A DNA stretch of 64,000 bases from Grammothele lineata (Eukaryota; Basidiomycota; Agaricomycetes; Polyporales; Polyporaceae), in contig NDFF03000385.1 in the NCBI GenBank assembly GCA_002150815.3, positions 56,240 through 120,239 of the forward strand. The letters are read 5' to 3'. Under the pieces are notes generated by a model. That model was given only the letters and a program-made list of their open reading frames with translations, had not been told where the DNA came from and did no database searches. The translations under genes and the position numbers were made by a program. Shown one piece after another: positions 1 to 64,000 of this stretch. Within the stretch, counting starts at the first letter, position 1. Every line of letters starts with the position of its first letter.

Positions 1-370
1 AGAGAGAAGGGAGTACGTTCAGAAGGGTAGTCGTCGGGTAGAGCCTCTTTCCCGAGCGGCTCTTGAAGAAAAAGAAAAAGTCGAACAGGATAGTGCTTGC
101 GTGTTGTGCGAGCGCAGGGACAGCGCTGACGACGGCCGCCCACTTGCGGAGCTGATGAACCTGGTTGACGGCCACGAAGCGGAAGAGCCAGAACTGCGCG
201 CGGTGGCGCCACGAGCTGTGGACGAGAGCGCAGTCTCTGAGCGTCGAGGGCCCGTACCAGACATCGTAAACCAAGCAATCGCTCTCGAGATCTTGGCCGA
301 TAACGTCGAGTATGGCCCAGCAGAGTTCTGTGGGGAGGCGATGAGGCTTGGGGAGTGGATCGCTATCCAT
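1..370 (-). CDS. F-box-like protein, 5' part only
   Basis: This reading frame starts at the ATG at 370 and stays open to the window edge, giving 123 codons of an incomplete gene. Residues 12-23 (LPTELCWAILDV) and 50-65 (CALVHSSWRHRAQFWL) match the F-box-like N-terminus of the gene at 2465-4180, which has LPTELCWAIIDV and CALVHSTWRPQAQFWL. F-box proteins usually tether substrates to SCF ubiquitin ligases; the family is strongly expanded in agaricomycetes and most members are uncharacterised. A run of phenylalanines near residue 97 may mark an unrecognised intron or a local defect. The family call rests on similarity to the neighbour and the typical LPxEL...ALVxxxW pattern. Confidence 0.6.
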   Translation of the reverse strand, partial: MDSDPLPKPHRLPTELCWAILDVIGQDLESDCLVYDVWYGPSTLRDCALVHSSWRHRAQFWLFRFVAVNQVHQLRKWAAVVSAVPALAQHASTILFDFFFFFKSRSGKRLYPTTTLLNVLPSL

Positions 371-2464
371 AGACGTTGAGTTCCAGGCTCCTGACAAGGA
401 CCTGAGTAAGAGCGTCCGAGGAGAAGAGAGGAAACCCTAGGAGGTTGACGCTAGCGCCGGGCGGGTTGTGATGACGTCATCGCGCGACGCGCTCTTCCGC
501 CGCCTCCCCATTATACGAGTTTCTTCTCCCAACCCCTTCTAGTCAACTTCCACTACTCTCGAGACTCCGTGCTCAGTGCTCAACATCAGACGCTCCGGAG
601 ATCGCTAACATCGCTTGCCCACTGGTACCGTCCATCACGCCTCTAGCGTCGTCTGGCTCGCCGCCGCATTCTTCACAACTCTCAAGGTACACCCCTCAAG
701 AGGCATTCATCCTGGCTGCCAAGACGCCACAGCCTCGCTCCTCCCATGAACCGGGGCCGTTGTCCACCAAGCTATTCGCGCGAAAATCCCCTCCGTCTCC
801 AACCCCTAGGTCACCTAGGTAGTAGTCGTGAGGTGAGGTTATACGTTGCATTTCTTCCTTCACACACTCAATCGAACACTCTTCCCTTCTTCTTCTCTCT
901 GGTGTGTTCTCTGCGCCGTGCCCTCGTCTCTTCTTCTTCCGATACCTCCGTCCGCGCATCTGCGTCCGGGCGTCTGGAACCCTATGGCCGCTCAGAGTCT
1001 GAGTGAGCTTCTTCACACCGCATACGATACTCCCCCCATCTAACACGCGCAGTCAGCACCGCAGCGTCCCCAATGGGCTGCTTCAAGAGAAACGCGCATG
1101 CATGCACTCGTAGGCATTACTGGGAGCTTTGAGTGGTAAGTAAGCAGCACGTCCCTCCCCCGTTTCTGGCTGCTAACAACTGCGCATCGCAGGACGGGGG
1201 GGGCAGGGGCTCTCAGCTTAGCCTTCGCAATCACAAGTCGGACGACTTCATTGGACGCGAGCGCGTAAATACATCTCCGTCGTTTCGCGTTGCGGTAGCG
1301 GCACGTGCCTTCCCCGCGGCGTGGACGAAGACAGTGGCCGACTCCCCGGGACGCCGCAGGTCGACCTGGGCCGACGTTGGAGTCGCATCGCAGGACACAG
1401 TGCGGCAGAGACATGGCCGTCGTGCTGGTGAGTCCGTCCGCGTATTCTCAATACGAGTCGCGCTGACTCTGCGTGTTGCGACCCTGCTCTTTTACTCAGG
1501 GCCAGGACGTTTCTCTTCTCAGGGTGTATCGGAAGCCTCGATCGTGGTTCGCAACACGAGCTGGTCGGACGTTGTGCTATTGCGCATCCGTGCGCGCGCA
1601 TTTACTTCAAGGTTCAGTATGTACGTCCGTGGTGCGCTCACGCGCTGGTATACAGTTTTGATCTCAGACGCTGCGTCGCAGGACTGAGACGTTGCGAGAG
1701 ACTGCAACTACCCACCGTGTGCTCAAAGGTACGCACGTTCCAGGATCAAATACTATTCTGTATCCGATATTCATGTTGTTCGCATCTCTCGTCAATCAGG
1801 ACTTCCTTCCATTTCCCAAGAGCATGTGCGCCGGGTCCCGTCCGAGTGCAGTCGACTCGTTCTGGCTTTCTGACCTTGAGTGCTGCGGAGTTAGTAGACC
1901 ACAATCCAATGTTGCACGCGTCTGTCATACACCGATACAAACTCGATGCCATGGACGCGCGCTGTCGGACGCGCTGAAAGCTTCGCGCGGTGAGCACTTC
2001 ACATCCGCGTTCCCTTGATATTGATTGGCTCACGATTCGCAAGGCATTTCTGGCTCGAGAATCCGCAGCTCGCGCGTCTCGGAAGGGTACCTACAAGCGA
2101 TGTCAGGCGTTCATGTCGTACACGAGGTTGCAGTCGCGGGCCCCCAACGTGTCTGCGATCCTCGCGCTTCGACTGTGCGCTCGACCGTCGCAACACAGTT
2201 CGCGGACTCTCAGTCCTCGCGGTTCAAGGACCATCGACGTAAGACAAATGGATTGGTTTGCGGCGAGGCCGAAGCGATGCACATAGACCCATCATTCTCC
2301 TCATGTTCAGTATAAATACGATTCTCTGCCATTTGCGACCCTCGGATCCCAGCATACGGCCCCTTGCAATACTCCTGTCGTCTACATTTCATTCCTCGCT
2401 CTGCTGCGGTGCCGTTTCGGTGCCCGTTTGTGCTTCCGATTTTGAACCCTCTTGTTTCCCTTTG
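371..2464. other. Intergenic, no supportable gene
   Basis: About 2.1 kb between two minus-strand F-box-like genes. All frames are short and overlap on both strands without splice sites that join them into a family I recognise. A short motif (GCATCGCAGGAC and variants) recurs near 1184, 1386 and 1673, but spacing and flanks do not suggest an ordered repeat. Confidence 0.5.
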
Positions 2465-4180
2465 TTATCCGTCAGTTTTGCGCGTATATTCGAATGTCAC
2501 GATGAAAAGCATACCTTCCCCTTTGATCCATGCGACAAATTGATCGTAATAAGGACATTTCTCTTCTTCGTCACTGCCGCGTTGATTATTGACGTCATCC
2601 TCCACGGGAACCTCTCCGTTTTTAATGGTCTCGTCGTCTTCTTGAGAGGAGCTATCCTTGTCGGAAAATTGTTTGTCGTCCTTGCTGATCTCGCCCTCTT
2701 CTTCTTGAGAATTTTCGCCTCCGGCTTTTACAGCCTTGGAGTGAAATCTACGCACGTGTGACGCCATATCTTCCCTGTCATCATGATGTATGTCTGTGAT
2801 GGCAGTAAACCGTCCTCGTTTGGAGAGCTCCGGATGCAAATCATGCAGACGTTGTTGAAACTGTTTTTGTAGATTCTCGTCCTCAAAGAGCGGAAAAAAG
2901 ATATCTTCAACATTCATCGTCACGCTTAATGGTGGATCTGGCACGAAATATTATCAACTAGAGTCAGCACACGCCACAATCTGGACCGACCTAAATCTGC
3001 TTGACCGTCCAACACTTCTGCAGTTTCCTCTATGCAGATCACTACATTTGATAGGGGGCAACTTCTATCGAGGATATGCAAGTACTGAATCCTTAATCTA
3101 TGAACCTGCGCCAGTCTTGACTGCGGTGTCCAGGAAGATACTAGTCGTCGTATCCAAGTCGGAGAGTTTGTAGGCTTATTGTGCGAGAGACCAATGGTTA
3201 ATTCGAGCTCTTCAAGGCGTGTAAACCTGCTTAGAATCAATGTACTGCATTCCATGCCCGTGACAGGATCAATGTCTTGGGATTCAGGCGAATTAAAGGC
3301 GACCTCAAGTCGCCGTAGATTGTCCGCTGGAAGTGCGCCAAGTATCCTTTGGGCACAATGCCCCCACAAATCGACCTTCAAAGGCACTTGTAATTATGCT
3401 AAAATCACAGAGGAGCATGCTAACTCGGCTTACCTGCAGTGTTTCAAGATGGTGCAAAAATTCCTGACCACGCTGTTTGTGACTGGGAGAAGCTGCACGT
3501 CTCATAAATCCGGGGATGACGCCAAGGCGGACCCATGAAATATCAAATAAAGACAGTTTTTGGATGTTCTGAAAGCATGAGAGGAGACGCATGGCATCGG
3601 AGAAGTTGGGGAACTTCACGCTGGACAGAGTTAGGAATGTTACGGAAGAAAATACGTGTCTTGAGAGTTGAGGGAACTGAGGAGGGATGGCAAGGTGCGG
3701 TAGATAAAAGGGTGTGGGTTTCGGATTGTGTAGTTCCGTTGGCCAGGAGTCTCCTCCGATGAAGACTTCTCGCAGAGATGGTATCTTCGTTCTCACTGAG
3801 AAGACAGGAAATGCGTGCAGGGCACTGAGTTGTACATATTGACCAACATAGATCTCGTTAACTTGGTTCGAGCGGCCCACATCAAACAAGACTCTGCTAG
3901 CACGTTTTGCGAGGCCTGGGTGGGCGTGAAGTGTAGCCTCAAAGCTGCGGAGCTGGTATATGCTGCCGAGAGTGACGGTGTGGAAGAGCCAAAATTGAGC
4001 TTGGGGACGCCATGTACTGTGGACTAGGGCGCAGCTCATGAGGTATGATCGCATATCTGAGACTCTGTAGATAGTTTCTCTCTTCAACTCGTCTCCGATT
4101 ACGTCGATAATGGCCCAGCACAGTTCGGTGGGGAGCCGAGGGGAAGTGGAGGGAGTTCCCGGGTCCGCGGAAGTCAACAT
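2465..4180 (-). CDS. F-box/LRR-like protein
   Basis: Exon 1 is 4180-3434 (ATG at 4180). Its donor is CTGCAG|GTAAGC, and the acceptor at 3375 (TTGAAG|GTCGAT) keeps phase and gives ...LETLQ|VDLWGH... Residues 17-60 form the F-box-like segment (LPTELCWAIIDV, CALVHSTWRPQAQFWLF). The following 250 residues alternate hydrophobic strands typical of the LRR-like part (VTFLTLSSVKF, LRRLEVAF, LEELELTIG). Without further splicing, exon 2 ends at a TAA at 2926 (398 aa). A donor in the GATTTAG|GTCGGT context joined to CCAG|ATCCACC near 2940 would instead continue in phase into 2944-2465, an acidic, lysine-rich tail ending at 2465; I favour this but the donor is weak. Probable role: substrate adaptor of an SCF ubiquitin ligase. 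Confidence 0.65.
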
Positions 4181-5330
4181 TTCTGTAGCCTATATTTGAC
4201 GGCGTGCTAGTGGAGGAATGTAAGGAATAGAACGTGACCAGTGAAGCGGCAGGGACAGACCTGGGTGAGGGTAAGGAAAGGACGTGCTGTTCCGGTGGTC
4301 CTTCGCTGTTCTTATGTTCCAAGAGTGTAGACGGACAATGGGAACACAAGTAGGCTACAGCGCTGGGGAGAGTTGTACGCGGTACACGAAGAGCACTAGA
4401 TTGTGAATGGAACGTATTAGAGAACACGAAGTCCAACACGTTGTACACGGAACCTTGGGATGCGACCACCCGAGATCCGACGGTGGAGACAGAAGCTTAT
4501 ACCACACAAGCGCGCATGTAACTGACTCGGTTCAGAACAGTGCATCTGCGTCCCACATTCAGTATTCGAACGACCTAGAAGCAGCGTACAGCAAGTCATT
4601 GGAATTCAAAGAGAGCACTGGTTTGTACGGGAACCGACGCGCGTGGCCTAAATCTATCCAGGGCGTCCGCTGCAGAGCCCCGCATGATGCGAATACAGAA
4701 GATGAACGAGCCTCCTCCACCCTCCATCCCATTCGCCTCCGTTTTCCCGTCTTCGCTCTCTCGGCATCTCCCCGACGCGTACCGGATGACCGTAAGTGGA
4801 CACTAATAGTAGAAGAGCACCGGGAATATCGAGCGCATGTGGGAGGAGGGGAGGAGGAAGGAGTGTGAGGGAGAGAGAGGGGTCCGCGCGCCGGTGTCGG
4901 AGAGCGCGCAGTGTGGTATGATAACAAGGACAGCGCGCCGCACCCGCGCTAGCTAGCAAACTTGTCAGAGCGTCTCGATGTCGCCCTCATCCCTTAGACC
5001 CGCGAGTCCAAACTTACGAGGTGCGCTAGCGGCGCTTCTTCCCTCTCCTCGCGCTCGCTGTAGGAGCTGAGATGATAACAGATGACGAGTCTCGAGCGCC
5101 GCGAACTTGCGTAATGATAGAGTGTGCGTGCGCATGGCGAGGTCAGGCGCGCAGGGAAGGCGTAGAGGCTCGATGGTAGGGCATGCTGAAGGCGAGGCGC
5201 TGCAGCGTCAAGAAGGCTAGGGCGGTGCGTTGGGGGTGGTTGACGTGCGGCGGGAAGGTGCCAGCGTCGAGCTGCGCTCCGCGAGACACAGGTTGCTGTC
5301 AGCGTGCGGAAGCCCGTAGTAGACGCGAAA
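4181..5330. other. Intergenic, no supportable gene
   Basis: Only short overlapping frames, none matching a known family. It includes the promoter side of the F-box-like gene ending at 4180. Confidence 0.45.
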
Positions 5331-5850
5331 TTACGTGCAACACTTTAAGCCGGCCGAGAAGGGCGGCGGTTGCGAGAGATGGCTCGTCTTGCTCGTGAAC
5401 CTGCGTGCTGTGTAGGCCGGGAGGAGGCCGATGCGGCGCCAGCGAACGAGACGGTGCATCGGATCTTCACAGCTCCCGAAGGCGGAGAGGAGGCATAAGA
5501 AGTCAGCGTAGTTGGAAAACGTCAGGCCTCTCGGATCTAGAGCGGTCACGGGAGGGGGGCATGGAGGGCACGAGAACGCTACGCTGTAGGGGAGTCATCT
5601 CGTGGTTCTCGGAAGCTGGCAGTGTCTGCGTAAGTGCTAGGAAAGTGTTTATGGCCGGATTCCCATCGACTCTCGAGCACGGCAACGGAGGGCAGGTACT
5701 CTGGCCTTCATCCGGTCGCGGAGGGGAAGAGCCAGACCTGATGACACAGATGAGCAGTGCGGCGATACGCGTTTGGTGGAGCTGGTCGGGGATGAGGCTG
5801 TCTTGGTCGAGGACGTCGATGATAGTCGAGTAGCAGGGATCGAGAGACAT
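5331..5850 (-). pseudogene. Possible F-box-like relic
   Basis: Two overlapping minus-strand frames carry family echoes. Residues around 5840-5780 read PCYSTIIDVLDQD, close to the LCWAIIDVIGDE of the F-box segment at 4.1 kb. Around 5530-5440 the text LTFSNYADFLCLLSAFG resembles the strand-helix repeat of F-box/LRR proteins. The two parts lie in different frames without clean introns and the LPxEL start is missing, so a decayed paralog fits better than a working gene. The call is tentative. Confidence 0.3.
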
Positions 5851-6582
5851 CTGCGAGGAGCATTGCGCTCGGTGATCGGTACGCGGGTGGATGGGTGATC
5901 AAAAGGGGATACGGGTAGTACGAATCTAGGAGAAAGTGAGCAGGGAGGCTAAGAAAGTTTTTCAACCTTCGTTTTTGTTGGATATGTTACCGTAAACACC
6001 GATGAAGGGGAAGAGGGTCGGGGGTGCTACACTCAGGTGCGCAAGCACATGCGATTAAAAACAAAGAGCGTGATCCTGGGCAACAGGAAGAGAGGGGCGT
6101 TGCGACACTATCGTCAAGGATCGCATCTAGCGTGCGCACAATAAGCACCCGTAACGGCTGTACACAGTCAGAAAAATGTGTGATGGGGAAAGGATGGGTG
6201 TACTTGCAGGTGTTAGATGACAGCGAAATTTGCGAAGAGTTCGGATGTATACCGCAAAGCACGACCGGCATTTCCTGAGCGAGACGCCTTACGAGCACAC
6301 AGTTCCGTATACGACGATGAGAGCGTGTAAAAGGTGGTTACGATTTTCTCGACCGCCGCGGTGCTGGTGGTGGATGAACGAGGCGCGAAGGATGCTCTCG
6401 GGTAGGAAAAGCGCGCGGACGGCCCGGGTGCGGCTCGGGGCAAACAGGCGGCTCTTGATTGGCTGGAGGGCTGATGGAGCAAACAGAGCCAAGCATGGAC
6501 CCGGCGTTTCCCGAGCGAGTGGGCGAAGGAGGCACGGTCAGCGCGGACGACGGCCAAACTCTCTTCGCCAACGTCGAGGACG
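5851..6582. other. Intergenic, probable NDUFV1 promoter region
   Basis: No gene visible. The 3' end lies just upstream of the proposed NDUFV1 start at 6583. Confidence 0.4.
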
Positions 6583-8453
6583 ATGCTCAGACACTCCAGG
6601 GCCGCCTCCCGTCCGTCCCATTTCCTCTTTTGCTCAGCGTCGGGGCGTGGTTCTGACGTCGTCTGCAGAGATAGCGCGGCCGTTCCGGGCCAAGCTGCGC
6701 CGGTCGTTTGCCACGGTGCAGGAGGCCCCAAAGGCGGCTGAGGCCACCCCTGTCCGTCGCTACGGCGGCCTCAAGGACCAGGACCGCATCTTCACCAACG
6801 CCTACTGCAGACATGACCACGGTATTAAGGGTGCCACCGTACGTCTCTCTCCTTTCTCTGCTCCGTGTTTCCGCCCCGCCCCTCCCCGATGACGCGACTG
6901 AGCGCCCGTACGACAGTCCCGCGGAGACTGGCACAGAACCAAGGACATCATCCTCAAGGGCGACTCTTGGATCATCGACACTATTAAGAACTCTGGCCTC
7001 CGCGGCCGCGGAGGTGCAGGTTTCCCCAGTGGTCTCAAGTGGAGCTTCATGAACAAACCCGGTTGGGAAAAGGACCCTCGGTGAGTCGCCACGCCTTCCC
7101 CTTCCCCTATCCCCGAGTCCGACCTGGCCCCACCCCCGTTCCCAGCCCGCGCTACCTCGTCGTTAATGCCGACGAGGGCGAGCCCGGCACCTGCAAGGAC
7201 CGCGAGATTATGCGCGGCGACCCCCACAAGCTCGTCGAGGGCTGCCTCGTCGCCGGCCGCGCCATGAACGCCAACGCCGCCTACATCTACATCCGCGGCG
7301 AGTTCTACCAAGAAGCGTCCCACGTCCAGCAGGCCATCGACGAGGCATACAACGCCGGCTTCCTCGGCAAGGACGCCTGCGGCTCCGGCTACGCCTTCGA
7401 CGTCTACCTCCACCGCGGCGCGGGGGCGTACATCTGCGGGGAGGAGACCGCGCTGATCGAGTCCATCGAGGGGAAGCAGGGCAAGCCCCGCCTCAAGCCG
7501 CCCTTCCCCGCCGACGTCGGCCTGTTCGGGTGCCCGACCACGGTCGCGAACGTCGAGACCGTCTCTGTCGCGCCCACGATTTGCCGCCGCGGCTCCGCCT
7601 GGTTCGCGGGCTTCGGCAGGAAGCGCAACGAGGGCACGAAGCTCTTTTGTATCTCGGGCCACGTCAACAACCCGTGCGTCGTCGAGGAGGAGATGAGCAT
7701 CCCCCTCAAGGACCTCGTCGAGAAGCACTGCGGCGGTGTCCGTGGCGGGTGGGATAACCTCCTTGGGATCATTCCGGGCGGTAGCTCCGTGCCCGTGCTC
7801 CCCATCGACAAGTGCGCGGAGGTCCTGTGAGTAGCGCATATACCCGCTCGTTCGCTTCCGCGCGGCTGACGTGTTTGCGTGCGCAATAGGATGGACTACG
7901 ACTCGCTCAAGGACGCCCAGTCCGGCCTCGGCACCGGGGCCGTCATCGTCATGGACAAGAGCACCGACATCGTCAAGGCCATTGCCCGTTTCGCGCACGT
8001 ACGTCCATTCTCCCTTTCTTCACGTCACGTGCCCAACCCTAACCCCTCCTTCTCATCCTCCCCATTCTCGGCACGTACACGCGCGAGCAGTTCTACAAGC
8101 ACGAATCCTGCGGGCAATGCACGCCCTGCCGCGAAGGCACGACCTGGATGATGAACATGATGGACCGCCTCGCGCTCGGGCGCGCGCACGCGCGCGAGAT
8201 CGACATGTTGTTGGAGCTCACGAAGCAGGTCGAGGGACGCACGATTTGCGCGCTGGGCGACGCGGCGGCGTGGCCGATCCAGGGGCTCATGCGGCACTTT
8301 AGGCCGGAGGTCGAGAAGCGGGTCGAGGAGTATAGGAGGAGGGAGGGCACGGTGCTGTTTGGGGGGCGCATGGGGAGGGAGGTGGATTCTACGTTGGCGT
8401 TGCCGGATAATTTGGGGGCGAACTTGCCCGAGATGGGGGCGCCGGGGCAGTAG
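6583..8453 (+). CDS. NDUFV1: NADH:ubiquinone oxidoreductase 51-kDa subunit (complex I flavoprotein 1), mitochondrial
   Basis: Six exons: 6583-6610, 6669-6838, 6917-7080, 7146-7826, 7890-7998 and 8091-8453 (sum 1515 nt, 504 aa). The protein oxidises NADH in the matrix arm of complex I and carries FMN and iron-sulfur centre N3. Visible signatures are GRGGAGFP (FMN/NADH fold), [28 protein letters not shown], and the N3 ligands in [12 protein letters not shown] followed by TICALGD. The arginine-rich, acid-poor start (MLRHSRAAS, then [10 protein letters not shown]) fits a mitochondrial presequence. Length is normal for the family. Exons 3-6 are secure; the 28-nt first exon with donor C|GTCCGT is my best choice but less certain. 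A decayed copy lies at 11655-12480. Confidence 0.95.
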
Positions 8454-8832
8454 AGGTAGTGAGTGCGTCGTGCAATCCATTTGCGCTTTCGACCCTTCTA
8501 TGCTAGGCGGACGTTGTGCTGTGGCATCCTTCCACACGGGCGCTGCGACATCCTTCGCGGCGAACGCGAGCGGCGGTAGAGGTAGTGCGTCGTGCAACAT
8601 CATTGCGCCTTGCTCGGGGGAGGGGCATGTTCTTACGCTGCAAGGGTCAAGGGTTCGTGCCTCCGTCCTCGCCGGTGCGTGTGCTCTTGCCGCCTTACCG
8701 TTCGTCGTTAAAGCCCGTGTATTACTCAGGTACTCGATCGAGTCCGACAACGCTTCAAATCGTATATTTCTCAACGCGATACAGCGGAACAAGGCCGCGT
8801 TCTCTATCGTACAAGGTTGTGTGTCATCGGGA

Positions 8833-10196
8833 CTAAGGTATAGCGCGATGTGAACTTAATGTGTTGTTCTTCTCTGACAAAAGTGCCGGAATGTCGGCGC
8901 GGGTAAGGGGACTGCCGAGGACAGCAGATCTAGCCGCCGCGTTCTGGTGGAAGTCCAGTGTCACTCGTGCCAAGGTCTGAAGGTCCTCCTTTCCGATGTG
9001 ATTTCGGTCCTGCAGTGGGTAGAGAAAACCCAAAATGATCAAGCCGCAGACCGCGTCGGACAGCCTGCCGCGGAAGAGATGTACGGGGTGTGCCACACTG
9101 GCAGAACGTTCGTCCTCTTGCTCATTGAGTACTTTGCGGGATGCATCCTGGCTTGTGCCTGCTCCGGTGGGGTTGTGTTCATCCCTATCAGGCTCCCTTG
9201 CGGAACGCTCTGGCGGCAGTAGGGTTGGTTGCGGCCCTGTGTCAGAAATATTCGGTGGATGCGACACGTTGCCGAACGCAGCTCTGCGGAGAATAGCGAG
9301 AAGGTGGGATGCCATAATCTGATAGCAGTCCTTCGGAGCACCTTGCGTGACGAGTGGGCGATTATCGTTGGCAGGGAATTCGCGGGTGGAAGGAATGACC
9401 TCCCTGGTGCTGTCGGCGTCGCTCTCGCCGGTTACCGCGGATATACTAGGATAGAGTTCGATTTAGTCGTCACAGCTAAAGGAGGCATGCCATATCTTCA
9501 GAGCACATACTTTACATGATCATCGTCCCAAATATACTTCTGCAGATCGCTATACGGCGTTGTGACCTTCTCGCGGTGGATGACCAAAAAAGGACTGGAC
9601 GAGGCGAGGGCCAGCATCGGTATCCATGAATTGTGGAGACATTGCGTTGTCAACTCCCAAACTGAGGGAACGCTCTCGATGCCTTCGGGGAGCAATATGA
9701 TGCATTTGGCATAGTGGAATATACTAGATCTGAGCTCAAAAGCTTGCGCTCTCTCTAGATGCCCCACCGGTGGAATTTTGCCGTCGTCAATCCAGATAAA
9801 ATCGCCTTTGTATTTCAGAGAGATGTCGCAAGCAGCCCATGCACCTAACAAGGATTTCGTGTCCTGATTGGCCGCTCGCTTGGCTAGTCGCGGAAGGCGG
9901 CCATGGTCGGAAGAACGACTGAGACTCGTTCTTTGATGCCCCAATGCGTTGTAGGAGTCCAGCTGGTGAAGGGCCTCGTAACCGACCTCTGGATGGCAGA
10001 ATATGACAACCGAATAAGTTGGGAACTCTTCTCTTTGGAGATTTCCGTGTTTTTCTGGCTCTATATCCATAAATTTGCTGCAGTTGATCAAATTGCGATG
10101 GAATTCAATTGAGCTCAAATGTCTAACTGCTGGAGATGACGGCAGTCCAGTATGACCGACTGGTTTGGATGGTTGTATGTCGGAGCTCTTCAACAT
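8833..10196 (-). CDS. HET-like hypothetical protein
   Basis: Two exons, 10196-9511 and 9445-8833, joined by a GTATGT...CCTAG intron that restores the frame (AA|T codon). The protein has a tryptophan-rich core (FIWIDDG, then FELRSSIFHYAKCIILLPEG). This recalls the W(I/V)D...YxxAxxVIVxLG block of fungal HET domains, which act in vegetative incompatibility. Its C-terminal part (IMASHLLAILRRAAFG) matches LMASHLSALLYGALNG of the gene at 12846-14018, so the two are paralogs. It is convergent with NDUFV1. The HET assignment is inference from a weak pattern; the paralogy is clear. Confidence 0.6.
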
Positions 10197-11654
10197 GAGT
10201 AGTAGAGTTTACGTGGTACACCTGGCTGGAAACGTGTAGTGAGGCTTGTTGGTTGTCTGCTTGATACAGTTGGAGTACAGACAGTGACGCAGGACGTTGA
10301 GAGATTTATAGGTCATATGGAGGAAGGACTGCAGCGTTCGGACTAGCGAGTCACTACGGTGGCATCGCGGCGTTGCTACGCCCTGCATATCTTAGATCAG
10401 ACCTGAGCGGAGAACGGCCATTATAGACCTCTAACGGGGCGTTGAAGATGTGTATGACGGTGGTTGTTTGTGTACACAGTGAGGCAATCTAGTCGAGGCT
10501 CCGCAGTTCTACGCCCACATAACCCCTCGGTGATCATCGAGTACAAGCATATTTATCTGTCACGCTCGCAGCCCGAAGTTGGCATGTTAATTTGTGAAAA
10601 GCCTCCAACCTGAAGCGAGCTTCGACTCATTTGAATTGCTCATGACAACGAGTATACATGCCACCAAGTGGTGAAATCTCTCTAGTTCTTTCAGTAATAG
10701 ACTCTATCATCGACTATCAGTTCGGTATCACTTCAAAAGTATGTTCCTCGGAGCTTATAGGGTAACTTGTAGTCAGGGCGACGATACAATATGGAGATCT
10801 CAGGAGAGAGAGAACGAAATAACATGAGTATCGTTTCATGGGAGAAAAGTCACCAAATTAGAGTTGAATGTCCGTTAAATAGCTGTTTTTCTCGGGGATT
10901 GTGGATTTTACTGTTGTGCACACGGAACCACACCAACTTGATGATATTGTCATGGCCGGCGATGGAGCAGCACACACTAGTCCCCCGGCCACGCCTCGGT
11001 GCCGCTATCCATAATTTCCGTACGGTATCAGCCAAAAATGTTCTTTACAATTATGGGTGGTACATGAGCGACGAACGATGCAGTTTTGACGGTTGCCAGA
11101 AACCATTGGTAGTGATGCCCAACTCGATATGCGCGGGGAATGTAGGCCAGCGCACCGTCCTTCTTTGCGACCGAGTCCTAGACCTCTCTCGGTATTAGCA
11201 GAACAACTAGCAAGCCATGGAGAGAAGTCATCAGAGAAGTCATGCTGGAAGATTACGGATGAGATAAAAGCATCTGTCGAATAGCGCCATCCGCACCTGA
11301 GTCGGCTAGCTTCGGACGGCACCTTTGGCACGAGTGGCATACGCGTAACGCATAGTCACCTTGCTCGACGTGAGTGCCAACCACGCTCAAAATCTCAAGA
11401 CCACTGTTGCGGGTTACGGTGATAGTACAGAGGGTGTGTAATTCGACCAAGGTGAAGGAATGTGCGAGCTTACACGGGTGCAAGTATTGGCGTGTCTGCC
11501 GCCAGCCGGCTATCCGGCCCGGTTATTGGTAATCAAAGCGGCATCGCGCACTTCGCACCACGCGTTCTCCCTTGACAAGGACCACGTCTCGTCCCACACC
11601 ACATCTGCGTACTCACATAGAGTTTTCCTCCATTGCGCATCGCAGCGAAGTTTC
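10197..11654. other. Intergenic, no supportable gene
   Basis: About 1.45 kb separating the two copies of the NDUFV1/HET-like block. Frames are short. The 3' part may hold further decayed NDUFV1 sequence that is no longer alignable by eye. Confidence 0.45.
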
Positions 11655-12480
11655 CTTCCCTAGCCGCCCTTCCCCTTTGATGTCGGTCCCTTTTCTGGCT
11701 GCCCGGCGGCGAGTGTCATCCCCGTCGAGATCCTCAAGTAAATGCGTCCAAGGTCACGTCTACTCAAAGTAGATCTTAGGCTACGACCGCAACCGCAACG
11801 ATGTGATGAAGCTCTTCCACGTTTTGCTTGCTTCAAAGGCTTGCGCTTTATCGGGGAGGAGAAGAGCCCGAGGAGGTTGTCCTGTGCACCGCTCGATGAG
11901 AGGGATGCTCATCCCTAGCGGCAGTTCTCCACCCGTGCTCCCCATGGACGTGTATGCGAAGATTCTGTGAGTAGACTGCACCACTCGTTTTGGCGCTTTT
12001 GAGGACTCACTCTTGGGCGTCCAGTCCGGCCTTAGAAGTGTTACCATGATCGTCACAGATAGGAGGACGCAGGTCGACAAAGCCATCATCCACTGCTCAC
12101 ACGCACATCCCTTCCCATCACTCACGCTTCCCGCTTTTCAGCACTCGCTGCCCCCTCCTCTTGCGCTCTCTTCATTGCGCGTAACTATAATAGTACGAGC
12201 ATTACGTGTATTAAACACCCTGCCATGAGGCACGACCTGGACGAGGAACGTGATGGACCGGTTCACGCTCGAGTGCGCGCGCTGCACGTGCGAGATCAAC
12301 GCATGTCTTAGGCTCACGAAGTGAATCAGCAGCCTCACGCTCTGCGTAGCTTATCCTGTGACTCCTGCGCCACTTCAGGCTGAAAGGCGAGCCCGCAACG
12401 CTGGATACTTCGACGGAGAACTTTCCAACGTAGGCCGGCCAGAGGAAGACAGTAGAGGCCGTGCGTCGTACAGTCCATCC
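11655..12480 (+). pseudogene. Decayed copy of NDUFV1 (3' half)
   Basis: This stretch aligns by eye with 7500-8490 in the same order. Near 11660 the text GCCGCCCTTCCCC...GTCGG matches the segment before residue GLFGCP. Near 11785 GACCGCAACCGCAACGATG corresponds to the RKRNEG codons. At 11925-11975 the segment ending GTGAGTAG matches the exon 4 donor region. At 12018-12095 it follows the DAQSGLGT...DKS codons. At 12225-12320 it follows the [12 protein letters not shown]...LTK codons. Even the 3' flank after the stop (GTGCGTCGT, about 12460) is shared. Stops, indels and missing blocks mean no intact frame and no iron-sulfur cysteine cluster. The 5' half is not recognisable. Confidence 0.8.
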
Positions 12481-12845
12481 ACTTCCATTTCGTGTGTTTT
12501 GTGTCTTCTGCGTGCGTATTCGGGCCAGTTCCTCCATTATGCTAGGAATATGAGATAATCCACTCTTGGCCGTCTGTGCGATGGACAGCATATTTCTGTC
12601 CAATACTTACCTCCGTCCTTTCAGACACGTATGCTGCTACGTGTTTACTATTAACGGTCGCGTATACGAATCCCATTGTTGGAATTACTTCACTAATACA
12701 TGCGTTACCTCGAACCTCGAGGGCAACTGGGCAGTTCCATGGCGAGTATCGTACAAAGTAGACCAGCGAGTAAATGTCAACACTGGTAGCAATAACCCCG
12801 TTGGAGTGTTCCTGGGCCTGATCTCTCGCAGTGCAGTATGGCAAA

Positions 12846-14018
12846 TCATAACCCCCTTCTCCTTCTTAGCTCTCCTCGCACAGTGAGCAATTTCTCAATG
12901 TGCTTACGAGCCCCTGAAGAACCATCTCCCACCGGGACAAACAGGTGTGACCGCTTGCCTTTTCTTCCATTTGGCATTGTTATCTGCTCTCTGTTCCACT
13001 CTGAGAGCGCAAGCAATTTCTTGTCTTCCATATTGAACCCATTCAGAGCACCATACAGAAGAGCCGAAAGGTGCGAGGCCATTAACTGGTACTTCGGGGA
13101 CCCAGGAAGCGGCGGATGATCGGGGTCAGATTTGTCTCGGAATAAGGCGGAGAGGGGAAAGATCTCCCATTCGTTGAGGTACTTGTGAACGAGTCCTCTG
13201 TGATTACTGAAATAGGAGACAGGATCAGTACACATAGCAATATTGGCAAATGACGCCTCGTACCTGCGACCCTCAGAGTCAATAGGAATCCAAGTATCGC
13301 CGCTCTCAATTCCAGAAGATTCCTTGGAGATACACTCGCAATGTATCACGTATATCGGCCCACAAAACGTTTCGGCTTGGCTGGACAACCATGGCATATT
13401 GATGAGGCAATATGTCTTCGGATCGCTCCAAAAGACAGAAGCCATGTTCCTATGATCATGGGGGAAAACAATGACAATCCTCGCCAGGTCGTAAATACGT
13501 GATCTTGCTTCGCGGTATTCCACGGTGTTGAACTCCTCGTTGTCTCGTAGGAAATCTATCCAGATAAGCACATTCTTCATACCACCTTTCTCAACGCAGA
13601 GTTTCCAAGCTGCTTTGATTCCATCGCGCAATGGCTCTCTGTTTTTGTGGTGCTTCTCCATGGAAGTCCGAGCGTTCTCAGAGGCTCCAGCTTTCCCAAA
13701 TGTGACGACCCCGTATTCTAACGGCTTGGGAATGTTCTCTTTGAAGCTGGGCTCAGACGGACATATGAAATTCTCGTCGTCGGGAATTTCATGGGAGAAA
13801 CGGAACAGACTTTCATTCAGCAACTTCATTTCGAGTTCCTTAAAACGCCCGCTGGGGTCTTGTGAATCGTTTGCTTCGCTATGCAGACCACCGCTGTACG
13901 CAACACCATATGATGGCGTAAGTGGAGATGCCAAGGGGTCCTCGGAGGAGAGAGATCCTGGGTAGGTCGTCGAGAAGGACGCTGGGTAGAGTGCAGAGTA
14001 ATCGGTACGACTGGTCAT
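12846..14018 (-). CDS. HET-like hypothetical protein, paralog of 8833-10196
   Basis: Single exon of 390 aa starting at the ATG at 14018. The central region reads VLIWIDFLRDNEEF followed by YDLARIVIVFPHD, a pattern like the core of HET domains (WID...A..VIV). The C-terminal LMASHLSALLYGALNG matches the paralog at 8833-10196. The N-terminal 60 residues are serine- and proline-rich and probably disordered. It sits downstream of, and antisense to, the NDUFV1 pseudogene, exactly as its paralog sits relative to intact NDUFV1. A function in non-self recognition is possible but unproven. Confidence 0.7.
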   Translation of the reverse strand: MTSRTDYSALYPASFSTTYPGSLSSEDPLASPLTPSYGVAYSGGLHSEANDSQDPSGRFKELEMKLLNESLFRFSHEIPDDENFICPSEPSFKENIPKPLEYGVVTFGKAGASENARTSMEKHHKNREPLRDGIKAAWKLCVEKGGMKNVLIWIDFLRDNEEFNTVEYREARSRIYDLARIVIVFPHDHRNMASVFWSDPKTYCLINMPWLSSQAETFCGPIYVIHCECISKESSGIESGDTWIPIDSEGRRYEASFANIAMCTDPVSYFSNHRGLVHKYLNEWEIFPLSALFRDKSDPDHPPLPGSPKYQLMASHLSALLYGALNGFNMEDKKLLALSEWNREQITMPNGRKGKRSHLFVPVGDGSSGARKHIEKLLTVRGELRRRRGL

Positions 14019-14378
14019 CGTGATAGATTCTGGTAGGACACGAGGGAGCAGAGACCTACTTTATAGGTCGCACGGTCTCGCCACTGCAAAGCTTTGACGT
14101 TGTATCTTAGGGGTGTAGCGTTTGATCCGGAAATTGACACAAAAGCATACAGTCGTGGCGAGACCTTTCGGCTCCTGAAGATGGCTGTCAACTGCGGCCT
14201 CAATAATACATGTAGAGCCTGTTGCGAGGCCACAGCTGTGTCGTTTTCAAGTGCGTAGGGGAGGTGTACACGCATGTGCATGCAAATTTAGTCGTCATCT
14301 AAAGCACCGCCGAAATAAACATGCAACTGTCTACAACAGTTCTTACGGGAGATCTATCCATGACGGCCTATCCCCGTC

Positions 14379-15630
14379 TCAGTCGAAACACATACCCCCA
14401 TCGACGATGTACTGCAATTGTCTAGCCTCAGTCTGACATCAACTACCGTGAAGGAGCCACACCGACCACTCACCGACTGGCCTGCAGTGTGCGCGAGAAA
14501 ACAAGAATTCCAATCAACAATTGCATACATACGAAGAAAGCTAGAGCAACCTGTGACGAACGACGCCTCGTCTGAGACAAGCCACGAAACGAGTTTTGCG
14601 ACGTCCTCGGGCTGGCCGTTTCTCCCTAGGAGGTTCTGAGTAGTTTGCTGTGTACGTATAATCAGAAGCCCATGACGCCACAATAAGCTCGGAACGATAG
14701 CGACGGAGCCACACACGCACCCATGCAGTCCACGATCCGCGCGTTTCGCCGCTCTTCTGTGTGTGATACTCATCGAGATTGTCAACTACAATAAAACCAG
14801 CGTGATCGCCTCGCGAGCCAAGACACACGTAAACACATAGAGACGCACGGAGGAAGGTCTCAATCGCCCCCGGGGCGTACGCGTTCACGGTGATGCCGTA
14901 CTTGCCGTAGTCCATAGCCGCACATTGCGTCATACCGCGCACCGCGAACTTCGATGCGCCGTACGCGGCGTGTTGCGGAAATCCTGACGTTCAAGACGCA
15001 GAGTGGCGTTAGAGAAGTGGCGACGTCACGCCCGCACTATGGCGGCCGGTGGCGAGGAAGTGAACGTAGACGTACCGCGCTTGCTCGCGACGGATGCGGC
15101 ACCGATCATGCGCCCGCCGGTGCCTTGTTTCAGTAGCTGGATTGCGGCATACTTGTAGGAGAAAAAGGTGCCCTTGACGTTGATGTCGAGCATACGGTCG
15201 AGCTCGGACGTTGGCGCTGTCCAAGGCCTTCAGTCGGACGTGGCGGAGGAGGTGAGAGACGCGACGTACTTTCGTGCAGCACGCGGTTCACAGCGACGCC
15301 CGCGTTAGCGATCATCTACGCAGAAGTTGAACGATATCTCAGGAGGAGCTTGAAGAAGGGACGTACGGCATACAGGCTTCCAAGCTCCTGAACGACGGTC
15401 TCGACGAGTCGCTGGACGTCTGCCTCCTGCGACACGTCTCCGAAGACGAGCACGATACGCGCACCGTGATTGGATTTGAGGCTCTCCCCGAGCTCTTCAA
15501 GGCATTTCTGAGAACCGGGAAGATCAAAGAGACCCAAATCGAACCCGTCTTGCGCGAGCCGGGTGGAGATCGCGCGTCCGATGCCAGCCGCCGCGCCGGT
15601 GACGATCGCTACGCGTTTGGACGTGGACAT
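14379..15630 (-). CDS. Short-chain dehydrogenase/reductase, NAD(P)-dependent
   Basis: Eight exons: 15630-15367, 15315-15270, 15216-15076, 14983-14849, 14785-14721, 14647-14551, 14481-14474 and 14411-14379 (sum 789 nt, 262 aa). Classical SDR features are the Rossmann motif TGAAAGIG (residues 11-18), NAGVA, a serine in IGAASVAS, and the catalytic pair in YGASK. The C-terminus reads GQPEDVAKLVSWLVSDEASF, then TGQSYIVDGG. The layout resembles the acetoin/diacetyl reductase-like SDRs, but substrate cannot be read from sequence. Exon 7 is only 8 nt; without it the TGQS-YIVDGG ending cannot be made. Confidence 0.88.
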
Positions 15631-16642
15631 GTTGTCTTCTTAGTAGGTCGAAGCGAGCCGGGGGAAAATAGTCAGCTCGCTCATACCTTTATACCACGAG
15701 ACGTAGCAGAAGCAAGAGAATCCTCTTGGGAAGTGTTCTGGGACGACGGAACACGTGATATACGTCGGGATCTGTAGCAGACTTCTGGGTCAGTCGTGCT
15801 GCGGTCGAGGAGGCTTCCGCGCGCGGTCGCGGGAGAACATTGTGGTATCATGAGGTAACTCGAGGGTGAAAGATTCACAGAAGAGCAGAACGAGAGGCTA
15901 GACGGCGGGACACATTGTGGGCGTCCTTGGGAAGACGCAAACGGGCCGAAGGAGTTCACGGTTCTCGTGACACGTAAAGAACGTCGCGTACCTGTTGTTT
16001 TCATATCGGGTGGGAAGTCACTCTCAAAACTGGACTAGGACATCTCTAACAGCTCCGCATGAGACGCGATTTCGTGGATGTGAAGGTAGACGTACCAAGC
16101 ACCTCTTCTCCGGCTTCAAGGGCACCCGCCATATGAACGTCACGAGGATGAAAGTACATAGTAGACGCATACACGCGAGTGACCTTAAGTGAGATGGACA
16201 CTGTGATACAAAAATACCTTTCTTTTAGAGCTATGTCGACAATCTATTAGCTTTGCATTTACCGTACCGCAACAAGCGCATACACTCACCTTTCTAGAGC
16301 TCCGCATCCATGTTGCACGCTATGGATACAGCAAGTCAACGGTCTGTATTGAGTACCGTCTACCGCCACCTTAGAAGGCGAGTCATTGTGCGGAGGAAGA
16401 GGAGCGTATGCACGCTCGCACGACAGTCATGGTGCAGGAACAAGACGGCCGCCGGGCGCTAGACCGCCCACCGCGGCGACGCGCATCTGTCGGCCATCCG
16501 GCCCGGACCCGAAATCAATCGAAATCGCGGACGAAGCACTTCGCGTCAAGCCCGAGCTCAAACTCAGCGTATATGCTCCGAGTTGTCCATCTATCACACG
16601 CACACAGGTGGATCTCTACAGGCATAACATTCCCTCCGTTCC
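15631..16642. other. Intergenic, no supportable gene
   Basis: About 1 kb between the SDR start and the 3' end of the alpha/beta hydrolase. No recognisable coding or structured element. Confidence 0.45.
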
Positions 16643-17916
16643 CTACAGACGGGCCTTGAAAAGCGCGGTGCGCTTCTCCCGATCTCCTGTGTTCTCAAGG
16701 AAAGCGCGGAGCGTCTGCACTGGGAAATCCCAATGCGCCTGGACGCGAAGGAAAACAGGATAAGCGTAAGGGTCGTGGATACATATAAAACAGTGACTCA
16801 CGAAATGGTTCGCCCCGCAGAAACGGACCGTCGTCACGTTCTTCATCGGCAGACCACGAGCTCGCGCGTCCGCCACTTGCGCCTCTATGCACCATGCTGC
16901 GTGGGTCGTCTCCCAGATGGACCTGTCGCACCAGAGAACGCGTACTTCGAGGGCCTTCCATTCATCCTTCGCCGCGTTGGAGACGGCGGACGCGACCTCC
17001 CACAGCTTCCCGAAGAGACCAACGCGATGGCCCTCTATGAGGAGCAATTGATCAGAGCCGTCGAGCGATGCCGGAGGCGCGTATACAGTGCCCATGCGCT
17101 GCTCTTCCGTCATTCGGCGCACAGTCGGTGAGGGACTATGGTCGAACGCGCGGCGAACGAGTGCGTTTACGCTGTCGCCGTGGGTGTAATATCCGCTCGC
17201 CCAGTCCGCGACGGCTTGCGGGTGGGCCTCGAATTCACCCGGGATGAGGACAGGCATATAGGCATCGTCCAGACGTGGAAAGCCGAAGAGGAAGGTTGGT
17301 CCATCTGTAACGCAGTCTCAGTAAGTGGTTGTTATACATTCGAGACAACTTTCTCGTACCGTAGATTATAACCCTCCGCAGGTACTTGCTCAGATCGACG
17401 TCCAACGTCTCGTCGCTGCCAGCGTTGAGGGCCGCCAGCGTCGCGTTCATCCACACTGTCCCCAACGACCATCCGATGAGGACGATCCCACCCGCGTTCG
17501 CTCGCACATCCGCTAAAGGGATACCGTCTCGTTTCACGAGCTCCGCTAGGAACGCAAGCACCTCTTGCCCGCGGTTCATGACAAACTCGAGCGCCGGTTC
17601 GACCGCGCCTGTTTCCTTGGTCTTCTCGAGTAGCGCGCGCTCTTCTGGAGGGTAAGGCCTCGTGCCGGGATAGTCGCGCCGGTTGACAGCCACGACACGC
17701 GCGTTTTGAGCATGAGCGTGAGGGAGAAGGGGGGTGAAGATCCCTGCCACGGACGAGGTCCATGAGACTCATGCAGCGTGTTCGCGTACGCAACGGAGAC
17801 GAACACGTACCGCTATGCCACCCGAAGCCATGTATGATGACGATCGTGGTGTAGTCGCTGCTGCTAGCGGGAGCGCCAGTGTCGTGAGCGGCGTAGAGAC
17901 CGGTCGAGCTGGCCAT
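16643..17916 (-). CDS. Alpha/beta hydrolase, copy 1
   Basis: Four exons: 17916-17811, 17743-17360, 17304-16802 and 16738-16643 (sum 1089 nt, 362 aa). The N-terminus is MASSTGLYAAHDTGAP, followed by an oxyanion-type HGFGWHSG. The nucleophile elbow is GWSLGT (G-x-S-x-G), and the C-terminal CGANHF..HWDFP supplies a likely catalytic histidine. No signal peptide is visible. Copy 2 lies at 33162-34441 on the other strand, with the first three exons identical in length (106, 384 and 503 nt). Substrate unknown. Confidence 0.88.
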
Positions 17917-19180
17917 CCTTTCTTGCGATGTCTTCAGCCCAATGGTCGTAGAGATATCGACTGATATACAAGTGCGGCTGCAGAGGAGAAGGCCATCAGG
18001 CGACTTCGTCACTTGTGATCCACAGCCTGAGATAGTACGACGAAGGACGTACAAAGTGACTCCACGGCGCTCGCAGCGCCACAGGCGGCACCGTTCCTTC
18101 CCAACGTGCGCTAGGTGAGAACCTCCGGGCGTTCGATGCGAGCCAGAAAGGGGGCCAACGAGTCCATGAGTTAGATGAATTAGATCACGAGGACTGCGAG
18201 CCCCTGAGGCGGCAGCAATGCCCTTTTTCACTGATCCTACAGGGAGATGGTGGTGGGCTCATCACCTTTCATAGCGGACTGTCATATCTCCGAGAACTAC
18301 CTAGTAGCTTATGAAGATGAGTGAGTAATGTCGCTATCCCAGATGGTAAGCATAGATCCAACAACGAGAAGAGTTTGGAGCAAGAACGCACCAACTCGTC
18401 GCCTGACTCAGCAGAGTGGAAGCCTTGCAGCCGCTCTATCTCGTACGCCTCGCTTCGATTCACACGCGAAAATGTTCTGTGTCGTGACTCACATCGTTCC
18501 TAGCTGCTATCTGGCCGCCCAGGGCGTTGTTATCTTGGACGTGGCGGGGAAGACCGGCGTTACTTCCCTACGAATGTGACATCACTGCGTAGAGAAAGTC
18601 CGTTGTACACACGTTCAACCTTGGTATTGTGTACCGCAATGTAGAGGAGAGATCTTCGAGAGATGCGTCCTTCTTAGCGTCACCTGGAACAACGCCGAGA
18701 CATGAGCGGACTCGCCATAACTACCGCGTCTCGGAGGATAAAACACTGCTGCGACTAAGAAACGATCGCCACTAGCAGATGGTTCTTGCTATGCACCTCT
18801 ACATTTGCAGCAATGAGGGTATCATGAACAAACTGGGGATGATGCGATGGCATGACATTGCGGCGAAATACCGAAGCAGCGAGCTAGAACCCAGGGAAGG
18901 TCGTAGTCGGGATCGAAGGCGCGTCGCCGCGCCCGACGCGCCGGCCCTCGCCGGTCAAGTCGGCCCGCCCATGGCCGCCACGGTTCGAGTCAGTCTTTGG
19001 CGCCCGCCGCCACTCCCGTTCGTCCAAGCCACGGCCCAGCCGAACAGATGCATCGATCCTTGACAAGAATGGTCGCGCAAGCTGGGTTCCGGTTGTCCAA
19101 GGGCATACAGAGGACGGGACGTCCACCGTAAGTGCCCCATATCATCCTCCGAGAAATCAGAGTGATAGCTGACTTGAACC
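17917..19180. other. Intergenic, may hold 5' exon(s) of the aminotransferase
   Basis: Between divergently transcribed genes. I could not find a convincing first exon for the aminotransferase here. An ATG at 18971 opens a 30-codon arginine- and proline-rich frame without support. Confidence 0.4.
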
Positions 19181-19269
19181 TTGTTTGGCTTTGGCGGCAA
19201 ACTTTGGCGGGTTCGTATACTCCACGCACTGCTCTATTGGACCCTGTGCGGATCCTTTCGCGGTCCCAG

Positions 19270-20648
19270 AATCCCGCAGGCGTACGCATGGGCGGAGAAG
19301 TTCGAATCGAAGTGTGGGGTGCCGCTCTTAGACATGTCGCAGGGCGTCCCAGGTGTACCGCCGCCAAGAGCCCTGCTCGACGCTCTCGCAAACGCGGGCG
19401 GGTCCCCATTAAGCTGTGGGTACCTCCCCAATGCTGGATCTCCAACGTTAAGGAAGGCGGTGGTGCAAGAAATGAAAGTCCGCTACGGGGAAGACGCGGA
19501 TGTCACGACTGACGACCTGGTCTTGACGGCCGGATGCAACATGGCGTTCTGTGCGACCGCGATGACGCTTGCGGATGCGGGGGACGAGATCATTCTCCCC
19601 GTTCCTTGGTGAATATGTTTTGGCACCGTTACCTAGCATGATTCTAACTTATCCGTGATTCTGTAGGTACTTCAACCACGAGTACGCCCGTGTCCCATAT
19701 GTTTCGATACGCGAGGGGAGTATTAACGACGCGTCAGAATGACCCTCACGATGCTAGGGATCAGGCCCGTGCTCCTGCACACGTATGCGAACGAGGGATT
19801 CATGCCGTCTCCTGAACGCTGTGCGGAGCTCATCACTCCGAGGACGAAGGCGATCGTGCTCGTCAGTCCGAACAACCCCGTACGTTTCTTCCCGACTTCC
19901 TTTAAGCGTCTTGCGATGATGTACTGACCCGCGCGCGGGTACACAGACTGGCGCAGTATACTCTCCAGAGCTCATTGCATCCTTTGCAATGGTCGCACGA
20001 ACCAACAATATCGCTCTCGTCGTGGACGAGACCTACCGCGACTTTATCACGTCCGGACCTCCGCACAGCCTCTTCTCCTCCTCTCCTCTCTCCCCTCTCA
20101 CGGCGGACTGGCAGTGGCGCACGACGTTCGTGCACCTCTTCTCATTCTCCAAGTCTTACTGCATCCCCGGCCACCGGCTCGGACTCGTATGCAGTTCACC
20201 CGCGTTCAGCGTCGCACTATGCACCGCACTCGACTCGCTCCAAATCTGCGCCCCTCGTCCGCCCCAGGTCGCGCTCGCGCCTCTCCTCCCGAAGATGAGA
20301 CCTTTCGTGCGCGAGATGGCGGGCGCCGTAGAGCATCGGCACGCGCTCTTCCGAGAGCAGTTACCGCCGAAGTGGAAGATCGGCAGCCAGGGTGGGTATT
20401 ATGCGTTCGTGAGGCACCCGTTCAAGGGTAAGCACGCGAACGAGGTGTGTAAGCGGTTGGCGGAGGAGATTGGGGTTGTTACGCTCCCTGTCGGATTCTT
20501 CAGTCCCAAGGGAGAAGAGAGCGAGACGGCGATGGACGAGGATCGGTGGGTACGGTTCTCGGTGGCAAACGTCGATGATATCAAGGTGAAGGCGGTGTGT
20601 AAGAGGCTGGCAGACAGCGAAACATTGTTCGGATGGGAATTGGACTAG
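19270..20648 (+). CDS. PLP-dependent aminotransferase, class I/II (5' end unresolved)
   Basis: Secure exons: to 19608 (start unresolved), 19667-19681 (15 nt), 19738-19879 and 19947-20648. Joined, they read LPVPWYFNHEMTLTM... and ...VLVSPNNPTGAVYSPE, both typical of fold-type I aminotransferases. The PLP lysine is in FSFSKSY, the PLP-phosphate region in VDETYRDF, and the substrate arginine in RFSVAN. The family converts amino acids to 2-oxo acids using PLP and probably acts in the cytosol. The reading from IPQAYAWAEKFES is clear after the CCCAG acceptor at 19269. Sequence further 5' (19181-19269, open frame) may be intron. Homologs usually have 15-25 more residues at the start. Confidence 0.85.
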
Positions 20649-20744
20649 GTACATCTGTACAGAACTTGTATTCTTTGTACTACTTGTTGAGGATAACGCG
20701 GAAGGACGTTCGAGCTTCCTGCACAGTCGAGGAAAGGGCAAAAA

Positions 20745-20842
20745 TGGACCCTCCGAGGGTCGAACTCGGGGCCTTTGCATTGGATTGCGCCGGACAGGTG
20801 TAACCTCATAAGTACAAAGCTCTACCACTGAGCTAAGGGTCC
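20745..20842 (-). tRNA. tRNA-Ile (anticodon UAU), with a 26-nt intron
   Basis: The minus strand folds into a complete cloverleaf. Acceptor arms GGACCCT/AGGGTCC pair perfectly, the D arm is GCTC-AGTGGTA-GAGC, the anticodon stem is TTGTA/TGCAA with one G-T pair, and the T arm is CCGAG-TTCGACC-CTCGG. The loop reads C-T-TAT-G, giving anticodon UAU. The 26-nt intron starts after position 37 as in other eukaryotic split tRNAs. The mature length is 72 nt without CCA. It lies just downstream of the aminotransferase. Confidence 0.85.
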
Positions 20843-21036
20843 TTAACCAGCTAAGCGTTTGAGCGTGCACACAAGTGCAAACAAGACGCGTCCGACGCGT
20901 CCGACTCCGAGTTTCGCGTCATGCGCGTTCTCTGAATGCCATTCCTTGTTTCCGCCTTCGTTATTGCAGCCACTTCCTCTCTAAACTCCTCCGACACCCT
21001 TTCTACTCATCGCTTCTGAAGGACGAACCTCAGAAG

Positions 21037-22828
21037 ATGATTCAGGCCGGGTTGATTCCCAACGCGCACAATGACCTCGTAACCGACGCGTCCTACGACT
21101 TCTATGGTCTCCGCCTCGCCACCTGCAGTCTAGATCAAAGGTGCGCTCCTATGTCGCGTAGCTCGTTAGCGTCTCTGCACACATCTTGAACTACAATTGC
21201 AGGGTGAAAGTATGGCAACTAGACGAAAGCTCGGGTGAATGGACGATCAAGTCCGACTGGAAGGTTCGTCTCGAGCTTGCTTCTCATTCCCTCCTGTCTT
21301 CCAACCTCCCTCTCAACCCCTCCTCAATCTCGCTTTTTTCACATCGCACATCACGTCTTAAACCATCCTCGTTCAGGCTCATGACGCCGCCATCTCAAAA
21401 GTCAGCTGGGCGCACCCCGAGTTTGGCACCATCCTCGCTACCGCCTCCTTCGATCGCACCGTCAAGGTCTGGGAGCAAACCTCTTCCGCCGACCTCGACG
21501 GGCCCCAAGCCAACGGCACGAGAAGCGGCGCGTCATCGTCGGGCGCGCGGTGGACAGAGCGCGCAATGCTCGTCGATGCCAGGGGCACCGTGCGCGCCGT
21601 CGAGTTCGCCCCTGCGCACTTTGGGCTCAAGTTGGTACGTCGCGCCACTCATTCTCGCGTTCTATCGAGTTCGGGCTAACCGGGCTCGACGGGTACGGCC
21701 AGGCGACGATCTCGTCAGACAACCACCTACGCGTGTACGAATGCCTCGAACAGCCCTCGCTCTCCTCCTGGTCGCTCCTCGAGGAAGTCGACATCCTCAG
21801 CCTCCCCGCCGCCTCGCCCGCATCTAGATCCGTTGCGAATACCCTGACGATGGCGACCCCAACGCAGCCAGGGGGCGCAGCGCTCGACGGGAACTCGGCC
21901 TCGCTCGTCGCGCACGCGCTGCAGCAGCAAGCACAGCAGGGGCAGCTCCCTGGACGGCCGGGGCTCGGGACGCGTGAGGTGCGTCCGTCTCTTGCTCTTT
22001 TACGTGCGTGAATGCGGCTTCTGAGGCCCAGGGCGTCGTGCGGTCGTCAACAGGCGGATGGAGGCTGGAGCATTTCGTGGTGTAAAGACAAGTATTGGGG
22101 CGAGATCATCGCTGCGGGGTGCGGGATCGACGGGATCGTGAAGGTGCGTTTCTCTTCCCCTAGCCTCGGGCCCTCGTCCCTTCCTCACCCGCGCTCCCTG
22201 CCGCGAAGATCATCCAAATCTCCCCCTCCCGGCGCCCCACGACCCTCCTCAGCCTCAACCCCTCCCCCGCCGCACCCCTTCCCCCCTCCCTCGACCCCCC
22301 AACTGCCCCAAGTCCCCCCTCCGGCACAGCCGGCGGCGAGAACGGCGAAGGCCCCGCCCCGAAGACCTTCGCGATCACCTCCGTCGCGTGGGCCCCGAGC
22401 TGCGGGCGGTCCTACCACCTCGTCGCCACCGGCTCGCGCGACGGGCACGTGCGGATATGGAGGCTGCGTCCCCCCGTCCCGAGCGAGGACCTGGAGGAGG
22501 GCGCGGGGGACGGGTATGGGCCGGACGGGGACCCGACCGGGCGCTGGACGGCGAGTGTGGTCGGGGACTTTGATGACCATAAGAGCGCGGTGGGGCGCGT
22601 TGAGTGGAACGTCACTGGGTGAGTCTTCCGTGGGGTGTGCTATCGTGGTGTGGCTGACAAGTGGACAGGACGATCTTGTCGTCGGCAGGGAATGACGGAC
22701 GGGTGCGGCTGTGGAAGATGACAGCTGGGAACGTCTGGCGGCCTGCGGGACATATCAGCGTTGAGCAGGCAGAGGAGCAGCAAGCGGATGTCGATATGGG
22801 TGAGACGGGCGCCGCTGGAGAGGACTAG
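21037..22828 (+). CDS. SEH1: Nucleoporin/SEA-complex WD40 protein SEH1
   Basis: Seven exons: 21037-21140, 21203-21263, 21377-21634, 21703-21978, 22054-22143, 22209-22620 and 22671-22828 (sum 1359 nt, 452 aa). WD40 blades are visible in order: LATCSLDQRVKVW, LATASFDRTVKVW, LATISSDNHLRVY, IIAAGCGIDGIVK, LVATGSRDGHVRIW and ILSSAGNDGRVRLW. SEH1 is an incomplete six-bladed propeller that binds Nup85 in the Y-complex of the nuclear pore and Sea4/Mios in the SEA/GATOR2 complex that controls TORC1. A glutamine-rich insert (about residue 230) and a proline-rich insert (about 290) separate blades. A Sec13-like identity is the alternative, but N-terminal HNDLVTDASYDFYGLRLAT favours SEH1. Confidence 0.88.
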
Positions 22829-23670
22829 TCTTGTGAGAGCATGTTGTACTGCCAGCTATGACGTGACAGATCGACTTTCTACTTTGATCTCTGGAGTTTT
22901 CGTTCATCTTTCTGGCGCAGAAGCTTCCATGTTTGTCGAATTCCAAGACTCGTGCGGGCACAGGCTATACAAGGGTATTGACAACATCCGTCTATCTCGC
23001 TACTTGCCAGACCCGGGCCCCCGTATACCGCCCGGCAAATCGAACGTGGTCTGTTCAGAGTTGAACATTGACATCTGGCGGCGTATCGCGCACGCTGTAA
23101 ACTACGCGCGTCATCTCGACAAGCCTCAACCAATGCCAAGCTACCATCTAGTGGAATGGACACAATTTGAGCTCTCTGCTGCTGACGCTGGATGTCATGA
23201 TGTCTTGTTCGCCTCCCACTAACTACAAGCTGTGTCGGGGAAGCATAACCTCGGAACGTAGTAGCAATGGCCGCTTAGCAAGACTCAGAGTATGTCGCTT
23301 ACTCTGAAGAAGATCCCGATCATCCAAGCGTTCTTCCTCGAGATCCACGCATACAGAGGTTGGCCATCCAGCGCATGCGGTACAAGAACGTATGTACTTG
23401 CTGGTAGCTTCGGCGTGGGGTGGATTGGACGTGCCAGGTCTCCTTGCACCACTGGCTCATAAGCCCCGTCACGTGCAAAGATGCTCGACGTCACTGCCGT
23501 GGAGCAAAACATGGTGAGTAGAGCGCGGATGGCAGTGGAAGAATGCCGATGGACTAGTCGGCGTGACCGATCAGAACCAAACGCGGCTGACGGAGCTGGT
23601 CGAGCGAAACTGCCGCACTGCGAGATATTTGAGAGAAACGCGAAAGAGCATGTCATTCAAGCAAACGGCT
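22829..23670. other. Intergenic between convergent SEH1 and the AKAP7-like gene
   Basis: About 840 bp of convergent 3' flanks. A plus-strand frame at 22761-23222 overlaps the end of SEH1 and has no family features, so I do not call it. Confidence 0.45.
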
Positions 23671-24892
23671 TTACGACAAAGAGCAACGAGCGACAGGCAC
23701 GTACTCGCCCTCAGGCCCCCAGCTTCCCATCTCGCAGATTTGGACCTCGCCGACGTCCCAATTTCCGAAGTCGACTGGGATAGGGCCCCGGCTTGACGCC
23801 TCCTCCTCCGCGCCCTGGACGAGCTTGGGACGGAGCGCGGCGGAGGCGAGGACGGAGGGGTAGGAGAAGGGCGCGCGAGTCTTGGGACGGGGTTTGCGGT
23901 AGATGGTGTTGAGGATGGTGCAGTGGAGCTGGGGTAAGGATGAGATGCCAAGTCTGTTCAGCTATGTAGACTAAGGGATACGACGTACCTTCAGCGGACG
24001 GTCGTCCACGAGCAGCCCGGCGTCCTTGAACGCCTTCTGGACATATACTTAGGGAGACCCGAGCGCAAGGAAATGAGCGCGTGTCCATAGACTGACCGAA
24101 GAGGACGTACGTGCAACTGCTTTGAACTTCTCTCCGCCCCTGCTATCCGCGGGCCCGACCCACATAACGTGGGCGCGCTCCGGATCGCGCCGCTCCGGGG
24201 GCATGATATGCATCCTATCAAGCGACACATTAAGCTTCTCTCCTGCGAGAAGCTCCAATATACGCGGCTTGAGCGAACGCAAGAGGTCCGCCGCCGCCCG
24301 GACCGTGCGCGGCAGCTTTGTCGGGTCCGCGGCGGCGGGCAGGGCGCCAGGGAGGTCGAGAGACATGACCCCGAGGGTGAAGTGGAGGCGGCGCGCAGGA
24401 ATGACGACGCTCGAGTCTAGCCCGGGGATTGGCGGGCTCGCGGAGAGGAGAGCGGAGGTGAACGTGGAAACAGTTTCGCGGAAGGCGGGGTTGTGGCCCT
24501 ACACGCGGGTCATCAGAGGGCGAGGAGTAGGGGGGCGAGGCGACTGACGAGGGGTATCGCTATGACTGACATATGTTGAAAGTAAGAAAATAAGAGCGAA
24601 CGAGAGAGTATGAGGGCGTACAGTGCGTCAAACGCGGCTTCGGCGTGTTTTGTGGTGGCGGCAGGCGAGACGGCCGGCCGACAACGTCGATTGCAGTGGT
24701 GGACGACAAGCCATGTCCTCGTCCAGCTGCAATAGCTCCTCCGCGCCCCATTCCCCTCCCGCTCCCTCTGCCCCGCCCTCCTCTCTCTCCTCCACGGCCT
24801 TGCCCCCGTCCCCGTCCCCGCCCGCCCCGTCCGCGTTCTGACATTGGTGCACTTGACTCGGCCAGGGCAGCCACTTGCCTGGCGTGGCTCAT
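23671..24892 (-). CDS. AKAP7/2H phosphoesterase-like protein with RGG-rich N-terminus
   Basis: Five exons: 24892-24622, 24565-24549 (17 nt), 24498-24111, 24047-23989 and 23928-23671 (sum 993 nt, 330 aa). The two hallmark motifs of the 2H phosphoesterase superfamily are present: LHFTLGV (about residue 145) and LKLHCTILN (about 245). They sit in an AKAP7/ASCC1-like frame that starts THFIAIPLGHNP and ends GEVQICEMGS. Family members bind or cleave 2'-5' or cyclic phosphate RNA ends, or serve as RNA-linked adaptors. The first 60 residues are a run of RG/GRG repeats, an RNA-binding low-complexity region. The start may be the ATG at 24892 or the one at 24844. Confidence 0.8.
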
Positions 24893-27640
24893 GTTGGCAC
24901 TGACGTGAGCTCCGCGAGTTGCGAGACGTAACGGGAAAGCAAGATGTGAGAGGGAGGGTAGAACGCGGCGGGACAAGGAGGATGTTGTGGCAGCAAGAGA
25001 CATACCCAGCGCCGCGGAGAAGCTTCGCGCACGCTGCGAGTTGGATGCGGTCCGGCGGTCCGGCAGGCGTCTCCTCGGTTATGACGCAATTCGCAACGCA
25101 CGGCTGAGCGTCGCGTCCGTTTCTCAACCTCTTCGCAGTGTCAAACCACCTCAGCTGGTAAATACAGCCTCCAGTGTCGCCACCACCCCTCATTTTGCTA
25201 CGCCGCACTTGCGGGATTTCTGTTTAATATGTGTGTCAGGGGCTCGGCACCCTCCGTTCCGATAGGAGAACGCCCAAGCAACACGACGCGGGGGCATGTT
25301 CGCGGCACTGAGCCTTCGACCACCTGTGCCATCGGGTTGCGCATGCTATCGTTAGCATAGCCTGAGCCAGGGTCGACTGGAGTCCTGCTAGGGCAGTCTC
25401 ACCGAAACCTCAAGGTAGTTAATATCTTTACGCGGTGAGGTGTTATGAAGTACTTGCATCTCGCTACGTGAAGTGTAACTTACGTTCTTTCCCTCCCAGA
25501 AGGTATGCACTATCCAGGAGCCCTGTCCTGCGCCGGTCTGTGCAGCCCGACCTGTGATCCCACTTTCCGACATACGGCGTACGCATGCCTCCGTCGCGCT
25601 GGACGCCCTCCATCGAGATGTCCTTCTCGATGGGCAGTTCGCGTTCAGACTTGATCGACCCGCGCGCTCTCCCAGCCTACCCGCACCTCACGCCTCAGGA
25701 CACGCCAACGCCAACATTACCGCTCCCCATAGCGCGCGCGCTGGTTGTGCGGCCGACCCGTTCGAGCGCGCCGGCGGTGAGTGCTTGAAGCTCGGGTCCG
25801 GTTCGCGCGGGCGGCGAGACGGACCCGTACGGTCGTCTAAGTCCTGTGCGGGAATGCGCGCCGGTCCGGCTCGCCCTCTGTGGGGACGCAGCGCTGTATC
25901 AGTATCAGGCCCGGGCCCGTACGAGGGTTTGCTCATCACAGAATCCTGAGCTAACGAAGTGGCGGCTTTGGCGCGGCGACTGTGAGGAGCCTCGCGGCGG
26001 CCTCGAACGGAGAGTCGAGCTAACACGCAGACCACACCGATGCCACCGGCGGCGCCGGCGTACATGTCAGTCGGTAGTTCGACCGCGAACTTGTTGGCGC
26101 GGTGCTAGGGCCGGTCACGGGTCGGGAAGCCCGCCTGCAGAGGAGAACTGATCTCCCACGGCGGTATGTTGCTCTCCGTGCCTGCCTGTGCATCTTATCA
26201 AGGCTTCATCTGACGGTGGACCGGATGTTTTTCAGGTGCTTACTGGTAGCGATCTTTGACGGACGTTCGTGCAGAGTCTGAACGCACACTTTGTGCTCCC
26301 GCACCCAAGTAGGATCGCCGTTTGTTAGCCCACTAAAGTTCGTCGTCGTCGTACGTGCGCGCGCGGAAATGAACTCGAAGGAAGACGACGGACGTTCCCG
26401 CCAACTCAAGGTCCGGCGTTCGTCGGGATTTGTGCGGTGTGCGAGGGCGCGCGTGCGAGTGCCGACCACAGACGTGCGCGCGCGCCGTCACCCGCGTGAT
26501 GGCCGTATAGACTCGACGTGCGCGAAGAGGGCGGGGCGGCCACGATGCCGTGACGAGAACCCGGACTCGCTCGGAGGAGGTCGAAACACGAGGCTAGGGG
26601 GCGCTTGAAGGGGGTCCGGGGGCATCGCCTTTGTTCGGTCGTCGTGGTAGTTGACATGGATATGGATACATAGAAGAAGATAGAAGGGAGGCGAATCCGT
26701 GGCGGAAGACGTGCGGGGTGATGTGCAGTTGGGCGGTGAGTGCACGAGTGCCGCAGCTGACAGCGTCGCGTTCTGATGGCGAGTTGGGGGCTCGGGCGGA
26801 GGAGGAAGGAAACGTTCGTGAGCTCTCGTTCTTGTGCGCGCTGGAAGGAGTCGATGTTCGCACACGAGGCCATAAGACGCGCCTACTAGCGATAAGTTAT
26901 GATGGATGCAGAAACGAGGAGGCGGAGGAGGCGGTGCGGAGGCACTGCCGCGGGGCAGCAATAAGTACTTGTCGAGCCGCGCGAATCAGGCCCGGATTGG
27001 ACGAACGCAGGCGCGGCCGGGCGGTGGCCCTCGACTGGGGTCGATGGGATCGGGACGCGGTGGCGCGACCCCGCGAGCGCGGTGGCGGACGAGGACGGAT
27101 TGACACAAGTACCCCCGCGCGGGAACGGGCCGTACACGTGAGTGCTTGGCGAGGCACGCCGGGCGTTGTGCGGGGTCAACTCCCCGAACGACCCTCGCGC
27201 CCTCGCTGCTCGTCGGGGGCGGCGAGCTCGATGTGCGCGATAGCGAGCGCGGGGGGCGCGAGGGGATGCGAATGGGAATGAACGGGAATGATGGGAGCGC
27301 GAGGTGCGGGGACGGATGAGCGTGTGGGAGCTGGAGGAGGAGGAAGACGGGCGCCTGGTGGACTGGGATCTGTCGAGCTTGTTTCCGAGGACGGGGACGG
27401 CTCGCCTCGCCTGTCGCCCGGCCGTCCAGGCCGCGGTCGTATGAACCTTGCCACTCGCCCGCTTTCTTTTCTCTCGCCACCTCCGACCCCGCCACACACA
27501 CGCTCCTTCTCATCTCCCCCATCCTCGCCCTGCGCGCAACATACACGTGCGACCCGGTTCACTTCCCCCGGTCTTGTTCGACTCTCTGCGCCGCCCCGCT
27601 CATTCTTCTCACCCGCCTGCGCCGCGCCGCGCCGACTACC
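24893..27640. other. GC-rich tract without a supportable gene
   Basis: About 2.7 kb of high-GC sequence with many long overlapping frames on both strands, as expected when stops are rare. A minus-strand frame at 25573-25388 starts MSESGITGRAAQ and has an acceptable donor. It might join to text near 25100 (CVANCVITEETPAGPPDR), which would make a small unknown gene, but I could not phase the exons. The end of the tract is the promoter side of the protease gene. Confidence 0.4.
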
Positions 27641-30600
27641 ATGCGACTTCCTGCGACTGTGCCCGCATCGGATCCGCGGGACAGGAGATGGAAGGGAAAG
27701 GAACGGGATCTCTCTGGTCGGGACGAGGGGAATAGCGGCCATGACGGCATCGTCATCGACCTCCAGTTGGTCTCCGATTCTCCGTACCAAGCGTGAGTAC
27801 CCTTTCTGTTCGTTGAGCTTTCCTCCCCCTCGCGTCATCTTCAAGTTGCCCCAGCTCGGGACTTGTCTTCCTGGCGCGCCTGTGCTTCATTCCCCCGGTC
27901 GCGTCCCCGCCTTCTTGTCATGACGAAGACTCGCCAGGGTTGGGTCTTGGTACCGTGGTCGACGATGGCCTATCTCCTTGCGGACGATGCCCCGCCGCTT
28001 CCACGGCGCCGGTGTCGAACGAGGGCGTGAATGACCGTCGTGTATTCGCACTCGGTCCGGGCCCGACGCCCCGACGCGATCGGTGGACGAGCGGGACGCA
28101 GGCCTGACTCACAGTGCGCGGCCGTGCCTGTCGCCTCCGTCTCGCACCGCGTTTTCGCCCGAGCGTCCCCCCTACCATGGAACCCCTGTCCGTCCGCTAT
28201 GCAGTGCTTGTATTCCACGCAGGGGCAGAACGTGTAGGGGTTTTGTTGCGAGCGCTCGCGGGGCGTTCCGTGGTGGTCGGATGGACGGGTCCAGGGTTTG
28301 GACCTACGCGTTTTAACTGTAGACAGTACGGCTTTCATCGCGAACGCTGGCTTGTCTTACAGCGCGTGAGTTGGGACCTGGGGAGACGGTTCTCATAAAG
28401 ACGCCGCCTTCGGACGGAGCAAGCTTCCCCCTCGCGCGGATCCCTATGCAATTCAGGGTCATCAATGTTTGCATTCTGGCATACTCACCCACCCCTTCCG
28501 TTGCAGATCCTACGTCGCGCCGGTCATTATCGGTGGCGGGAATTCTCAGTATTGGGTCCAGGTTGACACGGGCTCATCAGACTTCGTGAGTTCGCCGTCT
28601 GTCACTCCGCCCGTTCCTAGCCGTTTTTGACGCGTCCTTGCAGTGGGTCACCGCGACGACGTGTTCGTCTTCGCTGTGCAACCAAGTCGGCGGTCAAAAG
28701 TATAATCCTTCGAGTTCATCGCCTACCGGTCGCGACGGTACGCTGTCGTACGCCGAGGGCGGCGTGAACGGCCCTATCGTATGGGATTCCGTGCAGCTAG
28801 GTGGATACAGCATAGCTAATCAAGCCCTCGGTGCGTTCTCTTCGCGCTCGTATCCTCGTCACATACTCACTCCCTGCCCCCAGTGGCTGCCTCAAACGTC
28901 GCAAGCGAGCCCCTCTCCTCCCAGTTCAACGGCGTCATGGGCCTCGCCCTGCCCGCCAACTCGCGCATCAGCGAGCAAGTGCCCGTCGGCGTCTCGGACA
29001 TCGCCGACGGCGCCGCGCTCTCCTCCAACATCTTCAGCATCACCCCCCTCGCCAACGCGCCCCCCGCGCGCTTCTTCGGCCTCGCGCTCGAGCGCCCCGG
29101 CTCGGACCGCGTCGCGTCGCAGCTTGGAATTGGGCGACATCCGGAGAACGTCGTGGAGGACCCGAGTAAGATCGAGTATGCGGAGATCGTACCGGCGAGT
29201 AGGGCGGGCCCGCTGTGGTGGCAGGCGAACGTGCAGGGGATTACGCTGTTTGTGAACGGGGTGAGGAAGGATGTTGCGCTAGGGCAGTCGTCGGCGACGA
29301 TTGAGGACGCGACGCCGTCTGCGATCCTCGATTCGGGCGTGCCGGTTATCATCGCGACTGAGGCGATCGCGAATGGGATCTATGGCGCGCTGGGGATTGG
29401 CCCCGCCGCGGACGGAAATTGTGAGTGTTTTTGGCTGCGCTGCGGATGTCTCGTCAATATCGTTCCCGCAGATTACATTTCGTGCACGAACCCTATCAAC
29501 ATGACGATCCAGCTCGACGACCGCACCTCGATCCCCCTGCACCCCCTCGACATGTCCTACTACCCCCCGAACGACGCCACGTCCGACAACTGCATCGGCG
29601 TCATCCAGACGCCCTCCTCCATCCCCAACTTCTCCCTCACCCAGGCCGACATGATCCTCGGCGTTCCCTTCCTCCGCAACACGTACACCGTCATGGCTTA
29701 CGACCCGCCGTTCTCCAACGGCTCCTTCCCCGCCAACGACGATAACGCTAGCCGTCCCCGTCTCGGGCTCCTCGGCCTCACGGACCCCGCGACGGCCGCG
29801 GAGGAGTTCCACCAGGTCCGTGTGCTCAAGCAGCCCCTCGGTACCGCCGCCAACGCCGTCTCGCCCTCGACGGCCAAAGGCCTCTCTGTGGGCGTCGAGG
29901 TCCTCATTGGGCTCCTCGGCTTCTTTGGGCTCTGCTTCGTCCTCTTCGGGGCGCGCTGGGCGTGGTCGAAGCGCAAGTTCGCGCGCGAGCGCGCACGCGC
30001 CGCCGGGGGCGCGGGGGACGCCAAGGACGCGTTCGCCCTGGGCGGCGTCGGGTACGGCCCCGCGCACAAGCGCTCCGACTCGGACGGGGAGCCGAGCGAG
30101 GACGAGCTCCGCCGGCGGCGGTTCGAGGAGTACAGGCGGAAGAACATGACGGACGAGACGGACACCAATACCGTGCTCACTGCGGTGGAGAGCCTCCCGG
30201 GGAGCGCGAAGGGCCGCGCGCGGGCGGACGAGTTCGGGGCGCTGTTGAGGCATGCGGACGGGCCGGGGACGCCTAATGCGAAGACGGCGTTCTTTGACCC
30301 GTGGGACGACACGCTCATCGACGACGCGGCGAGGAGGGATAGTCAGTTGATGCTAAGTCCGCTCCCGAAGGCGGCGCGGCGCGCGTCGAACTACTCGACG
30401 GCGGCGGGCTCGCAGCACACGCGGACGTACAGCGGCAGCCCGGACTCGCCCTTGCTCAGCGCGCACGGACGAACCGCGTCGGGCTCGGGCTCGTTCAGGA
30501 ACTCGACTGTCGGACGCACCTCTGTGGACGCGGGCATGCCGTCGCCGGAGGTAGAGGTGGAGGGGCCGGAACGTCCGCAGAGCATGGCGGGCATCGGGAC

Positions 30601-30826
30601 CGCGCGGGGGCGGGAACGGTTCGATAGCTTGAGTGTGTTTGGGAGCCCGCTCCCGACGCCTCATAGCGAGGACCCGCCTCGAACGCCACGCTCGCCTCTT
30701 CATCAAGTGACGCAGATCGAGGGCGACGAACCGGTCCCCGCTATGCTGAGCCCGCCACCGCTGTCGGCGACCGTGCCGACGGGGACGAACGACTCGCGCA
30801 CGTCCAACATTGGGCACGATTCATGA
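27641..30826 (+). CDS. Membrane-anchored aspartic protease (peptidase A1, pepsin-like)
   Basis: Five exons: 27641-27792, 28507-28585, 28644-28830, 28884-29420 and 29472-30826 (sum 2310 nt, 769 aa). Catalytic aspartates lie in VDTGSSDF (about residue 72) and AILDSGVP (about residue 291); the fold continues through ADMILGVPFLRNTYTVMAYD. A transmembrane helix (about residues 475-497, GVEVLIGLLGFFGLCFVLFGARW) is followed by a basic stop (SKRKFARERAR) and a roughly 260-residue serine/proline-rich cytoplasmic tail. This matches basidiomycete A1 proteases held in the plasma membrane or secretory pathway. No signal peptide is visible after the ATG at 27641, so an upstream exon may be missing. Intron 1 is 714 bp, far longer than the others. 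Confidence 0.88.
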
Positions 30827-31673
30827 CAACGTTAAATATCTTGGTATGTTTTTAGCTCTGGCGTACGCATTCGCTGCACACCCTCTTTTCGGATGGCCGC
30901 GCGACGGTTGGGACTCTGTACGGTGCATTGTATTTCTACCCCCACGGACTCGCTCGGACTCCTCGCTCCCTATCTCGGTCTCGGTCGTCGTATGTACATA
31001 CGTACTCCTTGCTCTTCACGTCGCTTACTCGTAGTCTCTCCGTACTGATATCCCGCACTACTTACTGTACTCGCTCATTACCCCCGCACCATCCCCCAAC
31101 GGCGCGCACAGGCTATTTGGATCCGTCCTTTGCACAGCTTGTTACCTAGTCATGGATGCCCCTTTGCTCTTCTATCGAGTGCGAAATGATCTCTGGAATG
31201 AAAAGTAAATGAACATCTCATCTCGTGGTGTGCCTGCTATCGCGCGATCGTCTGCGGCGGCGCGGCTGTGCATGTCAGCCGCGCCCGCGCGTCGCCGCGC
31301 GTTGTGCTCTTGACTTCTATCCACCATCTCCCCCCCGCACCTTGCTTGCCTCTGCGGCGTCCGTGTCGTGTAACCGTCGCGATCGACTACGGTCTACCCC
31401 AGGCGCAGCAAGACTGCATCTCGCCCACGATCTGGCCGCGCTACCACTTGCCTCACCCTCCTCACAGTCGGCGACTCCCGCAAGAATAGCGAACGTTGTT
31501 ATCGGTTCTTGACTACATCGCTGGAGATTGAGAAGCAGGTGTGCTCACGGTAAACGGTGCCCTTGGTATGTCGCAGCTTGTACAAGGGCGGCCAGAGTTA
31601 CTCACGTCTTAGTAGTGACCTCTGACTCGTCCTCGCACACACCTCTCTCGTCGTCGTCCGAACGTTTCTTTCG
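30827..31673. other. Intergenic, no supportable gene
   Basis: Pyrimidine-rich 3' flank of the protease. Nothing else recognised. Confidence 0.45.
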
Positions 31674-32034
31674 ATGCCATTCCCCCTACCAAGCATCAAC
31701 CATGCTCAAGCGTCCCCATCCATTTCCCTCGAAAAGGGCTCTTATCGACTACGCGCTCCTCCATCCCGTGTCCGCTTGGCGTCCCACCCTGGCCCCTCGA
31801 CTGCTCGCGCGCCATTCCCTGCGTCGGCTTCGGTCGGGGAGCGGTTTGTTCCCGCCTCGTACGAGAAGCGTATGGCCCTCGTAGTTGCACTGTTAGCGTG
31901 CGCGATGGTGGCGAGCTTTGGTTCAGCGTACTATCTATGGGTTACAAGGTGCGTCGTGTACGACTCTCCGGTATGGGCCAGTGCTCACGCGGGTGAACTT
32001 TGACAGCCACCCTACCGTTCCCCGGTTCCGATAA
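31674..32034 (+). CDS. Small single-pass membrane protein, hypothetical
   Basis: Two exons, 31674-31948 and 32007-32034, joined at ACAAG|GTGCGT...GACAG|CCACCC in frame (303 nt, 100 aa). The first 55 residues are rich in Ser, Arg and Pro with few acids, like a mitochondrial presequence. Then come GERFVPASYEKR and one hydrophobic helix (MALVVALLACAMVASFGSAYYLWV), ending in HPTVPRFR. A small mitochondrial inner-membrane protein is conceivable, but I recognise no family. Confidence 0.38.
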
Positions 32035-33161
32035 CCCATATTTCAAGCTTTCTATTTGCTCTCCTCCAGTTCTCTTGATGTCGTGCGTTCTCTGCTATCC
32101 GTGTTATTGTTATGTATATCCCCTGTATCGGCCTCTCGCTATGCCGTTGCTCCAATCGCATGCTTTCGTACTCGTTCCCGGTGGTAGAGGCCCTGCTATC
32201 TTCGGCAGCCCAGCGGCCTGCGTTCGCGCTGCAATCCGCATCGACTCTTCTACGCTGGATCCGTTCAAGCCGCACAGCGTTTTACTCGGTGGTCGAAGCA
32301 TGGCGTTCCGCTCGTTTCGCACCCCGTATCGCGATTTTCGACAAACCGTCATCTAGAACGCATCTCCCATCCCTCGTGCGCGCTTCTGGTTCAAATTGAC
32401 CAGCACGGGGCCGTCCAAACCGGCCTCTTAATCTTCTCCTCATGAATGGGGAGCTCAGCCAGCGTTTGGTGAGGTCATGATTGCCTCCGTGGTATCTCCG
32501 TCAACCCTACCCATTGACGCGCTCCCCATCCGTAGCGCATAACCTCAAGCGCGTTGCAGAGCCACAGCATCTCACTCCCTGGGAGCGGCGACATGCGTCC
32601 ACCGCACCGTTGGCACAAGGGGCGCAGTTACAACAGTCCCGCGAGAGTCTCTACGGGGAAGAGCAGTCAATTAATCATGCATTGGCACGAAGGAACCAGT
32701 CGCTCGCTTAACAAGTGGTAAGCACTCCCGCCGATCCTTAATAAGTATGTTGACGCCCTGTCGATAGGTCCCGCGTGAAGTTTTCAATTTGAAGCCGGAG
32801 TAGGTTGGTGGCGTAGGCTCTCGCACGGCCGAGTCGGACATTGAGGGCTCGTGCTGGGCGCGATCCGCGGCTGTTTGAAAGGTACCCCACGCGCTTCGTG
32901 CGCGTCCGCGCCACCACTGACTACGTTCATACCGAAAGCAGGAACGATGTGCATCCGCTTTACATACAAACGCTGCCGTTGACAGTCCCCTGCCCAACGT
33001 CGTCAACTTACCGCGCATGTGGTGCGTACCTGGCGTTCGTCGGCCAGAAGATACCAGCTGACGACGGCCTGCGGTACCGGTACATGTATAGGACCCGACG
33101 AGTTACTTAAATACGAGCCGTGGATTGGGTCTTCGACCAACGCGTCATCCGCTCGAACACC
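32035..33161. other. Intergenic, no supportable gene
   Basis: About 1.1 kb upstream of alpha/beta hydrolase copy 2. Nothing recognised. Confidence 0.45.
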
Positions 33162-34441
33162 ATGGCAAGCTCAACCGGCCTCTACATTGCCCACGACACG
33201 GGAGCCCCACCGAACAGTAAAGACTATACCACAATTGTGACCGTACACGGTTACGGATGGCATAGCGGTGAGTACGAGCTCCACTGCTTTTCTTTCGCTC
33301 TTGGCAGTGCTTCACGTCGGTAGGATGCTTATCGTTGATGCTTTCCGCAGAGATTTTCACGCCGCTGCTCCCGCATGCTCACGAACAGAACGCGCGTCTC
33401 GTGGCCGTCAACCGGCGCGACTACCCCGGTTCGACGCCCTACCCGCCCGACCAGATCGCACTGCTCCAGAAGAGCAAGGAGACCGGTTCGCTCGAGCCCG
33501 CGCTCGAGTTCGCCATGAACCGCGGGCGCGAGGTCCTCGCGTTCCTCGCGGAGCTTGTGCGTGCGCGAGGCGTCGTTCCCGCTCGCTCGGGCGAGAACAA
33601 GGGCGGAATTGTCCTGGTCGGATGGTCCCTAGGGACGATCTGGATGGACGCCGCACTCGCGAACCTCGATGCGTACGATGAAGAGGTATCGGGTGTCGAT
33701 CTGAGCAAGTACCTACGGAGAGTCGTGATATACGGTACGGTCTTCCGGGTTCCTCGTGCAGAGCGGATTACTGACCTCTCGTTGCAGACGGCCCGGCGTT
33801 TCTGTTCGGCTTTCCACGCCCAGCAGATGACTACGAGCCGTTCCTTCACCCCGGCCAGTTTGAAGGCAACGAAGAAGCCATCATCGACTGGATTAGCGGG
33901 TACTTCACCCATGGCGAGAGCGTCGATACGCTGGTCCGCCGCGAGCATGACCGCGATCCGCTTCCGACTGTGCGCGCGATGTCAACGCCCGCGCGCGAAC
34001 GCACGGTCTACAAGCCCCCGGGTTCGATTGGCGGATCCGATCAGCTACTCACCATCGAAGGCAACCGCGTCGGTCTCTTCGGGAAGTTATGGGAACTCGC
34101 GTCCGTTCCTCCCAAAGGCGCGAAGGCGCATTGGCAGGATCTGGAAGTGCGGGTGCTGTACTGCGACCGCTCTATCTGGGACTCTGTCCAAGCAGGATGG
34201 TGGGTCCAGGCGCAGACAGCGCGGGCGCGCGCGGAGGGCCGGCCAATGAGAAACGTGAAGGCGGTGCGATTTCGTGGGGCAAACCACTTCGTAAGTCGTC
34301 GGTCGTATTACTGTTCCTTCCGTCCGAAGGCTGATTACAACTGTATATTAGGCGCACTGGGACTATCCAGTGCAAACATTGCGCGCTTTTCTGGCCGACG
34401 TCGCGGACAGGAAGAAGAACACGCTCATGGCTCGCTTGTAG
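33162..34441 (+). CDS. Alpha/beta hydrolase, copy 2
   Basis: Four exons: 33162-33267, 33351-33734, 33788-34290 and 34352-34441 (sum 1083 nt, 360 aa). It starts MASSTGLYIAHDTGAP and contains VHGYGWHSG, the nucleophile elbow GWSLGT in VLVGWSLGTIW, and RGANHF..HWDYP near the end. The first three exons have exactly the same lengths as copy 1 (16643-17916); only the last differs by 6 nt. The longest open frame track of exon 2 overruns its true donor at 33734 (TACG|GTACGG). Confidence 0.88.
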
Positions 34442-36446
34442 AGCCATCTGACGGGCGTTCGGTCTATGCAGATTGCAGGCACCTGTCTGGCTCGTCCTGA
34501 CGTGCATGATCGCGGTACGAATATATGTTCTTCTGTCAATCCGTGCGTATCACCAGAGATATATTCCCTCCATCGCTCTCTCTACCCTATGCTACTACTG
34601 CCCGCGTATCCATTCGATTCATGCCGCTGTTATTCATCTCACCATATGATTACCCTTTTCCATCATGTCTCCGCCTTCTAGCTGCCATTCTCTGCCATAG
34701 ACATCTTTCTCAGTTCGTATTGATGTATGATCGAGCTATGTGTTTTCTCTCTTCACCATGAACATATTTCTACGTTCTCACTTTAGCTCTCTATCAGAGT
34801 CCGCTGTAAAATTGCACTGGCCCACAGATGAACGTCGATTCCCTCGCGTCTCTTCGTCTTACGGCCCCACGGGTCAGCAAAGGCTCACGGACGCTCGTCG
34901 ATTCCTCCAGCTCCTTGTGCCGCTTGCACCGGACGTGGCGCCAGCGCATGCACCGTGACTAGAAGTGGGCCAAGCTCAGTGTCATGCTGCCCGCTCCCCG
35001 CGAGGACTTCCTCGCGTGCCTCAAGGAGCGTATACCAGGCGACGTTGTCGTGGACCTAGCGCGTAAGCCCTCGCTCCTTGGCCTTCTCTCTGCTTCTTCC
35101 TCACCGCCTCTGTTCCCTGTATAGTTGATGTCCTATATGATCCGGGCCGACGCTAGCGACTACGCGCGACGCAGAACTTCGACTGGCGAGAAGCTCAATC
35201 CCGGCATGTCCATCGTCGACTCGGTCGAGATCCTCAAGGGCCACGCTACTCGGGTGGGATGTTGAGCTCGTGAGTACTCAATCTGTCTGCGCTGTCGTCC
35301 TCTCCTGTTCCTACCCCTTCACTTGTCCAGATAAAATTAGAGCGCAAAGCAAGGGCGATGCGCACATGTGCTCTTTTCCCTACCCCGAGCCGCTCACGCT
35401 TCGCGCACACATCAGCAAAAATGTTGGAGCAGCGGCCTCGCGTGGGGTCAGCGTGCGGAAGAAGTTTGGGCATACAACAGTGTGCGGGATGGGGAATCAG
35501 CGCGCGACCTGTGCGCTCGAAGCGAGGCAGCGTGCTCACCCCACGCATTATCGATCTCGCGCGCGAGTTTTCGGTTCCGCGCACGCCACCTCGCAGGCCG
35601 TCGATCTCGTGGGTTGTCGTGTGCCGAACGGAGGTCCTATTTGCTGGCGGCGAGGAGTATTAGCATAGTAGTAGATTTGTCAACACTCACTACGCCACTT
35701 ATCTATTTGTCTCAGCATGAGGCGATGGCTTCAATGTTAGAGCTGGAAGATGAGTCTTGCTCGACTGAACGAGCACCCGCAGTGGCGCAAACAGGCCCGG
35801 ATCGAACGGGGTTGCCAAATTCGGTCGCGGATGACCGTATTTGGCTGCTCGTTTAGACTCCGCAGCGGCTTCGAATTCCAGAGCATAAGACGAGGCTCTT
35901 TCGACTTTGTCTCTTTTGCCCACTCTTGCTCTCTTGCCCCTTCGCTCTCCGCAGTTGCAGTGTGGTTCCTACCGATCTCCCGCTCTTGTCCATGTACTCG
36001 CCCTTTCCTCAATGCCCCCCGCGCGACCCTGCCAGCCCGCATACTGACATCATGTCTGCCCTCGACGTACACGCTACTTGGAGGGACGAATCAGTAAGGA
36101 GAGGCACACTAAGTATTCGGTGAGTATTCTGTTCTTATCCCAAGGCGCATATATGCATCTACTATCCACCCACCGCCCTCTAGGCAGTCTTTTCTGCTTC
36201 CAGGTGGTGTGTCCCAACCCTCCCACTGTAAGCCACCTTGCATTCCACCTCGCGTTCGCCATCGGTCTCGGAAGGGTGAGTCCTATTATGCACGCGCATC
36301 TTCCCCACCGTTTCCTCCTCCTCCCCCTGCTCTGCTGCATTTTCCTCCCTCACCCTCACATCTTGCGCGTCCCGCTCCCTCTTAGCTTCGACCACAGTTT
36401 CCCTTTCCATTCCCTCCTGCTGCTTAGGGAGGTCGTCGACGAACGA
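34442..36446. other. Intergenic with an orphan coding-like fragment
   Basis: About 2 kb without a complete gene. Between 34962 and 35270, plus-strand text reads as protein-like pieces, LPAPREDFLACLKERIPGD and then STGEKLNPGMSIVDSVEIL. They are separated by an intron-like GTAAGC...TATAG segment, but no start or continuation can be found. It may be a relic of a gene I cannot name. Confidence 0.3.
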
Positions 36447-36477
36447 GCGAGACCGAGCGAAGCGAGGTCGAGCGAGT
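36447..36477. repeat. GAGCGAAGCGAG motif, copy 1
   Basis: Short inverted-repeat-like motif (GAGC GAAGC GAG within CGAGACCGAGCGAAGCGAGG). It recurs at 36950-36972 in GAGCGAGCGAAGCGAGCGAG and marks the change to AT-richer DNA. Confidence 0.5.
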
Positions 36478-36795
36478 GAGGAGACGGCCGAATAGGTAAG
36501 AACCTGGGGGCAAACCCAGGCAGGTCCTTTCGGCTTTATACGCCTCATCAGACCTATTCAGACAGTGATACCAGATGATATCAGACTCAATCAGCTTATT
36601 TGAACGATAGAACTATCGGGCCGAACACGACTTACGCTCGGCCCCTCTTCGCTGATTGGCTCGCTATTTCTGTAGCTGTTAGTAATACAACAGTAATGGT
36701 GAATGACACATGCCAAGACTGTGCTGACTGATCTAATTTGCAATTCCAAGAATAGGTATTTGCAATAGACCTAAAAAAAGATAAGGCCTGGACTA

Positions 36796-36908
36796 TGACG
36801 TCATTTTCCAGAAGGTTCTAGACGATGACATCATATCACGTGCTTATGAATCACGTGACCGATGACATCAAACCCTACAGACGCCGGTGCACGTGCTTTA
36901 GTCACGTG
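36796..36908. promoter_or_regulatory. Cluster of bZIP/bHLH-type palindromic sites
   Basis: Within 113 bp there is one perfect CRE (TGACGTCA, 36796), two TGACATCA variants (36826 and 36863), and four CACGTG E-boxes: within TATCACGTG (about 36837), ATCACGTGAC (36850), GCACGTGC (36889) and GTCACGTG (about 36902). Such density is far above the neighbourhood. No gene start is recognisable on either side, so the target is unknown. Confidence 0.45.
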
Positions 36909-36949
36909 TCAACTGGACCGGACTTAGGGTTAGGTGGTGCGATCAACGA

Positions 36950-36972
36950 CGAGCGAGCGAAGCGAGCGAGGA
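36950..36972. repeat. GAGCGAAGCGAG motif, copy 2
   Basis: Second copy of the motif at 36447, about 500 bp downstream. The pair brackets the cluster of CACGTG/TGACGTCA sites. Similar motifs occur near ends of fungal DNA elements, but no terminal inverted repeat or target duplication could be fixed here. Confidence 0.45.
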
Positions 36973-37833
36973 GGAGATCTATACTACTTTGTGTGAGAGG
37001 TCTCATATGGCTGGGATAACCGTTCGGCCTGAAAATTTGCACACACGTTCATGACCCTATTGACAACGTCTGTGCAAATTCTTAGGAAGATTGGTGGTTT
37101 AGTTTTTGAGCAGCGAGCCTTTCAATTTTGTTACAGTGCTGCAGAGGCTGCATGAAGCAGCTGCCTCATTGGGTAAGAAAGCTGTGCTGAAGCGCCAAAT
37201 TAAGCGCTCAATCCCGCAGGTTGGTGAACGTTCCAACCATGAGAGTGCATGCATCCTGGAGTCATGAGTGGTGAATGGGGGCAAATATTAATGCACACAC
37301 CATAAAGTAGCTCGGGGAAACCTGTAAGCCATTGGGCATCGCACTTGTGCATGTCCCAGCCACAATACTGGTCTCCACTTCAATGAACTGGCTGGCATCT
37401 TCATCTAGCACTCAATCTAGCTCCAACTGCCAGCCTTTGCTGGTATGGTCAACAAGGGGGATTGAAGACCCATATGCACTTGGGATCCCCGCAAGTGCAA
37501 ACATAGATTTAGGGAGTATGTCAAAGGTCAGTTTTCAAGCCTATTTTAGTTGCATAACACCCTCATAAAACCAGCACAAAAGCTGAGGGACTGTTGGGCA
37601 CGGGTGCTTGTGTATACAATTTATGATATATGCTGTATGGTCATGAATATGCAGGATTTGGGATATGGGTTAGTTTGAAGAGACGCACATTTGTGTTTCT
37701 TTTGATCTGCCAGAGCTTTTTCCCTGTGCTCACACCAATTTGAATGCATCTTAAATTTGTACCAAGTGCAGTCAGGGAGATCCTGGATATACTTCAGCAT
37801 ATCCTCATTCTCATCTTGGGTGGGTATCTGCCC
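36973..37833. other. AT-richer tract without a supportable gene
   Basis: About 860 bp of lower GC content with short frames only. It may be a decayed element; no motif is convincing. Confidence 0.4.
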
Positions 37834-37900
37834 ATTTATAGGGTGTAGGGGTACCCCCCTTAGGGTTAGAGGTAGAGTTTGGGATAGAATTTTCAGGAAA
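37834..37900 (+). repeat. Leader repeat L, copy 1 (precedes palindrome family A)
   Basis: Begins ATTTATAGGGTGTA, continues TACCCCC...AGGGTTAGAG and ends near AGAATTTT. It matches 40381-40447 over its whole length with scattered substitutions. A half-copy of family A (CTAGATGCGCGAC) follows within 10 bp. Confidence 0.75.
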
Positions 37901-37905
37901 TAACA

Positions 37906-38670
37906 CTAGATGCGCGACACTATAAGCTATCTAGTGTAGTCTATAGATTTGTATGTGATATACAATTGTATATACCCAACACATCGCGTACTCAACGTTC
38001 ATGTTAACCACGAGTAACACAGTACACAATTACGTCAACTCTAGGTGCGCGACCCGCCGCGCATCTAGAGTTAATGCTAACCCGTGCTGAGTATCTACAG
38101 TATGACGTCAACTCTAGATGCGCGACACACCGCGCATCTAGAGTTGATGTAGTATATGCCTCACACCCCAACACAACAATGTCAACTCTAGATGCGCGGC
38201 ACGTCGCGCACCTAGAGTTGACTCATCATCTGTACATCAGACGGTAAATCAACAACAACTCTAGGTGCGCGGCGCACCGCGCACCTAGAGTTGACCCGTC
38301 CCGTGCATTATAAGATCACATAGGGTGGTCGAAGACGTATTAACTCTAGATGGCGTAAAAAGCGCGCACCTAGAGTTAACTGTAGATGGCATGTGAAGCC
38401 CGCTCCTATAGTTAACTCTAGATGGCGCACGGAGCGCGCACCTAGAGTTGTTGTGTGTTTTGCAGTACACGCGTGTGTATCACTGCAACTCTAGGTGCGC
38501 GACACTCCGCGCACCTAGAGTTAATATATCTTATGCACATATCTCAATGTATGTCGGCGAAACGCTAGGTGCGCGGCATGTCGCGCATCTAGAGTTGATG
38601 TTTACTTGACGTCGCACACACATATTTTAGTAACTCTAGATGCGCGACACACCGCGCATCTAGAGTTGAT
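37906..38670. repeat. Palindrome family A array (about 10 copies)
   Basis: Imperfect palindromes of about 38 bp with half-site AACTCTAG(G/A)TGCGCG and its complement CGCGCA(C/T)CTAGAGTT around a 4-6 bp centre. Copies begin near 38037, 38104, 38183, 38257, 38340, 38380 (decayed), 38412, 38485, 38559 and 38630, after a decayed half at 37906. Spacing is mostly 70-80 bp, and spacers are unrelated. Differences are mainly G/A and C/T transitions. No reading frame crosses the array. Confidence 0.9.
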
Positions 38671-38857
38671 GGCCAGACAGTACGTATCGTTCAGGGAATG
38701 TTCTTTTATAAGACACAGTGCATAATACGCAGTACATCATTGTAAACGATCAAGCCTTTCGTAGCGATATAAGTACACGATTTGTGAGACGACTGTTACT
38801 TCTGTATATGCGGACCCTAGTTCATCCGTCGCGACTGCGGCTCACCGGCACGCACCA

Positions 38858-39848
38858 CTACTCCTCGGTCTCGTTCGGAGGACGGGGCATTGCGTCAAGG
38901 GAAGCGTGCTCGTCGAAGACGATCGCGAGTGGGAAGGGCTTGTCGGTATAGCCCTCGGTCGAAACGTTCTCCACTAGGTTTTGCAGTGCTGCGGTGCGGT
39001 GGGAGCCTGCAAAGAGGATCGGGGGAGTCGCGTTGGGAATACCCATAGAAAAGGAAGAGGAGGCTGGGGCCTCGGGGGCAGAGGTGGGGTCATCGGCCGG
39101 TAAAGCAGGCTAGACGGGAATATTAGTGAGCGGACAGGCGTGTAGATTAAAACAATATACGTACGGGCTCCCGCGTCTCGGTGTGGACAGCGGAGGCTCC
39201 TTCGCTGCCGCTTGCGGTCGACGTTCCAAAGTCCATCGCGTTCGCAGAGCGGGTATCGATGGACGGGCTTTCGGTATCAGCGTGCAGGTCTTCGTCTTTT
39301 GAGATACGTTCGCCGTTGCTGTCTATCTCGTACTCGTCCTGCAGTTCGGTAGATTGAGTGCAGCACTGCAAGAGTGGGGGACGGACGTACGTCGGGCTCC
39401 CCAGAAGAATCGGACACGGTTTGGAGGCTCGGCATCGACGAGCAGGGGCTGGAATCCCGTTGAGGTGGACGGGAGGCAGAGCGGCCTCGGAGTCGGTTGA
39501 TCTGACAAGGGATCGTGGCAATGAGTTCGTGGTAATGGCCGGTGATCGAGTCGATCCGCACTCACCAAGGATTCGTACACTTGCAGCGCTGGGCCCTCTA
39601 GCGGCCTATTGACGTACCTCTGCAGCGATCGATCGCGTTAGCACCGTCGACGCACACAATAAACATGCAGCACGTACCGCAGGAGGCCAAGCCAGCATAT
39701 TCGGGTCTCTCTGGTAGCGGAGGAGGCCGAACACAGGGAGCAGAGGGTCGTCGGGTTCGGCAGGAGGCAATTCCAGAAGAGATGGGGGAGGACCGTCGGT
39801 CTCAGCAAGCGGGGGATCCTGGAGAGACGGGGGAGGGCTGTCAGTCAT
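38858..39848 (-). CDS. Small gene a: acidic protein with GSHR motif
   Basis: Five exons: 39848-39678, 39619-39566, 39501-39391, 39338-39165 and 39109-38858 (sum 762 nt, 253 aa). The N-terminus is proline-rich (MTDSPPPSLQDPP), and the middle is Ser/Glu/Asp-rich and probably disordered. The last 65 residues read PPILFAGSHRTAALQNLVE and end MPRPPNETEE. The GSHRTAAL segment resembles the GxxR motif of ParB/sulfiredoxin-fold domains (G-[EN]-x-R-x-x-A) and the GGNHRVHTL of the large gene at 47573; this is a weak, motif-level link. It lies between leader copies L1 and L2, next to the family A array. Confidence 0.6.
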
Positions 39849-40037
39849 GGCAGGGGACGAGTCTTGGAAAGAGCGGTCGATGGGGTGCGGAGAGCACAGC
39901 GGGAGCCAGAGAGAGGAGGGGAGGAATATAAGAGGGTGCATTGGAGATATGAGAGAGCGGGAACAGATGGGTCTGATATGTGCAATGCACAGTTCAGCAC
40001 AAGGCACGTGAACATGGAAGAAGAAGAAGCGGGGGAA

Positions 40038-40050
40038 GGATATATAAAGG
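40038..40050 (-). promoter_or_regulatory. TATA-type element of gene a
   Basis: Minus strand CCTTTATATATCC, about 190 bp upstream of the start. Similar elements precede gene b (41994-42010) and gene c (43511-43535). Confidence 0.45.
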
Positions 40051-40380
40051 GTCGTGCACGAGAACGTACCTTGTGCGCAGGTTGTCTTCTCCTGTGAACG
40101 CTCCCGCCCTATCTTCCTGCAATGTCTCGTCTGAACGAAAACACGCCAGTGAGGGGCGCTGCAGAGAGCGAGGTGCGGGCCCATGTCCGATCCAGGAGCT
40201 GCGATGCTGATTACCTTTTAGAGCACAGTTATATCGCTCGACGAGCAGTATCACGACGCACCTAGCTGGGCCGGCTCTTCGATCGAGGTAAGGGCACCCC
40301 GCTGATAACGCCGACCACCTGACGGACCATATATTAACGCAGAGCGGAAATGAGAATCGACGACGGGCTGCCGGGGACGT

Positions 40381-40447
40381 ATTTATAGGGTGTAAAGCTA
40401 CCCCCATGAGGGTTAGAGCTGACCGAAGGTTAGAAATTTTGTCCGAA
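40381..40447 (+). repeat. Leader repeat L, copy 2 (precedes palindrome family B)
   Basis: ATTTATAGGGTGTA, TACCCCC, AGGGTTAGAG and AGAAATTTT occur in the same order as at 37834. A half-copy of family B (CACCAGCGGCATG, 40453) follows within 6 bp. Confidence 0.75.
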
Positions 40448-40452
40448 AACCC

Positions 40453-41190
40453 TGCACCAGCGGCATGTTTTCAATACCTCATAATGTTACATAAATATTG
40501 TACTTGTGCCATGGAATACATTGTTAGATGTGATCCGATGTATTAGTGTGCTGACAATATGCCGCGCTTCCTATCTGGGTACGCACTGTACACTAGCGGC
40601 ATGCCGCTGATGTACAAAGTGTACGCACTGTACACTGGCGGCATGCCGCTAGTGTTATTTGTGTACACTTTGTACATCAGCGGCATGCCGCTAGTGTGTA
40701 CAATGTACCCCGAAGACACCAGCGGCATGCCGCCAGTGCACACACAAGCGGTATGCCGCTGATGTACAAAGTGTACACAAATGACATCAGCGGCATGCCG
40801 CTGATGTAGATTCACTACGTGGGTGTATTCATGACACGACATACTTGTATGTATATATGGGTTCTGCATGTCGCGTTAATGTTCTCTACAATCTGTTATT
40901 ATATGTATTAATTACTACACCAGCGTCATGCCGCTGGTGCACAAACATTGTGATCGTGCAGTGAATGCATCTCATAATGTCGTATTCGTTTCATGTGTGG
41001 TACCGTACTGGAGGACAACATCAGCGGCAGGCCGCCAGTGAACGTCGATACCGATAGCTCCGCGAGTCTTTGTGAGTATTTTAGCGATCATTTGCTGGGT
41101 CTCAGACGAAAGACTGTCGAATTATTATTCCATTACGAGAAAGTCGAATGTACACGATAATTTCATGTCATTGGCGGCATGCCGCCAATG
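40453..41190. repeat. Palindrome family B, cluster 1 (9 copies plus one half)
   Basis: 22-bp palindromes with core AGCGGCATGCCGCT at 40591, 40633, 40675, 40717, 40743, 40785, 40918, 41019 and 41169, after a half-copy at 40453. The copies at 40785 (CATC...GATG) and 41169 (CATT...AATG) are perfect inverted repeats with different outer bases. Spacers in the left part carry GTACAAAGTGTAC in both orientations. Confidence 0.92.
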
Positions 41191-41234
41191 CACTGTGTCA
41201 CCACCAATCAAACAAATACAGTGCACACGCGTCC

Positions 41235-41914
41235 TCACTCGACGTCGGAGTCGATGATAGTCTCCATCGTAATGTACACATTGTCGAGTCGGTGTGCCCA
41301 TTCAATCTCAGCCGCCTTTAACTGATTGTACAGAAGAATGATCCTGCGAGCCCACTCAGCCACGCTGGCACCGTTCACCGAAGGTGGATGTGTCAGCCAA
41401 TAGTGAAGTTCGGAGAGCTGATTGTCCATGCGACGAGAGAGGCGGTCGAGGATGTCGATCTTCAAACACAAGCAATATAACTCGTGAAGTTCGTCACGTT
41501 CGGAAGGCGGAGACGGCGGTAGGGCGGAAAAAGAGATGGGGGAGAGGGTACTAGCAACGCTGAGCTAGAACGCATGCATGCGTGAGCGGGGACGGGTTAG
41601 GCGGCGGAAAGAAACATGACTGTACCTCGTCGTCTGCTCCCCATACGGATTGGATATCCGTCAGGGAGGGAGGGGAGATAGCGCGAGTGCGCGAAACGGA
41701 TGCTTCGTTGTGGATGCGCGCTGCCCAGGCCCATAATGCCTCACTCGCCCTTTCTCCGCCGTCTGGTCGACCTGCGAAACGCTGCGCGAGTTGGTTTTGA
41801 TGCTGGGTGAGAATGCAGATACGACGAAAGGAAAGAGAACCGTACGTGTGAAATTAGGATCGACTCGTCGGAGGCGTCGGATTGCGGAGGAGATGAGATA
41901 TCAAGGGAAGGCAT
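41235..41914 (-). CDS. Small gene b: helical protein, hypothetical
   Basis: Three exons: 41914-41846, 41802-41626 and 41459-41235 (sum 471 nt, 156 aa). It starts MPSLDISSPPQSDASDES; the rest is predicted mostly helical (IDILDRLSRRMDNQLSEL, WARRIILLYNQLKAAEIEW) and ends IDSDVE. No catalytic motif, signal or membrane segment is visible. Layout (short acidic N-terminus, helical C-terminus, minus strand, TATATA promoter) is like genes c and e, though sequence similarity is weak. Confidence 0.6.
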
Positions 41915-41993
41915 TTTTGCAGCCCCAGTTCCGAGGGGTGAAAAGAGTGGAGGGAAGAGGGAGAATATCGAAGCGAATGCGCTATAGATGAAT

Positions 41994-42010
41994 GGAATAT
42001 ATAGAAACCG
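41994..42010 (-). promoter_or_regulatory. TATA-type element of gene b
   Basis: Minus strand CGGTTTCTATATATTCC, 80 bp upstream of the ATG of gene b. Confidence 0.5.
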
Positions 42011-42395
42011 GAGCTGCGGGAATGGACAGATATGTACAGTGGGAAATCCAGGGGAGGGCATGTGTAGGCCATGTGAACGGAGGAAGCAGTGGAAGCGAAG
42101 GCAGATATACAGGGGCAGAAGAGATGGGAGGGCAACGCGTACAGGGTCTTCTTGCAGTGGGAATGTCTTCGCATACACGTTGCGAAGTCTAATCTGAACA
42201 AGAGTGCGCGGACGAGGGTCGCCATGGGATGTGAGGTAAGCGATGACGTTGTGTATCAAACACAACGTAGCCGGTGAGATGCAGGAATGGCTCGATTGCC
42301 GTGAGTAGTCTGACATTCAAGTAACAATGCCAGGCAGGCGATGAATTTAATTAACGTCGGGCATGTCATAGAATGCAGACAATTGCGAAGTAGAG

Positions 42396-42416
42396 GTTGG
42401 CGGCGCGCCGCCAATG
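42396..42416. repeat. Palindrome family B, single copy
   Basis: TTGGCGGCGCGCCGCCAATG, with the rare GCGC centre that I take as ancestral. It lies in the 3' flank of gene c. Confidence 0.85.
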
Positions 42417-42487
42417 AGATAGCGTTCAAACTAATCGTACAGTACACGAATTCCGCATGACGATAGACGGTGAGTGACAAAGAAATG

Positions 42488-43417
42488 CTACAACGAATTC
42501 TCCGAGAAGCCGCGCAAGTGCTCGGAGAGCCCGGACACGCTGGACAGCGCCATGTCCCACTCGCGCTGGTCCTCGGTGAGCGTCGCGCGCAGCTCTGACG
42601 CACGCTCCGTCCAAGCCTGGCGGACGAGGACAAGGACGTCCTCAGAGAGGTTGTGGGGATCTTCGGAAGCCTGCGCATTGTTGATGTTTCTGAGCGCTGC
42701 GGCGTGAGCGGCCATGCGATCGAAAAGGATTGGGAGGAGGTGGACGCTTCCGCGGAGACGGTGCAATCCCGGGTAACACGTCAGATACGAAGGCGAGGAG
42801 GGGATTTGATTGTTATCGACCCCAGGGAATGCGTCGTTTGTAGGAAACGCCAATTCCTGAAAGGATCCGGGCTAGGTGAACAACGTACCGGGGGAAGTAG
42901 GAAAGGGGGAACATACGGTGCGTTCGCCCGGGGTGAGCCACATGGCGTCTGCGCGGGTACCGCTGGAGGGGGATGGGGTGTCGGTGGATGTGTGGCGGGC
43001 GTCGTCGACGGACTGAGGACATGTATATTAGATGCGTACTAGCGGTGAATAGAACAAGTTGACTGGACTCACGAGGGGCGGGGAGTCCAGTGCGACGGGC
43101 GAGGGCGGGACAGTTTCGAGCTCTGGCAGCTCAGAGTCGTCGAACGGCTCCTCGTTCTCACGACCAGGTGTGTACCCGAGCACGCGATTTACGTTTGCTA
43201 TGATCTGGATACAAGCAGAGTTCATTACAAAGTGAGTGGCATACAGTGGGACAGGGGTACGAGGATACATACCGCGCGATGGAAGGCGTCGAATGCGTCT
43301 TGATCGATAAGTGGGGGAGGTGGATTTCCCTACGAGAACATCGTCAGCCGATTCGTTAAGCGTGATAATGCTCAGAAAACTCACCTCCACCGGTGTTGCA
43401 GATATGTCGACAGCCAT
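42488..43417 (-). CDS. Small gene c: hypothetical protein
   Basis: Five exons: 43417-43385, 43329-43273, 43204-43073, 43012-42917 and 42856-42488 (sum 687 nt, 228 aa). It starts MAVDISATPVE|GNPPPLIDQ, has a Pro/Ser/Asp-rich middle, and ends in a helical segment (FDRMAAHAAALRNINN, LTEDQREWDMALSSVSGLSE). No known domain. The end (QREWDMAL) faintly resembles gene e (MSDRDWETS) and gene b (AAEIEWAHRL); a common family is possible but unproven. Confidence 0.6.
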
Positions 43418-43510
43418 CCAACCAAGCACTGAAGACGTGGAAGATAGGCGACGGGGCGAGAAGGGGACGGTGAGGGCGGGAACGGGAAACGAGGAGCCGA
43501 TAAGCGGGTT

Positions 43511-43535
43511 GGAATATATATACAGAAAGGGTCAG
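43511..43535 (-). promoter_or_regulatory. TATA-type element of gene c
   Basis: Minus strand GACCCTTTCTG followed by TATATATATTCC, about 95 bp upstream of the ATG. It shares the CCCTTT..TATATATTCC layout with gene a. Confidence 0.5.
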
Positions 43536-43731
43536 AAGCGTGATCAGACGGATAAGTCAGTTTCAACAACCGGACGATTTGATGACGTACGTTTCTCTCG
43601 AACGAGATTACTCGGTTGCGACTTCGGAGGGCAGTAGGTCTCTGGTGCTAACCTACGTGTATCGTCGAGGATATACGACCGTTAATGCCTCTGATGTCGT
43701 ACAAAAACACGTGTCAGGGGCCTATTGTTTG

Positions 43732-44060
43732 CACCAGCGGCATGCCGCCAGTGGGGTGTACGTGGTTAGTAGTACGTAGGGTATTCCACTACCTCTCATA
43801 TGCGCGCTGCGATGGCGTATACAGGACGTCATATTGTTTGTTGCGGCATCGAGGTATTGGACGTCTACACCAGCGGCACGCCGCCAGCGCGCGCAGCGTT
43901 GACACCGGCGGCATGCCGCCAGTGGTTGAGCACCGACACCGGCGGCACGCCGCCAGTGTCCTTGGGTTGACACCGGCGTCACGCCGCCAGTGTCCTTGAG
44001 TTGACACCAGCGGCACGCCGCCAGTGCTGTGATATTGACACCAGCGCCCGGCGGTTAGTA
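43732..44060. repeat. Palindrome family B, cluster 3 (6 copies plus one decayed)
   Basis: Copies start at 43732, 43868, 43903, 43937, 43971 and 44004, with a decayed one near 44040. The last five are spaced 33-35 bp, and spacers partly repeat (GTCCTTG.GTTGA). Located between genes c and d, upstream of c and downstream of d. Confidence 0.9.
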
Positions 44061-44197
44061 TACCAATAAGATGAACGCAAAGATATCAACGCCTTCGGCC
44101 GAACGTCCCAAGACCGCAATCAATACACACGGCATCGTCAATTTTACCAGTCGACTACATCGATACTCAGATATCATCCAAATATAATACGTCCAAA

Positions 44198-46472
44198 TCA
44201 GTCATTCGCCATAGATATGTCCGGAATCGCGGACCACATTCCTGAATCGTTGTAATCGACGTGTTCAAAGTCGGTATAGATCTCGTCCTCGGTATGAACG
44301 ATTCGGTCACCAACCCTCCAAACTAAGTATGCGCGGCCGTCAGCTTCATTGTCAAATTCGAGCACTCGTCCATCCTGGACGAGACGTTCGCAAGCAGCGC
44401 TATAATAATTTACTCAATCAGGCTTTGTATAGTAATAACCACGGATCTACCGTGAACCCACCTGACGAGCGCAATATTGTTGCAGCCTCGACCGGGCCAA
44501 TCATAGAAATCCAGTGCTATGAGAATGTAAAGAGGCGCGTCACGGCGCGAATGCGTTTTCACAAACCATCGCAAGGTGAGCCACAGGTCAAAAGCAATAG
44601 AGTTGATCAGCGAGGGGAGGTGTACACCCTGTGATGAGAAAGGGCATTCCGGAAAGAGTCCCCCTGCCGCAAAGCCATGTCGTATGTCATGCCTGCGACG
44701 CTAAACCATAATCTACAGTTAGATTTCAAGAATGAAGCGTGCTCACGCTGAGAACTCGTGTCAGGATGATAATGCACTCACATGGATGGTAAGACATGAT
44801 ATGACTCGGGTAACAAGACGAGCGTAGTATATGTGCGGTAGAAGCTCCGATCGCTCCATGTAGTGAGGGAGGTGGTCTGTGGTGAGAACGACAGCGGCCG
44901 TACCATCCGGTGCGAGCATGTAGCGAGGCCATGCTCGCAGGTAGCAAGGAGAGCCGATGTGGAAATCTTCGGCCTTGTCGAAACGTCCTTGCGCTGTGAT
45001 GGGATGTTCTGCTGTCGGGAGGAGGTAGTGGACAAAGATTTCACCGGTGCTGTCTTTGACAGTGAAAACAATGCTATGGTCGGTGACTCTGTAGCTTGTA
45101 ATAATTCCAAGGACACCAACCTGCCACAATGAGTAACAGGAAAGAGAATGAGTTGAATATAGTAGCATAGAAAGCTAGACAACTACGCACGCGTCGGATG
45201 GGCCAACCCAAATAATACCATTTGTCATGGGTAGCGGCAGTATTGTATGGTGAAGGCGCTTTTGGATGAAGACGTTTGGCAATATCATCGAGTGACAAAG
45301 TGCGTGGATCTGCCACATAGTTTCCCTAGGAATTGGAAAGAGATGGGTGCTCAGTCAATGCCATGAGATGTGGAAATGAACCACTTCAACACTTACAACC
45401 CTGATACGATGGGTATCTGGGCAGTGGGACATAATGGAGGCGTTTGCAGCTGCAAGCACAGCTGGAAGCGAAGAAGCGTATGTGTTGGGGACTGTAAAGG
45501 ATTCATGTGAATCAACAGCAAAACCACAAAGGATCTGGCAATATAGCAAATACTTACGAGCATCGCGTTCTGGATCATGTCGAGACAGTCTCCATGACAA
45601 AGCGATGGCATGACTGCGGTATTCATAAACTGAAGTTGTTTGAGAAGGAGGGGCAGAGCCAGGGACCAGTATGGTAGCTGACTGTTGAGTGGCAAACAAA
45701 GTGCGCTGGGAGAGGGGAGAAGAAAAGGGGGGGATTGGGACGCAGAGAGCGTCATATGCATGGAGTTCTACCTGAGTGGCAAAGTCAGTGATGGCAAGGA
45801 CATCGAAGCTGTCTAAAAGAGTAGTAGGCAAGCGGAACGGTGCGGAAGGGAGCGCGTCACGAAGAGGAAGTGGGTTTGTCTCGGGAAGTTGGTAAGCGGA
45901 GCGAGATGGGGAGTTGTACGCTGTGGGTGGTAGAATAGGGGAATGGGGTGGCGGAGAGTGCAAACCAGCGCCGCTGAGATGATGTTGTTGTGGAGAGGGC
46001 CCTGTCATCAGTGGTTGATGAACATCTGTGAGCGGAATGAGTTGGGAGAGAGACCGAAGAACAGTGCGACAGGGAAGGAAGGCTGGAGGAGCGACGCACC
46101 AATGTGATCAGGCAAAGGACGGGACTGATGAAGTGAACGGATGTGCGGGGCGTGGGCACTGGTGGGCTGCCTCGGCTGAGATGGAGGCGGGGAATGTTGT
46201 GGAGAAGGAGGGCGAGGCTGAGATGGAGGAGGGGAGGACTGAGGCGGAGAGGCATCAGAGGGGTCGAGCTGTCGTTGAGAAGAGAGGGGATCGTCGACGT
46301 TGTAGTACTGATCAGTGTTAACCTGTCTGAGTAAGTCGTCGGAGATATCGTCTAAGTAGCCTGGGTAGAGTTGACCTGCACAAGAGGCAGCATTGGAAGA
46401 GAGAAGGTGAGCGCAGGTCGGCAAAGGGTCGGCAATTATGATGCGAACTGAGATGTACTCACTAAACGACAT
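44198..46472 (-). CDS. OB-fold plus winged-helix protein, Stn1/RPA2-like
   Basis: Eight exons: 46472-46463, 46375-46100, 46025-45558, 45491-45397, 45325-45191, 45120-44782, 44700-44462 and 44399-44198 (sum 1764 nt, 587 aa). Residues 25-280 are proline/serine-rich. About 300-420 form an OB-fold: WYYLGWPIRRVGVLGIITSY, FTVKDSTGEIFVHYLL, then LRAWPRYML. The PIR.V...G.......DSTG pattern is that of Stn1, the CST subunit that protects telomere ends. A C-terminal segment (LYILIALDFYDWPG, CERLVQDGRVLEF, YLVWRVGDRIVH) looks like a winged helix, as in Stn1 and RPA2. It lies about 18 kb from the telomere between palindrome clusters. The Stn1 relation is an inference from fold pattern; a diverged or element-encoded homolog is possible. 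Confidence 0.6.
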
Positions 46473-46955
46473 GGATGGTGCACAGGGGAGCCGAGGAACT
46501 GATGCGAGAGGAGAGATGAGCGGGAGCGAGGTCGAAGGGCAGAGGAGACGGGGCGCGCGAATTAGAAAGCGCATGAACGAAACGCGGACTATGCGTGGGA
46601 GACGCGGAGAGCCGAAAGGATGGGGTGGGAATGACGGAAGATATGTGTGCGAAATCGGATGAGTACCGGATAGTCGGCCGGTATACACAGAGAGCGGGTC
46701 GATGATATGAATGGAAAACAGGAACGAACGTCTGCAAGTGGCTGGATGCGTTAGAGAATAGGGATCTCTTGACGACAGCTGAGGAGATATGCATGTTTGC
46801 GCCGTTGGCGGGAAGCGGGACGTTGGTCAAGACGTACGTATGTCAAAGGATGACAATCTAGTATGGTATCTGAGAAGACTGTAGCATGCGTGCGCAAAGA
46901 ACAAACCACCACAGCACCCGACGGCGCACAAGCATTGACGTGTTGTGGATAGCGA

Positions 46956-47214
46956 CACCAGCGGCATGCCGCTGGTGTTGATGGCCTTATGGATGTGCGT
47001 CATGGGGATGTTTTGGCGCTATGGATATGCCGCCGTTCACACACGACACCAGCGGCATGCCGCCAGTGCTTTACATGCACCAGCGGCATGCCGCCAGTGC
47101 TTTACATACACCAGCGGCATGCCGCCAGTGCACCAGCGGCATGCCGCCCATGCCTTACGTGCACCAGGGGCATGCCGCCACTGCTTTACGGGCACCCGCG
47201 GCATGCCGCCAATA
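46956..47214. repeat. Palindrome family B, cluster 4 (7 copies)
   Basis: Copies start at 46956, 47047, 47078, 47109, 47131, 47162 and 47193. The first is a perfect inverted repeat with core CCAGCGGCATGCCGCTGG. From 47047 the period is 31 bp, except one directly abutting pair at 47109/47131, and spacers (CTTTACAT.CA) repeat. The cluster separates the divergent starts of the OB-fold gene and the large gene X. Confidence 0.92.
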
Positions 47215-47572
47215 CCGTTCGTAGACAGAGCGCGAACATCATCATCAGTAGCGTTCGCAGGTATCAACGGCTTCTATTACTCACTCTGGATAGGTGCCTA
47301 TGGTGCGATGTCATTTCAGGTCCAACGTTAGCATGTTCGTGACCGTCACGTTGCTACATTAGGGAATTCCGTGACACGTAACACGGCGATCTCCGAATGT
47401 GACATTGCGAACACGCGGCGACAGCGAGGGCGACGGATACCCAAGCACCTTTCCTGCGCTTCCTTTCTCTCGCTTGTCTCGCTCTACTTCCCACTACCGC
47501 TCGACTCGACACCCCACAGCGAGATCAGCACTTGTGTATTCGCATATCGACACTCACCGAACAATTCTCGAC

Positions 47573-50500
47573 ATGTCTGCCGTCGAGGTGAGTCTCTCGA
47601 TCGCCGATCGCCGATCGGATTTGACTGATCGCACTTACCTGGCAACCCGGGACGTAGGGACAAGTGGCTAGCAAGCCACCCGAGGAGAAGACTCAGGAAA
47701 CGACCACGGAGAAGACTCAGGAGAAGACTGCGGCTGCTGATGTGAGCGCATCTACCGGAGATGGTGAGGGGAAGGCGTCTGAGGGTACGGATCCTCCCGG
47801 TGGCGGAGGTCAGGGTAAGAAAAAGATGACGGCGGCAGAGCGGAAAGAGGCCGAAGAAACGCAAATCAAGAAGGCCCGCGACGACGCACGCAAGAGCATC
47901 CAGGACTCGTTGAGCGCGGGCGGGCTGCTGCCCGGCGACCTGCCGACGACGCGCGAGTTCGAGATGGACGAGCAGCTCGCGCAGTTCGAGTTCGGCACGG
48001 CCTACGTCCGGATCATCGGCGAAGGCGCCTCGAAATTCATGGCCGGCCAGTACGTCAACCGCGAGCTGGACAACGACCACGTCGGCGGCATCCTCGGCAG
48101 CCTTAAGGTGCACGGCAAGATGGACCGCAAGAACCCGATCCTCATCGGGCTCTCCGAGGACGACTTCGAGGTGGACAGCGTCGTCAAGGACTGGGATGGC
48201 AAGTCCCGCATCCCGATCTTGAAGCTGAAGGATCCGAGCAAGCCGATTGTGCTTCTGGGCGGCAACCACCGGGTGCACACGCTCGAGCCGTACCTCGACT
48301 TCCTCTTCGCCAGCAAGGTGGAGCTCAAGAAGGAGCTCGTCAACTCGGCGAACGGCGAGCCTACGAACGGGCAGCAGCGCGGCGTCGACGACATCCAAGA
48401 CGACATCGTCGAGCTGGAGAAGGAAATTGTGGGGGCGCACATGTGGTACGCGCGCGTGTACGACATTAGTGAGCAGCCGGCATTTTTCGTGCTTTTTGGC
48501 ATGCAAGCGGGCGAATGAGGCTAATCAATTGCGGGTTTTCAGATGCGGGGCGAAAGCTCCTGACGCACGTCTCCCAGAACGAGTACACCGTCCGCAAGGA
48601 GGAGACGGTCGGCGAGAAGTTCTGGCGATGGGTCACGGCTGTGAACGATGAGCATGACTGGCGCAAGTCGGTCGTTCGTCGCAAGCCGGCCGAGGAGGCG
48701 ATGGAAGTCGACACGCCGCCATCGAATGACCCCCCGGTCGCGACTAAGCCCGTCGTCTGCCCCGAACTCGGCACCAACGACTGGTATGAGATGTGCCGGA
48801 TCGCGACGGGGATGCCGGCGAAGGCGGAGAAGAGCAGCGACAAGGGCTCGCAGGGGAAGAACTACCGAGGATACAAGCTCCTGGGGAACCGGGTTGCGTG
48901 GCCTATGGTGTGGCCCGCCCACCCGTTCACCTACTACCACAGCGAGGCTATCATCCCCATCACCGAGCTCGTCACGATGCACACGCCTTCGAGGGGGACA
49001 CTCCAGCGCGGCGGCTTTGTGAGTACTTGTTCGCATCGCGAACGCGCTGAGCTAACGTCTTTGCTATAGCTTAAGAGTCTTATGTGGCGGGAGGGCCTGC
49101 GCGGCATCGCGCTGATTGCGACATACGGCCCATGGAAGGAGTCACCATCGCACGCGCACACGACAGCGTTCGAAACTCATTGGCGCGCTCTTCAAAACGA
49201 GGTCGAGGCGGACATGGCGGACGACGACGGTAACTACGTACGGGCTAAGCGGAACGCGGACTCAGAAACCTGGGCCGCGCGCAAGCAGACGTTCGAGGCG
49301 TACCAAAAATTCGAAGACGAGACGATGGAGACGGGTTTCTGCCGTGCGGTCTGGCCGATCCCGTTGCTGAACGAGATCGACAAGATCTTCGTCGAGGTCA
49401 TCGAACCGAACAAGGACGTGCTCGGCCGGATGGACGAGCAGCGGTACGTGCAGGCGTTGGACATTTTCTGGACGCGGACAATTGCTGTGGCGACGAGGGC
49501 GTGGGACGCGCGCGTAGCGGAGATCGAGAAGGCGGCCGGCATGGAGGAGGAGGTGCTTGCGCTGAAGCGAGCGAAGGAGAAGATTGCGTGGGTGCGCAAG
49601 CTGACACAGATGGGGGCGACGTTCCCGTTGCCTCTCGCGACGAAGGCTTACTTCGAATGCACCCGTGAGCTCGTCGCCAACATCGACTGGGGCATTTTCT
49701 GGGTAAGTCAATGATATCCCTATATGAACGGACATTGGCGGCGTGCCGCCAATGTTCTAAACGCATACATCACTATTGTCATCGCTGGCGGCGTGCCGCC
49801 GATGTCCGCTATGGGGGATGGACAGCATCAGCGGCGTGCCGCCGGTGTCGCGCTTATAGTCCTTTCAATGCAACGCCGTCATCAGTTGTCGCGACGGCGC
49901 ACAATGTGCACTGGCGGCATGCCGCTGGCGCATGCCGTGCACCGGCGGCATGCCGCCAATGTTGATACCACACCCGTAGCGAACACTTGATTGCCCGCGA
50001 GCTGCGTTCATCGGCTCAAGTCGCTGGTGCTTATGCACTAGTCAACCACACCATTCTTCATATCTCGTTCTGCGGCTGCTCGTTCGTTCTTCCGGTCATG
50101 TATCTCACCGTGTTCTCTTATCAGCTGACGTTTTCGCTGGATCCCGTCTGCGGTCTCACAAAAGCCTTGGACAGGCTCTGGGTATACGACTTTGCGGGCC
50201 TCCTTCACTACAACGTTGAGCACGACAATCTCCTCCCCTCTTCATACAGGTTCTTGATCACGGTACGTATTCTTACGTTTGACCTTTCGTTACATTTACA
50301 TTTGTTCAACCGCAGTTCTGGACCCATTTGCTTCGCAAATCGGAGGAGCTCGCGGTCGTTGGCCGTCTCATCAGCACGCTCGTTCAGCCGAAGCATAGCG
50401 CGTTCTTCAACGCTGATCGCGGAACAATGATGGCCATATTCAAACAGGCGACTGCCGGACGAGTACGCTCGGAGGACACTGATCCCACCGGGGATGGTGC

Positions 50501-53500
50501 TCCCGCAAAAGGCAGGCGTCGTGGAACGCGCGGGAACAAGGGCGCAAAAGGGGCCAAGTCGTCCAAAACTTCCGACGGGAACGACGGCGACGACAACAAT
50601 GACGCCGACTACATCCCCGACAATGTCACCGAGACCATGAAGAAGAAGATCGCGGGCGTTTTCGAACTCCTCGACCGTCCTTTGTCCGACAAGGAGAAGG
50701 ACAACATGTGGAACATGTTCTTGGCCATCGGTCGGGGCATCGTCGACGAGCAGTCGAACGCGTCCGTCGCCGCGAAGTTGAGCAACGCGAAATGCAAGTA
50801 CGTCGCCGGCGTTCAGAAGCGCGACTTCTCTCTCTCCACCCGCACCGACCTGCCCCTCCTCCGCATGCTCCGCCTTGCCGGTGGGTCCTGGTTCATGCTC
50901 ACCGCTTCGCGCGATCGCAACTCCACCGCCGAGATCTACGCTGCTGCCCTTCCCTTCGCTGACATCGTTTATAACGATCTCGTCCGCCCCCTCCTCAAGG
51001 TCGACGTCGCCCGCCTGCTCCGCGACCACGTGATCAAATTCTTCCGTGTCGTCTGCTTCCCTCGAATGCGCGGTCCAGGCGATCCCCTCCCTCCCGAGGG
51101 TGTGTGGCGCCAGTCCCTCCTTCGCTACTGGCTCCCTTGGGACTGGAATACCGTGGCAGACGATATTGCCAAGGTCGCGCTGCCGGGAGGACTCGGTACA
51201 AACGCCACTCTCGTCGACTTGAGCGAGCTCGACGAGAGTGAGCAGCTCTTCGTTCGTCTCGCACGCGAGCACCAGAAGCTCGCCGCGGCCGCCCAGTCCT
51301 GCCTCGCCCTCGCAGCTGCCATCGGCATCGACCGTGACGAGGCCACTGGCAAGGCCAAGTTCTACGCGGTCGACGGCGCGCTCGACAGCGACGTCAGGTC
51401 CCCGTACAATAAATTCATGTCGGTGAGTTTATCTCGTGTGCTTGCGCCCTTTTCTCCCACTTTATTGCTTATCACCCACTGTTTTCTCTTAGAGCGTCGA
51501 GACCAACATCCAGCGCCTCATGACGCGTTACTCGGGGTACGCTGGGGACTGGGTCAGGCCCGCCGGTCGTTCCGACTGGCGGCCGACTGGCTGGCAGCGG
51601 TTTTCGGACAACGTCGAAGTCGACAATCACGCGTTCGAGTCCCTCGCCCAGATGAAGGCATGCGTGCCAGACGACTTCAAAGCGTACCGCAAGGCCGTCA
51701 CGAAGACCCTCGACCGGGACCTCCCCGAAATGAAGCGCAAAAAGTACACCGACGACGAACTCCTCCCGCAAGACATGGAGAAGGCGCTGGAGGAGCATCA
51801 GCGCACGCTCGCTGAGCGGAAGAAGGCCCAGGAGGCCGCAGCGTCCAGCTCGACCCCTGACCGCAAGGGGAAGAAGAAGGCCGTTTTCACCCCGGAGTCC
51901 CTGCGGCGGGGTGCAACGCCGTCGCCGAAGGGCGGCTCGAAGGGCGGACGCTCTCTGCACGGTCGATCGGACGATGAAGACGGTGGGAACGGGTCACCTT
52001 CGGGGCGCCGGCGGTCCCAGCCTGCCCCTGGAAAGCCCCTGCCGCGAGCCGATAGCGAAGAGGAGGAGGAGGAGACGATCCCTCAGCCTGTGACGCCGAA
52101 CAAACGAGCGTCGCCGCGCGCGTCCTCCAAGGGCGCGAGGCGTTTGTCGCATCCGCGCAGCACGCCCCCTGTGTCGGACCGCGGGTCTCCGTCACAGCCC
52201 GCCACGAAGACATCGAACGCAGGCTCTGCTGCATTGCCGCGTCCCTCCACACAATCGCCTAACGCGCCGCCTCCCCTCTCGTCGCCGCTGGCTACGCAGA
52301 TCCCGAACGCGGGTGCTGCAGGACCGTCTCAGCAATCACCTCTGACCCCTATCCAGGAGCAGGCCGAGGTGCCTCTTGAGCAGGTCGACGACGTCAGCAT
52401 GGGGGACTCCAATGGTACGCCCACGCAACCTGTGACGCAGATCGACGTCCCTCGTCCCAAGCCGCACCCGCTGCTGCGCGATTTCGCGGTTCCCGATAAC
52501 CCGTTCAACGCGCAATGGCAAAAATACAGAGACGCTTTGAAGGCAGCCCAATTTCAGCCTTCGGACATCGTCGGGATGAACGAGGACGACGTCTTAGCGT
52601 TGCTCGAGACGGCGGCGACGGACCCGCATGCGGGAGACGATGGGCCCGAGGAGGACGATGACGATGACGACGACCGCGACGCAGACGGCTCCGAGCATGC
52701 CGTCTCTGATGAAGATGCGATGTCTCGCCACATGCGCATGGATGGTACGTCGTTCGACTTATGCTTTGTTGTCCCGGTATCGGAAGCGCTGTCCCAGCGG
52801 CATGCCGCTGGTGCGTTCCACACACGTCCTTGACGAATCGCAGCTTCGATTCCCTGATCGTCTGCACTGGCGGCATGCCGCCGGTGCGTCCCGCTCGACC
52901 GAGAGCGCTCACGCATACATCGGCGGCATGCCGCCGGTGCCTTCATTCCGTAGAGATCGACATCGGCGGCCTGCCGCTGGTGTCGGACATCAAGCGCACG
53001 TGTTTGGATCGTTGCATTGGCGGCATGCCGCTGGTGTATACACATATTCATATGGTATACATCAGCGGCATGCCGCTGATGTACATAATCGTCGCTGGTC
53101 TATCGCAATCGTTTCCATCCCTAACCATCTTCACACGGCTCATATCTCAATTGATTAAATTCATAGGGCCGGAGCTCGACGCCATCTTTGAAAATGCCTA
53201 CGTGCCGGACTCTCAACCCGGCGAGGAGATGGACATAGGTAAGATTTTAACACAATTCCATCCGCATATATTCACTCAGCCGTACACCCATCTTCGCATT
53301 CATTGACCTTACCATTGTAGATGATCCGAATACGGTCGCCAAGCGTCCGCGTGACCCCGCCGGTACGTTGACCCGTTTTCGCATCCCTTTCTATCGTTGT
53401 GTTGCGCGCTATCCGCTGCGTCGTCTCATTCATCTCGTTTAGATTCTCCCTCGAGTAGCACGTCCCCGGGAAAGCCCGAGAAGAAGCGTGCGAGGCCCTC

Positions 53501-53753
53501 GCTCGACCCCTTCGATGACCCGACGCCCCAGGATCAGGTCCACAAGCAGCTCAAAGCGGGGAACCCACCTGTCCTGGAACGCCGCAGCCTCCGCAACCGT
53601 TCCGTTAGCAAGCCACCCAGCGGGTCGTCATCCCGTCCCAAGCCGCCCAGCAAGTCCGCGCCCGAGAAGAAGGGCAAGTCGGACAAGGGGAAAGGCAAGG
53701 CAACGGACGGCTCGCGACGTGCCGCCGTCGATGCGGACACGATCTTCTCTTGA
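47573..53753 (+). CDS. Large gene X: nuclear-type protein with ParB/sulfiredoxin-like motif
   Basis: Ten exons: 47573-47587, 47658-48468, 48543-49018, 49070-49702, 50125-50262, 50316-51422, 51493-52744, 53167-53238, 53321-53362 and 53443-53753 (sum 4857 nt, 1618 aa). Residues about 114-215 read YVRIIGEGASKFMAGQYVNR, a helix (DNDHVGGILGSLKVHG), then PIVLLGGNHRVHTLEP. This matches the ParB-fold order (target strand, L..SI..G helix, G-x-x-R). The rest is unrecognised. Around 1150-1450 it is low-complexity, with basic, Pro/Ser and a run of aspartates, and the end is lysine-rich (KPEKKRARPS), suggesting a nuclear protein. Introns 4 and 7 are about 422 bp each and full of family B palindromes; the other introns are 50-82 bp. 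Confidence 0.75.
49733..49961. repeat. Palindrome family B, cluster 5 inside intron 4 of gene X
   Basis: Five copies, starting at 49733, 49783, 49826, 49909 and 49940, all within 49703-50124. The first (CATT...AATG) has matching arms around a GT centre. Confidence 0.9.
52792..53081. repeat. Palindrome family B, cluster 6 inside intron 7 of gene X
   Basis: Six copies, starting at 52792, 52865, 52918, 52961, 53015 and 53060, all inside the intron 52745-53166. The last is a perfect CATC...GATG palindrome. Confidence 0.9.
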
Positions 53754-54757
53754 GCCCTCCCTGTCGCCCTGTCGTCTTGGACTGCCGTCTGGTACGCCCT
53801 GCTCGAACGCTTTCGTACGCCGTCCCTTTCTCTCTCCTCGTCCCTTCCGTCGTCCTTGCGCGCGCACTTCGCGCTTCATCTACCTGTATATTCTTTCGCT
53901 CCCCTTGCCTCGTAGCCGCAGATTCTCGTCCCTCCGTCGTGTTCAACACGCGACGTCGAACTTCGTAGCTCCCGTTCTCTTGCATCGCTCCTCGCCCCCC
54001 CCTCCGTCGACGTGTTGTTGCGCATATCACGCACGCGACTTGTACTACTAGTCCCTTTCGCTCATTCTCCACAGCCACAGACGATATTCGTCCCAGTTCT
54101 AGCTTGTTCTGGTAGCTGCGCCGCGCGCATGTTTTTTTAGTCCCCCCAAATACACGCTTTTCTCTATCATTCTGATGCGACGTTGTTTCGCTTAGTTGTC
54201 CGGCACACTATCCCTGCAGCAACCGGTTTGGCCTCGCCCGCCCTTGCCTGCCTCGCTTCTGCGCTTTCCGACGTGTCCCTGTATCAGCCGCGTTCTCCGC
54301 TCCACTCCGCTCTGGCGGTCCGCTATTCGCTTTGCTCACCACGTTCGCTGCTGCATACATCGTTTGCAGAGTATTACTCGTAAACAGACGTTCCGTTCTA
54401 TTCTCTCAAACGTCTGCTGTGCAACAGCAAAAGCCGTTGAATAGATCTATGCGTAGTAAGCATTTAACTTTTTGACTACGGTTTGTCTTCAGTGATCCGC
54501 TTGAGTCAGAATTTCGGCATGGAACATGGTTCCAATCAACAGGTGCAACCAATTGATGTGGTCTGCATGGCCCACCCCGAACCCAGCCCGGGATCCGCTC
54601 GCCGTCCGCAACCGTCGGAAATGCTAACTCTTGCTTAGTGTGCCTCAGGCGCACTCTTTCCGTTGGCTTGTTTCGCTCTCTCAGATTCCTGCACCCTTTA
54701 GTCCTTTGAATCCATCCATCTCCCTCTCCGGTTTGCAGACGTGTAAGCCTACTCACA
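53754..54757. other. Intergenic between genes X and Y
   Basis: About 1 kb, pyrimidine-rich, without palindromes and without a gene. It presumably holds the 3' UTR of X and the promoter of Y. Confidence 0.5.
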
Positions 54758-57700
54758 ATGGCCCATGCTCCTCTCCCTGGTCGCAACGGCTCAACTAACG
54801 ACGTTCGGTGAGAATGCGTTAATACCACGACATAGCGGCTCGTCTCGTCCGCTAATTGACGTGTTGATTTCTAGGGATGACGAAGTCGCAGGCCCAGGAG
54901 TAGATGCTTACGAGGACGCTGAGGACCTCGTACAAACCCGACTCTTCGACCTCGCATTCGTTCCACCGACACTCGTCGCTGAGGACGGCCTGTCGCAGGA
55001 GCGGTTGGGTTATAGCGTCCGTGGTGGCCCTGCGATCGCAGAGGATTACCGCACGCACTATCACACTCTCACTCCTACTCCTCTCCATCTGTCGACACTG
55101 GAGCGAATGTACCGCAACAGCGACGAACGAGGAGCGTTGGCCGCAATCCAACAGGTCCATCACCTCAAAATCGACGACCGCTACATATACGATAACCAGG
55201 ATCCTAACTTGGTATGGGCTGTGAAGGATGTGAGTGTTTCTGTCGATGTGGTCTATTTTCCTCATCGAAACCCCTGTTTTCCCAACTTGTTTCGCTCTTC
55301 GCGCAGTTCCGCTGGGACTATGACGCGCGCGTTCCGCGAGAGATGGGTTTCGACGCCGTTCTACCCAACCTCCACATGCCAGGCGTTCGCGAGTGGCCCA
55401 ACTGGTCCTTCAACATGAACCTCTCCCGCTCGCATTGGCAATATCGTGGCGACCGTCAATTTCTCGGCTTCAGTCCGAGTGGCCGTGCTCTTCACATAGG
55501 TCGCACCGTCATCGAGGCCGACGTGTTCTTGATGTGGGCACCGTCGTCTGCGTTAGAACCAGGAGCCGACCTTGCCACCGTCGAGCACGACAAGGCTCCC
55601 ACTTCAATGAGTCCTCAGCTCCGACGATTGACCCTGGCTCTTATCGCGCACTTTATGGTGAAGAGCCACTATCGGGACGTATACCAAGTCAACCCTTACC
55701 CAGATATCAGCGACGAGCGAACGTTCAAAGCGCAATGCAGTATCATGTAAGTGACGTTTTCCCTGACATTCGTTCACGACATCGTGGGGCCAGTGGGATG
55801 ATGTTGTTGGTGTCGATCTATCTGTGGTACCGGCGGCATGCCGCCAGTGAACAACCTTGGGCACCGGCGGCATGCCGCCAATGACAATCATATGGCGCTG
55901 GCGCGCGCATTGATGCGATGTACTTGCACCAGCGGCGTGCCGCCAATGACCATCATGTGGCACCAGCGGCGTGCCGCCAATGACCATCATGTGGCACCAG
56001 CGGCGTGCCGCCAATGCCTCCCAATCGTAGGAGTCACGGTCATCTGCAAGGCGCAGATGACATTGGCGGCGTGCCGCTAATGCATCAACATTCGAGACAT
56101 TCATTCGGGGAAGTATTTTGTCAGCGTGCCGACAACGCACCACGACGAAATATACAGCGGTCGATGCTGATTGAAGCTATGCATTGTACAGGGACAATCC
56201 GTCACATCCTTTCTCTGTAGAGCAGCTGGAAGACTTAAACTACGCACTCCAAGAAGGATTTGACGACTGGATGGAGAATGCACCGCAACAATACCGTCAG
56301 ATCTCCGAAGTGCAGAATGCAGTGCCAATTGCCGTTCCCATAAAGTACGGTCAAGACCGTCGCATCTGCGTGAGAGCAAATATGGACCAGGACGCGAAGA
56401 TGTGGCAAGAGCACATCGATGTCAGCAAGCTGTTGAGGATGGAAATGGCAATGGCCATTCATATTGCGTAATGTGTTCTTATTATTTCCATTCGTTTGTA
56501 CCTCACTTACGCCATATTTGGATCAAGGGCTCACGAGGTCGACGAATGGGAACCTATTCCACTCCGCACGATCATCGAGAAGAACCCCGGGGGTTTATTC
56601 GACTCCTCAGATCCCGAGAAGCGACACCGCATTCGGAACCTTCGAGACCTTCCCCTTGTCGGCGCAGACCAACGCGAAATACCGATATTCAACGCCAGAG
56701 GTCATCGCGTCGCTCGTCGGATCCCCTTGACGGTGCCTGAACGCGAAAACCTCCCGCTGCTTCAGGACCTCTCTCGTACTCACGAGCTTTTCAGTACCGG
56801 TTGGGCCGAGCACGCCGAACTCAACAACGATGAGCGCGACGACGTCCACGTCGAAGGCTTGCTCGACGACGAAGACGATCGCGCAAAGCAAGCTCGCTTC
56901 TACGTCTATCCTCTCGGCTTCACAAAGACCATGGGCCAATTCCAATCCCCTTCCCTCATCGACCCTCTTAATCGTCGCATGCCCAGCTTCGCACGTCCTT
57001 TCACTAACTCTCTTGTCGGACCGTTGTGCATTACGGGGGGCGGCTGCCAAATCTACAACCTCTACGCCCATTTCGTGCGCTCAAGCTCGAAGGCTCATAT
57101 CGCCCAACGGGGTATTGCCACAGGTGCTGCGAGCGGAACTTACGCGCATGAGCGACGCCACCAGCGATACGCAAAAGACCTGTTCTTCGAAGTCGATACA
57201 TCCTTCCCCCACGATCGTCTCGCTACTCAGATAGAGAACATCGAGAACACCTCGCTTCGCTTCGAAAACGTCATCCTCTTCCATTTCGACCGCATGAAGG
57301 ACGAGTATCTTACAGGCGACAGATTCTACCGCGAAATCGTCTGCGGTTTTGCTGACCTTTTGCAGCATCCGGACGTTATTCTGCCCATTCGGTCAACGAC
57401 TACAGTTTTCAAGCCCAATGTTCGCCCTCCCTTCATCTCCGCCTCACGTTATTCCACGTCGCTGACTGTTTCCGATACCCTTTAGGTCTTTCCGAACATG
57501 CTTCTCTGGTCCACTTTCCCGTTCACTACGTTACTCAAGAAGCTTTACCGCCATAACATCCTCCCCTATACGAACTTCTCTAAAAATTCCTATCCTAGCC
57601 CTGTTTACATTGAGATGATCGCCATCATTGAGCGGCTTCTTAATTTCGCCCATACAGGTCATTCCCGCGTTCTCCCCACGTCTCTCTTGGGTTATCTCTC

Positions 57701-59813
57701 TATTCTTGACTCTGTCCTCCAACACGGCTTCCCGTACATTCCTCGTATACTCGCTTTTGGAGGCGACGACCGCATGGAACCCCACATTAATATCGTCGAT
57801 TGGCCCATACAGCCCCGCACCAAGAAACCTCTCGTGGCCTCACAACGCGCACAAGAACTGACATATGGCAAACCGTTTTTTTTCGTAAGTTGTGTTCATT
57901 CTTTATGTGAATTCCTGTGGCGCGCCACAAATTCTAGGCCTCGTGACGACATTGGCGGCGTGCCGCCAGTTCTGGCGCTTATTGTAGCACGGGCGGCGTG
58001 CCGCCAGTTCACGCACTTTGAATGACACCAGCGGCGTGCCGCTGGTGATCGACCCGTTGTAGACTGGGTACACCAGCGGCGTGCCGCCGGTGTCTGTTCT
58101 TAGCCCTATGTATCTCTAACATCCGATCACAGGAGTACATGACACGCTTCCGTATCTCCGTCCTCTCCTGTCACCCTGAGTTTGCACGGCGTCCCCAGCT
58201 GCCGGCCTCTCAACAGCGGCTCTATGTTCTTGGAGATATCGTCTGGGAGTCGTTGCTGGAAGACGTCAAACAAGTCGTCTTCTCACAAGTTAAAAAGGAG
58301 ATTGAGCCCATTATCAGGGACCCCGCGCACCCTCAACAAGGATGGGCTATCGACCGGCAACTCGCTCTCAAGACTTGGCTTAAGATCGACGATGCCCTCT
58401 CATACGGGAAGCAAGACGCCACCTTCTCAACTCTCGTTCGCGCTGTCGCCCCTACGCACGTTGACATCGCTCATGGCCTCCCTCGCTCTAAAACACACAA
58501 CTGGTCCCTCGCAGACTTCGTCGTCGACATGTTCGCCCAAGCCCTCTCCTCCGCCACTTCTCCTTTCCGCGCACCCCTCCGTCCTAAGGGTTCTCTCGGC
58601 CCGGTTCTCCGCATAACTATCGCTCACGCACGTGAGATTCTTAGACCCTCGCCCGCTGAAGACGCCGACAAAGCCTTTAAAGGCATCCTCGTGAAAGTCC
58701 TATCCCAACGTGGCGTACATTTCATCCCAGACGCTCTCCGCGCAGAGAACGGTCAAGTCCTCTCTAAGGAACCATCCATCCGCGCCTGGACGTTCCTGGG
58801 CAAGAAGAACGACGGTCACGATTTCGTCCTCGCCAACAACGTCCCGCCGGAGATAGCAGCAGAGATCGGCCTCACCAACGCAGCGCAGCAAGCAGCCATG
58901 GAGGACGTCAACGTAGAGTGGGATACTTCAGAGATTCCTATCTATCGTTTCGCCCGCGTCCTCGACAACACTTCCCTTCCATACAATTTCGACCGCTCCA
59001 TCATCCCCGAACATCCGATCAGCGCCATCGACGAGGTCTACGCTTGGGCGTACAGACGCCTCTCGAACGATCTACGCGATTTCAAGTGCCATCTCGCCCT
59101 CATCCTCGCCTATCTCATCTCAAAGTTGGTTCCAATCGTCTCCTGGCCCCCACGCGCTCCCATCGACACATCCAACCTTTCTTTCTCCCAGCCGCTCATC
59201 TCTATCGCGACCGTCCGCCGTGTTATCCCTTGGGTCCAGCGCGATTACACCAACCCCCATAACGGCCACAGGGAGGAGAGTAGTTACTTCTCTGTCGCCG
59301 CCGTCGTCTTCCTGGCCTGGATCGATCACAAGTCTCCGTTACATGCCAGTATCGCTAGGGATAAGAAGTTTCTTACCCAATGGAACGCTAAGCAAGGTAC
59401 GCTCCATTTTACGATGCGCTTTCCAACCACGTTCACATTCTCTTGTCACGTTTTCAGGTCCCAAGTACTTGCACACCGTCAACCTCATCCGCATGGGCAT
59501 CGCCATGACCAGTGGTTCGCGTTTGACGAATTCGTGCCGTTACGGCTCTGGCTACAAGGTGTTGCCCGAGAATCTTTTGAAGGCATGGTATGACGAGATC
59601 GTTACCGCTCTCAAGGATGGTCCGAACGGTCCGACTCGCCTCCTCCTGAAGATATTCGGCCCCAGAATAGTCAAGATGCTCCGGGAGAGAGGCAATCTCC
59701 ATCCCGAAAGCGACGTTCCGATATATGTGCCCGTCGCGTCGTCGTCTCGTGCTACAGAAGACGATCAGTTCGAATGGGAGGAGGAACCGGAGCCACGCCG
59801 TCGTCGTATATAA
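54758..59813 (+). CDS. Large gene Y: unrecognised protein of about 1343 aa
   Basis: Eight exons: 54758-54807, 54875-55229, 55307-55746, 56192-56467, 56528-57419, 57486-57884, 58133-59396 and 59458-59813 (sum 4032 nt). It starts MAHAPLPGRNGSTNDV and ends EEEPEPRRRRI. It is a folded-looking protein, rich in aromatic and charged residues (for example GFTKTMGQFQSPSLIDPLNR and KPYGK-type loops), without signal peptide, transmembrane helix or any enzyme motif I know; no reverse-transcriptase YxDD or transposase triad is seen. Same strand as gene X and 1 kb downstream, so the two may work together. Introns 3 (445 bp) and 6 (248 bp) carry family B palindromes; the other introns are 60-77 bp. Confidence 0.72.
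55829..56082. repeat. Palindrome family B, cluster 7 inside intron 3 of gene Y
   Basis: Six copies, starting at 55829, 55862, 55927, 55961, 55996 and 56061, within 55747-56191. Three consecutive units of about 34 bp share both palindrome and spacer (TGACCATCATGTGG), showing local tandem amplification. Confidence 0.9.
57949..58092. repeat. Palindrome family B, cluster 8 inside intron 6 of gene Y
   Basis: Four copies, starting near 57949, 57989, 58026 and 58071, within 57885-58132. All have the GT centre. Confidence 0.88.
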
Positions 59814-60120
59814 TAGTCGTTTTATGCTGTCCTCGTAACGCCTTCCCCATCTGTCGCAATCAAGTCGCTTCATCCCACCGTCGTGAGACGGTGTGTATAT
59901 AATAGTTTGTCCCGTTCTATAGATCTTCCGTAGAGCTCCGCGAATGTAGCGTCGCAATCTTCTCCAATGGATCATACGCATCGTTTTCTCCCGATGCATG
60001 CGCACACCAGCGCCACACAGGACTATTCGTTGGTTGTGATGCACCTTTGGGATATGTACATGCCATCATGATATTCACTCAGGGGATGTACCCCGGACGG
60101 TGTCCAGAATCACATGGATT

Positions 60121-60430
60121 TGCACCGGCGGCATGCCGCTGGTGTTCTGACGAGCTGGAGACACGCCGCTGGTGTTCTGATGCGCTGGCGGCACGCCGCT
60201 GGTGTTCTGATGCGCTGGCGGCACGCCGCTGGTGTTCTGATGTCCTGGCGGCGGGCCGCTGGTTCGGTAATGCACTGGCGGCACGCCGCTGGTGCGCTGA
60301 TACACTTGCGTCACGCAGCTGTTGATGACATTTGCAATAGGCCTTGCGCGCAGACGACACGCCGCCGATATTATGGAGCACTAGCGGCATGCCGCTGGTG
60401 TTAATATGCGCCGGCGGCATGCCGCCAGTT
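60121..60430. repeat. Palindrome family B, cluster 9 with exact 30-bp period
   Basis: Seven units start at 60121, 60151, 60181, 60211, 60241, 60271 and 60301. Each has a palindrome followed by a TTCTGATG-like spacer. Two further copies follow near 60379 and 60409. It lies 3' of gene Y. Confidence 0.92.
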
Positions 60431-60648
60431 CCTTCAAAGACGTCTCTTCACACTAATCTATATGATTATGAGCCAATCCCCGTTCAATGTTTGTATACGG
60501 TTCTTCGCTCCTTCATGTATACATAGTCGATCCAGTACAATACTACATTACGCCCAATGATATTGTTTTCTCTAATCGATAATACGCTCCAAATGGTGCC
60601 CGCTGCGTGTATGTGATCATAATAGTAATACATCGAAAAACTACGAGA

Positions 60649-61340
60649 TCATAGGAGATCGCGGCGCTGTGTCTCAATCCATTCTCCAAGATGGAGATCG
60701 TCACGCTGCCACCCGCCAGAGATCCACTTGGCAGACGTCTCCCAATCTCTGTCAGACATCGCAAGCTGATCGAGGGTAGAGTCGACACGACGACGCTGCT
60801 CCGCCGTCAGCGAGCTCAAATCCCCGTTCGTTACCCCAAACCGATGAAGAACATCCACTAACTCCTCCACCAGACTCTGCGACCGACCAAGCTCCCGGAT
60901 CAGCTGCCGCAGCTGGTCCCTTGTGCGGTCAGGCATATACACCGCTCGCTTGATCGCATCCGCACAGCGCGGGTGCACGGTCGCAACGACGGCCTCGATC
61001 TCGGGAATAGGTGGCTCAAGTCGTTCGTTCCCTCCCTTCCACCAGGTTTGCCACAGGTCGTCTGGGTCATTCTCCTCTTTCTTGCGTGCTCGTTTCATCT
61101 GCATGCACAAATTGATATCGCTGGTAAGCCTGCCGATCTCTCATCGTGCGACGCATCTATCTTACGTTCGGGTTCGTAGCGACGTCGAAATATATATTGT
61201 TCTTCCATGCCTCTTGTCTCTGTACAAATTCTGTTAGAACATTCATTTTAACGGCCCTTGGTGGAACGACTAACACTCTCTTTCACAGTTCCCTCGCCAG
61301 CCTTGTCCCCACTCCCAACGCCCTGCGCTGAAGACGACAT
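60649..61340 (-). CDS. Small gene e: charged helical protein, hypothetical
   Basis: Two exons, 61340-61287 and 61098-60649 (504 nt, 167 aa), joined across a 188-nt intron (ACT|GTGAAAG...GCATGCAG|ATGAAA). It starts MSSSAQGVGSGDKAGEGT, then a basic KRARKKEE patch that could be a nuclear signal, then helices (TRDQLRQLIRELGRSQSLVE, RRRVDSTLDQLAMSDRDW). No known domain. The second exon is secure as an open frame; the first exon and the long intron are less so. Confidence 0.55.
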
Positions 61341-61711
61341 TGTATTGATGAATCAGGGGAGGAGATGGGAGTGCGAAGGATAGTGTATTAGATCCTTCTG
61401 TCCCATGTCCAGCTCTTCAAATACCCACATGCTTATCGATCGAGTTCATCGATCGGCCCGGACTTCCAATATACAGGCACATGCATGCATGACGTAGTCC
61501 ACCTTCGGTTCCTAGACGGACGTTCTTTGCATCGTATGAATCATCTGTTTCCTAATACCCCTTCTCATTGAGCTACTCTCATATTTGGCAGCGTCGATAC
61601 TGTATTGGATCAATCTTCATTTTCGCTTTCATTCCTCTTTCAACCACGTGACTGTGCTAATAACGCAAGACAACATATTTTAACCGATCCACCATGGTAC
61701 TCTTAGACTAA

Positions 61712-61890
61712 GCATTAGCGGCATGCCGCTGGATCACTTAAGCGTCACCAGCGGCGCGCCACCAATGCATTGAACGTCACCAGCGGCACGCCGCCAGTTC
61801 ATTGACTGCACCAGCGGTGCGCCGCCAATGCATTGAACGTCACCAGCGGCACGCCGCCAGTGCATTCACCATCACCGGCGGCACGCAAGC
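61712..61890. repeat. Palindrome family B, cluster 10 (6 copies, last one truncated)
   Basis: Copies start at 61712, 61746, 61778, 61809, 61841 and 61873; the last ends abruptly after GGCGGCACG. Spacing is about 32 bp with a repeated TGCATTGAACGT spacer. This is the telomere-proximal limit of the family. Confidence 0.9.
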
Positions 61891-63876
61891 ATGTCCTCCA
61901 CTACATTGGAGTCGTGGATATTAGCCTAAGGTTCGTTAACCAGCTTCATTTTCGTGACTTCCCTGAGGCAATCTTTTCATGTTCTTTGTAATGCCTCCAG
62001 TTCCTACCATTCAATCCTTGCACATGAAAGAATTCCATTTACTTGATTACGTAATATATCAGCCTATATGGGTTGAAAGTCTCTTTTATCAGTATGATCT
62101 GTGTCTCATGCAATGGTGCATAATTTCATATGATTGGTATGTTATACAAAAGGTAGTCTAGCCACCTGTAAAGTGTATGCATTGCACACTCTTATATTGA
62201 AGGGCGTGATTGAGTATTATTACCCTAAAGCATATATGGGTATTAATGAGTCACATACTATGTGCACACTAATAGTGGTTGAAGTCTGTCTAGATGTCCA
62301 GTTTAACTGCATTTTGTTACTAGTAAGTCTCTGCTATTAAAAGACTGGCTATAAGTCTAAGCATGTTGTGTAGTAATGTTAAGGTAAGTTAAGTGGGTTT
62401 ATTAATGTCAGTAGTGAGCAAGAGCATTCAGACAATCAAAGGTGATAGACATAATGTCAGTAGTTGTTGATTAGGATGGGGAAAAAGTCACTTACCTACT
62501 TAAATGATGAGAAGGGTGTAATGCGGTCTGATAGAAGGATGTAATACAATGACGTAAGTGGTATGGACAAATTGGGTGCAGAGGTGAGTGAGAACATAAG
62601 TTTGTATATGAGTGATGAGGTAATACTGAACTCACCTAGATGAACTCTAATGCGGAGGGTTCAATAGCTAAAAGTGTTCTTACTAATCTACAGGACTCAC
62701 CCATCGTAGAGCATCTTAGATGAATGAGCACAGTGGGAACAAAGGCATTATTTTGAGTGCTTCATAAAGAAGAGACTGAGGCCGCTGCTCAAAAGGGTTT
62801 GCCATTCATGTAAAAATGGGAGTGTGAGTATGCGGAGCAATTGTTTGATGAGGTAAAGTGAGACTTAAAGGACTCACTTCAGACATTTAATAATAAGAGC
62901 CATGCAATGCACCAGATGATTGACTTCTTATTGCAGGGACTTGTGGCAGAATGAGCCATGTATATATTGATATTGCAAGGGTCATAATGCAACTAAGTAG
63001 GCAATGAGACATGGTGTAGAAGATAAGAGATAATGTTAGCACCACTGTGCAGAGTATATAAACTATGTTGTTGTTAACTTTGGGTGTGTGAATAGATCCA
63101 CATCATACAATAGTGCAAATATTGTTCGCTTAAAAGTTTTGTGACATTGGTGGCACACTACTTGCATTGCATTCTTTATGCAATATTGGCAATACACTGC
63201 CAGTGCTACACTACTTATGTGACACTTGGAATGGACTGTTAGTGTTGAGGATCACATATTTACATAAATACATGCCATGCACTATAAAAGAAGTTGAGTA
63301 TAAGTGCATAGCAAAACTTGTGAAAATAAGTAAGAGGGTATAGATAGTGTGTTTGACTGTGAAGTAGATGTTGTAAAGTGACTGTACTACACAGTAAAAG
63401 TAGAAAAGTGTGCAATGATGAAAAAGTGAGTAAGATAGAGAGAAGAGAGGCAAGTAGTAACAAAACCTGATGTTGTAAAGGGATTGTGAGTAAAAGTGTT
63501 ATTGACAAAAATAAGTACTAGGCGAGTAGGTCAAAGTAGAAGTGTTTTTTTAAGTGTGTACAGTATCTTTTTTGGTAAGTAGGTGTTGTGAGTAGGGTGT
63601 GTACAGCTGTAAAAGAACTGTAGTACAGCTTGAGTAGTTGACTCAGGTAAGTACAAGGAGTGTTGTTGTTAAAAGTGGAGTGCGTGTGGAAGGGTGCGTA
63701 CGGTGGCGCAGCCACCGTAGCACTTTTAAGCTGGTAGTGTTAACCCAAGTAAGAGGTTTAAAGCTAAAAGGGGAAGCACAAGTCTAACCCAGGGTTTGTG
63801 GCTTGTGCAGCTAAGGTGCCAAGTCACAGAAGACTGTGTGAAAGGTCTCAAGAGTTGGGAGCACACACTTTAGTTG
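61891..63876. other. AT-rich subtelomeric tract without intact genes
   Basis: Base composition drops sharply. Frames are short, but decayed coding-like patches occur: SNAEGSIAKSVLTNLQDSPI near 62650 and EYAEQLFDEVK then DLKDSLQTFNNKSHAMHQM near 62825-62930, broken by stops. They may come from an old mobile element I cannot name. Confidence 0.5.
63699..63719. repeat. Short perfect inverted repeat
   Basis: TACGGTGGC, GCA, GCCACCGTA: 9-bp arms around 3 bp, about 160 bp before the telomere array and GC-rich within an AT-rich tract. Confidence 0.6.
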
Positions 63877-64000
63877 TTAGGGTTAGGTTAGGGTTAGGTT
63901 AGGGTTAGGGTTAGGTTAGGGTTAGGTTAGGGTTAGGGTTAGGTTAGGGTTAGGGTTAGGTTAGGGTTAGGTTAGGGTTAGGGTTAGGTTAGGGTTAGGT
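63877..64000 (+). repeat. Telomere array of mixed TTAGGG and TTAGG units
   Basis: The last 124 bp consist only of TTAGGG (13 units) and TTAGG (9 units). The G-rich strand runs 5' to 3' toward the window end, so this is the right chromosome end. Two TTAGG units are never adjacent. Confidence 0.97.

Follow-up and report, generated by a model that had tools for sequence, protein, structure and literature searches.

Arrays of degenerate palindromes in the non-coding DNA of a putative mobile-element lineage near a chromosome end of Grammothele lineata

Why would a 22-bp palindrome be repeated dozens of times in a single block beside a telomere, and avoid every exon of the genes that lie there? We addressed this question in a 64,000-nucleotide stretch of Grammothele lineata DNA (the window, C235:56240-120239; C-numbers denote contigs) and in a scan of the genome (41.8 Mb, 252 contigs).

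A palindrome family in the non-coding DNA of a subtelomeric block

An earlier note had reported more than 50 palindromes in ten clusters between 40.4 and 61.9 kb, with none in the left 40 kb or past 61.9 kb. Allowing up to three mismatches to CAYYRGCGGCNNGCCGCYRRTG, we counted 56 copies in the block 40,381-62,000 and none in the remaining window. With a 600-bp gap the copies group into nine arrays plus a singleton at 42,395, and the description holds for this family, here called Z. The left 40 kb are free of Z palindromes but do contain an array of another sort, the GGTGCGCGGCGCACCGCGCACC type, which is distinct from the Z family and lies at 38,044-38,660. Matches to the core AGCGGCATGCCGCT (up to three mismatches) numbered 55 in the window, while 100 shuffles gave 4.0 on average and never more than 10. 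The core-only matches at 11,537, 38,572 and 49,100 (three mismatches each), the last of them within an exon of gene A, are not full 22-mer copies at up to three mismatches. Seven gene models had been proposed for the block; we replaced them with three solid multi-exon genes (A, B and C) and three small ones (D, E and F). The features are as follows.

37834-40380, plus strand: element Y, apparently truncated, with its own palindrome array at 38044-38660
40381-40420, plus strand: left end of element Z, ATTTATAGGGTGTAAAGCTACCCCCATGAGGGTTAGAGC..., from the comparison with C59 and similar ends at other junctions
40591-41190: array 1, 9 copies, the first 210 bp inside the Z left end
41236-41920, minus strand: small gene E, a reading frame whose model is uncertain, shared with the Z copy on C59
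42395-42416: lone palindrome in the gap between E and F
42488-43440, minus strand: small gene F, reading frames whose model is uncertain, likewise shared with the Z copy on C59
43732-44026: array 2, 6 copies, downstream of gene C
44198-46472, minus strand: gene C, 8 exons, 579 aa, with a possible Stn1-like OB-fold region (weak evidence)
46956-47214: array 3, 7 copies, in the divergent A-C promoter
47573-53753, plus strand: gene A, 10 exons, 1,618 aa, without family match, encoding a candidate palindrome-binding protein
49733-49961: array 4, 5 copies, in gene A intron 4 (49703-50124, plus strand, 422 bp)
52792-53081: array 5, 6 copies, in gene A intron 7 (52745-53166, plus strand, 422 bp)
54758-59813, plus strand: gene B, 8 exons, 1,343 aa
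55828-56082: array 6, 6 copies, in gene B intron 3 (55747-56191, plus strand, 445 bp)
57950-58092: array 7, 4 copies, in gene B intron 6 (57885-58132, plus strand, 248 bp)
60123-60430: array 8, 7 copies
60652-61340, minus strand: small gene D, main reading frame 60652-61103, the rest uncertain, with a relative in the C156 element
61713-61862: array 9, 5 copies, upstream of gene D
61901-63870: CpG-depleted, AT-rich tail without palindromes
63876-64000, plus strand: telomere repeats (TTAGGG type)

Exonic sequence of the three large genes accounts for 10,629 of the 21,619 block positions. The 56 copies were divided between intergenic DNA (35) and introns (21) with none in exons, in agreement with the earlier note. 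When the ten palindrome groups were placed randomly, none of 20,000 placements avoided the exons of A, B and C together with the main frame of D. Among the 23 introns of A, B and C, no intron lacking palindromes is as long as any of the four that hold them (51-98 bp versus 248-445 bp).

The claim that the family is confined to one block stands within the window and fails in the genome. At up to one mismatch, 78 places matched, compared to one for a reversed control; among the 50 listed of these 78, C235, which holds the window, had 33 and C59 had 13, and one each was on C36, C82, C140 and C141. At three mismatches the excess was smaller (218 versus 80). Comparison of phage records with one array region gave no similarity, and titles and opening lines of abstracts of the open-access papers listed contained no description of such palindromes or elements.

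The sites themselves indicate what may recognise them. The Z half-site reads CAYYRGCGGCR, with GCGGC almost invariant and the outer bases degenerate. The outer variable triplets of the two halves were identical in 9 of 56 copies, where shuffling expects 9.96, and at the position pair 4/19 the most frequent combination was C opposite A (25/56), which cannot pair. A folded hairpin requires matching halves, whereas two subunits that read one half each do not. Independent variation of the half-sites thus favours sites for a dimeric protein over hairpins, and we disfavour a hairpin or RNA function of the Z palindromes.

Left ends, stacking toward the telomere and decay of the tail

The block has a defined left end. 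C59:73529-78460, which runs to the contig end, is 99.86% identical to window positions 40,381-45,312 over 4,932 bp, and no similarity between the two sequences was found ahead of this end. The first bases of Z, ATTTATAGGGTG, also occur at window position 37,834, at C59:61896 and, on the minus strand, at C117:53504. In total, five left-end junctions in three contigs have five different flanks. We assigned them to three elements: Z (window 40,381 and C59:73529), Y (window 37,834 and C117) and X (C59:61896). Two different flanks were observed for each of Z and Y; since the assembly may hold two haplotypes, these represent different sites or rearranged ends rather than dated movement. The X end breaks into a copy of gene A on C59, where the match to A ends at 61,900. 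Between the X end and the next element on C59 we found no convincing later part of A, which decay could hide.

Both left ends in the window point toward its telomere. Y extends for 2,547 bp and then Z starts, giving the order Y, Z, tail, telomere with Y and Z in one orientation. X and Z likewise share one orientation on C59; no telomere was seen on C59 or C117. Z measures at least 21 kb, its right end not having been located. From these junctions, the block 40,381-62,000 would belong to a group of mobile elements whose left ends are defined, and we infer that they have moved.

The CpG observed/expected ratio of Z (1.18) is close to that of the left 36 kb (1.16), and the palindrome-free tail has 0.26; the drop comes at 62.0 kb, directly after the last array. 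One part of the tail, 62405-62984, is related to C59:53113-53704 but decayed; palindromes flank this C59 stretch on either side. Compared to this relative, the tail carries C>T or G>A changes at 60 of 116 CpG bases and 54 of 236 non-CpG bases, and changes in the reverse direction at 16 of 228. The tail is also partly related to C141 and C36, and its far end to the start of C219. Palindrome-bearing elements retain their CpGs and some adjoining palindrome-free DNA has decayed, a difference that age could also explain.

Paralogous elements and the candidate binding protein

The head-to-head pair of genes A and C recurs in C156, C53 and C59. Identity to the A protein of the window is 35% in C156, 26% in C53, 37% for a piece in C59 and 21% for a relative in C36; for C the values are 39% (C156), 35% (C53), 60% (C59) and 35% (C219). 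The C156 and C53 stretches (14 and 9 kb) contain no Z-type palindromes. Instead, each has a palindrome of its own, the patterns of which were defined after the copies had been viewed. In C156, TATGCGCKGCNNGCMGCGCATA occurs 22 times at up to three mismatches, with 5 copies in the corresponding A intron, 17 outside modelled genes and none in modelled exons; five copies (1,957-2,249) lie past the modelled part of A. The same palindrome was found neither in the window nor in the 9 kb of C53, and twice in 30 kb of C59. In C53, CGRARNYRRMGGNNNNCCKYYNNYTYCG occurs 19 times at up to four mismatches, 5 times in the same A intron and 14 times between genes, never in an exon; eight more matches at exactly five mismatches, six of them exonic, were noise-like and left out of this count. 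The intron that corresponds to intron 4 of A is 397 bp long in C156 and 366 bp in C53, and both elements have further copies in the A-C promoter and downstream of C. Window, C156 and C53 therefore place three palindrome families at equivalent positions: the A intron, the A-C promoter and the DNA downstream of C.

Paralogues thus keep the places of the arrays while changing their sequence, which favours protein-binding sites and again speaks against hairpins. Both had been among the roles suggested by the earlier note, and half-site independence and paralogue arrays together support the former. Its third suggestion was chromatin anchors; a chromatin-marking role comes near to the reading we infer below.

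Genome-wide, the C156 type was found at 31 places (26 on C156 and 5 on C124; control 0). The GTGCGCGG-N4-CCGCGCAC type was found at 37 (control 0), namely 18 on C117, 7 in the window at 38,044-38,660, 6 on C59, 5 on C36 and 1 on C204. As Z-like palindromes are present in the closest paralogous element (C59) and on C36, C82, C140 and C141, the family boundary tracks relatedness and does not amount to one family per copy.

Which protein might bind? A and palindromes are found together in the window, C156, C53, C59 and C117/C36; C117 and C36 have no C match, just weak matches in proline-rich parts. C219 has C and no A match, and we saw no palindrome family in the 8 kb inspected there; we considered that this copy might be an ordinary cellular Stn1. 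Because palindromes occur with A even where C gave no match, and were not seen where C stands without an A match, A is favoured as the binder. Palindromes without an A or C match on C82, C140, C141 and C124 count against A, and these contigs may be fragments.

Neither Pfam nor PDB gave anything convincing for A, a search with a region of A had no match, and a profile search returned one 156-aa metagenome fragment that is 89% identical over 103 aa and unlike A in the remainder. B has a single relative, in Chiua virens (27% identity). A GGNHR motif in A, which we took to be ParB-like, was found unsupported by Pfam and PDB, and fold prediction was uninformative (pLDDT 45 for A exon 2, 44 for the OB exon of C, both of low confidence); the ParB-like reading was dropped.

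Self-marking as a proposed explanation, its alternatives and known systems

The left end in five flanks, the A-C gene pair and the different palindromes at equivalent non-coding places suggest a common explanation, for and against which we see the chances as roughly even: the palindromes would be dimeric, self-marking sites of the mobile lineage Z, bound by an element protein, most likely A, that keeps the chromatin open. In this mechanism degenerate dimeric protein-binding sites would mark Z as one lineage of a mobile-element family near chromosome ends. The element-encoded protein would bind the arrays of its own element, and occupied arrays would hold the element's chromatin open and unmethylated. 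When lineages split, the binding sequence and the binding protein would change together.

Four other explanations have to be weighed. We think it unlikely that the arrays serve end-tethering, capping or partition, with a dimeric element protein and the Stn1-like C acting by a parS-like logic. The sites are palindromic and clustered, the window element adjoins a telomere, C53 starts with telomere repeats, and several contigs with other copies end nearby. C itself may resemble Stn1: it matched Pfam Stn1 at E 0.0065 (15.9 bits, below the cut-off of 21.5), and two of five family members matched at E up to 1; human STN1 (4joi, E 1.2) was the second of two PDB matches, and S. pombe Stn1 (3kf6, E 0.044) the first of two with the family profile. 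These three weak matches fall in the same stretch. However, recurrent placement in particular introns and the A-C promoter exceeds what tethering needs, and the supposed ParB-like motif in A found no support, as described above.

Somewhat less probable are binding sites for a transposase or integrase, that is, subterminal repeats required for movement. Measured from the left end, the first array begins after 210 bp in both Z and Y and after 192 bp in X, but arrays run through the whole 21-kb element including its internal introns. Moreover, a scan of 16 stretches for the left end in inverted form found none, and A, B and C gave no match to a known transposase family.

We consider it improbable that a host Zn2Cys6 transcription factor represses or activates the element genes through these sites. 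Zn2Cys6 factors recognise CGG half-sites, CGG-N4-CCG is the core of both the Z and the C53 palindromes, and arrays are located in a promoter and introns; but one factor should select one sequence, yet diverged elements differ, and the Z family is rare elsewhere in the genome. That the palindromes are functionless hairpin mini-repeats or satellite arrays is very improbable: tandem units of 30-42 bp in several arrays indicate that slippage probably amplifies them, but half-sites lack covariation and the same intron and promoter hold arrays of different sequence in diverged elements.

Self-marking by an element protein thus remains our preferred reading. Beyond it, we tentatively suggest, as a rather doubtful proposal, that these elements form a new class at chromosome ends: intron-bearing DNA elements that are fixed at one end, stack up toward the telomere and carry a Stn1-like protein and a private protein-palindrome pair. 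Each lineage would tag itself by the arrays in its introns and promoters and so escape subtelomeric silencing, and new lineages would form by co-change of protein and site.

The elements are assigned to no known family. Pfam matches to a Mutator-like transposase or VANC homologue, a reverse transcriptase family or a DUF3435 tyrosine recombinase were absent from A (up to its last ~140 residues), B and C, with D and F scanned in part. Starship elements carry the DUF3435 tyrosine recombinase. Classical cut-and-paste DNA transposons have terminal inverted repeats, the feature that an inverted left end in the 16 scanned stretches would have suggested. In the telomeric retrotransposons HeT-A/TART, MoTeR and FoTeR, elements are stacked toward the telomere in one orientation with inner ones apparently truncated, as in the window, and HeT-A forms head-to-tail arrays. 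Here, in contrast, the genes bear introns, the multi-gene element spans at least 21 kb and no reverse transcriptase was found in the genes scanned. Terminons, the giant retroelements of bdelloid rotifers, are associated with telomeres; like the elements described here they are large, multi-gene and located at chromosome ends. They differ in that they incorporate the Penelope-like retroelement Athena, according to an excerpt of PMC7943196, whereas no reverse transcriptase family was found in A, B and C. Bacterial ParB-parS also combines clustered palindromic sites with a neighbouring gene whose product may bind them; here the sites are spread through introns at a eukaryotic chromosome end, and ParB homology is unsupported.

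The closest working parallel is VANC on the VANDAL transposons of Arabidopsis, although by the tests made the element is not a VANDAL. VANC motifs are family-specific tandem repeats in the introns and upstream regions of VANDAL elements (excerpt of PMC5735166). In both systems, tandem arrays of short motifs occupy introns and upstream regions of genes that belong to the element, for the most part outside coding sequence, and differ between families (for VANDAL, same excerpt); here the closest paralogues share Z-like motifs. The Grammothele sites differ in being palindromes of 22-28 bp, in a fungal host and near chromosome ends, and no gene family related to that of VANDAL was found. Most likely, an element protein, probably A, would bind the arrays and mark the element as VANC does. 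If so, the kind of self-marking known from VANDAL elements in plants would have arisen independently in fungi, they would use it near chromosome ends, where strong silencing is expected, and the elements that do so would carry a possible copy of a telomere-capping protein. The paralogous palindrome families provide ready-made pairs for testing the co-change of protein and site and the silencing resistance of bound arrays.

Telomere-adjacent sequence

The tail of the window (61901-63870) is strongly depleted in CpG. Its far end matches the start of C219, another contig of the same genome, at 78%, and represents telomere-adjacent sequence common to both.

Repeat arrays and possible element remnants

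Besides the 22-bp palindromes of the putative mobile element Z, the window carries a second, distinct palindrome array, which belongs to the putative element Y:

38044-38660, GGTGCGCGGCGCACCGCGCACC-type palindrome array of element Y, spacing ~73 bp

Palindromes of this type are also found on contig C117. Arrays of the different palindrome family of the C156 element lie at C124:53067-53252 and C156:14832-14983, with their order inverted between the two contigs. Element X, a further putative mobile element, contains a 176-bp tandem repeat in 6 copies (C59:62608-63695, equal to L054:6608-7695).

Sequence comparison revealed 96.7% identity between window 36424-36819, a possible remnant of a third element, and a stretch of C141; the latter adjoins Z-like palindromes. 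Further left in the window, 16795-17916 and 33162-34297 form an inverted pair with 68% identity across 1.1 kb and are possibly paralogous genes.

Relatives of element Z genes

A distant paralogue of gene B was detected at C219:116901-121417 (28-34% identity by exon), ~76 kb from a paralogue of the possibly Stn1-like gene C on the same contig. For P0001, the Chiua virens relative of gene B, our Pfam scan returned no match, despite the listing of PF26608 by the source of this protein. Scanning the small gene D (60649-61140) against Pfam gave a weak, sub-threshold similarity to EAD2 (E 0.0012).
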